The translations under genes and the position numbers were made by a program. Below are positions 1 through 40,821 of a stretch of DNA of 40,821 nucleotides, one piece after another (position 1 is the stretch's first letter; the number at the start of each line of letters is the position of its first letter). The notes below the pieces were generated by a model that was not told the origin of the DNA, did not search any database, and worked only from the letters and a program-made list of their open reading frames with translations. This DNA is from Thermoleophilia bacterium (GTDB taxonomy: Bacteria > Actinomycetota > Thermoleophilia > Gaiellales > Gaiellaceae), in NCBI GenBank assembly GCA_023382435.1, contig JAHDVS010000021.1, positions 1 to 40,821 on the forward strand. The letters run 5' to 3'.

Positions 1-307
1 TGCCGAGGAAGTTGCGGAAGACGTCGGCGACGGTGACGCCGCGCGCGTAGTGGCAGGCCTGCTCGCGGTTGAGCGGGCTGACGACGTCGTCGGGGCCGAG
101 CGCGAGCCCGGCCCCGGCGGCGACGGCCTCCTGCTGGTTGCCCGTGTAGACGGAGCCCGGGACGCGCCCCTGGCGGTAGAGAGCCATGATCCGGTCCTCC
201 GCGTAGCGCTGGAGCAGCATCAGGCGGAACAGCTCGAGGCGCGTCTCCGGCGGCACCCCGGGCGCCTCGACCGCCGGACTGGCAGCGTGCGGGGCGTCAG
301 TAGGCAA
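1..307 (-). CDS. 2-oxoacid dehydrogenase E1 component, alpha subunit (partial)
   Basis: Partial gene whose 3' part lies beyond the left edge. The visible N-terminal ~100 residues match thiamine-diphosphate-dependent E1 alpha subunits (branched-chain 2-oxoacid, pyruvate or acetoin dehydrogenase type): a helix with LFRLMLLQRYAEDRI, then GRVPGSVYTGNQQEAV and a GPDDVVSPLNREQACHYARG segment. With the beta subunit it would decarboxylate a 2-oxoacid and pass the acyl group to a lipoyl E2. There is no ATG near the beginning. I chose TTG at 307 because AGGAG lies 4 bases upstream inside the end of the beta gene, giving an 11-base overlap; a GTG some 15 codons further in is the alternative. The substrate cannot be told from this fragment. 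The family assignment is firm, the start is not. Confidence 0.8.
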   Translation of the reverse strand, partial: MPTDAPHAASPAVEAPGVPPETRLELFRLMLLQRYAEDRIMALYRQGRVPGSVYTGNQQEAVAAGAGLALGPDDVVSPLNREQACHYARGVTVADVFRNFLG

Positions 308-1256
308 GGAGCTCCTCCAGGGCCGCGCGGACGGACGCCGGCGACGGCAGGTAGGCGTCCTCGAGCTCCGGCGCGAACGGCACGGGCGTGTCGGGCGCCG
401 CGACGAGCACGGGCGGCGCGTCGAGCTGCTCGAACGCCTCGCGGGCGACGAGCGAGAGGACGAGGCCCGCGCAGCCGATCGAGCGGGAGGCCTCCTGGAG
501 CACGAGCACTTTGGAGGTGCGCGCGATCGAGGCGAGGATTGCCTCCTCGTCGAGCGGCCATAACGTGCGCAGGTCGAGGATCTCGACGTCGAGATCCTCC
601 GCGGCCTCGAGCGCGAGGCCCACGCCCGCCCCGTAGGTGACGACGGTCGCGCCGGAGCCGGGCCGGGCGATCCGTGCCCGCCCGAGCGGCGTGCGCAGGG
701 CCCGGTCGGGTTGCTCGCCCCTGGCGCGGCGGTAGAGCGCCTTGTGCTCGAGGTAGAGGACCGGGTCGTCGTCCTCGATCGCGGCGCGCAGGAGCCCGTA
801 GGCGTCCTCTGTGCTGGCCGGACAGACGACCTTGAGGCCGGCGGTGCCGACGAACCAGCCCTCGGGGCAGGAGGCATGGAACGGCCCGCCGCGCACGCCG
901 CCGCCGAACGGGGCGCGGAGCACGAGCGGCAGGCGGATGCCGGAGCGCCAGTGCGTCTTCGCCGCGAGCGTCATCACGATGTCGAACGGGCAGGTCAGGA
1001 AGTCCGCGAACTGGAGCTCGACGACCGGCCGTTCGCCCATCCAGGCGGCGCCGACCGCGGCGCCGACGAAGCCCTCCTCGCTGATCGGCGTGTCGATCAC
1101 GCGCCCGTCGCCGAACTCCTGCCAGAGCCCGCGCGTGACCCCGAACGGGCCGCCGAAGCGGCCGATGTCCTCGCCGATCAGGAACACTCGCTCGTCCGCG
1201 GCGAGCGCGTCAGCGAGGGCGAGCCGGATCGCGTCGAGGTACGTGATCTCGCTCAT
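297..1256 (-). CDS. 2-oxoacid dehydrogenase E1 component, beta subunit
   Basis: 319 residues, the normal length for E1 beta (transketolase-like pyrimidine-binding and C-terminal domains). Visible marks are the N-terminal FLIGEDIGRFGG segment, DTPISEEGFVGAAVG around residues 56-70 (this region holds the glutamate that activates thiamine diphosphate), PLVLRAPFGGGVRGGPFHA, and the C-terminal EILDLRTLWPLDEEAI typical of the family. It forms an alpha2beta2 heterotetramer with the product of the overlapping downstream gene. In most operons alpha comes before beta; here beta is first. The nearby methylmalonate-semialdehyde dehydrogenase makes a branched-chain 2-oxoacid a reasonable substrate, but acetoin or pyruvate cannot be excluded. 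The gene starts 130 bases after the short-chain dehydrogenase on the same strand and may be cotranscribed with it. Confidence 0.92.
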   Translation of the reverse strand: MSEITYLDAIRLALADALAADERVFLIGEDIGRFGGPFGVTRGLWQEFGDGRVIDTPISEEGFVGAAVGAAWMGERPVVELQFADFLTCPFDIVMTLAAKTHWRSGIRLPLVLRAPFGGGVRGGPFHASCPEGWFVGTAGLKVVCPASTEDAYGLLRAAIEDDDPVLYLEHKALYRRARGEQPDRALRTPLGRARIARPGSGATVVTYGAGVGLALEAAEDLDVEILDLRTLWPLDEEAILASIARTSKVLVLQEASRSIGCAGLVLSLVAREAFEQLDAPPVLVAAPDTPVPFAPELEDAYLPSPASVRAALEELLAY

Positions 1257-1386
1257 CCGACCGGTGGATGAAGTCGTTGCAAAGCGGGCACGGAGTCCTG
1301 ACGATACGTGAACCTCACGCGCGGGTTCCCCCGCTGGTCTCAGTACCCGGATGGCGCGGTGGAGCGGCGCTCGGGTCGGGGCGCGC

Positions 1387-2151
1387 TCACGCCGCCAGAC
1401 CGCCGTCGACGAGCAGGGCGGCGCCGGTGACGTACGAGGCCGCGTCGGAGGCCAGGAACAGTGCGGGCTCCGCTACCTCCTCGAGCGTTGCAAGCCGGCC
1501 GAGTGGGGTCTGCCCGAGCACCTCCGCCCGCAGGTGGTCGACCGCGAGCATCGCCCGGGTCAGGTCGGTCTCGACGTACCCCGGGCAGATCGCGTTCACC
1601 CGCACCCCCCGCGACGCCCACTCGCGCCCGAGCGTACGGGCGAGGTGCACGACCGAGGCTTTGGAGGCGCCGTACGCGGCCGTGCGCGGGCTCCCGATCA
1701 GTCCGATCGCGCTCGCGACCAGCACGACCGAGCCACCGTGCTCGAGCAGCACCGGGGCGGCGGCGCGCACCGTCAGGTACGAGCCCGTCAGATTGACGTC
1801 GAGGATCTGCCGCCAGGCCTCGACGTCGTGGTGCTCGGTTCGCTGGCGCACCGGGGAGATCCCGGCGGCACAGACGACGACGCTCGGGGGGCCGAGCACG
1901 GATATGACCTCGGCCACCGCGCGTTCGCAGGCGGCCTGGTCGGTGACATCGAGCTCGACCGCGAAGCCCCGCTCTCCGATCTCGGCGGCGACGCTCTCGC
2001 ACTGGGCGCGCGTGCGCGCGGCCACGGCGATCCTTCCGCCCCCGGCCGCGAGCCCGAGGGCGATCGCACGGCCGATACCGCGGCCGCCGCCCGTGACGAG
2101 GCAGACGCGGCCCTCGAAGCGCTGCGGGACTCGATCCTCCACCGCGCTCAC
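1387..2151 (-). CDS. Short-chain dehydrogenase/reductase (SDR, classical type)
   Basis: 254 residues, the standard length of a classical SDR. The Rossmann glycine motif TGGGRGIG lies at 20-27, CAAG in place of NNAG at about 94-97, the structural Asn at 120, the catalytic Ser at 147 and the Y-x-x-x-K pair at Tyr160/Lys164. The C-terminus (FLASDAASYVTGAALLVDGG) is typical of 3-oxoacyl-ACP reductase-like members. It should oxidise or reduce a secondary alcohol or ketone with NAD(P); the substrate is not readable. It starts with GTG at 2151, inside a GTGA overlap with the stop of the small upstream ORF, so translation of the two is probably coupled. The position beside a TetR regulator and E1 genes suggests a catabolic role. 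Confidence 0.9.
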   Translation of the reverse strand: MSAVEDRVPQRFEGRVCLVTGGGRGIGRAIALGLAAGGGRIAVAARTRAQCESVAAEIGERGFAVELDVTDQAACERAVAEVISVLGPPSVVVCAAGISPVRQRTEHHDVEAWRQILDVNLTGSYLTVRAAAPVLLEHGGSVVLVASAIGLIGSPRTAAYGASKASVVHLARTLGREWASRGVRVNAICPGYVETDLTRAMLAVDHLRAEVLGQTPLGRLATLEEVAEPALFLASDAASYVTGAALLVDGGLAA

Positions 2152-2234
2152 ACCCGGAACTGCTCGAGACCGAGCCCGATCTCGCGCTTGCTCGACTCGA
2201 GCTCGATCTCGAGGAGCCTGATCCCGTAGGGCAT
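2148..2234 (-). CDS. Small 28-residue ORF coupled to the SDR gene
   Basis: A very short gene, 28 codons, with ATG at 2234 preceded by GGGAGG seven bases upstream, and its TGA stop inside the GTGA that starts the SDR gene. Almost every codon ends in G or C, as in the neighbouring genes. The peptide begins MPYGIRLLEIELESSKREIG and is amphipathic and charged, without a membrane segment. I do not recognise it. It could be a leader peptide that controls entry of ribosomes into the SDR cistron, a genuine microprotein, or the relic of a longer gene. The Shine-Dalgarno site and exact overlap argue that it is translated. Confidence 0.55.
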   Translation of the reverse strand: MPYGIRLLEIELESSKREIGLGLEQFRV

Positions 2235-2278
2235 TGGAGACCTCCCGGTTCCGGGCGAGGCGGGCCTCGCATCCACGA

Positions 2279-2308
2279 TTGACGACCGACCGGTCGGTCG
2301 AGTATCGT
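2279..2308 (+). promoter_or_regulatory. Promoter of the tetR-hpaB-like operon
   Basis: A TTGACG -35 box (2279-2284) and a TATCGT -10 box (2303-2308) are separated by 18 bases. The GTG start of the TetR gene follows 7 bases after the -10 box, so the transcript should be leaderless or nearly so. The spacer contains the palindromic operator. Confidence 0.65.
2283..2300. promoter_or_regulatory. Palindromic TetR-type operator
   Basis: A perfect 18-base palindrome (CGACCGACCGGTCGGTCG) fills the spacer between the -35 and -10 boxes of the TetR promoter. ACCGACCGGT-type palindromes are common operators of TetR/FadR-like regulators. A repressor bound here would block its own promoter and, from 48 bases upstream of the small ORF, probably also the divergent SDR/E1 transcript. 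The binding itself is inferred. Confidence 0.65.
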
Positions 2309-2315
2309 AGGCGGC

Positions 2316-2894
2316 GTGGCTCCCCCTGTCAAGGCCGACGAGAAGCGGCGCGAGCTGGTCGGCAGGGCCGCCGATCTCTTCGACCGGGCCGGCTACCACA
2401 CGACCGGCGTGAGCGAGCTCGCACAGGCCGTCGGGATCCGCAAGCCGACGCTGTACCACTACTTCTCGGGTAAGGACGAGATCCTGTTCTCGATCCACGA
2501 GGAGTTCATCGATCTCCTGATCGAGCGGCAGGAGGCGCGCCCCATGCTCGGGGCGCAGGACGGGCTGCGCGAGGTGATGGCGGACGTGCTCGGCCTGATG
2601 GATACCCACCGGGGCCACGTGCGGGTGTTCTTCGAGCACCACCGGGAGCTTTCGGCTGCCGACCGGGAGACGATCCGGGTCAAGCGCGACCGCTACCAGT
2701 CGCTCGTCGAGGACGTGATCGCCCATGGGATCCGGGACGGTGAGCTGCGCGACGTCGATCCGCGGCTCGCGACCCTCGCGGTGTTCGGGATGTGCAACTG
2801 GGCCTACCAGTGGTATCGGGCGGATGGCCCGCTCTCGAGCCGCGAGCTCGCGGAGGTCTTCTTCGATCTCCTGTTCAACGGACTGAGGAGGTAA
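2316..2894 (+). CDS. TetR/AcrR family transcriptional regulator
   Basis: 192 residues, the usual TetR length. The N-terminal DNA-binding domain is clear: RAADLFDRAGYHTTGVSELAQAVGIRKPTLYHYFSGKDEIL at about 17-57, with the recognition helix ending in LYHYF. The C-terminal ligand-binding part (VFFEHHRELSAADRETIRVKRDRY and a WYRADGPLSSRELAEVFFDLLFNGL tail) resembles the FadR/KstR-like group that senses acyl-CoA thioesters. It probably represses its own operon and the divergent SDR/E1 genes through the palindrome just upstream. Its last two sense codons, AGG AGG, form the ribosome-binding site of the next gene, so the two are tightly coupled. The effector is unknown; an acyl-CoA is a guess from subfamily resemblance. 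Confidence 0.9.
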   Translation: MAPPVKADEKRRELVGRAADLFDRAGYHTTGVSELAQAVGIRKPTLYHYFSGKDEILFSIHEEFIDLLIERQEARPMLGAQDGLREVMADVLGLMDTHRGHVRVFFEHHRELSAADRETIRVKRDRYQSLVEDVIAHGIRDGELRDVDPRLATLAVFGMCNWAYQWYRADGPLSSRELAEVFFDLLFNGLRR

Positions 2895-2896
2895 CG

Positions 2897-4294
2897 GTGC
2901 GGACGGCGGACGAATATCTGACGGGGCTGCGCGACGGGCGCGAGGTCTGGTACCGGGGGAAGCGGGTGCCCGACGTGGTCGAGCATCCCGAGCTGGGCGT
3001 GGGCGCCCGGCACGCGGCGCTCGACTTCGAGTTCGCCGACGACCCGGAGAACCACTCGCTCGCCGTCACGGACGGCCACTCGACCTATTACCACCTGCCG
3101 CGGGACACGTCCGCCCTCAGGCGGCGCTCGCTCCTGATCGAGAGCTCGACCGCGTTTGCCGACACGCTCGTGATCCTCGTCAAGGAGATCGGCACGGACG
3201 CGCTGTTCGCGCTCCATCGCGTCACGCACGGCACCGACTGGTACGGGCGCGTCGAGGACTACCATCGCCACTGCCGCGAGGGTGATCTGGCGCTCGCGGT
3301 TGCCCAGACGGACGTCAAGGGCGATCGTTCCAAGGGGCCGTCCGGCCAGGTGGATCCCGACCTCTACGTGCACGTCGTCGACCGCCGGCCCGACGGGGTC
3401 GTTGTTCGCGGCGCGAAAGTTCACACGACGTCGTGCCCGAACGTGGACGAGGTGATCGCGATCCCCACCCGGGCGCTGAAGCCCGGGGAGGAGGACTGGG
3501 CGATCGCGTTCGCGCTCCCGGTCGCGACACCCGGGGTGAAGCTGTTCGCCTCCGACTTCCTGCACGCCGACCGCGATCCGTGGACGCGACCGGTCTCGCA
3601 CCGCCACAAGCTGACGGAGACCCTGACGGTCTTCGACGACGTCTTCGTTCCGAACGAGCGGATCTTCCTCGACGGCGACCTCGCGCTGGCCGGACGGCTG
3701 GCGCTCGAGTTCGTCGAGTACCACCGCTTCACGGCCGTCTCCTACAAGCTCCCGCTCGTCGACGCGTTCGTCGGGCTGGCCATGCTGCTCGCCGAGGCGA
3801 ACGGCATCCAGCGCGCCTCCCACGTACGCGACAAGCTGGTCGCGCTCGTCGGGTACGCGGAGACGGTGCGCGGGCTCACGCACCTGGCCGCCGACCGCTG
3901 CCGCGTGGACGGGCCGACGGGGATCGCCTACCCGGACCCGATGACGACGAACCTGGCCAAGTGGACGTTCGCCCGCGACTACCACGCGGCCGTCGAGAAA
4001 GTGATCGACATCGCCGGAGGCCTGCTCGTCACCGGGCCCGGCGGTGACGACTGGCGCTCGGAGGAGGTGCGCCCGTACCTCGAGAAGTACTTCGCCGGCG
4101 CGGTACCGGCGGCCCAGCGCCTCGCGCTGATGAACCTCGCGTCGGACCTGCTGGCCCGCGAGTACGCGGGCTACCAGAGCGTGCTCGCGATCCATGCCGA
4201 AGGCTCGCTCGAGGCCGAGAAGCTGATGATCGCCCGCTCCTACGACAGCGGGGCGGCGGTCGCGTACGCGCGGAAGCTGGCAGGCCTTTCCTGA
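2897..4294 (+). CDS. HpaB-family flavoprotein (4-hydroxyphenylacetate 3-hydroxylase / 4-hydroxybutyryl-CoA dehydratase family)
   Basis: 465 residues from the GTG at 2897, chosen because AGGAGG lies 5 bases upstream; the frame stays open further up only by overlapping tetR. The whole protein follows the HpaB/AbfD fold: AQTDVKGDRSKGPSGQ and DGVVVRGAKVHTT at about 136-178, VFDDVFVPNERIFL at about 245-258, EYHRF at 274-278, and a C-terminal DIAGGLLVT. Family members are FADH2-dependent aromatic monooxygenases or, in the dehydratase branch, carry a [4Fe-4S] cluster. The N-terminal cysteine pair of AbfD is absent, and the position of its last cysteine, seven residues after His276, is Tyr283. A cluster-dependent dehydratase is therefore unlikely. 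Its substrate may be an aromatic or acyl compound sensed by the upstream TetR protein. A flavin reductase partner is not seen in the window. Confidence 0.82.
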   Translation: MRTADEYLTGLRDGREVWYRGKRVPDVVEHPELGVGARHAALDFEFADDPENHSLAVTDGHSTYYHLPRDTSALRRRSLLIESSTAFADTLVILVKEIGTDALFALHRVTHGTDWYGRVEDYHRHCREGDLALAVAQTDVKGDRSKGPSGQVDPDLYVHVVDRRPDGVVVRGAKVHTTSCPNVDEVIAIPTRALKPGEEDWAIAFALPVATPGVKLFASDFLHADRDPWTRPVSHRHKLTETLTVFDDVFVPNERIFLDGDLALAGRLALEFVEYHRFTAVSYKLPLVDAFVGLAMLLAEANGIQRASHVRDKLVALVGYAETVRGLTHLAADRCRVDGPTGIAYPDPMTTNLAKWTFARDYHAAVEKVIDIAGGLLVTGPGGDDWRSEEVRPYLEKYFAGAVPAAQRLALMNLASDLLAREYAGYQSVLAIHAEGSLEAEKLMIARSYDSGAAVAYARKLAGLS

Positions 4295-4308
4295 TCGCAG
4301 CGCGATAT

Positions 4309-4323
4309 AGGGGTCTGACCCCT
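4309..4323. repeat. Short palindrome AGGGGTC-T-GACCCCT
   Basis: A 15-base inverted repeat with a single central base lies between the convergent HpaB-like and mmsA genes. A close relative, AGGGGTCGGGCCCCT, lies at about 27236-27250. It may be part of a termination region or a small dispersed repeat; the sequence alone cannot decide. Confidence 0.45.
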
Positions 4324-4357
4324 CAATGTGCGCTTAACACGACCGCCCGCTCGAGGG

Positions 4358-4379
4358 GTGGGGCAGGACCCGCCCCCAC
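4358..4379. terminator. Possible bidirectional terminator hairpin
   Basis: A GTGGGG/CCCCAC stem with a loop of about ten bases lies between two convergent genes, 64 bases after the HpaB-like stop and 11 bases after the mmsA stop. There is no good T-run on either side, so this is a weak call made mainly on position. Confidence 0.35.
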
Positions 4380-4389
4380 ACGTGTCGTC

Positions 4390-5940
4390 CTAGCGCGTCT
4401 GCGGGAAGCCGAGGTCGATCCTGCTCGTCGCCGGGTCGGGCCAGCGGCTCGTCACGACCTTGCCGCGGGTGTAGAAGTTGACGGACTCGGGGCCGTACGC
4501 GTGGGAGTCGCCGAACAGCGACGCCTTCCAACCGCCGAACGAGTAGTAGGCGACAGGCACCGGGATCGACACGTTGATCCCGACCATCCCGGCCGTCGCC
4601 TCGAACTGGAACTGCCGGGCGGCGCCGCCGTCGCGGGTGAAGATCGCGGTGCCGTTCCCGTACGGGTTCTCGTTCACCAGCCGCACGGCCTCGTCGTACG
4701 TTCCGGTCCGGACGACCGAGAGCACCGGGCCGAAGATCTCGTCCCGGTAGCAGTCCATCTCGGGCGTCACGTGGTCGAGCAGCGACACCCCGACGAAAAA
4801 CCCCTCGCCGGGCACGTCGAGCTCGCGCCCGTCCGCTATCACCGTCGCACCCTGCTCGCGCCCGCGCTCGACGTACGAGGCGACCCTGTCGCGATGCTCG
4901 CGCGTGATCAGAGGCCCCATCTCCGAGCCCGGCTCGAGCCCCGGCCCGACCCTCACGGTCGGCAGCCGGTCGCGGATCGCCTCGACGAGGGGGTCGGCGA
5001 CGTCACCGACAGCGACCACGACCGACACCGCCATGCAGCGCTCGCCCGCCGAGCCGTACGCGGCGCTGACGGCGGCGTCCGCAGCCATGTCGATGTCGGC
5101 GTCGGGCAGAACGACCATGTGGTTCTTCGCGCCGCCGAGCGCCTGCACGCGCTTGCCGTTGCGGGTGCCGGCCTCGTAGATCGAACGGGCGATCGGGGTC
5201 GAGCCGACGAACGAGACCGCCGCCACGTCCGGGTGCTCGAGCAGCCGCTCGACCGCGACCCGGTCTCCGTTGACGACGCTGAACACCCCGGCCGGTACGC
5301 CCGCCTCGTGCAGCAACTCCGCCACGTAGAGCGACGCGCTCGGGTCCTTCTCCGACGGCTTCAGCACGAAGCAGTTGCCGCACGCGAGCGCCGGCGCCCA
5401 CATCCACATCGGCACCATCGCCGGGAAGTTGAACGGCGTGATCCCGGCGACCACGCCGAGCGGCTGGCGGATCGAGTAGACGTCGACGCCGGTGGACGCC
5501 TGCTCCGAGAAGCCGCCCTTGAGCAGGGTCGGGATGCCGCACGCGTGCTCGACCACCTCAAGCCCGCGCGCCACCTCTCCCATCGCGTCGGACAGCACCT
5601 TGCCGTGCTCCGCGGTCAGGATCCGCGCAATCTCTTCGCGGTGCGCATTGACGACCTCGCGGATCCGGAACATCAGCTCCGCGCGACGTGACAGGGACAG
5701 CGCACGCCATTCGGAGAACGCGGCCTTCGCAGCGGCGACCGCGCGGTCGACCTCCTCGACCGAGGCGAAGTCGACCGCCCCCGTCTGTACCCCGGTCGCG
5801 GGGTCGTAGACGGGTCCGCTCAGCCCGGATGTCCCGGCGGCCGCCGCCCCCGCGATCCAGTGACCGATCCGCCTCGGCCCCCCGGCCTCGTCACCGCGCT
5901 CGCGGCCCGACGAGGGCGCGGCCACGCTCTGCTCTGCCAT
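4390..5940 (-). CDS. mmsA: Methylmalonate-semialdehyde dehydrogenase (acylating)
   Basis: 516 residues; MmsA proteins are usually about 500. The enzyme converts methylmalonate semialdehyde, or malonate semialdehyde, with NAD and CoA to propionyl-CoA or acetyl-CoA in valine, myo-inositol or beta-alanine breakdown. The aldehyde dehydrogenase fold is clear: ITPFNFPAMVPMWMWAPALACGN at 167-189, KPSEKDPSA, the MmsA-type QALGGAKNH at 266-274 and the catalytic Cys302 in GSAGERCMAVS. It lacks the usual glutamate general base of hydrolysing ALDHs, as expected for a CoA-acylating member. GAGGAGG sits six bases before the ATG. It is divergent from the lactonase gene and alone on its strand. About 25 extra N-terminal residues precede the conserved GHWIAG segment. 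Confidence 0.95.
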   Translation of the reverse strand: MAEQSVAAPSSGRERGDEAGGPRRIGHWIAGAAAAGTSGLSGPVYDPATGVQTGAVDFASVEEVDRAVAAAKAAFSEWRALSLSRRAELMFRIREVVNAHREEIARILTAEHGKVLSDAMGEVARGLEVVEHACGIPTLLKGGFSEQASTGVDVYSIRQPLGVVAGITPFNFPAMVPMWMWAPALACGNCFVLKPSEKDPSASLYVAELLHEAGVPAGVFSVVNGDRVAVERLLEHPDVAAVSFVGSTPIARSIYEAGTRNGKRVQALGGAKNHMVVLPDADIDMAADAAVSAAYGSAGERCMAVSVVVAVGDVADPLVEAIRDRLPTVRVGPGLEPGSEMGPLITREHRDRVASYVERGREQGATVIADGRELDVPGEGFFVGVSLLDHVTPEMDCYRDEIFGPVLSVVRTGTYDEAVRLVNENPYGNGTAIFTRDGGAARQFQFEATAGMVGINVSIPVPVAYYSFGGWKASLFGDSHAYGPESVNFYTRGKVVTSRWPDPATSRIDLGFPQTR

Positions 5941-5978
5941 GCCGTCCTCCTCACTCGAGGCGTTGCTTTCCGCCCTGG

Positions 5979-5984
5979 AGGATA
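5979..5984 (-). promoter_or_regulatory. Putative -10 box of mmsA
   Basis: TATCCT on the minus strand, 38 bases before the mmsA ATG, leaves room for a short leader containing the GAGGAGG site. It belongs to the TAnnnT -10 pattern seen throughout the window. No strong -35 box is visible. Confidence 0.45.
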
Positions 5985-6006
5985 GACGCGCGCAAGCCGG
6001 GGTCGC

Positions 6007-6014
6007 TATAAGCT
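6007..6014 (+). promoter_or_regulatory. Putative -10 box of the lactonase operon
   Basis: TATAAGCT lies 40 bases before the ATG at 6055, with AAAGGAG as ribosome-binding site in between. The promoter is back to back with that of mmsA, so the two units share a 114-base control region. Confidence 0.5.
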
Positions 6015-6054
6015 CAGGCCGCGGACGACCGGACAGAAAGGAGCAGACGAGCCA

Positions 6055-6975
6055 ATGGGCGTGATCGCCAACAACCCGAAGCTCTACGACCTGATCGACG
6101 CGAGCGCGGAGGTCGAGCGGCTAGCGACGGGCTTCACCTTCACCGAGGGGCCGATCTGGCATCCGGACGGCTACATCCTCTTCTCCGACATGCCGATGGA
6201 CGTCCGGCGCAAGTGGAGCGAGGCCGACGGAGTCGTCGAGGTAATGAGCCCCGCCAACAAGTGCAACGGCATGACCCTCGACGCCGACCTGAATCTGATC
6301 GTCTGCGAGCACTGGACGAGCCAGGTCGTGCGCGCGAAGCTGAACGCGGACGGGACCGAGGCGAGTCGCGAGACGATCGCCTCCCGCTACGGGGGCAAGG
6401 AGTTGAACTCCCCGAACGACGTCGTCGTCAAGTCCGACGGCTCGATCTATTTCTCCGACCCCACCTACGGGCGCTTGGACGTGTTCGGCAATCCGCGCGA
6501 CCAGGATCTCGATTTCCAGGGGGTCTACCGGCTCCCCGCCGGCGGCGGCGAGCTCCAGTTGCTCGCCGACGACTTCACCCAGCCGAACGGCCTCTGCTTC
6601 TCCTCCGACGAGTCGACGCTGTACGTCAACGACTCCGGCGTGCTCCACATCCGCCGCTACTCGGTCAACGCGGACGGAACCCTCTCCGGCGGCGAGGTGA
6701 TCCTCGCGGACATCGGCGATCCCGACGACTTCGACGCCGGTATCTGCGACGGCATGAAGTGCGACGAGCGGGGCAACATCTGGGTCACCGGGCCCGGCGG
6801 CATCTGGGTCGTCTCGCCCGAGGGCGAGCACCTCGGCACCGTCGAGTTCCCCGAGCACACCGGCAACCTCAACTGGGGCGGTCCGGGCTGGGACGTCCTG
6901 TACGTCCCAGCTTCGAGCTCCCTGTACCGCGTCCGGTGCAACGTGAGCGGCAACCGCGTCAGCTACATGCGCTAG
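6055..6975 (+). CDS. SMP-30/gluconolactonase family sugar lactonase
   Basis: 306 residues forming a six-bladed beta-propeller of the SMP-30/regucalcin/LRE family. The metal-site motifs are visible: Glu31 in FTEGPIWHPDG, Asn in NSPNDVVVKSDGSIYFSDPTYG (about 125-146) and Asp in DAGICDGMKCDERGNIWVTGPGG. Family members hydrolyse aldonolactones or other lactones with a divalent metal and act in the cytoplasm when, as here, there is no signal peptide. It is the first gene of a run of three plus-strand genes (lactonase, isochorismatase-fold protein, zinc dehydrogenase) spaced by 2-9 bases, which suggests one catabolic operon. The natural lactone is not known. AAAGGAG lies about 14 bases before the ATG, a slightly long spacing. 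Confidence 0.9.
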   Translation: MGVIANNPKLYDLIDASAEVERLATGFTFTEGPIWHPDGYILFSDMPMDVRRKWSEADGVVEVMSPANKCNGMTLDADLNLIVCEHWTSQVVRAKLNADGTEASRETIASRYGGKELNSPNDVVVKSDGSIYFSDPTYGRLDVFGNPRDQDLDFQGVYRLPAGGGELQLLADDFTQPNGLCFSSDESTLYVNDSGVLHIRRYSVNADGTLSGGEVILADIGDPDDFDAGICDGMKCDERGNIWVTGPGGIWVVSPEGEHLGTVEFPEHTGNLNWGGPGWDVLYVPASSSLYRVRCNVSGNRVSYMR

Positions 6976-6984
6976 GAGGAAGCG

Positions 6985-7629
6985 ATGGCCGTCAAGTTCG
7001 ACCCGAAGCGGAGCGCCCTGATCATCCAGGACCTCCAGAACGATGTGATCATGCCCGGCGGGGCCTTCACGAAAGACAACCCGGCGCCAGCCGAGCACGC
7101 GAAGACGCAGAAGGTCGTCGCCAACGTGAAGCGGCTCGCGAGCGCCGCCCGCGCGGCCGGCGTCCCGGTCATCCACGTCTGGTACATCGTCGAGCCGGGA
7201 GCGCCCGGCCTGAAGCTGAACGCTCCGCTCTTCCAGTCGGTCAAGGACACCGGCGGGGTCGTGCGCGGAACGAGCGGAGCCGCCCCGGTCAAGGGCCTCG
7301 AGCCCAGGAAGGGCGACCACGTCGTCGAGAAGAGCCGCATGAACGGCTTCCACGGCACGAACCTCGACAACCTGCTGCGCGGCTTCGGCACCGAGGACCT
7401 GATCATCACGGGCGCCTGGACGAACTTCTCGATCGAGCACACGGCGCGGCATGCCGCCGACACGGGCTACCGCCCGATCGTCGTCACCGACGGCACGTCG
7501 ACGATCGACGACGAGTGGCAGAACGCGGCGCTCAACTACGCGCTCCAGATGATCGCCGACCGCGCCTCGACCGGCGAGGTCGTCGCGGTCCTCGAGCGGG
7601 CCGCGAAGAAGAAAGCCGCCGCGAAGTAG
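6985..7629 (+). CDS. Isochorismatase-family hydrolase homologue with Cys-to-Ser change
   Basis: 214 residues with the isochorismatase-like (cysteine hydrolase) alpha/beta fold. Family enzymes use an Asp-Lys-Cys triad on amides, N-carbamoyl compounds or vinyl ethers. Asp16 (ALIIQDLQND) and Lys116 (VVEKSRMNGF) are present. In the segment that normally reads GVxTNxCVxxTAR, this protein has GAWTNFSIEHTARHA, so the nucleophile position is Ser149 (codon TCG). It may be a serine-based hydrolase, a binding protein or inactive. AGGAGG immediately follows the stop of the lactonase gene and precedes the ATG by six bases. The C-terminus is a lysine/alanine tail (KKKAAAK). Placement between a lactonase and a dehydrogenase suggests a shared small-molecule pathway. 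Confidence 0.88.
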   Translation: MAVKFDPKRSALIIQDLQNDVIMPGGAFTKDNPAPAEHAKTQKVVANVKRLASAARAAGVPVIHVWYIVEPGAPGLKLNAPLFQSVKDTGGVVRGTSGAAPVKGLEPRKGDHVVEKSRMNGFHGTNLDNLLRGFGTEDLIITGAWTNFSIEHTARHAADTGYRPIVVTDGTSTIDDEWQNAALNYALQMIADRASTGEVVAVLERAAKKKAAAK

Positions 7630-7631
7630 CC

Positions 7632-8726
7632 GTGCGGACGCGTGCCGCGCTCTTCCGCGAGCCCGGCCGTGCATTGGACGTCGCCGAGGTCGAGCTCGAC
7701 GAGCCCGGCCCCGGCGACGTCCTCGTGCGCGTCGCCCGGGTCGGGCTCTGCGGCTCCGACCTGCACGTGCTGCGGGGCGAATGGCGACGACCGACCCCGA
7801 TGGTGCTCGGGCACGAGGGCTCGGGCATCGTCGAGGCAGTGGGCGAGCGCGTTCGCGGACTTGCTCCCGGCGACCACGTGGTCCTCTCGTGGGCGCCCTC
7901 CTGCGGGGAATGCGGTCCCTGCCGGCGGGGCCGGCCGGTCGCGTGCGTGCCGCTGCGGGCGGGAATCGCGGCCGGCACGCTGCCCGACGGCACCACGCGC
8001 ATGCGACTGGGCGACGAGACGGTGTACCGCATGACCGCGATCGGCGCCCTGGCCGAGCGGATCGTCGTACCGGCGAAAGCGGCGCTGCCGCTCCCCTCCG
8101 ACCTGCCGCTCGAGCACGCGGCGCTGATCGGCTGCGCCGCCCTGACCGGCGTCGGCGCCGTGCTCAACCGGGCCCGTGTCGAGCCGGGCGCGAGCGTGCT
8201 CGTGGTCGGCGCCGGCGGGGTCGGACAGTTCTGCGTGCAGGGGGCACGCGTCGCCGGGGCCACCACGATCGTCGCCGTCGACCCGCTCGAGAGCCGGCGC
8301 GGGCAGGCGATTCGCCTCGGCGCGACCGCGGCGTTCGCTCCGGGGGACGTCGCGGCCGCGCTCGAGCGCATCGCCCCGGACGGGCTCGACTACGCGTTCG
8401 ATGCCGTGGGCGGGAGTGCCACGTTCGATCTCGCTCTGCGCTCGACCCGCGGCGGCGGCACGGTCGTCGTCGTGGGGATGGCGCCCGCCGGGACGACGCT
8501 CGCGCTCGACCCGTTCCAGCTCACGAACGAGGAGAAGTGGGTGACCGGGTCGCTCTACGGCTCGGAGGACCCGGCACTCGCGTTGCCGACCCTGCTCGAG
8601 CACGTCAGCGCCGGACGCATCGATCTCGAGCACATGCTGGGGCCCGTGTATCCGCTCGACGCCGTCAACGAGGCGATCGAGGCGATGATCGGCGGCGCCG
8701 CCGGTCGCGTACTCGTCCGCCCCTAG
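7632..8726 (+). CDS. Zinc-dependent alcohol dehydrogenase (medium-chain type)
   Basis: 364 residues, class III-like zinc alcohol dehydrogenase. Catalytic zinc ligands are Cys40 (GLCGSD), His61 (GHEG) and Cys168; the structural zinc has Cys91, 94, 97 and 105 (CGECGPCRRGRPVAC). The NAD-binding glycine motif GAGGVG is at 193-198, followed by Asp in VAVDPLE, which favours NAD over NADP. The length and features resemble S-(hydroxymethyl)mycothiol or aryl-alcohol dehydrogenases, but the substrate cannot be read. It starts with GTG two bases after the stop of the preceding gene, so it is the last member of the lactonase operon. No clear Shine-Dalgarno site precedes the GTG, consistent with coupling to the preceding gene. 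Confidence 0.92.
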   Translation: MRTRAALFREPGRALDVAEVELDEPGPGDVLVRVARVGLCGSDLHVLRGEWRRPTPMVLGHEGSGIVEAVGERVRGLAPGDHVVLSWAPSCGECGPCRRGRPVACVPLRAGIAAGTLPDGTTRMRLGDETVYRMTAIGALAERIVVPAKAALPLPSDLPLEHAALIGCAALTGVGAVLNRARVEPGASVLVVGAGGVGQFCVQGARVAGATTIVAVDPLESRRGQAIRLGATAAFAPGDVAAALERIAPDGLDYAFDAVGGSATFDLALRSTRGGGTVVVVGMAPAGTTLALDPFQLTNEEKWVTGSLYGSEDPALALPTLLEHVSAGRIDLEHMLGPVYPLDAVNEAIEAMIGGAAGRVLVRP

Positions 8727-8800
8727 CCCCTCGCCGCTTTCGCCGCGTCGTTAACCTCACGGGCGACGCATCGATCGACACGGGAAGGGGACGGCACGCT

Positions 8801-9478
8801 GTGGCCAGGAAGCGCAAGACGATCTTCGACGCGATCGCCTCGGGGGACCCCGCGCGGGTCAAGCGGCATCTGACCCGGGACCCCGAAGCGCTCGAGGAGC
8901 GCGACGACGAGGGCAGAGCGCCGCTCATACGCGCTCTCTACGAGGGCCACGACGACGTCGCGGCCGCGCTGATCGATCGGGGGGCCCCGATCGGGGTGCA
9001 CGAGGCGGCCGCGCTCGGCGATGTCGACGCCCTACGCGGCGCGATCGGCCGCAGTCGCAGGCGCGCAAACGAGCTCTCCGCGGACGGCTTCACGCCCCTG
9101 CATCTCGCTGCGTTCTTCGGCCGGACGGAGGCAGCGCGCCTCCTGATCGAGAAGGGAGCCGACGTGGATGCTCGTGCGACCAACCGCCGCCTCGTGTCCG
9201 TAACGCCGCTCCACAGCGCCGCGGCGGCGCGCCAGACCGCGACCGCGGCGCTCCTGCTCGAGTCGGGTGCCGACCCGAACGCAACCCAGAACGGCGGCTG
9301 GACCGCGCTCCACTCCGCCGCCGCCAACGGCAACGCCGAGCTCGTCGGGATCCTGCTCGAGCGCGGCGCCGAGGCGATGCGGATGGCCGACGATCGCACC
9401 CGGGCGATCGACTTCGCGATCGAGAAGCGCCATCACGACGTCGTCGAGCTACTGCGTCCCTACCTCCCCGCGCGGTGA
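8801..9478 (+). CDS. Ankyrin-repeat protein
   Basis: 225 residues from GTG at 8801, with GGAAGGGG about 11 bases upstream. It is built of ankyrin repeats. The clearest are DGFTPLHLAAFFGRTEAARLLIEKGADVDA (about 99-128), VTPLHSAAAARQTATAALLLESGADPNA and GWTALHSAAANGNAELVGILLERGAEA, with a diverged first pair and a capping repeat at the C-terminus. There is no signal peptide or membrane segment, so it is probably a cytoplasmic protein-protein binding module. Its stop overlaps the GTG start of the 2-hydroxyacid dehydrogenase by GTGA, which hints at a functional link. The binding partner is unknown. Confidence 0.85.
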   Translation: MARKRKTIFDAIASGDPARVKRHLTRDPEALEERDDEGRAPLIRALYEGHDDVAAALIDRGAPIGVHEAAALGDVDALRGAIGRSRRRANELSADGFTPLHLAAFFGRTEAARLLIEKGADVDARATNRRLVSVTPLHSAAAARQTATAALLLESGADPNATQNGGWTALHSAAANGNAELVGILLERGAEAMRMADDRTRAIDFAIEKRHHDVVELLRPYLPAR

Positions 9479-10470
9479 GCGACAAGGTCGTCCTCGTCAC
9501 CGACTACACGTGGCCGTCGACCGATCCCGAGGCCGAGGTGCTCGCCGCTGCCGGGGCACGGCTGCTCGTCGCCCGGACGGGAGCGGAGGAGGAGCTACTC
9601 GCGCTCGTGCCGCAGGCGGACGCGATCCTTACCTGCTTCAAGCGGGTCTCCGCCGATGTCGTGCGGGCCGGGGAGCGGCTCCAGGTGATCGGGCGGTACG
9701 GGATCGGCGTCGACAACATCGCCGTCGACGAAGCGACCCGGCTCGGGATCCCGGTCACGAACGTGCCCGCCTACTGCGTGGACGAGGTCGCCGAGCACGC
9801 GCTCGCGTTGCTGCTCGCTCTGGAACGGTCGATCTGCCGCTACGACGCGGGCGTGCGCCGGGGCGACTGGACCCTGACGCAGGGGCTGCCGCTGCGCCGC
9901 GTCGCCGGCAAGACGCTCGGGATCGTCGGCTTCGGGGCGACCGGGCAGCGTCTCGCTCGCAAGGCGCGCGGGCTCGACCTCGCGATCGTCGTCCATGACC
10001 CGACCGCGACGCCGGAGGAGCTCGCGGAGCACGGCGTCGAGGCGGTCGGGCTCGGCGAGCTCGCCGCCCGTGCCGACTACGTGTCGCTGCACGTGCCGCT
10101 CACGCGGGCCACACGCGGGCTCGTCGATCGCGCGTTCCTGCGCGGCATGAAGCCGACCGCCTACCTCGTGAACGTCTCTCGCGGCGGCGTCGTCGACCAC
10201 GACGCTCTGCTCGAGGCGCTCCGGGAGCGCTGGATCGCGGGGGCCGGCATCGACGTGTTCGAGCCCGAGCACCTCCCGCACGGCCACCCGCTGCTCGACC
10301 AGGAGAGCCTCGTCGCGACGCCGCACGTCGCGTTCTTCTCCGGGGAGTCGGTCCTCGAGCTCGAGCTGGGCGCCGCCCGCAACGTCGCGGCGATCCTGAC
10401 CGGTCGCCGCCCGGAGCACGTGGTCAATCCGGAGGTGCTGGAGCTGCCGCGCTGGCGGCACCTCGCGTGA
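9475..10470 (+). CDS. D-isomer-specific 2-hydroxyacid dehydrogenase (CtBP-like)
   Basis: 331 residues of the D-2-hydroxyacid dehydrogenase family. The nucleotide-binding motif GFGATG is at 152-157 and the catalytic residues are Arg236 (NVSRGG), Glu265 (DVFEPEHLP) and His284 (ATPHVAFF). The sequence YCVDEVAEHALALLLALER and the PHVAFFSGES end resemble C-terminal-binding-protein-like and phosphoglycerate-dehydrogenase-like members rather than true SerA; there is no C-terminal ACT domain. It would reduce a 2-oxoacid or oxidise a D-2-hydroxyacid with NAD(H). The window also contains a full-length serA, so this is a second, catabolic or unassigned paralogue. It is translationally coupled to the ankyrin gene and ends 7 bases from the convergent beta-propeller gene. 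Confidence 0.9.
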   Translation: MSDKVVLVTDYTWPSTDPEAEVLAAAGARLLVARTGAEEELLALVPQADAILTCFKRVSADVVRAGERLQVIGRYGIGVDNIAVDEATRLGIPVTNVPAYCVDEVAEHALALLLALERSICRYDAGVRRGDWTLTQGLPLRRVAGKTLGIVGFGATGQRLARKARGLDLAIVVHDPTATPEELAEHGVEAVGLGELAARADYVSLHVPLTRATRGLVDRAFLRGMKPTAYLVNVSRGGVVDHDALLEALRERWIAGAGIDVFEPEHLPHGHPLLDQESLVATPHVAFFSGESVLELELGAARNVAAILTGRRPEHVVNPEVLELPRWRHLA

Positions 10471-10477
10471 CCGGGCG

Positions 10478-11539
10478 CTACGGCACGTGGCGGGTCACGG
10501 TCCCGCTCTCGTAGTTCGCGACCCAGAGCGCCCCGGCGCCGAACGCCATCCCGAGCGGGGCCTTGTCGAGCTCCACGGACTCGCCCACGACCTCCTCGGT
10601 GCGCGGGTCGACCTCGACGGCCGCCCCCAGCGAGTCCGGACCGGACATCACGAGCGCCCACACCGAGTCGCCCCCGACGGCGACGAGGGTGCGTCCGGTT
10701 TCCGCGATCGCGATCGGCGGGTCGAGCAGGGCGTTCGTGCCGGGCTCGATCCGGCGGATCGTCCCGGTCTCTGCGGTTACCCACACGGCGCCGGCTCCCG
10801 CGACCACGTACTCCGGCACGTCGGGAACGGGGATCACGGACACCGCCTCGTTGGTGCGCGGGTCGATCCTGGTGACCGCGCCGTTGACGCCGCTCGGAGG
10901 GTTGCCGCTCGCGACCCAGACTCCACGGAACCCGACCGCTATTCCCTGCGGGTAGCCGCCCACCTCGATCACCGCGACGACCGCCCCGGTGGCCGGGTCG
11001 ATCCGGGTCACGGTACCGGCGTTCGGCGCCGTCACCCACACGGCTCCGGCGCCGAACGCCACGCACGCTGCCTCGTCGAGGTCGATCGTCCGCGAGAAGC
11101 GATTCGTCTTCGGATTGATGCGAACGAGGTTCCCGGACACGGTCGTGACCCACACCGCGTCCTTCGCCACGGCAACGCCGCAGGGCCGCTCGCTCCCGAG
11201 CTCGTCACCGGCCCCGATCTTCGCGACGATCGCCCCGGTGACCGGGTCGACGCGGATGAGCCGTCGACCGTCGCGGACGACCCAGACGCCGCCGGCGCCG
11301 ACCGCGACGGCGTTCGGGAAGCCCCCGACCGTGATCACCTCGATCTCCTCGGCTGGCGGCAGGTCGGTGGGGACGAGCTCACCCGTGTCGGTCTCGACGG
11401 CCTCGCTCGTCGCCGGAGCCACCGGGGCGCTCGCTCCCCCGTCATCACCGGTCAACCACAGCACGACACCCGCGAGGACGCCGAGCCCGACCAACATCCC
11501 GACGAGCGCCGCCAGCGTCGCCTGCGTCTGCCGACTCAT
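10478..11539 (-). CDS. Membrane-anchored beta-propeller protein
   Basis: 353 residues. An N-terminal membrane helix (about 8-30, rich in Leu, Val and Gly) is followed by a Ser/Thr/Glu/Pro-rich linker to about residue 65 and then by a repeated unit of about 40-45 residues. The unit reads roughly A/G-V-G-x-G-A-V-W-V-T-x-x-x-x-x-x-V-x-R-I-D-P-x-T-x-x-x-x, e.g. GAGAVWVTAPNAGTVTRIDP. Such repeats form a YVTN/Vgb-like propeller on the outside of the cell. Some members bind ligands or are attached to kinases, but this one has no other domain and no function can be assigned. A TATGGT box six bases before the ATG suggests a leaderless transcript. Confidence 0.8.
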   Translation of the reverse strand: MSRQTQATLAALVGMLVGLGVLAGVVLWLTGDDGGASAPVAPATSEAVETDTGELVPTDLPPAEEIEVITVGGFPNAVAVGAGGVWVVRDGRRLIRVDPVTGAIVAKIGAGDELGSERPCGVAVAKDAVWVTTVSGNLVRINPKTNRFSRTIDLDEAACVAFGAGAVWVTAPNAGTVTRIDPATGAVVAVIEVGGYPQGIAVGFRGVWVASGNPPSGVNGAVTRIDPRTNEAVSVIPVPDVPEYVVAGAGAVWVTAETGTIRRIEPGTNALLDPPIAIAETGRTLVAVGGDSVWALVMSGPDSLGAAVEVDPRTEEVVGESVELDKAPLGMAFGAGALWVANYESGTVTRHVP

Positions 11540-11545
11540 CGGCTA

Positions 11546-11551
11546 ACCATA
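11546..11551 (-). promoter_or_regulatory. Putative -10 box, beta-propeller gene
   Basis: TATGGT on the minus strand ends six bases before the ATG at 11539, exactly the spacing expected if transcription starts at the start codon. Confidence 0.5.
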
Positions 11552-11590
11552 AACCCCGGGCAGGCCGCACCCCGCGCGGGCGGCTGCGAC

Positions 11591-11725
11591 CTACCAGGGT
11601 TTGCCCGGCTGGAGCCCGCGCAGGCGCGCTCGACGTCGGCGCAGACGCCTGATCTCCAACTCGGCGAGGGCGATCGCAGCCACGAACAACGCCGACAGGA
11701 CGCCAGCCGCGATCTGCACGCCCAC
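11591..11725 (-). CDS. Small single-span membrane protein (44 residues)
   Basis: A 44-residue gene starting at GTG 11725 with GGGAG seven bases upstream; GTG at 11731 is in frame but too close to that site. The product has one hydrophobic helix (about residues 3-22, IAAGVLSALFVAAIALAELE) followed by a strongly basic stretch (IRRLRRRRARLRGL) and the end QPGKPW. The positive-inside rule predicts the tail to be cytoplasmic. I recognise no family. It lies between a cold-shock gene and the beta-propeller gene on the same strand. The Shine-Dalgarno site, hydrophobic profile and GC-rich third codon positions support it. Confidence 0.5.
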   Translation of the reverse strand: MGVQIAAGVLSALFVAAIALAELEIRRLRRRRARLRGLQPGKPW

Positions 11726-11795
11726 GTCCACGCTCCCAGCCTCGCCGACGGATCCGAGGCGGCCGTGAGGCTTTCGTCAGGATTCGGTGAAGGCG

Positions 11796-12008
11796 TCAGC
11801 CGGCGATGACCCGGATCGCCTCGGGCCCGCGGTCGCCGTCGCGGCTCTCGAACTCGACTCTCGCGCCCGCCGTGACGATCTTGAACCCGTCCGCCACCGG
11901 CCCGGCGATCGCGGTGTGCCGCACGAACACGTCCTTGCCGCCGTCGTCGGGCTCGATGTAGCCGAACCCTCTCGACGTGTCGAACCACTTCACCGTCCCG
12001 ATCGCCAT
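11796..12008 (-). CDS. Cold-shock domain protein (CspA family)
   Basis: 70 residues, one cold-shock domain. RNP1 reads SRGFGYI and RNP2 DVFVRHTAI, both slightly altered from the usual KGFGFI and VFVHFSAI, so the nucleic-acid surface differs from its two paralogues in the window. CspA-type proteins bind single-stranded RNA/DNA and melt RNA structure. GGAGGT lies 7 bases before the ATG. The promoter (TAGACT at 12085-12090) leaves a leader of about 70 bases. The gene is divergent from the next csp gene. Confidence 0.93.
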
Positions 12009-12084
12009 TGCCGCACCTCCTCGAGGACGCAGCGGGCAGGTACGGCCTGCCGCGGGCGGCCTGTGCAGGATCGAACGTTTTCGA

Positions 12085-12090
12085 AGTCTA
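12085..12090 (-). promoter_or_regulatory. Putative -10 box of the minus-strand csp gene
   Basis: TAGACT on the minus strand predicts a 5' leader of about 70 bases before the ATG at 12008. Long leaders are usual for cold-shock mRNAs. Confidence 0.5.
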
Positions 12091-12114
12091 GCGGAGTGCG
12101 GGGCCAAGCTCGGC

Positions 12115-12120
12115 TAGGCT
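12115..12120 (+). promoter_or_regulatory. Putative -10 box of the plus-strand csp gene
   Basis: TAGGCT, 80 bases before the ATG at 12201, predicts a leader of about 73 bases. It lies only 24 bases from the opposing -10 box of the divergent csp gene. Confidence 0.5.
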
Positions 12121-12200
12121 GTGCGGGCACACGCGAGCGAGTACCGGTAGGCCCGAGCCTCCCTTTACGCGTTCCTGAGCTTGTAGAGGGAGGTGAGTAC

Positions 12201-12410
12201 ATGGCATCCGGAACCGTCAAGTGGTTCAACGATGCGAAGGGCTACGGCTTCATCACGCCCGACGCTGGTGGTAAGGACATCTTCGTCCACCACTCGAGCA
12301 TCGCTGGCACGGGGTTCAAGAGCCTCGCAGAGGGCGCCAGGGTCGAGTTCGACGCGACCGAGGGCCAGAAAGGCCCCGAGGCATCGAACGTCACTGTCGT
12401 CGACGGCTAG
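12201..12410 (+). CDS. Cold-shock protein (CspA family)
   Basis: 69 residues, a canonical Csp[21 protein letters not shown] with RNP1 KGYGFI, and RNP2 DIFVHHSSI. It binds single-stranded nucleic acid and acts as an RNA chaperone. GGGAGGTGA lies just upstream of the ATG. The predicted transcript has a leader of about 73 bases and ends in a perfect 36-base palindrome 12 bases after the stop codon, so this is probably a monocistronic message. Confidence 0.96.
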
Positions 12411-12421
12411 CTGACAGTCTG

Positions 12422-12457
12422 ACCTGCCGGTCGGTGGCGCGCCACCGACCGGCAGGT
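12422..12457 (+). terminator. Perfect 36-base palindrome, terminator of csp
   Basis: A 36-base sequence that is its own exact reverse complement (begins ACCTGCCGGTCGGTGG) follows the csp stop codon and is trailed by a short pyrimidine stretch, AGCCTTTCTCC. It would form a very stable RNA hairpin. It also lies just upstream of msrB. Confidence 0.7.
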
Positions 12458-12479
12458 AGCCTTTCTCCGAGGTGATCGT

Positions 12480-12887
12480 ATGACGGGGAAGGCCGGCAAG
12501 ACCGACAACGAGTGGCGCCGCGAGCTCGCGCCCGACCGCTACGCGGTGCTTCGGGAGAAGGGAACCGAACCGCCGTTCACCGGCGAGTACGTGGGCAGCA
12601 AGGCGCAGGGCGTCTACCGCTGCGCCGGCTGCGGCGCCGAGCTGTTTCGCTCCGGCGCGAAGTACGAGTCGGGGACAGGGTGGCCGAGCTTCTACGAGCC
12701 GGCGAGCGAGTCGGCCGTGGCGACCGCGCTCGACGGCAGCCACGGCATGACACGCACGGAGGCGGTCTGCGCTGCCTGCGGCGGCCATCTCGGTCACGTC
12801 TTCGATGACGGCCCCGAGCCGACGGGGCTTCGCTACTGCATCAACTCGGCCGCGCTCCAGCTCGACCGCGATACCGAGAACGGCTAG
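12480..12887 (+). CDS. msrB: Peptide-methionine (R)-S-oxide reductase
   Basis: 135 residues, the normal size of MsrB, which reduces the R epimer of methionine sulfoxide in proteins using thioredoxin. The structural zinc site is formed by Cys48/Cys51 (CAGC) and Cys97/Cys100 (CAAC). The catalytic cysteine is Cys120 in RYCINSAAL. GTGWPSFYEP and GGHLGHVFDDGP are family signatures. GAGGTGAT precedes the ATG. The stop codon TAG shares the CTAG tetramer with the stop of the convergent acetyltransferase gene. Confidence 0.96.
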   Translation: MTGKAGKTDNEWRRELAPDRYAVLREKGTEPPFTGEYVGSKAQGVYRCAGCGAELFRSGAKYESGTGWPSFYEPASESAVATALDGSHGMTRTEAVCAACGGHLGHVFDDGPEPTGLRYCINSAALQLDRDTENG

Positions 12888-13648
12888 CGCTCGAGCACCC
12901 AGATCGACCCGATCGGATCGAAGCCGAGTCGCTCGTAGAGCGTCCTCGGCCCGTCGTCCTCGTCCATCTGGAGGAAGACGAGCTCGCAGCCGGCGTCGCG
13001 CGCCCGCGCCAGGGCGTGGAGCACGACCGCGCTGGCGAGGCCGCGGCCGCGGTGTTCCTCGAGCGTCATCACCGACTCGACCTGCGCCACCCGGCCCCGT
13101 GTGTAGAGATCGCACGCCGAGACGGGAACGCCGTCCGGGACGGCGCCGTAGGTCCGCGCCCCGCCGGAGGCGAGGACTGCCCGCGCCTCGACGAGCTGGC
13201 GGACGACGTCCGGGGAGAACCTCGAGGGGTTACCGGCGAGCGAGCGCTCGACGAGCTCGCGCGTCTCGGCCTCGTCGAGCTCGCGCACCGGGACGCCGTC
13301 GGCGGCGCCGGGACAGCGGTGCGCCATGATCGTGCGACGCCGGACTGACCAGCCGAGAGCGGCGATCCCGGCAGCGAGCCGCGAGCCCCCGCGATCGTCA
13401 GCGACGATCGCGTGCCGGTGCTCGAGGCCGGCCGCGCTCAGCGCGCGCTCCACCTCGGCGATCAGCCCGGCTGCGTCGAGCTTGTCCGGGACCCGGTCGA
13501 CCCACACGAAGTTCAGGTCCCAGACCCGCGGTAGCCACTCGTCGAAGACGGCGACGCCCAGGGCCAGCGGCTCGGTGCGCCGCGCAACTCGTACGGCCAC
13601 GTCGCGCAGGAACGAGAGAGCGGTCGCCAGCTCGCCCGTGGCCGCCAC
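12884..13648 (-). CDS. GNAT-family N-acetyltransferase
   Basis: 254 residues. The C-terminal half is a GNAT fold: ARTYGAVPDGVPVSACDLY (beta 2-3), VESVMTLEEHRGRGLASAVVLHALARA with the acetyl-CoA pyrophosphate loop R200-G-R-G-L-A, and FLQMDEDDGPRTLYERLGF as the C-terminal helix. The N-terminal half is a degenerate second GNAT-like domain of about 110 residues (VWDLNFVWVDR), a layout found in tandem-GNAT proteins. Substrate unknown. It starts with GTG at 13648, seven bases after a TAGGCT box that also contains the stop codon of the upstream molybdoenzyme gene, so it may have its own leaderless promoter as well as read-through. Confidence 0.85.
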   Translation of the reverse strand: MAATGELATALSFLRDVAVRVARRTEPLALGVAVFDEWLPRVWDLNFVWVDRVPDKLDAAGLIAEVERALSAAGLEHRHAIVADDRGGSRLAAGIAALGWSVRRRTIMAHRCPGAADGVPVRELDEAETRELVERSLAGNPSRFSPDVVRQLVEARAVLASGGARTYGAVPDGVPVSACDLYTRGRVAQVESVMTLEEHRGRGLASAVVLHALARARDAGCELVFLQMDEDDGPRTLYERLGFDPIGSIWVLER

Positions 13649-13658
13649 GCGGCCCAGC

Positions 13659-15692
13659 CTAGCCGCAGAGCGGGCTGACGGTCACCTCGGCGCTGTGCAC
13701 GGACGTGCTCTCGCCCATATCGGTCGGCTCGCCCGGGTTGAGCGCATTGACGGTCGCCCCGCCGGGCTCGAGCTTCGGCCACCGCCCCTTGTGCGAGACG
13801 GCGACGCCAGGCTGAACGACGTCCGAGACGACGACACGTAGGACGAGCCGGCCGGCGGCGTTCTCGAGCACCGCCTCGTGACCGTCGGCGAGGCCTCGCT
13901 CGGCAGCGTCGGCGGGGTGGAGGAGAACGGTCGCGGGCCCCGCCTGGCGAAGCACCTTGGCGTCGTTGGCGAAGCTGTCGTTGAGGATCCAGGGCGACGC
14001 CGGGGAGAGCAGGCGCAAGCGGTCCCCGGTCGGGCGCTCGTCGCCGAGCGGGAGGGGGGTTCGCGGGTGGCCGTCGAGCTCTGCCCGCGCCGACGCGAGC
14101 TCGACACGGCCGCTCGGGGTCGGGAACGAGAGGCCCGCGAACTGGATGACGGGCTCGTCCCCTAGAGGCACGGTGCCGCGCGCGGCGAGCTCGGCGAAGT
14201 CGAGCCCGAGGCCGGAGCGCTCGAGCAGCGTTTCGATCACGGAGTCGTCCGGCTCGCGCAACTCGGGATCGTCGAAGCCGAGGGCGCGGGCGAGGCGGCG
14301 GACGATCTCCTGGTTTGGGAGCGCCTCGCCGGGTGGATCGGCCGCCTTGACCTGAGCCGAGAGCGCGAGGTCGAAGTAGGGGACGACGAGGTCGTCGAAC
14401 TCGAGGAAGCTCGCGGCGGGCAGCACGTAGTCGGCGAGGTCAGCGGTGTCCGTCTGGAACAGCTCGAGCACCACGGTAAAGAGGTCGTCGCGGCAGAGCG
14501 CCTGCCGTAACCTCGTTTGCTCGGGGTTCGACGCGGCGATGTTGACGTTCCAGGCGAGCAGGGCCCGGGAGGCGGCCACGTCCTCGAGCCGCCTCGCGAG
14601 GTGCATCTGGCTGACCTTGTCCGGCCTGGCCGAGCGGGCCAGGTGCGGGGCGGTCACGTAGTCGCCGTCGATGCCTCTCGATGCCGAGCCGTTGAGATAG
14701 AGAAAGCCGGTGCCCGGGAGACCGAGGTTGCCGCTGACGGCGGGCAGAAGCGCGCAGGCGCGGATCACGTTGCCGCCGGTGCGCTGCCGCTGGAGGCCCT
14801 GGCCGAGCCAGAGCAGGGAGGGGCCCTCGCCGTAGAGGCGCGCCGCCTCCTCGATCAGGGCGGCGGGCACGCCGGTCGCCTGCTCGCCCCAGCCGGGCGT
14901 GCACGGGCCGAGTAGCGGCTCGAGCTCCTCCCAGCCGACCGTGTGCTCGGCCAGGAACGCCGTGTCGGCGAGGCCGTCGCGGCGGATCACATGCAGGAGC
15001 GAGAAGGCGAGTGCCGCATCCGTCCCCGGGAACGGCTGGAGGTGGAGATCGGCGGCCCGGGCGGTCTCGGTACGGATCGGGTCGACGACGACGACGCACC
15101 CGGGCGCCGCACGGAGCCAGTGCTCGTCCACGTGCGGGCCCGATGCGGACGGGTTGGCGCCCCAGACGAGGATGCAGGCGGCGTCGCGGGCGGTGCGCGG
15201 GTCGAAGCCGGTCTCGGAGTCCCCGTAGACGTAGCCGAGCGCGACGTGGCCGGCGTTGTTGCACACGGTGTCGGGGTCGACCTCGGTCGAGCCCAGCCGG
15301 TGGACGAGCCGCATCGGGAAGCCGTACGCGAGCTGGGAGATCGTGCCGGTGTAGTGGGTGGCGAGGATCGTCTCCGGGCCGTGTTCGGCTGCGATCGCCG
15401 AGAGGCGGGAGCCGATGTCGGCGAGCGCGTCGTCCCAGGCGACCGGCTCGAAGCGCCCGTCCCCCTTCGCCCCGGCCCGCCGGAGCGGCCGGGTCAGCCG
15501 GGCGGCGGGGTCGCGCCACGCGCCGTTGTAGCCGAGCGAGCACTTCGGGCAGAGCTTCCCGCGGCTGACCGGATGCTCCGGGTCGCCGCGCACGTTGGAG
15601 ATCGCGCCCCCGGCGAGCGTGACGACGATCCCGCACGAGTCGTAGCAGTCGCGCGGGCAGGTCGTGCGGACGGTCGCGGTGTTCGTGCTCAT
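13659..15692 (-). CDS. Molybdopterin oxidoreductase, formate-dehydrogenase-like (MopB/BisC family)
   Basis: 677 residues. The N-terminus has the [4Fe-4S] pattern Cys12-x3-Cys16-x3-Cys20 and Cys48 in GKLCPKC, followed by the bis-MGD-binding domains (HYTGTISQLAYG; ILVWGANPSASGPH; QTDTADLADYVLPAASFLE) and a C-terminal molydopterin-dinucleotide-binding domain from about 565 (SPASPWILNDSFAN; HPADAAERGLADGHEAVL). Cys144 in DTVCNNAGH sits where the Mo ligand is expected, so it uses Cys and not selenocysteine. There is no Tat signal, so it is cytoplasmic. Family members oxidise formate or reduce small oxo-compounds; neighbours give no clue. An alternative ATG at 15707 adds five residues and follows GGAGAG, though at short spacing. 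Confidence 0.9.
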   Translation of the reverse strand: MSTNTATVRTTCPRDCYDSCGIVVTLAGGAISNVRGDPEHPVSRGKLCPKCSLGYNGAWRDPAARLTRPLRRAGAKGDGRFEPVAWDDALADIGSRLSAIAAEHGPETILATHYTGTISQLAYGFPMRLVHRLGSTEVDPDTVCNNAGHVALGYVYGDSETGFDPRTARDAACILVWGANPSASGPHVDEHWLRAAPGCVVVVDPIRTETARAADLHLQPFPGTDAALAFSLLHVIRRDGLADTAFLAEHTVGWEELEPLLGPCTPGWGEQATGVPAALIEEAARLYGEGPSLLWLGQGLQRQRTGGNVIRACALLPAVSGNLGLPGTGFLYLNGSASRGIDGDYVTAPHLARSARPDKVSQMHLARRLEDVAASRALLAWNVNIAASNPEQTRLRQALCRDDLFTVVLELFQTDTADLADYVLPAASFLEFDDLVVPYFDLALSAQVKAADPPGEALPNQEIVRRLARALGFDDPELREPDDSVIETLLERSGLGLDFAELAARGTVPLGDEPVIQFAGLSFPTPSGRVELASARAELDGHPRTPLPLGDERPTGDRLRLLSPASPWILNDSFANDAKVLRQAGPATVLLHPADAAERGLADGHEAVLENAAGRLVLRVVVSDVVQPGVAVSHKGRWPKLEPGGATVNALNPGEPTDMGESTSVHSAEVTVSPLCG

Positions 15693-15784
15693 CCGGATCC
15701 ACGCCATTCTCTCCGGCCGGCCCGCGCGGCGCAACGGTTGGGGCCGCCGATCGAAGCGGGGGCCTCGAGCGCATGGTGCGGCGG

Positions 15785-16246
15785 TTAGTCGAAGAGGCCC
15801 GCGATCTCCTCGCCGCCGCGGATCAGCCAGTCGATCGGCGCGCGCTCGATCAGCTGCCGCAGCACGAGCGCCGTGACGGAGCCGATCGAGCCCCGCGCCG
15901 CCGCGTCGTCCGCCGCACGGAGAAGGCCGGAGCGGACGGTCCGCTCGATCGTCTCGCGATCCCACTCGATCGGCTCCACTCCCGGTGCCTCCGGGACGAA
16001 TGCGAGGACGAGCTCCTCGCGCGTGGTGTCGAGATCGCAGGCGGCGCCGTTCAGGCCCGAGAGCACGATCCGTTGCACGGACGCGTCGACCCCGTCGCCG
16101 GGGAATGCCACCTCGGCCGTGCACGGATCAGCGACCGCGGCCTGCCCGAACTCGTCCGCGCCGAGCCGGAGCTCCAGCACGATCAGCGCGACACCCGCAG
16201 CGACAAGGGCGGCGAGCACGAAGGCAGCTACCCGCTGCGGCGCCAT
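15785..16246 (-). CDS. Hypothetical membrane-anchored extracytoplasmic protein
   Basis: 153 residues, not recognised. A hydrophobic N-terminal helix (about 7-25, VAAFVLAALVAAGVALIVLE) serves as signal anchor. The rest is soluble and acidic, with only two cysteines, Cys42 and Cys70, well placed for one disulfide. The C-terminal third is helical (RTVRSGLLRAADDAAARGSI, then LVLRQLIERAPIDWLIRGG). Its ATG lies one base after the stop of the MFS permease gene, so the two are coupled and may work together. An accessory or substrate-handling subunit of the permease is possible, but unproven. Confidence 0.7.
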   Translation of the reverse strand: MAPQRVAAFVLAALVAAGVALIVLELRLGADEFGQAAVADPCTAEVAFPGDGVDASVQRIVLSGLNGAACDLDTTREELVLAFVPEAPGVEPIEWDRETIERTVRSGLLRAADDAAARGSIGSVTALVLRQLIERAPIDWLIRGGEEIAGLFD

Positions 16247-16247
16247 C

Positions 16248-17612
16248 TCACCACACCTCCAGGCGGCGGATCAGACGCAGAGGCAGGAGCGCGAGCGCGG
16301 CAAGCGCGGCGCAGAGGGCGAACGCGGCGCGAAAGCTGCGCGTCAGGGCCTCCTTGATCTCCTGCGTCAGCTCGTCCCGGAGCGTCGCCACACGCTCGTC
16401 CTCGTCCGCGCCACGGCGGTCGAAGGCCAGGCCGAGATCGGGCAACTCGCCCTGCTGGGCCCGCTCGAAGGCATCGCGCAGATCGAGCGCGAGCGGAACT
16501 TTCTTCGTCAGCGGCACCGGCGAGTCGAGCACGGATGACGCCCCCGCGAGCGTCGCCCGCTCTGCTCCGCGCTCGAGCTCGAACGCGAGCAGGGGGGCGA
16601 TCAGGACGAGCGCGGCGACGAGGCCGAGATGGCGGGCGCCGATCGACCAGGCGCCGCTTCGCCCGAGCCCGTGCTCGGCGCTGATCGCCGCGTGCGACAG
16701 CGTCGGCACCGCGAGGCCCAGGCCCGCCCCGCAGAGTGAGAGAGCGAGCGCGGCGAGAGCGACGCTCGTCCTCGGCAGGAAAGCGAGCGCCACGAGGCCC
16801 AGCGCGAGCAGCACGATGCCGCCGCCGACGCCGGGCCGCGGCGCCAGGCTCGCTCCGAGCGGCCGCACCGCCACCGTTGCCACCGGCAGCACGCTCACGA
16901 CGCCGGCGGCCGCGAGCGGCGACAGCTGCCACAGCGCGACGAGCATCAACACGCCCAGGAACAGCGCCCCGACGAGCGCGCCGAAGACGAGGCCGAGCGC
17001 GGTGTTCGCCGCGAGCGCGGGCCGCGCTGGAGGCTGCTCGGGCTCGGGTGGCAGGCCCCGCGCGCGCGAGCCGAACGTGGCCAGGAGCGCGGCGCCGGCG
17101 ATCGGCGCCTGGACGACGAAGATCGCCCGCCAGTCGAAGACCTGCGTCAGGAGCCCGCCCAGAGCGGGGCCGAGAGCGGCTCCGAGCGCTCCGGCCGATG
17201 TCCAGCGCACCGCACCGGCACGGAGCTGGCCGCTCAGTCCCGCGAGGAGCGGCAGCGAGCCGACGAGGAGGAGCGCACCGCCGACCCCCTGGAGCGCCCG
17301 GAGCGCAACGAGCGACCCGAGCCCGTTCGCAAGCGCGCAGCCCACGCTCGCTCCGAGGAAGATCGCAAGCCCGGCGCGGCAGAGGGCTGCAGCCGGCAGC
17401 CTCCGGATCAGGGGAAGCGCGGCGAACGTGACGATCGCAACTGCGACGTTGTACGACGTGATCACCCAGGCAATCCCCTCGATCGAGGTGCCGAGCTCCT
17501 GGTAGAGGTCGGGGAGCGCCAGCACGACGATCGACGAGTCCGCGAACGCGATCGCGACGGCCGACAGGACGGCGATCGTGAGCGCCCGGGTGGCGGCCAG
17601 CCCGGCCTGCAT
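16248..17612 (-). CDS. MFS transporter, DHA2 (drug:H+ antiporter)-like
   Basis: 454 residues with twelve or more hydrophobic helices. The start resembles 14-TM efflux pumps: DSSIVVLALPDLYQELG, then WVITSYNVAVAIVTFAALPLIRRL, RALQGVGGALLLVGSLPLL (motif C-like) and DWRAIFVVQAPIAGAALL. Such pumps export drugs or metabolites by proton antiport. Unusual is a soluble stretch of about 80 residues (346-425, from ELERGAERATLAG to TQEIKEALTR) inserted before the last helix. It is followed one base later by a gene for a membrane-anchored extracytoplasmic protein. A TATCCT box eight bases before the ATG suggests a nearly leaderless transcript. Substrate unknown. Confidence 0.88.
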   Translation of the reverse strand: MQAGLAATRALTIAVLSAVAIAFADSSIVVLALPDLYQELGTSIEGIAWVITSYNVAVAIVTFAALPLIRRLPAAALCRAGLAIFLGASVGCALANGLGSLVALRALQGVGGALLLVGSLPLLAGLSGQLRAGAVRWTSAGALGAALGPALGGLLTQVFDWRAIFVVQAPIAGAALLATFGSRARGLPPEPEQPPARPALAANTALGLVFGALVGALFLGVLMLVALWQLSPLAAAGVVSVLPVATVAVRPLGASLAPRPGVGGGIVLLALGLVALAFLPRTSVALAALALSLCGAGLGLAVPTLSHAAISAEHGLGRSGAWSIGARHLGLVAALVLIAPLLAFELERGAERATLAGASSVLDSPVPLTKKVPLALDLRDAFERAQQGELPDLGLAFDRRGADEDERVATLRDELTQEIKEALTRSFRAAFALCAALAALALLPLRLIRRLEVW

Positions 17613-17620
17613 GCGACCCG

Positions 17621-17626
17621 AGGATA
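17621..17626 (-). promoter_or_regulatory. Putative -10 box, MFS operon
   Basis: TATCCT on the minus strand, eight bases before the MFS start codon. It lies 55 bases from the opposing TAGGAT box of the M32 peptidase gene. Confidence 0.45.
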
Positions 17627-17698
17627 GCCGCGCCGCTCGTGCGCTCCCTGCTCGACCTGCACGCCTGTTGCCGTCTTCACTAGGATGGCCGGGCCGCG

Positions 17699-19213
17699 AT
17701 GCGGCCTCGTGGCATGACAGAGGCGTTGCGTGAGCTCAGTGCTCGGCTGGCCGAGGTCTCCGACCTCGAGCGGGCCGCGCGCGTGCTCGGCTGGGATCAG
17801 CAGACGATGATGCCGCCGGGTGGCGCGGCCGCCCGGGCGGAGCAGCTTGCCACGCTCGGGCGGATTGCCCACGAGCGCTTCACCGCCCCCGAGATCGGTC
17901 GGTTGCTCGAGCGGCTGCGGCCCCACGAGGAGGCCCTGCCCCCGGATTCGGACGAGGCCTGCCTGATCCGCGTGGCCCGGCGCGACTACGAGAAGGCGGT
18001 GCGCGTACCGGCCGAGCTGCGCGCCGAGATGCTGCGCGCCGCGTCGCTCGGCCACCAGGCCTGGGTCGACGCGCGCGCCGCGTCGGACTTCCCGGGCTTC
18101 CTCCCGCACCTCCAGCGCAATGTCGACCTGGCGCTGCGCTACGTCGAGTGCTTCGAGCCCGCCGGCGAGCCCTACGACGTACTGCTCGACGACTACGAGG
18201 AGGGAGCGACGACCGCCGAGGTACGCGCCGTCTTCGAGCAGCTGAAGGACGGGCTTCTGCCCCTCGTCGCGTCAGTCGGCGAGCGCGGTGGCGGCCCCGA
18301 CCCGCTGCGGGGACCGTTCCCGGTGGACACGCAGAGGCGGGTGATCGACGCTGTGCTCGCCCGCCTCGGCTTCGACCCCGGCTCGTGGCGCCTCGACGTC
18401 GCTGCCCACCCGTTCGCGACCACCTTCGCCGTCTCCGACGTCCGCCTCACCACGCGCTACGGCGAGGGCGACCTGAGCGCCCTGTTCGGGGCGATGCACG
18501 AATTCGGGCACGGTCTCTACGAGCGCTCAGTCAGTCCCGAGCTCGAGCGCACGCCGCTCGCCGGAGGTGTCTCGCTCGGACTACACGAGTCGCAGAGCCG
18601 CCTGTGGGAGAACCTGGTCGGACGCGGCCGCCCGTTCTGCAGGTGGCTCTTCCCCCTGGTCCGCGAGGCGTTTCCTGACGCGCTTCGCGACCTCGACGAG
18701 GACGGGTTCTACCGCGGGATCAACCGGATCGTGCCCTCGTTGATCCGGGTGGACGCCGACGAGGTCACCTACTGCCTGCACGTGATCCTCCGCTTCGAGC
18801 TCGAGCTCGAGCTCATGAACGGGACGATCGCCCTGCGCGAGCTCCCCGAGGCGTGGAACGCGCGCATGCTCGAGTACCTGGGCGTGGATGTCCCCGATGA
18901 CGCACGCGGGGTGCTCCAGGACGTGCACTGGTCGGGCGGGACATTCGGGTACTTCCCGACCTACGCGCTCGGGACGATCATGTCCGTGCAGATCTGGGAG
19001 CAGGCGCAGGCGCGGATCCCCGATCTCGACGCGCAGCTCGAGGCGGGCGAGGTCGGCGAGCTGCGCGAGTGGCTCCGCGACGGCCTGCACGTCCACGGGC
19101 GCAAGTTCACCCCCCAGGAGACGCTCGAGCGCCTGGTCGGCGGCCCGCTCGATGCGGGGCCTTACCTCGCCTACCTGACACGAAAGCTGGACGGGCTCTA
19201 CGCCGTGGCCTAG
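17699..19213 (+). CDS. Carboxypeptidase Taq (M32) family metallopeptidase
   Basis: 504 residues, the usual length of thermostable carboxypeptidase 1 (Taq type). The zinc motif HEFGH is at 267-271, and the third ligand lies in HESQSR (296-301), both diagnostic of family M32. Other marks are LGWDQQTMMPPGGAAARAEQ near the N-terminus and GINRIVPSLIRVDADEVTY. It removes C-terminal amino acids from peptides, except proline, in the cytoplasm. An alternative ATG at 17714 (MTEALRELSARL) would fit the family start better and removes five residues. TAGGAT at 17681-17686 is a possible -10 box. No Shine-Dalgarno site is obvious. Confidence 0.95.
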   Translation: MRPRGMTEALRELSARLAEVSDLERAARVLGWDQQTMMPPGGAAARAEQLATLGRIAHERFTAPEIGRLLERLRPHEEALPPDSDEACLIRVARRDYEKAVRVPAELRAEMLRAASLGHQAWVDARAASDFPGFLPHLQRNVDLALRYVECFEPAGEPYDVLLDDYEEGATTAEVRAVFEQLKDGLLPLVASVGERGGGPDPLRGPFPVDTQRRVIDAVLARLGFDPGSWRLDVAAHPFATTFAVSDVRLTTRYGEGDLSALFGAMHEFGHGLYERSVSPELERTPLAGGVSLGLHESQSRLWENLVGRGRPFCRWLFPLVREAFPDALRDLDEDGFYRGINRIVPSLIRVDADEVTYCLHVILRFELELELMNGTIALRELPEAWNARMLEYLGVDVPDDARGVLQDVHWSGGTFGYFPTYALGTIMSVQIWEQAQARIPDLDAQLEAGEVGELREWLRDGLHVHGRKFTPQETLERLVGGPLDAGPYLAYLTRKLDGLYAVA

Positions 19214-19258
19214 CCGGCGGGGCCGCCCGGTAGGCTTGCGGCGAACGGAGCGCCAGCA

Positions 19259-20467
19259 ATGGCTCGCATCCTCGTCAGCGTGCTCGCAGCCGGGCTCGCG
19301 GCGCTCGCCGCGAGTTGCAGCTCGACGGCCGAGCGCCCCGCCGCCGCCGTCGCGGCCCAGGGGACGACCGCGGGAGAGGAGGCGCCGCTCGACGTCTCCT
19401 CGACGCTGCCGTCGTGGCTCGCCCCGGGAGCCGCGATCGCTGTCTTCGGTGGCGCTCCTCCCGGGAGCGAGATCGTGCTGCTCGCCGGCTCGCGACGGCT
19501 GGCCCGCGCGGAGGCGGGGCCGGACGGGCACTTCGAGCTCGAGGCGGCGGCGCCCGCGGCCGGTCGCTACCGGCTCGCGGTCGAGGCCGCCGGTGAGAGG
19601 GTCGAGCTCGGCCGCCTGCGCGTCCGCCCGCTCGTGCTCGCAGCCGGCGGCGACGTGAACCCGGGCGACCGCGTCGCCGCCGCGGTCGCGGCGTACGGCG
19701 CCCGGCACCCGTGGCGGTCGGTCGGACCGCTCCTGCGCGGCGCCGACCTCGCGACCGTGAATCTCGAGGGGGTCGTCTCGACGCGAGGTGAGCCGTGGCC
19801 GGACAAGGCCTTCCACTTCCGCGGCCCGCGAGCGGTGCTGGATGCGGCCGCCGGGTTCGCCGGGATCGACGTGGTCACGGTCGCGAACAACCACAGCCTC
19901 GACTTCGGGCGGGTGGCGTTCCGTGACACGCTGGCCGCGGCGCGCCGCGCAGGGGTCGCGACCGTTGGCGGCGGCGCCGGTCTCGCGGCGGCTCGCCGCC
20001 CGGTCGTGCTCGCCGCCGGGGGATTGCGGGTCGCGTTCCTCGGCTACGACGACATCCAGCCCGACTTCCATGCGCGGGTCGGCGTGGCGGGAATCGCGCC
20101 TGCCGACCCGGCGCTCGTCGCGGCGGGCGTGCGCGCGGCCCGTCGCGACGCGGACGTGGTCATCGTCTGGTTCCACTGGGGCGTCGAGCTCGAGCGGTCG
20201 CCGAGCGCTCGGCAGCGGGAGCTCGCGCGGGCGGCGCTCGGTGCGGGCGCGGCGGTCGTCCTGGGTGCGCACCCCCACGTCCTCCAGCCGGTCGAGCGCA
20301 GGGGACGGACGCTCGTCGCCTGGAGTCTCGGCAATTTCGTCTTCGCGCCGCACTCGCCGGGCACCGACGAGACGGGTGTTCTGCTCGTTCGGCTCGGCGC
20401 CCGCGGCGTCGTCGGCTACTCGGTCCGCCCGGCCAGGATCGTCGGCGTGCAGCCCCGGCTCGACTGA
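19259..20467 (+). CDS. CapA-family lipoprotein (metallophosphoesterase-like, poly-gamma-glutamate synthesis type)
   Basis: 402 residues. A lipoprotein signal ends in LAASC with the lipidated Cys at 20. Residues about 48-125 look like a beta-sandwich Ig-like domain (PGSEIVLLAGSRRLARAEAGPDGHFELEAAAP), and the CapA domain runs from about 126 to the end. Its metal and active-site motifs are present: GGDVN (Asp132), NLEG (168-171), ANNHSLDFG (209-217), WFHWGVE (His306), GAHPHVLQ (His338, His340) and SLGNFVF. CapA (PF09587) proteins handle poly-gamma-glutamate or related wall polymers, but most have no proven activity. No capB or capC lies nearby, so this is an orphan CapA with a presumed cell-envelope role. 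GGAG lies before the ATG. Confidence 0.9.
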   Translation: MARILVSVLAAGLAALAASCSSTAERPAAAVAAQGTTAGEEAPLDVSSTLPSWLAPGAAIAVFGGAPPGSEIVLLAGSRRLARAEAGPDGHFELEAAAPAAGRYRLAVEAAGERVELGRLRVRPLVLAAGGDVNPGDRVAAAVAAYGARHPWRSVGPLLRGADLATVNLEGVVSTRGEPWPDKAFHFRGPRAVLDAAAGFAGIDVVTVANNHSLDFGRVAFRDTLAAARRAGVATVGGGAGLAAARRPVVLAAGGLRVAFLGYDDIQPDFHARVGVAGIAPADPALVAAGVRAARRDADVVIVWFHWGVELERSPSARQRELARAALGAGAAVVLGAHPHVLQPVERRGRTLVAWSLGNFVFAPHSPGTDETGVLLVRLGARGVVGYSVRPARIVGVQPRLD

Positions 20468-20508
20468 ATCCACCCTGCCTCACGGGGCGAGAGGCGGCCG
20501 GGCGTCTC

Positions 20509-21144
20509 CTACGTGAACGGGTACAGGACGGCCCGCGCGGGCGCGCCGTCGGCGCCGGGGATCGAGAGCGGCAGGCAGGCGAGCCGGTAACGGCCCGGCG
20601 CTATCCCTCTCAGGTCGAGTCCTTCGAGGGCGGGGATGCCGGCGCGGAAGAGCGTCCGGTGGGCCTCCTCGTCGCCGATCGAGAGGTAGTCGATCCCGGC
20701 CAGTCGCACGCCGAGGCGGGCGAGCGCGGCAGCGCCGGTGGCGTCGAGGCAGACGTGCTCGGGCGAGAAGCGCGGCTCGTCCCAGAGGGCGGCGCTGCGC
20801 GTCTTGAAGAGCACGCGCTCCGCGCCGGCCGGGACGGCGGTCTCGACGAGGGCGGCGCCAATCCGCAGCTCGGCGGCGGTCGCGTCCACGACGTCGGCGG
20901 GCCCGTTGAAGGGATCGAGCCCCAACTCGTCGAGGGCGGCGGCGCCGTCGACGAAGTGCCGCGGCGCGTCGACGTGGGTGCCCGTGTGAACCGGGAACGC
21001 GATCTCGGTCAGGTTGACGGGATCGCCGGCGGCGATCGCGAGGGTCTGCTCGACCCTAACCGAACCGTCCTGCCAGGCGACCAGGCCCGCGCGCAGCGGG
21101 ACGGAGATGTCGATCGGCGCGGGCTGCTGCTGCGGTGCGACCAC
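20509..21144 (-). CDS. Cyclase family protein (kynurenine formamidase-like metal hydrolase)
   Basis: 211 residues of the cyclase/KynB family (PF04199). The metal-binding signature is complete: His53-T-G-T-His57-V-Asp59-A-P-R-His63. A later His/Glu pair (GDEEAHRTL) probably completes the active site. Members hydrolyse N-formylkynurenine or isatin, or act in polyketide cyclisation; which applies here is open. It starts with GTG at 21144, with TACCCT nine bases upstream and no Shine-Dalgarno site. It ends 41 bases from the convergent CapA gene and is divergent from the DNA methyltransferase gene. Confidence 0.88.
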   Translation of the reverse strand: MVAPQQQPAPIDISVPLRAGLVAWQDGSVRVEQTLAIAAGDPVNLTEIAFPVHTGTHVDAPRHFVDGAAALDELGLDPFNGPADVVDATAAELRIGAALVETAVPAGAERVLFKTRSAALWDEPRFSPEHVCLDATGAAALARLGVRLAGIDYLSIGDEEAHRTLFRAGIPALEGLDLRGIAPGRYRLACLPLSIPGADGAPARAVLYPFT

Positions 21145-21153
21145 GGAACGTAC

Positions 21154-21159
21154 AGGGTA
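21154..21159 (-). promoter_or_regulatory. Putative -10 box, cyclase-family gene
   Basis: TACCCT on the minus strand ends nine bases before the GTG start, fitting the short-leader pattern of this genome. Confidence 0.4.
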
Positions 21160-21258
21160 GACACCCGGGCCGGGGAGACCCCGACCTTGTAGAGGTCGTC
21201 CGCGCCCGGGCGAAACGAGATCATCGGGGCCACTCTACGAGGCGTCCGCGTGCGTTCC

Positions 21259-21264
21259 TAGACT
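21259..21264 (+). promoter_or_regulatory. Putative -10 box, DNA methyltransferase gene
   Basis: TAGACT ends six bases before the GTG at 21271. With the usual 6-7 base distance from -10 to +1, the first transcribed base is the G of the start codon, and no Shine-Dalgarno site fits in between. Confidence 0.55.
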
Positions 21265-21270
21265 CCGACC

Positions 21271-22404
21271 GTGGCCGGGCGGACGCAGGAGGCGCTCTAC
21301 CGGGAGCTCGATCTCGAGCTCTCCTGGTCGGAGGAGGCTCTGCCGCAGATCGAGCGGACGAAGCACGTGCACGGGCTGCACCCGTACCTCGGCAAGTTCG
21401 TTCCGCAACTCGTCGAGGTGTTCCTGCGCCGCTGCTTCCGGCCGGGCAACCGCGTCTACGACCCGTTCTGCGGGTCGGGCACGACCCTCGTCGAGGCGAA
21501 CGCGTTCGGCTGCGACGCGGTCGGCTGCGACATCAGCGCGTTCAACTGCCTGCTCACCCGCGTGAAGACGGGGCGGCACCGGTCCGCGGCGCTCGAGCTG
21601 GCGCTTCGCGGCACGCTCGACCTCGCCCTTCGCGGGGACGGCGCGGGAGAGCGGGCGTCGGAGTGGGCCCGGCGCTGGTACGCGCCGCGGGCGCTCTTTG
21701 AGCTGCTCGCCTACCGGGCCGCCGCGGAGGCGCTACCCGAGCCGGTCCGTGACGTCGCCCGGGTCGTGCTCTCGCGCGCCGCCCGCTCGGCGCGGCTGAC
21801 CACGCATTTCGACCTCGACTTCCCCGAGACGCCGCAGCGGGAGCCCTACTGGTGCCACAAGCACAGGCGGGAATGCCGCCCGGTCGGGGAGGCCGCGAAG
21901 TTCCTCTCCCGCTACACGGACGACACGCTGCGGCGGCTCCGCGCGTTCGCAGCCGTGCGCACCGACCGGCCGGTCGCCGTGCTGCACGCGGACGCCCGCG
22001 CGGTCGAGCTGCCGGAGCCCGCGAGCGGGATCGTCACCTCGCCGCCCTACCCCGGCCTGATCGACTACCACGAGCAGCACCGCTACGCCTACGAGCTGCT
22101 CGGCCTCGAGGACCGCCGTGACGCGGAGCTCGGCCCGGCGGTCCGCGGCCGCAGGCGGGAGGCGCTTGCCGGGTACGCCGACGGCATGGTCGCGGTCTTC
22201 CGAAACGCGGCCCGCTTTCTGCGGCCGGGCGCCCCCGTCGTGATCGTCGTCAACGACTCCCTCGATCTCTACCCGGCGATCCTCGACCGCACCGGCCTCG
22301 AGCTCGAGGAGCGCCTGACCCGCCACGTGAACCGCCGCACCGGCCGCCGCGCCGGCGAGTTCTTCGAGGACGTCCTCGTCTGCCGGTCGGCCGAAGGGCG
22401 GTAG
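21271..22404 (+). CDS. DNA methyltransferase (N4-cytosine/N6-adenine type), orphan
   Basis: 377 residues. The S-adenosylmethionine motif I is DPFCGSGTTLVEA (64-76) and the catalytic motif IV is TSPPY (256-260), with HGLHPYLGKFVPQLV before motif I, a sequence typical of this methylase group. Motif IV of the S/T-PPY form points to amino-group methylation of DNA (PF01555-like). Motif I precedes IV with about 180 residues between them, where a target-recognition region may sit. That part includes a Cys/His cluster, YWCHKHRREC (193-202). No restriction endonuclease gene is beside it, so it is a solitary methylase. An RNA target cannot be fully excluded. Confidence 0.88.
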   Translation: MAGRTQEALYRELDLELSWSEEALPQIERTKHVHGLHPYLGKFVPQLVEVFLRRCFRPGNRVYDPFCGSGTTLVEANAFGCDAVGCDISAFNCLLTRVKTGRHRSAALELALRGTLDLALRGDGAGERASEWARRWYAPRALFELLAYRAAAEALPEPVRDVARVVLSRAARSARLTTHFDLDFPETPQREPYWCHKHRRECRPVGEAAKFLSRYTDDTLRRLRAFAAVRTDRPVAVLHADARAVELPEPASGIVTSPPYPGLIDYHEQHRYAYELLGLEDRRDAELGPAVRGRRREALAGYADGMVAVFRNAARFLRPGAPVVIVVNDSLDLYPAILDRTGLELEERLTRHVNRRTGRRAGEFFEDVLVCRSAEGR

Positions 22405-22422
22405 GGGCAGGCGCGAGCGTTG

Positions 22423-22430
22423 TATAGGGT
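22423..22430 (+). promoter_or_regulatory. Putative -10 box, cyclophilin-folD operon
   Basis: TATAGGGT ends seven bases before the ATG at 22438. A leaderless start fits best. Confidence 0.5.
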
Positions 22431-22437
22431 GGCGCGC

Positions 22438-22896
22438 ATGACCAACGCAACGCTCCACACCAGCATGGGCGAGATCGAGCTCGAGCTCTTCGACGAGGAC
22501 GCGCCCAAGACCGTCGCCAACTTCCTCGAGCTCACCGGCAAGGGCTATTTCGACGGGCTCTCCTTCCACCGGGTGATCCCCGACTTCATGATCCAGGGCG
22601 GCTGCCCGCGCGGGGACGGCACCGGCGGGCCCGGGTACGAGTTCGAGGACGAGCAGAGCGGCCACCCCGTCGCGCGGGGCGCGCTCGCGATGGCGAACCG
22701 TGGGCCGAACACGAACGGCAGCCAGTTCTTTGTCGTCACCGCCGACGCGTGCCCCTGGCTCGACGGCAAGCACACCGTCTTCGGACGCGTCACCGGCGGG
22801 ATGGACGTCGTCGATGCGATCTCGGCCACGCCCCGCGACGGGCGCGACCGTCCGCTCGAGCCCGTCACGCTCGACCGGGTGGGGCTCGAGCCGTGA
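22438..22896 (+). CDS. Peptidyl-prolyl cis-trans isomerase, cyclophilin type
   Basis: 152 residues, a single cyclophilin domain. Signature segments are [31 protein letters not shown] (48-78), where Arg and Phe of FHR are catalytic, [18 protein letters not shown], and the [10 protein letters not shown] loop. It speeds prolyl bond isomerisation in folding proteins, here in the cytoplasm, since no signal peptide is present. The stop overlaps the GTG start of folD (GTGA), so the two form an operon. I chose the ATG at 22438 because the conserved domain begins at once. Confidence 0.95.
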
Positions 22897-23750
22897 CGGC
22901 CACGCTGATGGATGGGAAGGCGCTCGCCGCGCGGGTGCGACAGGAGGTGGCGGCCGAGGCGGCCGAGCTCGGCCGGCCGATCGGGCTTGCGACCGTCCTC
23001 GTCGGGGACGACCCCGCCTCCCACGTGTACGTCCGCTCGAAGCGCAACGCGTGCGAGGAGGCGGGGATCGACTCGATCCACCACGAGCTGGGCGCCACCA
23101 CGAGCGAGGAAGACGTGCTCGCACTCGTCGCCGACCTCAACGCGGACGGGCGCGTCACCGGCATCCTCGTCCAGCTTCCGCTTCCCGACCAGATCGACGA
23201 GGAGCGCGTGATCCGCGCGATCGCTCCGATCAAGGACGTCGACGGCTTCCACCCCGTCAACGCGGGTCTGCTCCTCCAGGGCACGCCGACGCTGCTGCCC
23301 GCCACCCCGGCCGGGATCATGGAGCTGCTTGCGACCCACGACGTCCAGCTCCAGGGCGCCCGGGCGGTTGTCGTCGGGCGTTCCAACATCGTCGGCAAGC
23401 CCGTGTCGCTCTTGCTGCTCATGCAGCACGCGACCGTGACGATCTGTCACAGCCGAACGCGCGATCTCGTGGCCGTCTGCCGGGAGGCGGACGTGCTCGT
23501 CGCCGCCGTCGGCAAGCCCGACGCCGTCACGGCCGAGATGGTCAAGCCGGGGGCAACCGTGATCGACGTCGGCATCAACCGCGTCGACGGGCGGCTCGTC
23601 GGGGACGTGGCCGAGGACGCCCGCGAGGTCGCCGGCCTGCTCACTCCCGTGCCGGGCGGGGTGGGACCGATGACGATCGCCGAGCTGCTCCGCAACACCG
23701 TCAAAGCGGCGCGCTACCAGACCGGCGCCCTTGCCTTCCCGCGGCTCTGA
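22893..23750 (+). CDS. folD: Methylenetetrahydrofolate dehydrogenase / methenyltetrahydrofolate cyclohydrolase
   Basis: 285 residues, the usual FolD length. It interconverts 5,10-methylene-, methenyl- and 10-formyl-tetrahydrofolate with NADP. The catalytic Lys50 lies in [55 protein letters not shown] (nucleotide site) and [19 protein letters not shown] are all family signatures. It is translationally coupled to the cyclophilin gene. It supplies one-carbon units for purine and methionine synthesis. The DmdA-like protein about 9 kb away would feed the same folate pool. Confidence 0.97.
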
Positions 23751-23753
23751 CGT

Positions 23754-23759
23754 TATCGT
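23754..23759 (+). promoter_or_regulatory. Putative -10 box of the third csp gene
   Basis: TATCGT right after the folD stop codon predicts a leader of about 69 bases before the TTG at 23835, the same leader length as the two other csp genes. Confidence 0.45.
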
Positions 23760-23834
23760 CCCAGCCGCCGCGGCCCGCGGCGCATGTCGGGGGGACGGCT
23801 CGGTGCCGGGCCCCAGTTCGCTGAAGGAGGAGCC

Positions 23835-24038
23835 TTGGCACAGGGCACGGTGAAATGGTTCTCGAACGAGAAGGGCTACGGGTTCATCGAGCGGGAGGAC
23901 GGCGACGACGTTTTCGTCCACTTCTCCGCGATCACGATGGACGGGTACAAGTCCCTCCGCGAGGGCCAGAGCGTCGAGTTCGAAGTCGTCGAGGGCGCGA
24001 AGGGTCTCCAGGCCGCGAACGTCCAGGCGAGCGTCTGA
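23835..24038 (+). CDS. Cold-shock protein (CspA family)
   Basis: 67 residues with the cold-shock domain starting [23 protein letters not shown]1 is KGYGFI and RNP2 DVFVHFSAI, both canonical. The start is TTG at 23835, set by AAGGAGGAG a few bases upstream and by alignment with other Csp N-termini. It lies 84 bases after folD and is followed 20 bases after the stop by a perfect 26-base palindrome. This is the third csp in the window; its acidic mid-part (REDGDD) differs from that of the other two. Confidence 0.95.
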
Positions 24039-24058
24039 CACGGCGCGCAGCGGGTTTT

Positions 24059-24084
24059 CGACGGGCCCCGTACGGGGCCCGTCG
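24059..24084 (+). terminator. Perfect 26-base palindrome after csp
   Basis: A self-complementary 26-base sequence (CGACGGGCCCCGTACGGGGC onward) lies between csp and gatC. It would form a strong hairpin, although only a short T stretch (TTTT) precedes it and none follows. Position and stability suggest a transcription end or an mRNA 3' barrier. Confidence 0.6.
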
Positions 24085-24100
24085 CGTTCCCGGACGTGAC

Positions 24101-24106
24101 TAGACT
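24101..24106 (+). promoter_or_regulatory. Putative -10 box of the gatCAB operon
   Basis: TAGACT ends nine bases before the ATG of gatC and three before an in-frame TTG. It is identical to the box before the DNA methyltransferase gene. Confidence 0.5.
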
Positions 24107-24115
24107 CCGTTGCCG

Positions 24116-24400
24116 ATGGCCATCACCCGCGAGCAGGTCCTGCACGTCGCCCGCCTCGCGCGCCTCCGGATTCCGGAGGGCGAGGTCGAGGCGGTGCAGG
24201 CGCAGCTCGGCGCCATTCTCGACGCGGTCTCCAAGGTCTCCGAGCTCGACCTCGCGGGTGCCGAGCCGACCTCGCACCCGCTCGACCTCGTCAACACCTG
24301 GGACGAGGACATCTCCCGCCCGTCGCTTCCCCGCGAGGAGGCGCTCGCGAATGCCCCCGACCCGGCCGAGAACGCGTTCCGCGTCCCGAGCGCCGGATGA
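24116..24400 (+). CDS. gatC: Asp-tRNA(Asn)/Glu-tRNA(Gln) amidotransferase subunit C
   Basis: 94 residues, typical GatC. It begins MAITREQVLHVARLARLRIPEGE, has a middle helix (QAQLGAILDAVSKVSELDL), and ends with the conserved LREDE-like stretch here read as TWDEDISRPSLPREEALANAPD. GatC wraps around GatA and stabilises the complex. It starts the gatC-gatA-gatB operon; its TGA overlaps the gatA ATG. ATG at 24116 is preferred to an in-frame TTG six bases earlier. No Shine-Dalgarno site is seen. Confidence 0.95.
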   Translation: MAITREQVLHVARLARLRIPEGEVEAVQAQLGAILDAVSKVSELDLAGAEPTSHPLDLVNTWDEDISRPSLPREEALANAPDPAENAFRVPSAG

Positions 24401-25806
24401 CGCTCGACACGCTCCGGCTCACCGCCGAGGAGACCGCGGGTCTGATCGAACGGCGGGAGGTCTCGCCGCGCGAGCTGACCGGCGCATACATGCGGGCGAT
24501 CGATGAGCGTGACGGCGAGTTGCACGCCTACCTCCACGTCGCGGGCGAGATCGGCCCCGGTGTGCCGATCGCGATCAAGGACTGCATCACCACGAGCGGC
24601 GTCCCCACCACCGCCGGCTCTCGCATCCTCCAGGGGTACGTGCCGGTGTTCGACTCGACCGTGTTCGCGCGCTGCCGGGCGATGGGGCTGCCGCTGATCG
24701 GGAAATCGAACATGGACGAGTTCGCCATGGGCTCCTCGACGGAGAACTCGGCGTACGGGCCCTCCCGCAACCCCTGGGATCCCGAGCGCGTCCCCGGTGG
24801 CTCTTCCGGCGGGTCGGCCGCGGCCGTGGCCGGCGGGCTCGCGCCCTGGGCGCTCGGCTCGGACACCGGCGGCTCGATCAAGCAGCCGGCGGCGCTGTGC
24901 GGCCTCGTCGGGCTTCGTCCCACCTACGGGACGGTCTCCCGCTACGGGGTGATTGCGTTCGCCTCGAGCCTCGACCAGGTCGGCCCGATCACGAGGACCG
25001 TGCGCGACAACGCGTGGCTGTACTCGATCATCGCCGGTCGCGACCCGCTCGACTCGACCACCGTCGACCTGCCCGAGCAGGTGCGCGTGCCGACCGCGGA
25101 GAGCCTGAACGGACTCAGGGTCGGCGTGCCCCGGGAGCTGAACGAGGCCGAGGGGATCGAGCCGGGCGTGACCGCGTCCGTTCAGCGCGCGATCGCGCTC
25201 GCGGAGGAGCTCGGCGCCGAGGTGGGGGAGGTGTCCCTGCCTCGGTCGGTCGAGTACGGGCTCGCCTGCTACTACCTGATCGCGCCGGCCGAGGCGAGCT
25301 CGAACCTCGCCCGCTACGACGGTGTCCGCTACGGCTACCGGGCCGAGGCGCCGGCCGACCTGCTCGACCTGTACGAGCGCACCCGCTGGGAGGGGTTCGG
25401 GGCCGAGTCGCGCCGGCGGATCCTGCTCGGTACGTACGCGCTCTCCGCCGGCTACTACGACGCGTTCTACGGGCAGGCGCAGAAAGTGCGGACACTGATC
25501 GGACAGGAGTTCGCGGCCGCGTTCGAGCGCTACGACCTGCTCGTCAGCCCGACGTCACCGACGGTCGCCTTCCGGATCGGGGAGAAGGCCGAGAACCCGC
25601 TCGCCATGTACCTCTCCGATGTGCTTACGATCCCGCCGAACATGGCCGGGCTGCCCGGGCTGAACATCCCGTGCGGGCTCTCCGAGGGCCTGCCGGTCGG
25701 GCTCCAGCTGATCGGCCCGCAGTTCTCCGAGAACCTGCTCTTCGCCGCCGGCCACGCGCTGGAGCGGGCGATCGGCTTCGATCCCGTCCCGGAGCGGCTG
25801 CGATGA
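24397..25806 (+). CDS. gatA: Asp-tRNA(Asn)/Glu-tRNA(Gln) amidotransferase subunit A
   Basis: 469 residues, amidase-signature enzyme. The Ser-cisSer-Lys triad is intact: Lys61 (IAIKDC), Ser136 (GGSSGGS) and Ser160 (SDTGGSIKQPA). It releases ammonia from glutamine for transfer to mischarged Glu-tRNA(Gln) or Asp-tRNA(Asn) by GatB. The Y-Y-L-I-A-P-A-E-A-S-S-N-L-ARYDG stretch marks it as GatA and not a general amidase. It is coupled by ATGA overlaps to gatC upstream and gatB downstream. Confidence 0.97.
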   Translation: MTLDTLRLTAEETAGLIERREVSPRELTGAYMRAIDERDGELHAYLHVAGEIGPGVPIAIKDCITTSGVPTTAGSRILQGYVPVFDSTVFARCRAMGLPLIGKSNMDEFAMGSSTENSAYGPSRNPWDPERVPGGSSGGSAAAVAGGLAPWALGSDTGGSIKQPAALCGLVGLRPTYGTVSRYGVIAFASSLDQVGPITRTVRDNAWLYSIIAGRDPLDSTTVDLPEQVRVPTAESLNGLRVGVPRELNEAEGIEPGVTASVQRAIALAEELGAEVGEVSLPRSVEYGLACYYLIAPAEASSNLARYDGVRYGYRAEAPADLLDLYERTRWEGFGAESRRRILLGTYALSAGYYDAFYGQAQKVRTLIGQEFAAAFERYDLLVSPTSPTVAFRIGEKAENPLAMYLSDVLTIPPNMAGLPGLNIPCGLSEGLPVGLQLIGPQFSENLLFAAGHALERAIGFDPVPERLR

Positions 25807-27203
25807 CGTGGGAGCCCGTGATCGGCCTCGAGATCCACGTCCAGCTGAAGACGCGCACGAAGATGTTCTGCCGCTGCGCGAACGTGTGGGGGGAGGACCC
25901 GAACACGCGCACCTGCCCGGTCTGCCTCGCCCACCCCGGCGTGCTGCCGGTGCCGAACCGCCGGGCGATCGAGTGGACGGTCAAGCTCGGGCTCGCGCTC
26001 GGCTGCGAGGTCGCGCCGCGCGCCGTCTTCGCGCGCAAGAACTACTTCTACCCCGATCTGCCCAAGGGCTACCAGATCTCCCAGTACGAGCAGCCGCTGT
26101 GCGGGCCCGGTCGGTTCGTCGTGCCGGGCCCCGCCGGCGACCACGAGATCGGGATCGTGCGCGCCCACCTCGAGGAGGACGCGGCGAAGACGATCCACGT
26201 CGGCGGCGCCGCCGGACGGATCCACGGCGCCGAGACGTCGCTGGTCGACTTCAACCGCGGCGGGACACCGCTCGTCGAGATCGTGTCCGAGCCGGACCTG
26301 CGGTCGGCCGAGCAGGCCAAGCGTTTCCTCCAGCTCCTGCGCCAGACCGTTGTCGAGCTTGGCATCTCCGACGCGGAGATGGAGAAGGGATCGCTGCGCT
26401 GCGACGCCAACGTGTCGGTGCGCCGCGCCGGCGAGGCCGGGTACCGCACCAAGACCGAGTTGAAGAACATGAACTCGTTCACGTTCGTCGCCCGTGGGAT
26501 CGAGGCGGAGGTGGAACGCCAGATCGCGACCTACGAGGCGGGGGGCGAGGTCGTGCAGGAGACGCTCCACTTCGACCCGCAAACCGGGTCGATCACGCCG
26601 CTGCGCTCGAAGGAGGAGGCGGACGATTACCGCTACTTCCCGGAGCCCGATCTCGTCCCGGTCGCGCCGCCCGCCGAGCTCGTCGCGAGCCTCGCGGCCG
26701 CGATCCCGGAGCTGCCGGGCGCGCGGATCCGCCGGCTCGAGCAGGAGATCGGCTTCGACCTCGCGGAGGGTCTCGTCACGAGCGGCCGGGACCGGCTCTA
26801 CGAGCGCGTCGAGGGCGACCGCCGCGCCGTCGCGAACGTGATCATGAACCAGCTCGCCGGTGCCGGCGTCGACACGGAGCGGGTCGACCCGGCCGAGCTC
26901 GGACGGCTGATCGAGGCGCGCGAGCGGATGCCGCGGACCGTCTTCGACGAGGCGATCGGCAGGGCGGCCGAGCCGGGCTTCTCCGCTGCCCCGTACCTCG
27001 AGCAGCAGGCGGTGTCGGACGCGGGCGAGCTCGAGCCCGCGATCTCGGCGGTACTGGCCGCCCACCCGGACCAGGTGGCCGCCTACCGTGGCGGCAAGGA
27101 CGGCCTGCTCGGCTTCTTCGTCGGCCAGGTGATGAAGGCGACCGGCGGCAAGGCGAACGCGCGGGTCGTCAGCGAGCTCGTCCGCGAGCGTCTCGGCGCG
27201 TAG
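25803..27203 (+). CDS. gatB: Asp-tRNA(Asn)/Glu-tRNA(Gln) amidotransferase subunit B
   Basis: 466 residues. The cradle domain begins WEPVIGLEIHVQLKTRTKMFC; zinc ligands are Cys23, Cys25, Cys38 and Cys41 (CRC and CPVC). YPDLPKGYQISQYEQPLC, DFNRGGTPLVEIVSEPD and RTKTELKNMNSF are GatB signatures. The C-terminal helical and YqeY-like tail (GKDGLLGFFVGQVMKATGGKANARVVSELVRERL) binds tRNA. It activates the tRNA-bound acid with ATP and adds ammonia from GatA. Start ATG 25803 overlaps the gatA stop. Its 3' end overlaps the convergent membrane-protein gene by 35 bases. Confidence 0.97.
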   Translation: MTWEPVIGLEIHVQLKTRTKMFCRCANVWGEDPNTRTCPVCLAHPGVLPVPNRRAIEWTVKLGLALGCEVAPRAVFARKNYFYPDLPKGYQISQYEQPLCGPGRFVVPGPAGDHEIGIVRAHLEEDAAKTIHVGGAAGRIHGAETSLVDFNRGGTPLVEIVSEPDLRSAEQAKRFLQLLRQTVVELGISDAEMEKGSLRCDANVSVRRAGEAGYRTKTELKNMNSFTFVARGIEAEVERQIATYEAGGEVVQETLHFDPQTGSITPLRSKEEADDYRYFPEPDLVPVAPPAELVASLAAAIPELPGARIRRLEQEIGFDLAEGLVTSGRDRLYERVEGDRRAVANVIMNQLAGAGVDTERVDPAELGRLIEARERMPRTVFDEAIGRAAEPGFSAAPYLEQQAVSDAGELEPAISAVLAAHPDQVAAYRGGKDGLLGFFVGQVMKATGGKANARVVSELVRERLGA

Positions 27204-27909
27204 AGCAGCCTCCGCGAGACCGGGTCTCCTCTGTCAAGGGGTCGGGCCCCTCCAGCGGGGCTCGACGATTCCCGACGCGATCGTCACGGGGCGGCCGCGT
27301 CGAGGCGACGAAGCCGCCGTAGAGGAGCAGGGCGGCGGCGGCGACGAACGCGGCCGTCTCGGCCTCGCCGAGGCCCGCGACCGCGCTGCCCGCCGCGGCG
27401 ACGGCGACGCCGGCGAGCAGGAGCACGTTTGCGAGCGGGCGGCGGCGCAGCGTCACGAGCGCGACCGCGACGACCGCCACGGTGCCGGCCGCGTTGCCCG
27501 CGATCGCGACGACGCGGGCCGGGAAGAGCTCCAGGTGCTCCTGGGCCTGCGGGATCGACGAGCCCGTGACCGGGCTCGTCAGCGGCGCTGCGAGGGCCAC
27601 GCCGATCGCGAGGCCCACGTACACGAGCCCCACCGGCGCCGCCAGCCTTCGCCCGGCGAGGAGCAGCGAGCCGACCCCGAGCAGCGGTGCCGTGAGCAGC
27701 CCGCCGAACAGGTAGTAGACACGGAACGCCCGGTCGTCCCAGCCGGCCGCCGCGCCCCAGGCGAGCGCGCCAGCCGCGATCGCGTACGCGGCCAGCGATG
27801 CCGACCAGGCGGCCAGGGCCGGGGCGCGCCGCGCCCGGTAGCGTCCGGCCAGGTCGCCGGCGAGCCGCAGCGCGAGCAGCGCGGCGGCGAACGCGAGCAG
27901 AGTCTCCAC
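27169..27909 (-). CDS. Hypothetical polytopic membrane protein
   Basis: 246 residues from GTG at 27909. About seven hydrophobic helices are visible: TLLAFAAALLALRLAGDLAG, AWSASLAAYAIAAGALAWGA, YYLFGGLLTAPLLGVGSLLLAG, APVGLVYVGLAIGVALA, VVAIAGNAAGTVAVVAVALV, LANVLLLAGVAVAAAGSAVAG and AAFVAAAALLLYGGFVA. A basic cytoplasmic tail of about 40 residues follows. I do not recognise the family. The tail overlaps the end of gatB on the other strand by 35 bases and contains a second copy of the AGGGGTCnG-type palindrome; the gene may be shorter in relatives. It is divergent from the DnaJ-like gene. Helix count and GC-rich third positions support a real gene. Confidence 0.75.
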   Translation of the reverse strand: METLLAFAAALLALRLAGDLAGRYRARRAPALAAWSASLAAYAIAAGALAWGAAAGWDDRAFRVYYLFGGLLTAPLLGVGSLLLAGRRLAAPVGLVYVGLAIGVALAAPLTSPVTGSSIPQAQEHLELFPARVVAIAGNAAGTVAVVAVALVTLRRRPLANVLLLAGVAVAAAGSAVAGLGEAETAAFVAAAALLLYGGFVASTRPPRDDRVGNRRAPLEGPDPLTEETRSRGGCSTRRDARGRAR

Positions 27910-27947
27910 GCGCGGAAGCGTAGAGGGGTGCCGGCAGACGCCGCCTG

Positions 27948-27953
27948 TACGCT
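27948..27953 (+). promoter_or_regulatory. Putative -10 box, DnaJ-like gene
   Basis: TACGCT ends ten bases before the GTG at 27964. The identical TACGCT precedes the class V aminotransferase gene. Confidence 0.45.
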
Positions 27954-27963
27954 GTCGTGCCAG

Positions 27964-28770
27964 GTGATCGCGCGCGCGAAACGCGACTACTACGCCGTGC
28001 TCGGCGTCCCGCGGGACGCCGGGCGCGACGCCATCAGGAAGGCCTACCGGAGACTCGCCAGCGAGTACCACCCGGACATCTCCGACGACCCGCGCGCCGA
28101 CGAGCGCTTCCGCGAGATCGCCGAGGCCTACGAGGTGCTGTCACGGCCCGAGTCGAGAGCCCGCTACGACCGCCTTGGCCACCGGCGGGGCACGACGGGG
28201 CTCGGGCGGCGATCGGCCGCAGGGCTCTTCGACGATCTCTTTGGCGGCGCCCCGCCGGGGTCGCCCCCGCGCCCCCGGCAGCGGGGAGGCGACGTCACCG
28301 TGCCGGTCAAGCTTGCGTCCGCGGACGCCGAGCAGGGCGGGCGGCGCGGTGTCCGCTACACGGCCGAGGCCGTCTGCGATGGCTGTGCGGGGACCGGCAC
28401 CGGCCCGGGTGGCGCGCGCTGCACGTGCCCCGCATGCCAGGGGGCGGGGTACGTGCGAGAGGCCGGGGCGAGCCGGGCAGGGCCGGTTCTGCGCTTCCAG
28501 CCGTGCGGTACGTGCCGGGGCGCCGGACGCATCGCAACCGTCCCCTGCTCCGAGTGTGGCGGCGCCGGCCGGCTCGACGAGGAGCGAGCGCTGCTCGTGA
28601 GCGTTCCCCCCGGCGCTCGCGACGGCGACGTCCTCACCATTCCCGGCGCCGGGCACGCGGGCGGAGCGGGCGGCGAGCCCGGCGACCTGCGCGTCGAGTG
28701 GCACGTGACCGCGGCGCCCGCCGGGCCACGGGGCCTCCTCGGCCGTCGCGTTCGCGCGCGCGGCCGCTGA
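27964..28770 (+). CDS. DnaJ-like co-chaperone, short C-terminus
   Basis: 268 residues, against about 375 for full DnaJ. The J domain (residues 7-71) has HPD at 36-38, which stimulates DnaK ATPase. A short Gly/Phe-rich link follows, then part of CTD I and a zinc region with four CxxCxGxG units (CDGCAGTG, CPACQGAG, CGTCRGAG, CSECGGAG). The C-terminus breaks off after DLRVEWHVTAAPAG with a short Arg-rich end, so the second half of the substrate-binding domain and the dimerisation helix are absent. Other frames do not restore them. It starts at GTG 27964. No dnaK or grpE lies nearby, so it is probably a secondary J-protein rather than the main DnaJ. Confidence 0.88.
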   Translation: MIARAKRDYYAVLGVPRDAGRDAIRKAYRRLASEYHPDISDDPRADERFREIAEAYEVLSRPESRARYDRLGHRRGTTGLGRRSAAGLFDDLFGGAPPGSPPRPRQRGGDVTVPVKLASADAEQGGRRGVRYTAEAVCDGCAGTGTGPGGARCTCPACQGAGYVREAGASRAGPVLRFQPCGTCRGAGRIATVPCSECGGAGRLDEERALLVSVPPGARDGDVLTIPGAGHAGGAGGEPGDLRVEWHVTAAPAGPRGLLGRRVRARGR

Positions 28771-28816
28771 CGGGGCCCGCAAGCGCCTCGGGTGCGGCCG
28801 AAGCCCGGCCTTGGGT

Positions 28817-28822
28817 TACGCT
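28817..28822 (+). promoter_or_regulatory. Putative -10 box, aminotransferase-serA operon
   Basis: TACGCT ends six bases before the GTG at 28829, so transcription should begin at the start codon. This fixes GTG 28829 as start rather than the in-frame TTG at 28811. Confidence 0.55.
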
Positions 28823-28828
28823 CAGGGC

Positions 28829-30001
28829 GTGACATCCAGCAAGGGCTACCTGATGACGCCGGGCCCCACGCCGATCCCGCCCGCGGTCGAGGCGGCGATG
28901 GCGTTGCCGGTCATCTACCACCGCGGCGCGGAGTTCCAGGAGGTGCTGGCCCGCGTGCTCGCCCGGCTCCGCGGCGTGTTCCGCACGAGCGGCGACGTCG
29001 TTCTCTTCACCGCCTCGGGCAGCGGCGCCATGGAGTCCGCGGTCGCGAACCTCTGCTCGCCCGGTGACCCGGTGTTGGTGGTCTCGGCCGGGAACTTCGG
29101 CGAGCGCTGGGCGCAGATCGCCAGGAGCTACGGGCTCGACGTCGACCATCTGCGCGTTCCGTGGGGGGAGGCACCCGATCCCGACGCCGTCGCGGAGCGT
29201 CTCGCCGGGCGCCGCTCGCGGGTCGTCTACTGCACGCACAGCGAGACGTCGACCGGCGTGGTCGCGGACGTGGAGGCGATCGCAGCCCGCGCCCGCGCCG
29301 CCGGAGCTCTCACCGTCGTCGACGCGATCTCCTGCCTCGGCGCCGTGCCGCTCGAGCCGGACGCCTGGGGCATCGACGTTGTCGTCTCCGGCTCCCAGAA
29401 AGCCTTGATGACGCCGCCGGGGCTCGCGTTTGCGTCGGTATCCGAGGCCGCGCGCGCGGCGGCCGCTGTCGCCACCTCGCCTCGCTTCTACCTCGACTGG
29501 GAGCGCGCGCTGCGGTCGCAGGTCGAGGCGCGCACGCCGTTCACGCCCGCTGTCTCCCTCGTGCGCGGCCTCGACGTCGCGCTCGAGCTGCTGCTCGCAG
29601 ACGGCCTCGAGGCAGCCTGGGAGCGATCTCGCTTGCTCGGCCGGGCATGTCGTGCCGGGGTGAGAGCGGCCGGTCTCGAGCTGTTCTCGCCCGATCACGA
29701 CAGCTCCGCGGTCGTGACCGCGATCCGCGTTCCCGACGGCGTCGACGGCGCCGCGATCGTCCGCTCGATGCGGGAGCGCTCCGGCGTCACGGCTGCCGGA
29801 GGGCAGGGCGAGCTGAAGGGGAGGATCGTCCGCATCGGCCACATCGGCTACGTCGACATCGACGACGTCGCCGCCGCCCTCGACGCGCTCGAGCTCGCGT
29901 TCGCCGAGGCCGGCAGCGCGGTCGAGCGGGGTGTCGCCGCTCGTAGCGCGCGCGCAGCCCACGATGCTGCTGCTGCGCGCGCCGGCAGACCCGGATCGTG
30001 A
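28829..30001 (+). CDS. Class V aminotransferase (alanine-glyoxylate / serine-pyruvate type), probable phosphoserine aminotransferase
   Basis: 390 residues, PLP fold type I, class V. It begins MTPGPTPIPPAVEAAM, a hallmark of the SPT/AGT group. The PLP lysine is Lys191 in SGSQKALMTPPG; ASGSGAMES and DAISCLGAVPLEPDAWGIDVV hold the cofactor. Family members move amino groups between alanine or serine and glyoxylate or pyruvate. Because its stop overlaps the serA start (GTGA), I infer that it works as the phosphoserine aminotransferase of serine synthesis, a role taken by this group in lineages without SerC. A tail of about 25 residues (ARSARAAHDAAAARAGRPG) extends past the family end. Confidence 0.9.
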   Translation: MTSSKGYLMTPGPTPIPPAVEAAMALPVIYHRGAEFQEVLARVLARLRGVFRTSGDVVLFTASGSGAMESAVANLCSPGDPVLVVSAGNFGERWAQIARSYGLDVDHLRVPWGEAPDPDAVAERLAGRRSRVVYCTHSETSTGVVADVEAIAARARAAGALTVVDAISCLGAVPLEPDAWGIDVVVSGSQKALMTPPGLAFASVSEAARAAAAVATSPRFYLDWERALRSQVEARTPFTPAVSLVRGLDVALELLLADGLEAAWERSRLLGRACRAGVRAAGLELFSPDHDSSAVVTAIRVPDGVDGAAIVRSMRERSGVTAAGGQGELKGRIVRIGHIGYVDIDDVAAALDALELAFAEAGSAVERGVAARSARAAHDAAAARAGRPGS

Positions 30002-31587
30002 GCGGGGAGCGTCCCAGAGTCCTCGTCCGCGAGCGGATCGCGGAGCCCGGTGTTGAGCTCCTGCGCCAGGACTTCGATGTGGATGTCGACTTCGACTCGG
30101 AGCTCGTGGAGCGGATCGGCGGCTACGACGCGCTGATCGTCCGCAGCGCCACCCGGGTCACCGCGGAGCTGATCGAGCGCGGGCAGCGCCTGAAGGTGAT
30201 CGGCCGGGCCGGCGTCGGCGTCGACAACGTCGACGTGGCCGCGGCGACGAAGCGGGGGATCCTCGTCGTCAACGCGCCCCAGTCGACGGTCGTGTCGGCC
30301 GCCGAGCATACGATCGGGTTGCTGCTCGGGCTCGCCCGGCGGATCCCGCAGGCGCACTGCGCGCTCAAGGAAGGCCGCTGGGAGCGCTCGCGCTTCGGGG
30401 GCGTCGAGCTCGCCGAGAAGACTCTCGGTCTCGTCGGCGTCGGCCGGATCGGCCAGCAGGTGGCGCGGCGCGCGCGTGGCCTTTCGATGCGCGTGCTCGC
30501 CTACGACCCGTTCGTCGCGCCCGAGCGGCTACGCGAGCTCGGTGTCGAGCCTGCGGAGACGCTCGATCAGGTGCTCGCCGAGTCCGACTTCCTCTCCCTG
30601 CACTCGACGCTCACCTCGGAGACGCGCGGGCTGATCGGCCGGGAGGAGCTCGCGCGTGCGAAGGACGGGATCGCGATCGTGAACGTCGCGCGCGGCGAGC
30701 TGATCGACGAGGAGGCGCTCGTCGAGGCGCTCGGCTCCGGCAAGGTCGCTGCGGCCGCTCTCGACGTCTTCTCCCGGGAGCCGTACACGGGACCGCTGCT
30801 CGAGCTCGAGAACGTGGTCGTCACGCCGCACCTGGGCGCGTCGACGCGCGAGGCGCAGGATCGCGCGGGCGTGATCGTCGCCGAGCAGGTTGCCGCGGCG
30901 CTCCAGGGCCGCGTCGCGACGAACGCCGTCAACGTCCCGGCGATCGCCCCCGAGGACGCGGACTTCCTCGGGCCGTTTCTCCCGCTCGCGAGCCTGCTGG
31001 GTGAGCTCGTGTTCGAGCTGGCGGGCGGATCCGTCACGCGGCTCGACTTCCTGCACGCCGGCGAGCTTGCCGAGCGGGACACGCGGTTGTTGACGGTCGC
31101 CGCGTTGAACGGCGCGTTTCGCGGCCGCGTCGAGGAGCACGTGAACCTCGTCAACGCACCGCTCGTCGCGCGCGAGCGGGGGATCGAGGTGCGCGAGGAG
31201 AGCCGCCGGGCCTCCAGGGACTTCACGAACCTGATCCGGATCACCGCGTTCGCGGGCGACCGGGAGATCGTCGTGGCGGGCACCACGATCGGCGCGGACA
31301 ACCGCCCGCGGCTCGTGCATGCGGTCGGATACGAGATCGAGGTCGACCTCGAGCCCCTGATGGTCTTCATCGTCAACTCGGATCGGCCCGGCCGGATCGG
31401 CCGAGTGGGCACGCTGCTCGGGGACGGAGGCGTGAACATCGCGACCATGACGGTGTCGCGCAACCGTCCGGGCGGGAACGCGCTGATGGTGCTGACGGTG
31501 GACACCCCTCTCCCTGCCGAGACGGCGGAGATGCTCCGGGCCGAGCCCGGATTCCTCGACGTCCGGCTGATCTCGCTCGAGGACTGA
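29998..31587 (+). CDS. serA: D-3-phosphoglycerate dehydrogenase
   Basis: 529 residues, the long type I SerA with allosteric and ACT domains. It oxidises 3-phosphoglycerate, the first step of serine synthesis. The NAD motif GVGRIG is at 147-152, and the catalytic residues are Arg232, Glu261 and His278. Residues about 310-445 form the intervening (ASB) domain. The C-terminal ACT domain (about 455-529, LMVFIVNSDRPGRIGRVGTLLGDGGVNIATMTVSR) is the usual serine-feedback site. It starts with GTG inside the stop of the aminotransferase gene. The YbaK-like gene follows 3 bases after the stop. Confidence 0.97.
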   Translation: MSGERPRVLVRERIAEPGVELLRQDFDVDVDFDSELVERIGGYDALIVRSATRVTAELIERGQRLKVIGRAGVGVDNVDVAAATKRGILVVNAPQSTVVSAAEHTIGLLLGLARRIPQAHCALKEGRWERSRFGGVELAEKTLGLVGVGRIGQQVARRARGLSMRVLAYDPFVAPERLRELGVEPAETLDQVLAESDFLSLHSTLTSETRGLIGREELARAKDGIAIVNVARGELIDEEALVEALGSGKVAAAALDVFSREPYTGPLLELENVVVTPHLGASTREAQDRAGVIVAEQVAAALQGRVATNAVNVPAIAPEDADFLGPFLPLASLLGELVFELAGGSVTRLDFLHAGELAERDTRLLTVAALNGAFRGRVEEHVNLVNAPLVARERGIEVREESRRASRDFTNLIRITAFAGDREIVVAGTTIGADNRPRLVHAVGYEIEVDLEPLMVFIVNSDRPGRIGRVGTLLGDGGVNIATMTVSRNRPGGNALMVLTVDTPLPAETAEMLRAEPGFLDVRLISLED

Positions 31588-31590
31588 CCG

Positions 31591-32076
31591 GTGCCGGGGC
31601 AGCTGCCCGAGCCGGTCGCCCGGGTCGCCGGCTTTCTCGCGGACGCACGGGCGGAGGCGCGTCTCGAGGAGTTCGAGGCGGGGACGCCGACGGCCGTGGC
31701 CGCAGCGGACGCCGTCGGCTGCCAGCCGGACCAGATCGTGAAGTCGCTCGTCTTCGTCTGCGACGGTGCTCCCGTGTTGGCGCTCGTCCCGGGCTCGCGC
31801 CGCGCCGACCCGAAGAAGGTCGCGGCGGCCGTCGGCGCCCGCTCGGCCCGGATCGCGTCCGCGGACGTGGTGCGGGAGGCGACCGGGTTCGACGTCGGCG
31901 GCGTCGCCCCGTTCCCGGCCCCCGGGGTCTCCCGGGTCGTCGCGGAGCGGACGCTACTGTCGTGGAGCACCGTCTGGGTCGGGGCGGGGTCGGAACGCCA
32001 CATGGCCGGGCTCGCGCCGGCCGAGCTCGTGCGGCTCGCTCACGCCGGCACCGCCGATCTCTGCCTCGACGCCTGA
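31591..32076 (+). CDS. YbaK/EbsC-family aminoacyl-tRNA deacylase
   Basis: 161 residues of the YbaK/ProX/INS domain family, which removes wrongly attached amino acids from tRNA (for instance Cys- or Ala-tRNA(Pro)). The conserved lysine is Lys51 in PDQIVKSLVFVCDG. DPKKVAAAVG, ATGFDVGGVAPF and the GAGSERHMAGLAPAELVRL end match the family. GTG at 31591 follows the serA stop by three bases. Which tRNA is edited cannot be told. The link to serine synthesis is only positional. Confidence 0.9.
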   Translation: MPGQLPEPVARVAGFLADARAEARLEEFEAGTPTAVAAADAVGCQPDQIVKSLVFVCDGAPVLALVPGSRRADPKKVAAAVGARSARIASADVVREATGFDVGGVAPFPAPGVSRVVAERTLLSWSTVWVGAGSERHMAGLAPAELVRLAHAGTADLCLDA

Positions 32077-32119
32077 ACCTCCGTCCGTCAGACTGTGCGG
32101 CACCCCGAAGGAGGCTGCC

Positions 32120-33274
32120 ATGCTTGTGGACGACTCGCGCACGACGCTCTATTTCGGCCCGTGGTACCGGCGCTCGCCGTTCTTCGAGGCGACACGCCGC
32201 CACGGCTGCCGGGCCTACGACGTCTACAACCACATGCTGCTGCCGGCCGAGTACGGCGACCCGGTCGAGGAGTACTGGCACCTGCTCGAGCACGTCACGC
32301 TCTGGGACGTCGGCGTCGAGCGGATCACGGAGATCACCGGTCGGGACGCCGCTGCGTTCACGAGCTTCCTGACCCCCCGCGACCTCTCCGCCTGCGCGGT
32401 CGGCCAGTGCAAGTACGTCGTCGTCACGGACGAGCGGGGCGGGATCGTCAACGACCCCGTGCTCCTGCGCGTCGAGGAGAACCGCTTCTGGCTCGCGGCC
32501 GCTGACAGCGACCTGCTCCTGTGGGCGAAGGGTGTCGCGGTCGGCTCCGGCTTCGACGTCGAGATCCGCGAGCCTGACGTCTCGCCCGTGCAGGTGCAGG
32601 GCCCGAAGTCGAAGGACGTGCTCGTGGCGCTGCTCGGCCCGTGGGTGCTCGAGCTGCCCTACTACCACTGCGCGGAGACCGAGCTCGACGGGATCCCGCT
32701 CGTGATCGGCCGCACCGGGTGGACGGGCGAGGTCGGCTACGAGCTCTACCTGCGCGACGGTAGCCGCGGCGACGAGCTGTGGGAGCGGGTGCTGGAGGCG
32801 GGCGCGCCGTTCTCGATCCGTCCGATCCCACCGTGCCAGGCGCGCAGGATCGAGGCCGGGATCTTCAACTACGGCTCCGACATGACGCTCGACGACAACC
32901 CGTTCGAGGTGTCGGGGCTCGAGCGGCTCGTCGAGCTCGACAAGGCGGGGCCGTTCGTTGGCAGGGAGGCGCTCGAGCGGATCGCGCGGGAGGGCGTCAG
33001 CCGCAAGCTCGTCGGGGTCGAGCTCGAGGGCGAGCCGCTCGCGTCCTGGCTCACCCACTACTGGCCGGCACGCCACGGCGGAGAGCACGTCGGGCACGTG
33101 ACCGATGCGATTCACTCGCCGCGCCTGGGCCGGAACATCGGCTACGTGTGGGTTCCGATCGACCTGGCCGAGCCCGGAACCTCGCTCGAGGTGGAGACGC
33201 CGGAAGGGACGACTGCCGCCAGCGTGGCAGCGCTTCCGTTCGTCGACCCGCGCAAGGAGACGCCGAAGCGCTGA
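32120..33274 (+). CDS. DmdA-like tetrahydrofolate-dependent demethylase (GcvT superfamily)
   Basis: 384 residues in the GcvT fold. It resembles dimethylsulfoniopropionate demethylase DmdA more than the glycine-cleavage T-protein: YNHMLLP (36-42), EEYWHLLEHVTLWDV (50-64), LTPRDLSACAVGQCKY, GGIVNDPVLLRVEENRFWLAAADSDL (107-132), SPVQVQGPKSKDVL and GRTGWTGEVGYELYL (197-211) follow DmdA segment by segment, including Trp where GcvT usually has Tyr in RTGYTGE. The C-terminal folate-binding barrel is complete. Enzymes of this group move a methyl or methylene group to tetrahydrofolate. Substrate may be DMSP, a methoxylated aromatic or a methylamine. AAGGAGG lies before the ATG. No dmdB, dmdC or dmdD is next to it. 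Confidence 0.85.
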   Translation: MLVDDSRTTLYFGPWYRRSPFFEATRRHGCRAYDVYNHMLLPAEYGDPVEEYWHLLEHVTLWDVGVERITEITGRDAAAFTSFLTPRDLSACAVGQCKYVVVTDERGGIVNDPVLLRVEENRFWLAAADSDLLLWAKGVAVGSGFDVEIREPDVSPVQVQGPKSKDVLVALLGPWVLELPYYHCAETELDGIPLVIGRTGWTGEVGYELYLRDGSRGDELWERVLEAGAPFSIRPIPPCQARRIEAGIFNYGSDMTLDDNPFEVSGLERLVELDKAGPFVGREALERIAREGVSRKLVGVELEGEPLASWLTHYWPARHGGEHVGHVTDAIHSPRLGRNIGYVWVPIDLAEPGTSLEVETPEGTTAASVAALPFVDPRKETPKR

Positions 33275-33291
33275 GCCCTGACGCGGCGCGG

Positions 33292-33297
33292 TAAGCT
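33292..33297 (+). promoter_or_regulatory. Putative -10 box, ilvE operon
   Basis: TAAGCT ends eight bases before the GTG at 33306; no Shine-Dalgarno site lies between, again fitting a leaderless start. Confidence 0.45.
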
Positions 33298-33305
33298 ACG
33301 GTCCC

Positions 33306-34241
33306 GTGGAGGCGACCCCGTACATCTGGATGAACGGCGAGCTGGTCGACTGGGACGACGCGACCGTCCACGTCGGCGCCCACGGCCTCCACTACGGCTC
33401 GGGGGTGTTCGAGGGGATCCGCTGCTACGAGACTCCCTCGGGCCCGGCGGTCTTCCGGCTGACCGACCACATGCGCCGTCTGCGCACGTCCGGTCGGCTG
33501 ATCCACATGGAGCTTCCCTACAGCGTCGAGGAGCTCGTCTCGGCGACCCACGAGTTGCTCTCGGCGAACGGTCTGCCCGCCTGCTACGTGCGGCCGATCG
33601 CCTTCTACGGCTACGGCACGCTGGGCGTGCCCCCGCGGCACAACCCGGTGTGCGTCGCGATCATGTCGTGGCCCTGGGGAACCTACCTCGGCGCCGAGGC
33701 GCTCGAGCGGGGGATCCACTGCAAGATCTCGAGCTGGCGCCGGGTGGGGCCGAACACGATCCCGCACGCGGCGAAGGCCACCGGCGTCTACCTCAACTCG
33801 ATGCTGGCGGTGCTCGAGGCGAGCGCGGGCGGCTACGACGAGGCGATCCTGCTCACCGAGGACGGAAACGTCGGTGACGGCTCCGGCGAGAACGTGTTCG
33901 CCGTCAAGGACGGGGTGATCTTCACCCCCGACCTGTCGGCGTCGATCCTGCCCGGGATCACCCGCGACTCGGTGCTGACGATCGCCCGCGACCTCGGCTA
34001 CGAGGTTCGGGAGCGGCCGTTGATCCGCACCGACCTGTACATGGCCGACGAGCTGTTCATGACCGGTACCGCCGCCGAGGTGACCCCGATCCGCGCGGTC
34101 GACGACCGCGAGGTCGGCGATCCCGGGCCGATCACGAGGGCGATCCAGACGACCTACCTCGAGGCGGTCACCGGGCGCGTAGACAGGTACGCGGAGTGGC
34201 TCGAGCACGTCCCGAGATCGTCGCCGGTCCCGGGCAGCTGA
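33306..34241 (+). CDS. ilvE: Branched-chain amino acid aminotransferase
   Basis: 311 residues, fold type IV PLP enzyme, usual IlvE size. It transfers amino groups between glutamate and the 2-oxoacids of leucine, isoleucine and valine. The PLP lysine is Lys157 in NTIPHAAKATGVYLNSMLA. HYGSGVFEGIRCYET (29-43), EAILLTEDGNVGDGSGENVF and MADELFMTGTAAEVTPIRAVDDR are IlvE signatures. GTG start at 33306. Its end overlaps the start of the DegT-type gene by 46 bases in another frame. It supplies the oxoacids that the E1 complex at the left edge could oxidise, though the genes are far apart. Confidence 0.95.
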   Translation: MEATPYIWMNGELVDWDDATVHVGAHGLHYGSGVFEGIRCYETPSGPAVFRLTDHMRRLRTSGRLIHMELPYSVEELVSATHELLSANGLPACYVRPIAFYGYGTLGVPPRHNPVCVAIMSWPWGTYLGAEALERGIHCKISSWRRVGPNTIPHAAKATGVYLNSMLAVLEASAGGYDEAILLTEDGNVGDGSGENVFAVKDGVIFTPDLSASILPGITRDSVLTIARDLGYEVRERPLIRTDLYMADELFMTGTAAEVTPIRAVDDREVGDPGPITRAIQTTYLEAVTGRVDRYAEWLEHVPRSSPVPGS

Positions 34242-35353
34242 CCGTTCCGCTGTCGCGGCCGTTCCTCGGCGAGCGCGAGGAGGCGCTCGTGCTCGAGGTG
34301 CTGCGCTCCGGTCGCCTCTCGCTCGGCCCCTGGGTCGACCGCTTCGAGCGGGCGCTGGCCGAGCGAGTCGGCGCGCCGTACGTGGCCGCGGTCTCGAGCG
34401 GCACCGCCGGGCTGCATCTCTGCTGCCGGCTCGCCGGCCTCGGCCCCGGGGACGAGGCGATCACGTCGCCGTTCTCGTTCGTCGCCTCGGCCAACTGCGC
34501 GCTCTACGAGGGCGCGACGCCCGTGTTCGCGGACGTCGACCCGCGCACGCTGAACCTCGACCCGGACGCGGTCGAGGCCGCGATCACCCATGCCACGAAG
34601 GCGATCGTCGCCGTCGACATCTTCGGCTACCCGTGCGAGCTCGGGCCGTTGCGCGAGCTCGCCGACCGCCATGGACTCGCCCTCGTCGAGGACGCCTGCG
34701 AGGCGCTCGGAGCGTCCTACCGGGGCCGGCCGGTCGGCTCGTTCCCTCACCCGGCCGTGTTCGCGTTCTACCCGAACAAGCAGATCACGACCGGGGAGGG
34801 CGGGGCGGTCGCGGTGCAGACGGAGGAGGAGTGGCGGCTCCTCAAGAGCCTCTCGAACCAGGGTCGTGCCGACTCGGGCGGGTGGCTCGAGCACGCTCGC
34901 TTCGGCTACAACTACCGCCTCTCAGACGTCGCCGCTGCGATCGGGCTCGCCCAGGTGGAGCGGCTCGACGAGATCCTCGAGCGCCGGGCGGCGGTGGCGG
35001 CCCGCTACGGGACGCTGCTGCGAGGGGTGGACGGGGTGGAGGCGCTCGCCTCCGACGACGCCGAGCACGGTCGTTCCTGGTTCGTCTACCCGGTGCGCCT
35101 GGCCGCCGGGATCGACCGGGAGGCCGTGATCGCTCGCCTCGGCGAGCGGGGCATCGGCACAGCCCGCTACCTGCCCTCGATCCACCTGCAACCGTACATG
35201 CGCGAGCGTTTCGGCTACCGGGAGGGAATGCTGCCCGCGTCCGAGGCGGCGAGCCGCGAGCATCTCGCGATCCCGTTCCACACCGGGCTGACCGCGGAGG
35301 AGCAGGATCTCGTCGTCTCCGAGCTTGCCGCGGCGCTCGAGCTCGCGACCTGA
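34196..35353 (+). CDS. DegT/DnrJ/EryC1/StrS-family sugar aminotransferase
   Basis: 385 residues, PLP enzyme of the nucleotide-sugar aminotransferase family. The conserved core is visible: VPLSRPFLGEREEALVLEVLRSGRLSLGPWV (17-47), SSGTAGLHL (67-75), VEDACEALGASYRG (164-177), and PLP lysine Lys195 in FYPNKQITTGEGG. NYRLSDVAAAIGLAQ follows. These enzymes make amino sugars from keto-sugar nucleotides for surface glycans or glycosylated metabolites. No sugar-pathway genes lie next to it. The only usable start is GTG at 34196, inside the ilvE end, so translation is coupled and the ~15 residues before VPLSRP are unusual. Confidence 0.9.
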   Translation: MARARPEIVAGPGQLTVPLSRPFLGEREEALVLEVLRSGRLSLGPWVDRFERALAERVGAPYVAAVSSGTAGLHLCCRLAGLGPGDEAITSPFSFVASANCALYEGATPVFADVDPRTLNLDPDAVEAAITHATKAIVAVDIFGYPCELGPLRELADRHGLALVEDACEALGASYRGRPVGSFPHPAVFAFYPNKQITTGEGGAVAVQTEEEWRLLKSLSNQGRADSGGWLEHARFGYNYRLSDVAAAIGLAQVERLDEILERRAAVAARYGTLLRGVDGVEALASDDAEHGRSWFVYPVRLAAGIDREAVIARLGERGIGTARYLPSIHLQPYMRERFGYREGMLPASEAASREHLAIPFHTGLTAEEQDLVVSELAAALELAT

Positions 35354-35360
35354 GCGAACG

Positions 35361-35954
35361 GTGCCTGCGGACGCGTGCGTGACCCCCCAGCCGCTCGGAC
35401 GCGGCTTCTTCGCCCGCTCGGTTCACGAGGTCGCCCCCGAGCTCGTCGGTTGCACGCTCATGGTCAGCGGCGCCGGCGGGCGGATCGTCGAGGTCGAGGC
35501 ATACGACCCGGACGACCCGGCGAGCCACGGTTACCGCGGCGAGACGGCCCGGAACCGCTCGATGTTCGGGCCCCCCGGGCACGCCTACGTGTACCGCTCG
35601 CACGGCCTCCACTGGTGCCTCAACCTCGTCTGCGATCGCGAGGGCCGGGCGAGCGCGGTCCTGCTGCGGGCGCTCGAGCCGGTGGCCGGGCTCGTCGAGA
35701 TGGCCGCCCGGCGCGACCGCGATCATGCGCGGCTTCTCTGCGCGGGGCCCGGGCGCCTCTGTCAGGCGCTCGCCATCACCGGCGAGCATGACGGGCTCGC
35801 GCTCGACGAGGCCCCGTTCGCCGTCTTCCCGCGCGACCGTCCCGTCGAGGTCGCGACGGCGCCGCGGATCGGGATCAGCCGCGCCGTCGAGCTCGAGTGG
35901 CGCTACTGCGAGCGTGGAAGCCGCTTTCTGTCGCGGCCGCTCCCGTCTCGCTGA
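35361..35954 (+). CDS. 3-methyladenine DNA glycosylase (AAG/MPG type)
   Basis: 197 residues from GTG at 35361; a GTG at 35379 is an equally possible start. This is the AAG/Mpg family, which flips out and removes alkylated purines such as 3-methyladenine and hypoxanthine. The catalytic glutamate is Glu46 in RIVEVEAYDPDDPASHGYRG. NRSMFGPPGHAYVYRSHGLHWCLNLVC (the intercalating Tyr/His region) and CAGPGRLCQALAITGEHDG are family signatures. It follows the aminotransferase by seven bases and ends nine bases from the convergent PBP gene. It acts in base-excision repair. Confidence 0.95.
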   Translation: MPADACVTPQPLGRGFFARSVHEVAPELVGCTLMVSGAGGRIVEVEAYDPDDPASHGYRGETARNRSMFGPPGHAYVYRSHGLHWCLNLVCDREGRASAVLLRALEPVAGLVEMAARRDRDHARLLCAGPGRLCQALAITGEHDGLALDEAPFAVFPRDRPVEVATAPRIGISRAVELEWRYCERGSRFLSRPLPSR

Positions 35955-35962
35955 CAGTGCCG

Positions 35963-38401
35963 TCAGGAACCCGCGCCGCCGACGACGAGCCGCACGGTCA
36001 TCTCCGACGCGCCGGCGACGCCGGCTCGGGGGCTCTGCGAGACGACGACGCCCGGCTCGTCTTCCGGGGAGAACTCGACCTGCGGCGTGAGCTCGCGGTC
36101 GGCGAGGCGCCGGCGGGCCTCGTCGAGCGTCAGGCCGACCACGCGCGGGACGACGATTCCGGCGGTCGACTTCGCCACGATCAGCCGAACCGTGTCGAAC
36201 GCGGCGAGCGTACCGCCCTTCGGTTCCTGTTCGAGCACCACCCCGACCGGCTCGAGCGGCTTGGCCGGCCGCACGATCACATCCCACTGGAGCGGCTGGG
36301 CCGCGAGTCGCTCCTGCGCGATCTCCACCTTCGCGCCGATCACGATCGGGACCGCGACCTCGTTGGGCTTGCAGTCGGCGATCTGTGTCGGCTCCGAGCC
36401 GCCGAAGAACTCGAGCGTGTACGTGTCGCGGCACTGGCCGTTGTCGCGCATCCACTGGCCGTCGCGCACCGCGATCCGGATCGGTGCCGTCCATCCGTAC
36501 GACGGCTCGGGGAACGCCTGCGGCTCCTCCTCGAGCAGCTCGAGCGCCGACTTCATGAACGTCCGCCAGATCAGGGCAGGGTACGTCCCGCCGGCGACCG
36601 GGTCGCCGCGGAACTCGGTCAGCATCGGTTGCAGCCGGTCCGGGTAGCCGACCCAGACCGCCACCGACAGCTGCGGCGTGTAGCCGACGAACCAGGCGTC
36701 GCCGTAGTTCTCGGTGGTACCGGTCTTCCCGGCGACCGCCCGATCGCCGAGCTGCGCGCGGCGGCCGGTGCCCTCGCTGACGACGCCCTGGAGGATCGAG
36801 GTCAGGATCGCCGCGGAGCCCGCCTCGAGCACCTGCCGGTCGACCGGCGCGTTCGCGTCCAGCCGGCCGCGGTCGCGCACCGCGAGCACCGAGCGCGGGA
36901 GGTTGCCGAGCAGCGACCCGTCGACGCGCGCGCCCCCGTTCGCGAAGGTGCCGAACCCGCGCGCCATCTCGAGCGGGTTGACCGCCTCGGCGCCGAGGCC
37001 GATCGCGAGGAAGTTGTCGAGCGGGCTCAGGATCCCGAGCCGGTGGGCCATCCGAGAGACCGCCTGCGGGCCGAGCTGGGAGGTGAGCTGCGCGTAGACC
37101 GTGTTGTCGGAGTAGATCGTCGCCTCACGTAGGTCGATGCGCCCGAGGTAGGCGTTCTCGTAGTTGCGCACGGCCCAGAGCTTGTCGCCGAGTGAGATCA
37201 CCTGCGGCTTCGACTCGTAGGTCGTGGTCGGGGCCACGCCCCGGTCGAGCGCGGCGGCGAGCACGAACGGCTTGAACGACGAGCCGGGCTGCCGCTCGCC
37301 CTGGACGGCCAGATTGAACTGACTCTTCGAGTAGCCGTCGCCGCCGACCATCGCGAGCACGCGCCCGTCGCGCGGGTCGATCGCGACGAGCGCCGCCCGG
37401 GGCCCGTCCGGATCGGGCAGCCACTTGTCGACCGCGTCGCGCGCGAGCTTCTGGAGCTCGAGATCGAGGGACGTGTACACCTCGAGGCCGCCGCCGTAGA
37501 CCTTGCCCGAGCCGTAGTAGCGGATCAGCTCGGCCTTCACGTACTCGGCGAAGTACTGGGCCGGGCCGCGGGTGCCCGGCAGCCGCACCTGATCGGGGCT
37601 CGGGAGCGGCGCCGCCCGCGCCGTGTCGTACTGCGAGCGCGTGATCAACCCCTGGCCGAACATCAGCGCGAGCACCGTGTTGCGGCGCAGGCGCGCGCGG
37701 GTCGGGCTCGAGATCGGATCGTACGCGGACGGGTTCTGGTTGATGCCCGCGAGCAGCGCCGCCTCGGGCAGGGTGAGATCGACCGCGCTCTTCTGGAAGT
37801 AGACGCGGGCCGCCATCTCGACGCCGTAGGCGCCGTTGCCGAAGTAGATCGTGTTCAGGTACGCGGTCAGGATCCGGTCCTTCGACCAGCGTCGCTCGAG
37901 CTGCCAGGCCAGCGCCGCCTCCTTCAGCTTGCGGCTGACCGTCCGCTCCGGCTCGATGTAGGTGTTCTTCACGAACTGCTGCGTAATCGTCGAGCCGCCC
38001 TGCACGAGCTCCTTGTTGCGGACGTCGGTCCAGATGGCGCGGAGGATTCCGCGCAGGTCGACGCCGCGGTGCTCCCAGAAGCGACGATCCTCGACGGCGA
38101 CGATCGCCTGCTTCATCACCGGCGCGATCTTGTCGGGCTCGACGAGCACGCGTGCCTCGTCGCCGCGCAGCACCGCGAGGACGGTTCCGTCGGCGGCGTA
38201 GATGTAGCCGTTGCGCTCGACCCGCTTCTTGTTCGCCGGGTCGAGCGAGGGGATGTCGCTCGCGATCGCGGTGACGAACCCGAACGTGAACGAGGCCGCG
38301 CAGGCGAGGCCGAGAACGGCGAGGAGGAGGAGGAACCGGGGCTTGCGGATCCGGCGCCGCGGCCTGGACGGCCCGTCCTGCGTGCGTCTGCGCCGGAGCA
38401 C
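35963..38401 (-). CDS. Class A penicillin-binding protein (PBP1A-like) with PASTA repeats
   Basis: 812 residues from GTG at 38401. A basic cytoplasmic N-terminus is followed by one membrane helix (about 23-47). The GT51 glycosyltransferase domain has catalytic Glu104 in VEDRRFWEHRGVD and GGSTITQQFVKN. The transpeptidase domain has Ser374-x-x-Lys377 (PGSSFKPF), SDN at 431-433 and KTG at 559-561. The C-terminus carries two PASTA repeats (about 683-812: VPIVIGAKVEIAQERL and VPRVVGLTLDEARRRLAD), which bind wall precursors. It polymerises and cross-links peptidoglycan on the outer membrane face. The start is set by a TACAAT box nine bases upstream; the frame stays open further up but without coding character. 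Confidence 0.95.
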   Translation of the reverse strand: MLRRRRTQDGPSRPRRRIRKPRFLLLLAVLGLACAASFTFGFVTAIASDIPSLDPANKKRVERNGYIYAADGTVLAVLRGDEARVLVEPDKIAPVMKQAIVAVEDRRFWEHRGVDLRGILRAIWTDVRNKELVQGGSTITQQFVKNTYIEPERTVSRKLKEAALAWQLERRWSKDRILTAYLNTIYFGNGAYGVEMAARVYFQKSAVDLTLPEAALLAGINQNPSAYDPISSPTRARLRRNTVLALMFGQGLITRSQYDTARAAPLPSPDQVRLPGTRGPAQYFAEYVKAELIRYYGSGKVYGGGLEVYTSLDLELQKLARDAVDKWLPDPDGPRAALVAIDPRDGRVLAMVGGDGYSKSQFNLAVQGERQPGSSFKPFVLAAALDRGVAPTTTYESKPQVISLGDKLWAVRNYENAYLGRIDLREATIYSDNTVYAQLTSQLGPQAVSRMAHRLGILSPLDNFLAIGLGAEAVNPLEMARGFGTFANGGARVDGSLLGNLPRSVLAVRDRGRLDANAPVDRQVLEAGSAAILTSILQGVVSEGTGRRAQLGDRAVAGKTGTTENYGDAWFVGYTPQLSVAVWVGYPDRLQPMLTEFRGDPVAGGTYPALIWRTFMKSALELLEEEPQAFPEPSYGWTAPIRIAVRDGQWMRDNGQCRDTYTLEFFGGSEPTQIADCKPNEVAVPIVIGAKVEIAQERLAAQPLQWDVIVRPAKPLEPVGVVLEQEPKGGTLAAFDTVRLIVAKSTAGIVVPRVVGLTLDEARRRLADRELTPQVEFSPEDEPGVVVSQSPRAGVAGASEMTVRLVVGGAGS

Positions 38402-38410
38402 GGGTCGCGA

Positions 38411-38416
38411 ATTGTA
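38411..38416 (-). promoter_or_regulatory. Putative -10 box, PBP gene
   Basis: TACAAT on the minus strand ends nine bases before the GTG at 38401. It is close to the ideal TATAAT and supports that start. Confidence 0.55.
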
Positions 38417-38438
38417 GCCGTGACCGTGCGGGCGTCCG

Positions 38439-39230
38439 GTGCTGGACGTGACGGCGCGCGTGCCGCGTGCGATGATCGCGGCGGCGATGCTCGGCCTCGA
38501 CGACAGGATCGCGGCGCTCTCAGACGGGGTCTCCATCTGGGTCGTGATCGCGGTCGCCGCCCTGCTCGGCCTCCGCCACGCGACCGATCCCGACCATCTC
38601 GCCGCGGTCACGTCGCTCGTCGCCGGCGGGGACGAGGGTGCCGGCCGGGGCGCCGGGCGGCTCGGCCTCTTCTGGGGGCTCGGCCACGCGGCGACCCTGT
38701 TTGCCTTCGGGCTCCCCGTCGTCGTGCTCGGCGAGTACCTGCCCGAGCCGGTGCGGCGGGGTGCCGAGACCGCGATCGCGCTCGTGATCATCGCTCTCGC
38801 CGTCCGGCTCCTCCACCGCTGGCGTACCGGTCGCTTCCACATCCACGAGCACGAGCACCGCGGCGTCAGTCACGTGCACGTCCACGGGCATCCGGAGCGG
38901 TCAGACCACGATCATCCGCACCGCGGCCGCACGCCGCGCGGCGCGTTCGCGATCGGGCTCCTGCACGGTCTGGGCGGCAGCGCCGGAGTCGGTGTCCTCC
39001 TGCTCGCCACGGTCGAGTCGGCGGCGCTCGCCGCGGTCTCGCTCGTTCTGCTCGCGCTGTTCACGGCCGTCTCGATGACGGTGCTCTCGACCGGGTTCGG
39101 CGCCACGCTTGCCTCCCGGCGGGTCCGACCGGCGCTCCACCGCCTGGCGCCGCTGCTCGGGGTCGGGAGCCTCGCGTTCGGCGTCTGGTACGGGCTCGGC
39201 GCGCTCGACCTCGCCCCGCACGTCCTCTAG
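38439..39230 (+). CDS. Nickel/cobalt transporter (NiCoT/NicO-type) with His-rich loop
   Basis: 263 residues with about six or seven membrane helices. The metal signature H-x4-D-H is present as RHATDPDHLAAV (46-57), and LFWGLGHAATLFAFGLP follows in the next helix. A His-rich hydrophilic loop (about 134-165: HIHEHEHRG, HVHVHGH, HDHPHRG) lies between helices and probably captures Ni or Co on the cytoplasmic side. Family members take up, or in some cases export, nickel or cobalt. The start is uncertain: GTG at 38439 or ATG at 38472 (MIAAAMLGLDDRI). It is divergent from the PBP gene with only 37 bases between starts. Confidence 0.85.
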   Translation: MLDVTARVPRAMIAAAMLGLDDRIAALSDGVSIWVVIAVAALLGLRHATDPDHLAAVTSLVAGGDEGAGRGAGRLGLFWGLGHAATLFAFGLPVVVLGEYLPEPVRRGAETAIALVIIALAVRLLHRWRTGRFHIHEHEHRGVSHVHVHGHPERSDHDHPHRGRTPRGAFAIGLLHGLGGSAGVGVLLLATVESAALAAVSLVLLALFTAVSMTVLSTGFGATLASRRVRPALHRLAPLLGVGSLAFGVWYGLGALDLAPHVL

Positions 39231-39252
39231 CCGACCCGCCGGGGCCGGCCTC

Positions 39253-39258
39253 TAGAAT
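39253..39258 (+). promoter_or_regulatory. Putative -10 box of tyrS
   Basis: TAGAAT ends nine bases before the tyrS ATG. No Shine-Dalgarno site is visible in the gap. Confidence 0.5.
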
Positions 39259-39267
39259 CGGACGGCA

Positions 39268-40440
39268 ATGACGGTTGCCGCGCTCGAGGCTCTGACCCGC
39301 AACGCCGTGGACGTGCTTCCCCATGGCGAGCTCGCCCGCAAGCTCGAGCGGGGCCGCCCCCTGCGTGTGAAGCTCGGGATCGATCCCACGGCGCCGGATA
39401 TCCACCTCGGGCACACGGTCCCGCTCGGCAAGCTGGCGGCGTTTCAGCGAGCCGGGCACACGGCCGTTCTGATCGTCGGCGACTACACGGCCCGGATCGG
39501 CGATCCCTCGGGGCGCTCGAAGGAACGCCCCGTGCTCTCGACCGAGGAGCTCGACGCGAACGCTCGGACATTCGCGGAGCAGGCGTTCCGGATCCTGGAC
39601 CGGGAGCGCACCGAGGTTCGCTACAACAGCGAGTGGCTGGGGCAGCTCGACTTCGCCGGAGTGCTGGGGCTGACGAGGACGACGACCGTGGCGCGGCTGC
39701 TCGAGCGGGACGACTTCGCGCGGCGGCTGGCGGCCGAGGAGCCGATCTCGATCTCCGAGCTGCTGTATCCGCTGATGCAGGGTTACGACTCGGTCGCGAT
39801 CGAGGCGGACGTCGAGCTCGGCGGTACCGATCAGCTCTACAACCTGCTGTGCGGGCGCGACGTGATGGAGGCCTACGGGCTCGAGCCCCAGGTAGCCCTG
39901 ACGCTTCCGATTCTCGTCGGCACGGACGGACGGGACCGGATGTCGAAGTCGAAGGGGAACTACATCGGCGTCGCCGAGCCGCCCGAGGAGCAGTTCGGGA
40001 AGCTGATGTCGATCCCGGACACGGCCACCGCGGACTACTGGCGGCTGTGCCTGGACGAGGAGCCTCTCGCCGGCGAGCCGATGGAGGTGAAGCTCGGGCT
40101 GGCCCGGCGGATCGTGCGCCGCTACCACGGCGAGGAGGCGGCAGTCGTCGCCGAGGCGCACTTCACGCGCGTCGTGCGCCGCCACGAGGCCCCCGAGGAG
40201 GTGCGGGAGGTGCGGGTTCGCGCGGAGGGCGAGTCGGCATGGCTGCCGGGGCTGCTGCGCACGTGGTTCGACCTTCCCTCGACGAGCGAAGGGCGCCGTC
40301 TGGTCGAGCAGGGCGGCATCCGGGTCGCGGGCGCCGTGGTCAGGGACGAGCGGGTGCCGTGGGGGAGCCTCGACGGGGCGCTCGTGCAGGCCGGGAAGCG
40401 CCGGTTCGCACGGGTCGTGGTCGAGTCGCCCTCCGCTTGA
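39268..40440 (+). CDS. tyrS: Tyrosyl-tRNA synthetase
   Basis: 390 residues, class I synthetase that charges tRNA(Tyr). The HIGH motif reads HLGH (46-49) and the KMSKS motif RMSKS (224-228). GIDPTAPDIHLGHTVPL, GDYTARIGDPSGRSKERP and GGTDQLYNLLCGRD are typical of the second bacterial TyrRS subfamily (TyrZ-like). A C-terminal S4-like RNA-binding domain (about 320-385, LVEQGGIRVAGAVVRDERV) is present. ATG at 39268 sits nine bases after a TAGAAT box. The stop codon TGA is part of the -35 box of the rRNA promoter. Confidence 0.96.
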   Translation: MTVAALEALTRNAVDVLPHGELARKLERGRPLRVKLGIDPTAPDIHLGHTVPLGKLAAFQRAGHTAVLIVGDYTARIGDPSGRSKERPVLSTEELDANARTFAEQAFRILDRERTEVRYNSEWLGQLDFAGVLGLTRTTTVARLLERDDFARRLAAEEPISISELLYPLMQGYDSVAIEADVELGGTDQLYNLLCGRDVMEAYGLEPQVALTLPILVGTDGRDRMSKSKGNYIGVAEPPEEQFGKLMSIPDTATADYWRLCLDEEPLAGEPMEVKLGLARRIVRRYHGEEAAVVAEAHFTRVVRRHEAPEEVREVRVRAEGESAWLPGLLRTWFDLPSTSEGRRLVEQGGIRVAGAVVRDERVPWGSLDGALVQAGKRRFARVVVESPSA

Positions 40441-40464
40441 CAGGTCACGGCGCGCTGCTATCAT
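40437..40464 (+). promoter_or_regulatory. rRNA operon promoter
   Basis: A perfect TTGACA -35 box (40437-40442) and TATCAT -10 box (40459-40464) are 16 bases apart. The -35 box contains the last bases of tyrS, including its TGA stop. This is the strongest promoter sequence in the window, as expected for an rrn operon. Transcription should begin near 40471. Confidence 0.8.
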
Positions 40465-40561
40465 TCCCTCGCTGCCTCGCGGCCGCACCTTGGAGTCTGG
40501 GAACCTTCGACCTCGGAGAGCCCTTCAGCTAGAAGCCTCGAACTCGATTCGCTTCTACCGG

Positions 40562-40596
40562 AGGGCCTCTGATGTGAGTCGGAGGCCTTTCTTCTG
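40562..40596 (+). terminator. Terminator-like hairpin in the rRNA leader
   Basis: A GGCCTC/GAGGCC stem (40564-40569 with 40582-40587, extended by weak pairs) is followed at once by TTTCTTCT. About 95 bases after the predicted start point, it could act as an attenuator or end stray transcripts from tyrS. Confidence 0.5.
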
Positions 40597-40616
40597 GGCG
40601 GGGCCGGGCGGTGCGG

Positions 40617-40628
40617 TCTTTGAAAACT
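40617..40628 (+). promoter_or_regulatory. boxA-like antitermination site
   Basis: TCTTTGAAAACT matches the boxA region found in rRNA leaders and spacers of Gram-positive bacteria, where NusB/NusE bind the RNA and prevent early termination. It lies about 150 bases before 16S rRNA. Confidence 0.6.
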
Positions 40629-40748
40629 CAACAGCGCAACGCGTTCGAGAACGCCTCGTGTGCTTCGGCATGCGGGGCTCACACTAAGAGCCCTGTCGCG
40701 GGAGGATCGGTGTACCCGTGGCAGGTCTCTCCCTGAACTGACAGTGAC

Positions 40749-40764
40749 CCGCCCTTCGGGGCGG
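40749..40764 (+). other. UUCG-capped hairpin before 16S rRNA
   Basis: CCGCCC-TTCG-GGGCGG is a perfect six-base-pair stem with a very stable UUCG tetraloop, 13 bases before the expected 16S start. It may help fold or process the precursor. Confidence 0.6.
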
Positions 40765-40777
40765 AGGCTGACAGCTT

Positions 40778-40821
40778 TTCACGGAGAGTTTGATCCTGGC
40801 TCAGGACGAACGCTGGCGGCG
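40778..40821 (+). rRNA. 16S ribosomal RNA (5' end, partial)
   Basis: The universal bacterial 16S start, AGAGTTTGATCCTGGCTCAG, begins at 40785, and GACGAACGCTGGCGGCG follows, which is typical of actinobacteria. By alignment with E. coli numbering the mature 5' end is near 40778, to within a few bases. The gene runs off the right edge. Confidence 0.97.

Follow-up and report, generated by a model that had tools for sequence, protein, structure and literature searches.

DmdA is a folate-dependent enzyme of marine bacteria that acts in the breakdown of DMSP, and genes matching it serve as a survey marker for DMSP demethylation. In the accessible part of PMC5395565, DMSP demethylation is described as restricted to Alphaproteobacteria. 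Only four THF-dependent GcvT homologues had been characterised as of 2017, according to the available portion of PMC5547118. In SAR11, two GcvT-like genes located near metF or a betaine transporter are described in the available sections of PMC3160333, where their roles are proposed and untested. One of these, SAR11_1265, is described as close to dmdA and next to metF, and the authors guessed that, when DMSP is broken down, it handles the second methyl group. The other, SAR11_1303, was proposed for glycine betaine metabolism. In addition, 'non-DmdA' homologues from a marine genome set (MarRef) are described in the accessible text of PMC7487153 as a sister group of DmdA, with a partly DmdA-like modelled structure and a function left unassigned there; their likeness to the protein discussed below is one of description only. 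No report of a THF-dependent betaine demethylase was found in a search limited to open-licence PMC papers.

The gene and its surroundings

The window, that is, the whole stretch of DNA that was analysed (40,821 nucleotides), is the entire contig C21 of the host genome, a Thermoleophilia bacterium assembly of 2.73 Mb in 79 contigs. On its forward strand, an ORF of 384 aa runs from an ATG at 32120 to a stop at 33272-33274 (32120..33274, +), and its product is predicted to be a DmdA-like THF-dependent methyltransferase/demethylase. The Pfam domains GCV_T (PF01571, 145.5 bits) and GCV_T_C (PF08669, 68.3 bits) both score above cut-off and place the protein in the GCV_T aminomethyltransferase superfamily. 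The place and strand of the ORF given in the sequence-only reading, and the seven segments quoted there, were all recovered, the segments in order. A longer mechanical ORF from a GTG at 31766 was set aside, since the N-termini of the homologues fit the start at ATG 32120 instead. Judged by sequence comparison, the gene is real and its resemblance to DMSP demethylase is far beyond chance.

The gene is part of a same-strand run, with which it may be co-expressed. This run consists of a class V aminotransferase gene (28811..30001, +; supported by profile matches, start codon provisional), serA for phosphoglycerate dehydrogenase (29998..31587, +; 621 bits against a cut-off of 454), a gene for a YbaK-type aminoacyl-tRNA editing domain protein (31591..32076, +), which lies directly upstream of the DmdA-like gene with a gap of 43 bp, the DmdA-like gene itself, and ilvE for a branched-chain aminotransferase (33306..34241, +), directly downstream with a gap of 31 bp. 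The gene had been described as standing beside serA; serA is indeed close, but the ybaK-type gene intervenes. No catabolic partner adjoins the gene, a scan of its neighbours gave no gcvP or gcvH, and no dmdB, dmdC or dmdD is present in the searched stretch 24120-40821. The gene's own neighbours give no direct clue to the substrate, for which indications come from the relatives only. In three relatives (L052, L054 and L055), serA and an aminotransferase gene are near the DmdA-like genes within the same 12-17 kb, and L052 and L054 also carry ilvE there. The genomic place of the window gene is thus shared with other actinobacterial MAGs and looks inherited. The possibility that the gene's role is linked to serA was weighed and dropped, as this shared place yields no mechanism.

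The supposition that the genome is probably non-marine agrees with its nearest named relatives, which are mostly MAGs from soil, sediment and groundwater. Within the same GTDB family, a best match of at least 57% identity to the window protein was observed in 4 of 60 other genomes, and at the order level matches at E 1e-90 were observed in 14 of 129 genomes, the host genome included. The distribution of the DmdA-like gene in the family and order is therefore patchy. Viral contigs searched with the window protein gave no match. In one genome of the same family (L032 and G060:C90:4911-6049), the DmdA-like gene is split between different ORFs, with 68% identity to the window protein in one piece and 50% in the other, which points to a frameshift or decay. 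Also, the host itself has a second, distant paralogue on the DmdA side (L033:8939-10192), about 38% identical to the window protein, which forms a long basal branch of the superclade.

Position in the superfamily and relation to marine DmdA

In a tree of 99 rows, the window protein shares a clade with DmdA (support 100/99), to the exclusion of GcvT, Tdm, DMGO and SoxA-like proteins, and a constraint that groups it with two GcvTs lowers the likelihood by 92 log units (AU p 3.2e-7). The earlier assignment to the DmdA side of the GcvT superfamily is thus upheld. It had been noted that a place inside true GcvT, or a genome with no other GcvT together with gcvP/gcvH beside this gene in relatives, would speak against that assignment; neither was observed, and the host has a separate gcvT, of which a fragment closes contig C56 in the vicinity of gcvPA. 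The NCBIfam GcvT models score 170.4 and 145.9 bits on the window protein, below their cut-offs of 300 and 235.85. The best match among PDB sequences is Pelagibacter DmdA (3tfh, E 1e-75), followed by Bacillus subtilis GcvT (1yx2, 3e-42). The AlphaFold model (pLDDT 91.7) has the same DmdA as its top PDB match (Z 47.8, TM 0.92/0.95, 35% identity). For the T-proteins the Z scores are 38-43, for DMGDH and DMGO 42-44 and for LigM 31; the absence from this list of a family such as Tdm is not read as its exclusion.

The T-proteins share with the window protein the fold, the folate domain, the TGE motif and a conserved Asp, but belong to another clade and differ at the first Asp of a DD pair, which is replaced by Asn111 in the window protein. 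N111-D112 is encoded at 32450..32455 (+), and all examined clade members have Asn at position 111, where the two aligned GcvTs have Asp. The idea that the GcvT catalytic Asp is lost was dropped, since D112 is kept and aligns with D96 of Thermotoga maritima GcvT, presumably the catalytic Asp of that enzyme, and with D552 of dimethylglycine oxidase; only the preceding Asp has become Asn. The aryl O-demethylases LigM and DesA are alike in THF-dependent demethylation and in fold. However, they are larger proteins, and their NCBIfam models score very low on the window protein (35.4 and 46.7 bits against cut-offs of 580 and 800).

Three groups are present in the superclade. Clade I contains DmdA, including the protein of Phaeobacter inhibens DSM 17395 (annotated as DMSP demethylase and encoded beside dmdD), as well as certain plasmid-encoded proteins of Phaeobacter, Loktanella and Lichenihabitans. 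Clade II (37 rows, support 93/91) contains the window protein and lineages from soil or groundwater. Clade III contains 42 rows, plus two haloarchaeal ones, from halophilic actinobacteria, Halomonas and others. The window protein is thus one of a large DmdA-like family that is uncharacterised and within which marine DmdA has the look of a specialised offshoot.

The likeness to the DmdA of Pelagibacter ubique (3tfh) and P. inhibens DSM 17395 includes clade, fold, domain order and the positions of 3tfh Y32, Y95, N107, D108, Q156, W197, E204 and Y206, which are kept, whereas identity to both proteins is 35-36%. The best NCBIfam model is that of DMSP demethylase (NF009133, E 8.9e-106), at 353.9 bits against a cut-off of 410. 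Six residues (3tfh A154, F178, S195, K199, Q200 and G201), in columns chosen post hoc after about 60 columns had been viewed, are present in 5/5 DmdA-group proteins and in none of the 94 other superclade members, the window protein included. The five had been selected for their structure, their annotation, their operon or their position in the tree, and one of them (L122) is without a dmd operon. At these positions the window protein has Q158, Y182, T199, G203, E204 and V205. A narrow joint clade of the window protein with the DmdA group alone was rejected only marginally (p 0.048). On account of the score and the six residues, the window protein, by its sequence, is not DmdA in the strict sense. 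The DmdA-like identity proposed earlier is therefore retained for the superclade but not for DmdA proper.

The segment RTGWTGE had also been listed as DmdA-like, which it is not: T-G-W-T-G-E (residues 199-204, 32714..32731, +) is the GcvT-like form, with TGE where the DmdA group has SKQ, within SG(W/Y)SKQGG. Its Trp matches 3tfh W197. In the accessible part of PMC7487153, W171 is described as key for DMSP, and E178 and Y180 as folate-binding; by residue spacing, these would correspond to W197, E204 and Y206 of 3tfh and to W201, E208 and Y210 of the window protein. As a marker of DMSP, however, Trp201 was ruled out, since Tyr is present at that position in two of the five DmdA-group proteins, those of Marinovum and P. 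inhibens, so W201 is uninformative on DMSP. The position holds Trp in 37/37 clade II and Tyr or Phe in 42/42 clade III proteins. At the position of 3tfh S122, Ser is present in 5/5 DmdA-group and 42/42 clade III proteins, and the window protein has Ala (A126, 32495..32497, +, from the alignment).

Genes around the relatives and in the host genome

A scan of genome contigs gave 268 relatives, of which the best 80 were used, at 79 loci; L029 and L030 were left out as copies of L072 and L074. Neighbours were counted by tblastn, as the ad hoc gene caller misses or mis-frames some genes. Within the sampled flanks, clade III loci have MetF in 33/42 cases, formate-THF ligase (Fhs) in 25/42, SoxB in 21/42 and SoxA in 20/42, from loci that represent at least 10 named families, with several genera repeated and with unequal flanks. 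Within 1 kb, MetF is present in 32/42 and Fhs in 23/42. A dimethylglycine-oxidase-like gene is found within the flanks in 30/42; its count within 1 kb (7/42) comes from a seed of the N-terminal half only and is not used as evidence. In L113, this flavoprotein scores 878 bits to dimethylglycine oxidase over residues 2-822. A Rieske probe gave no match at the clade III loci. Since the DmdA-like gene is clustered with dimethylglycine oxidase and sarcosine oxidase genes, the step from betaine to dimethylglycine would fall to the DmdA-like protein. The neighbours encode the steps downstream of betaine demethylation and the oxidation of 5-methyl-THF, which leaves the betaine step without another candidate in the regions searched. 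The haloarchaeal and Lichenihabitans relatives have MetF and folD close by. SAR11_1265 has a metF neighbour as in clade III, and both SAR11 genes are, in the available sections of PMC3160333, uncharacterised members of the aminomethyltransferase family; they are likened to the DmdA-like family by description and not by sequence.

Among the 37 clade II loci, MetF and Fhs were each found once and dimethylglycine oxidase not at all, so the clade III context is not directly transferable to the window protein. In addition, the Trp of clade II against the Tyr or Phe of clade III at the W197 position indicates that the substrates may differ. The betaine-type neighbours within clade II are few and scattered, and were counted without a background rate. 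In L039, which is among the two relatives nearest to the window protein, the DmdA-like gene is downstream of a betaine-type Rieske gene, of which the best PDB titles are a ring-hydroxylating dioxygenase (3vca), a monooxygenase/demethylase (4qup) and carnitine monooxygenase. A 53% relative of this Rieske protein and Fhs are encoded near the DmdA-like gene of L087, and in L061 a nearby MttB matches the glycine betaine methyltransferase 9yce. In L078 and its order-mates L149, L150 and L152, a flavoprotein gene of the histamine/trimethylamine-dehydrogenase type is beside the DmdA-like gene (the PDB match was run on L149). In the closest relative, L040, the DmdA-like gene is among ribosomal-protein genes.

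The host genome encodes an MttB that resembles glycine betaine methyltransferase and flavoproteins of the histamine/trimethylamine-dehydrogenase type, in three full-length and two contig-end copies (contigs C32, C8, C2, C16 and C71). On one contig, a type III glutamine synthetase, a SoxA-like protein, formate-THF ligase and a formate-dehydrogenase-like subunit are encoded together. Elsewhere (L156, G000:C7), a RACo-like corrinoid activator is beside a MetF-type protein with DUF5981, adjoined by a pterin-binding protein; together with MttB, these likely form a corrinoid-dependent demethylation system. One match was found for homocysteine S-methyltransferase-type proteins and one for MTHFR-type proteins (48.7 bits), and the sole match to an OpuAC-type binding protein is weak (22.0 bits). 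SBP56 was not found in the host genome, and a search of it for Rieske proteins, run without a positive control, gave no match. This gene set would be in keeping with the use of methylated amines by the host; it does not show the role of the window enzyme.

Candidate substrates

THF-dependent demethylation is the most likely function of the window protein, and betaine-type (quaternary) amines are the leading substrate class, a reading given a probability of roughly one half. It would bind THF and a small methylated cation, as in DmdA, and pass a single methyl group on to the N5 atom of THF with no change in redox state, yielding 5-methyl-THF and the demethylated compound. In the setting of the window, this 5-methyl-THF could feed methionine synthesis, or it could alternatively undergo oxidation through MetF and formate-THF ligase, both encoded elsewhere in the host genome. 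The suggestion that the protein may demethylate another methylated compound than DMSP is plausible from the neighbours of the relatives, but is not supported by the gene's own neighbours. A betaine-type quaternary ammonium compound is most likely the better candidate class when set against DMSP.

Demethylation of DMSP outside the marine group, with plant- or microbe-derived DMSP in soil as the substrate, would fit the best NCBIfam and PDB matches and the Trp that is equated with W171 in the accessible part of PMC7487153. The Phaeobacter and Loktanella plasmid relatives, with their enoyl-CoA hydratase and acyl-CoA synthetase genes, could also resemble a dmdB/dmdD set. This explanation is nevertheless judged unlikely: the score is below the DMSP demethylase cut-off, all six DmdA-group residues are absent, the Trp does not single out DmdA, one weak DmdB match (29% identity) and no DmdC or DmdD came from the 37 clade II loci, and the host genome has no SBP56 match and DmdC matches of only 28-37%. 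Another methyl donor could provide 5-methyl-THF for methionine synthesis, such as a thioether or sulfonium compound (S-methylmethionine) or a methoxylated aromatic. The place of the gene within an amino-acid biosynthesis run is in line with this, and so is the single MTHFR-type protein of the host, next to which an extra source of 5-methyl-THF could help. The low LigM and DesA scores and the lack of an aromatics-related gene among the neighbours listed for the examined relatives argue against it, and such a donor seems rather improbable.

Tertiary N-methyl amines of the dimethylglycine/sarcosine type might be processed with a flavoprotein to 5,10-methylene-THF, in the manner of the folate domains found in the oxidases of dimethylglycine and sarcosine. 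The window protein shares the fold of those domains, D112 has its counterpart in DMGO, and amine-oxidising flavoproteins adjoin relatives. However, the dimethylglycine-oxidase-like partner in clade III has a folate domain of its own (L113, residues 2-822), and the tree keeps the window protein off the DMGO/SoxA side, so that there is only a small chance of this function. A diverged glycine cleavage T-protein, to which the common Pfam domains and the TGE motif could point, is highly improbable in view of the rejected joint clade, the scores below the GcvT cut-offs and the separate gcvT near gcvPA.

If the betaine reading is true, common microbes of soils and salt lakes would have a direct route from betaines to 5-methyl-THF that does not depend on oxygen. 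It is conceivable, though somewhat doubtful, that there is a large family of THF-dependent betaine demethylases in soil archaea, Actinomycetota, Chloroflexota, Gemmatimonadota, Armatimonadota and Proteobacteria, with the marine DMSP demethylase as one late specialised branch. Such a family would provide, with neither oxygen nor a corrinoid, an alternative to Rieske monooxygenases, betaine-homocysteine methyltransferase and MttB. Outside the sea, a large share of the wider family is without the DmdA-group residues and context, and could be miscounted as DmdA in surveys.

Two further arrangements were observed among the relatives. On three Phaeobacter/Loktanella plasmids (L118, L120 and L121; one typed as conjugative), genes encoding proteins 51-52% identical to the window protein are part of the run lrp, DmdA-like gene, osmC, enoyl-CoA hydratase and acyl-CoA synthetase. 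The DmdA-like proteins of L118 and L120 are without the DmdA-group residues, and the run is possibly a second demethylation pathway. In soil 'Euryarchaeota' MAGs (L041, L042, L043, L044, L045 and L048), three strong DmdA-like matches are in tandem at each locus, and in L041 these are adjoined by a dimethylargininase/arginine-deiminase-like gene.
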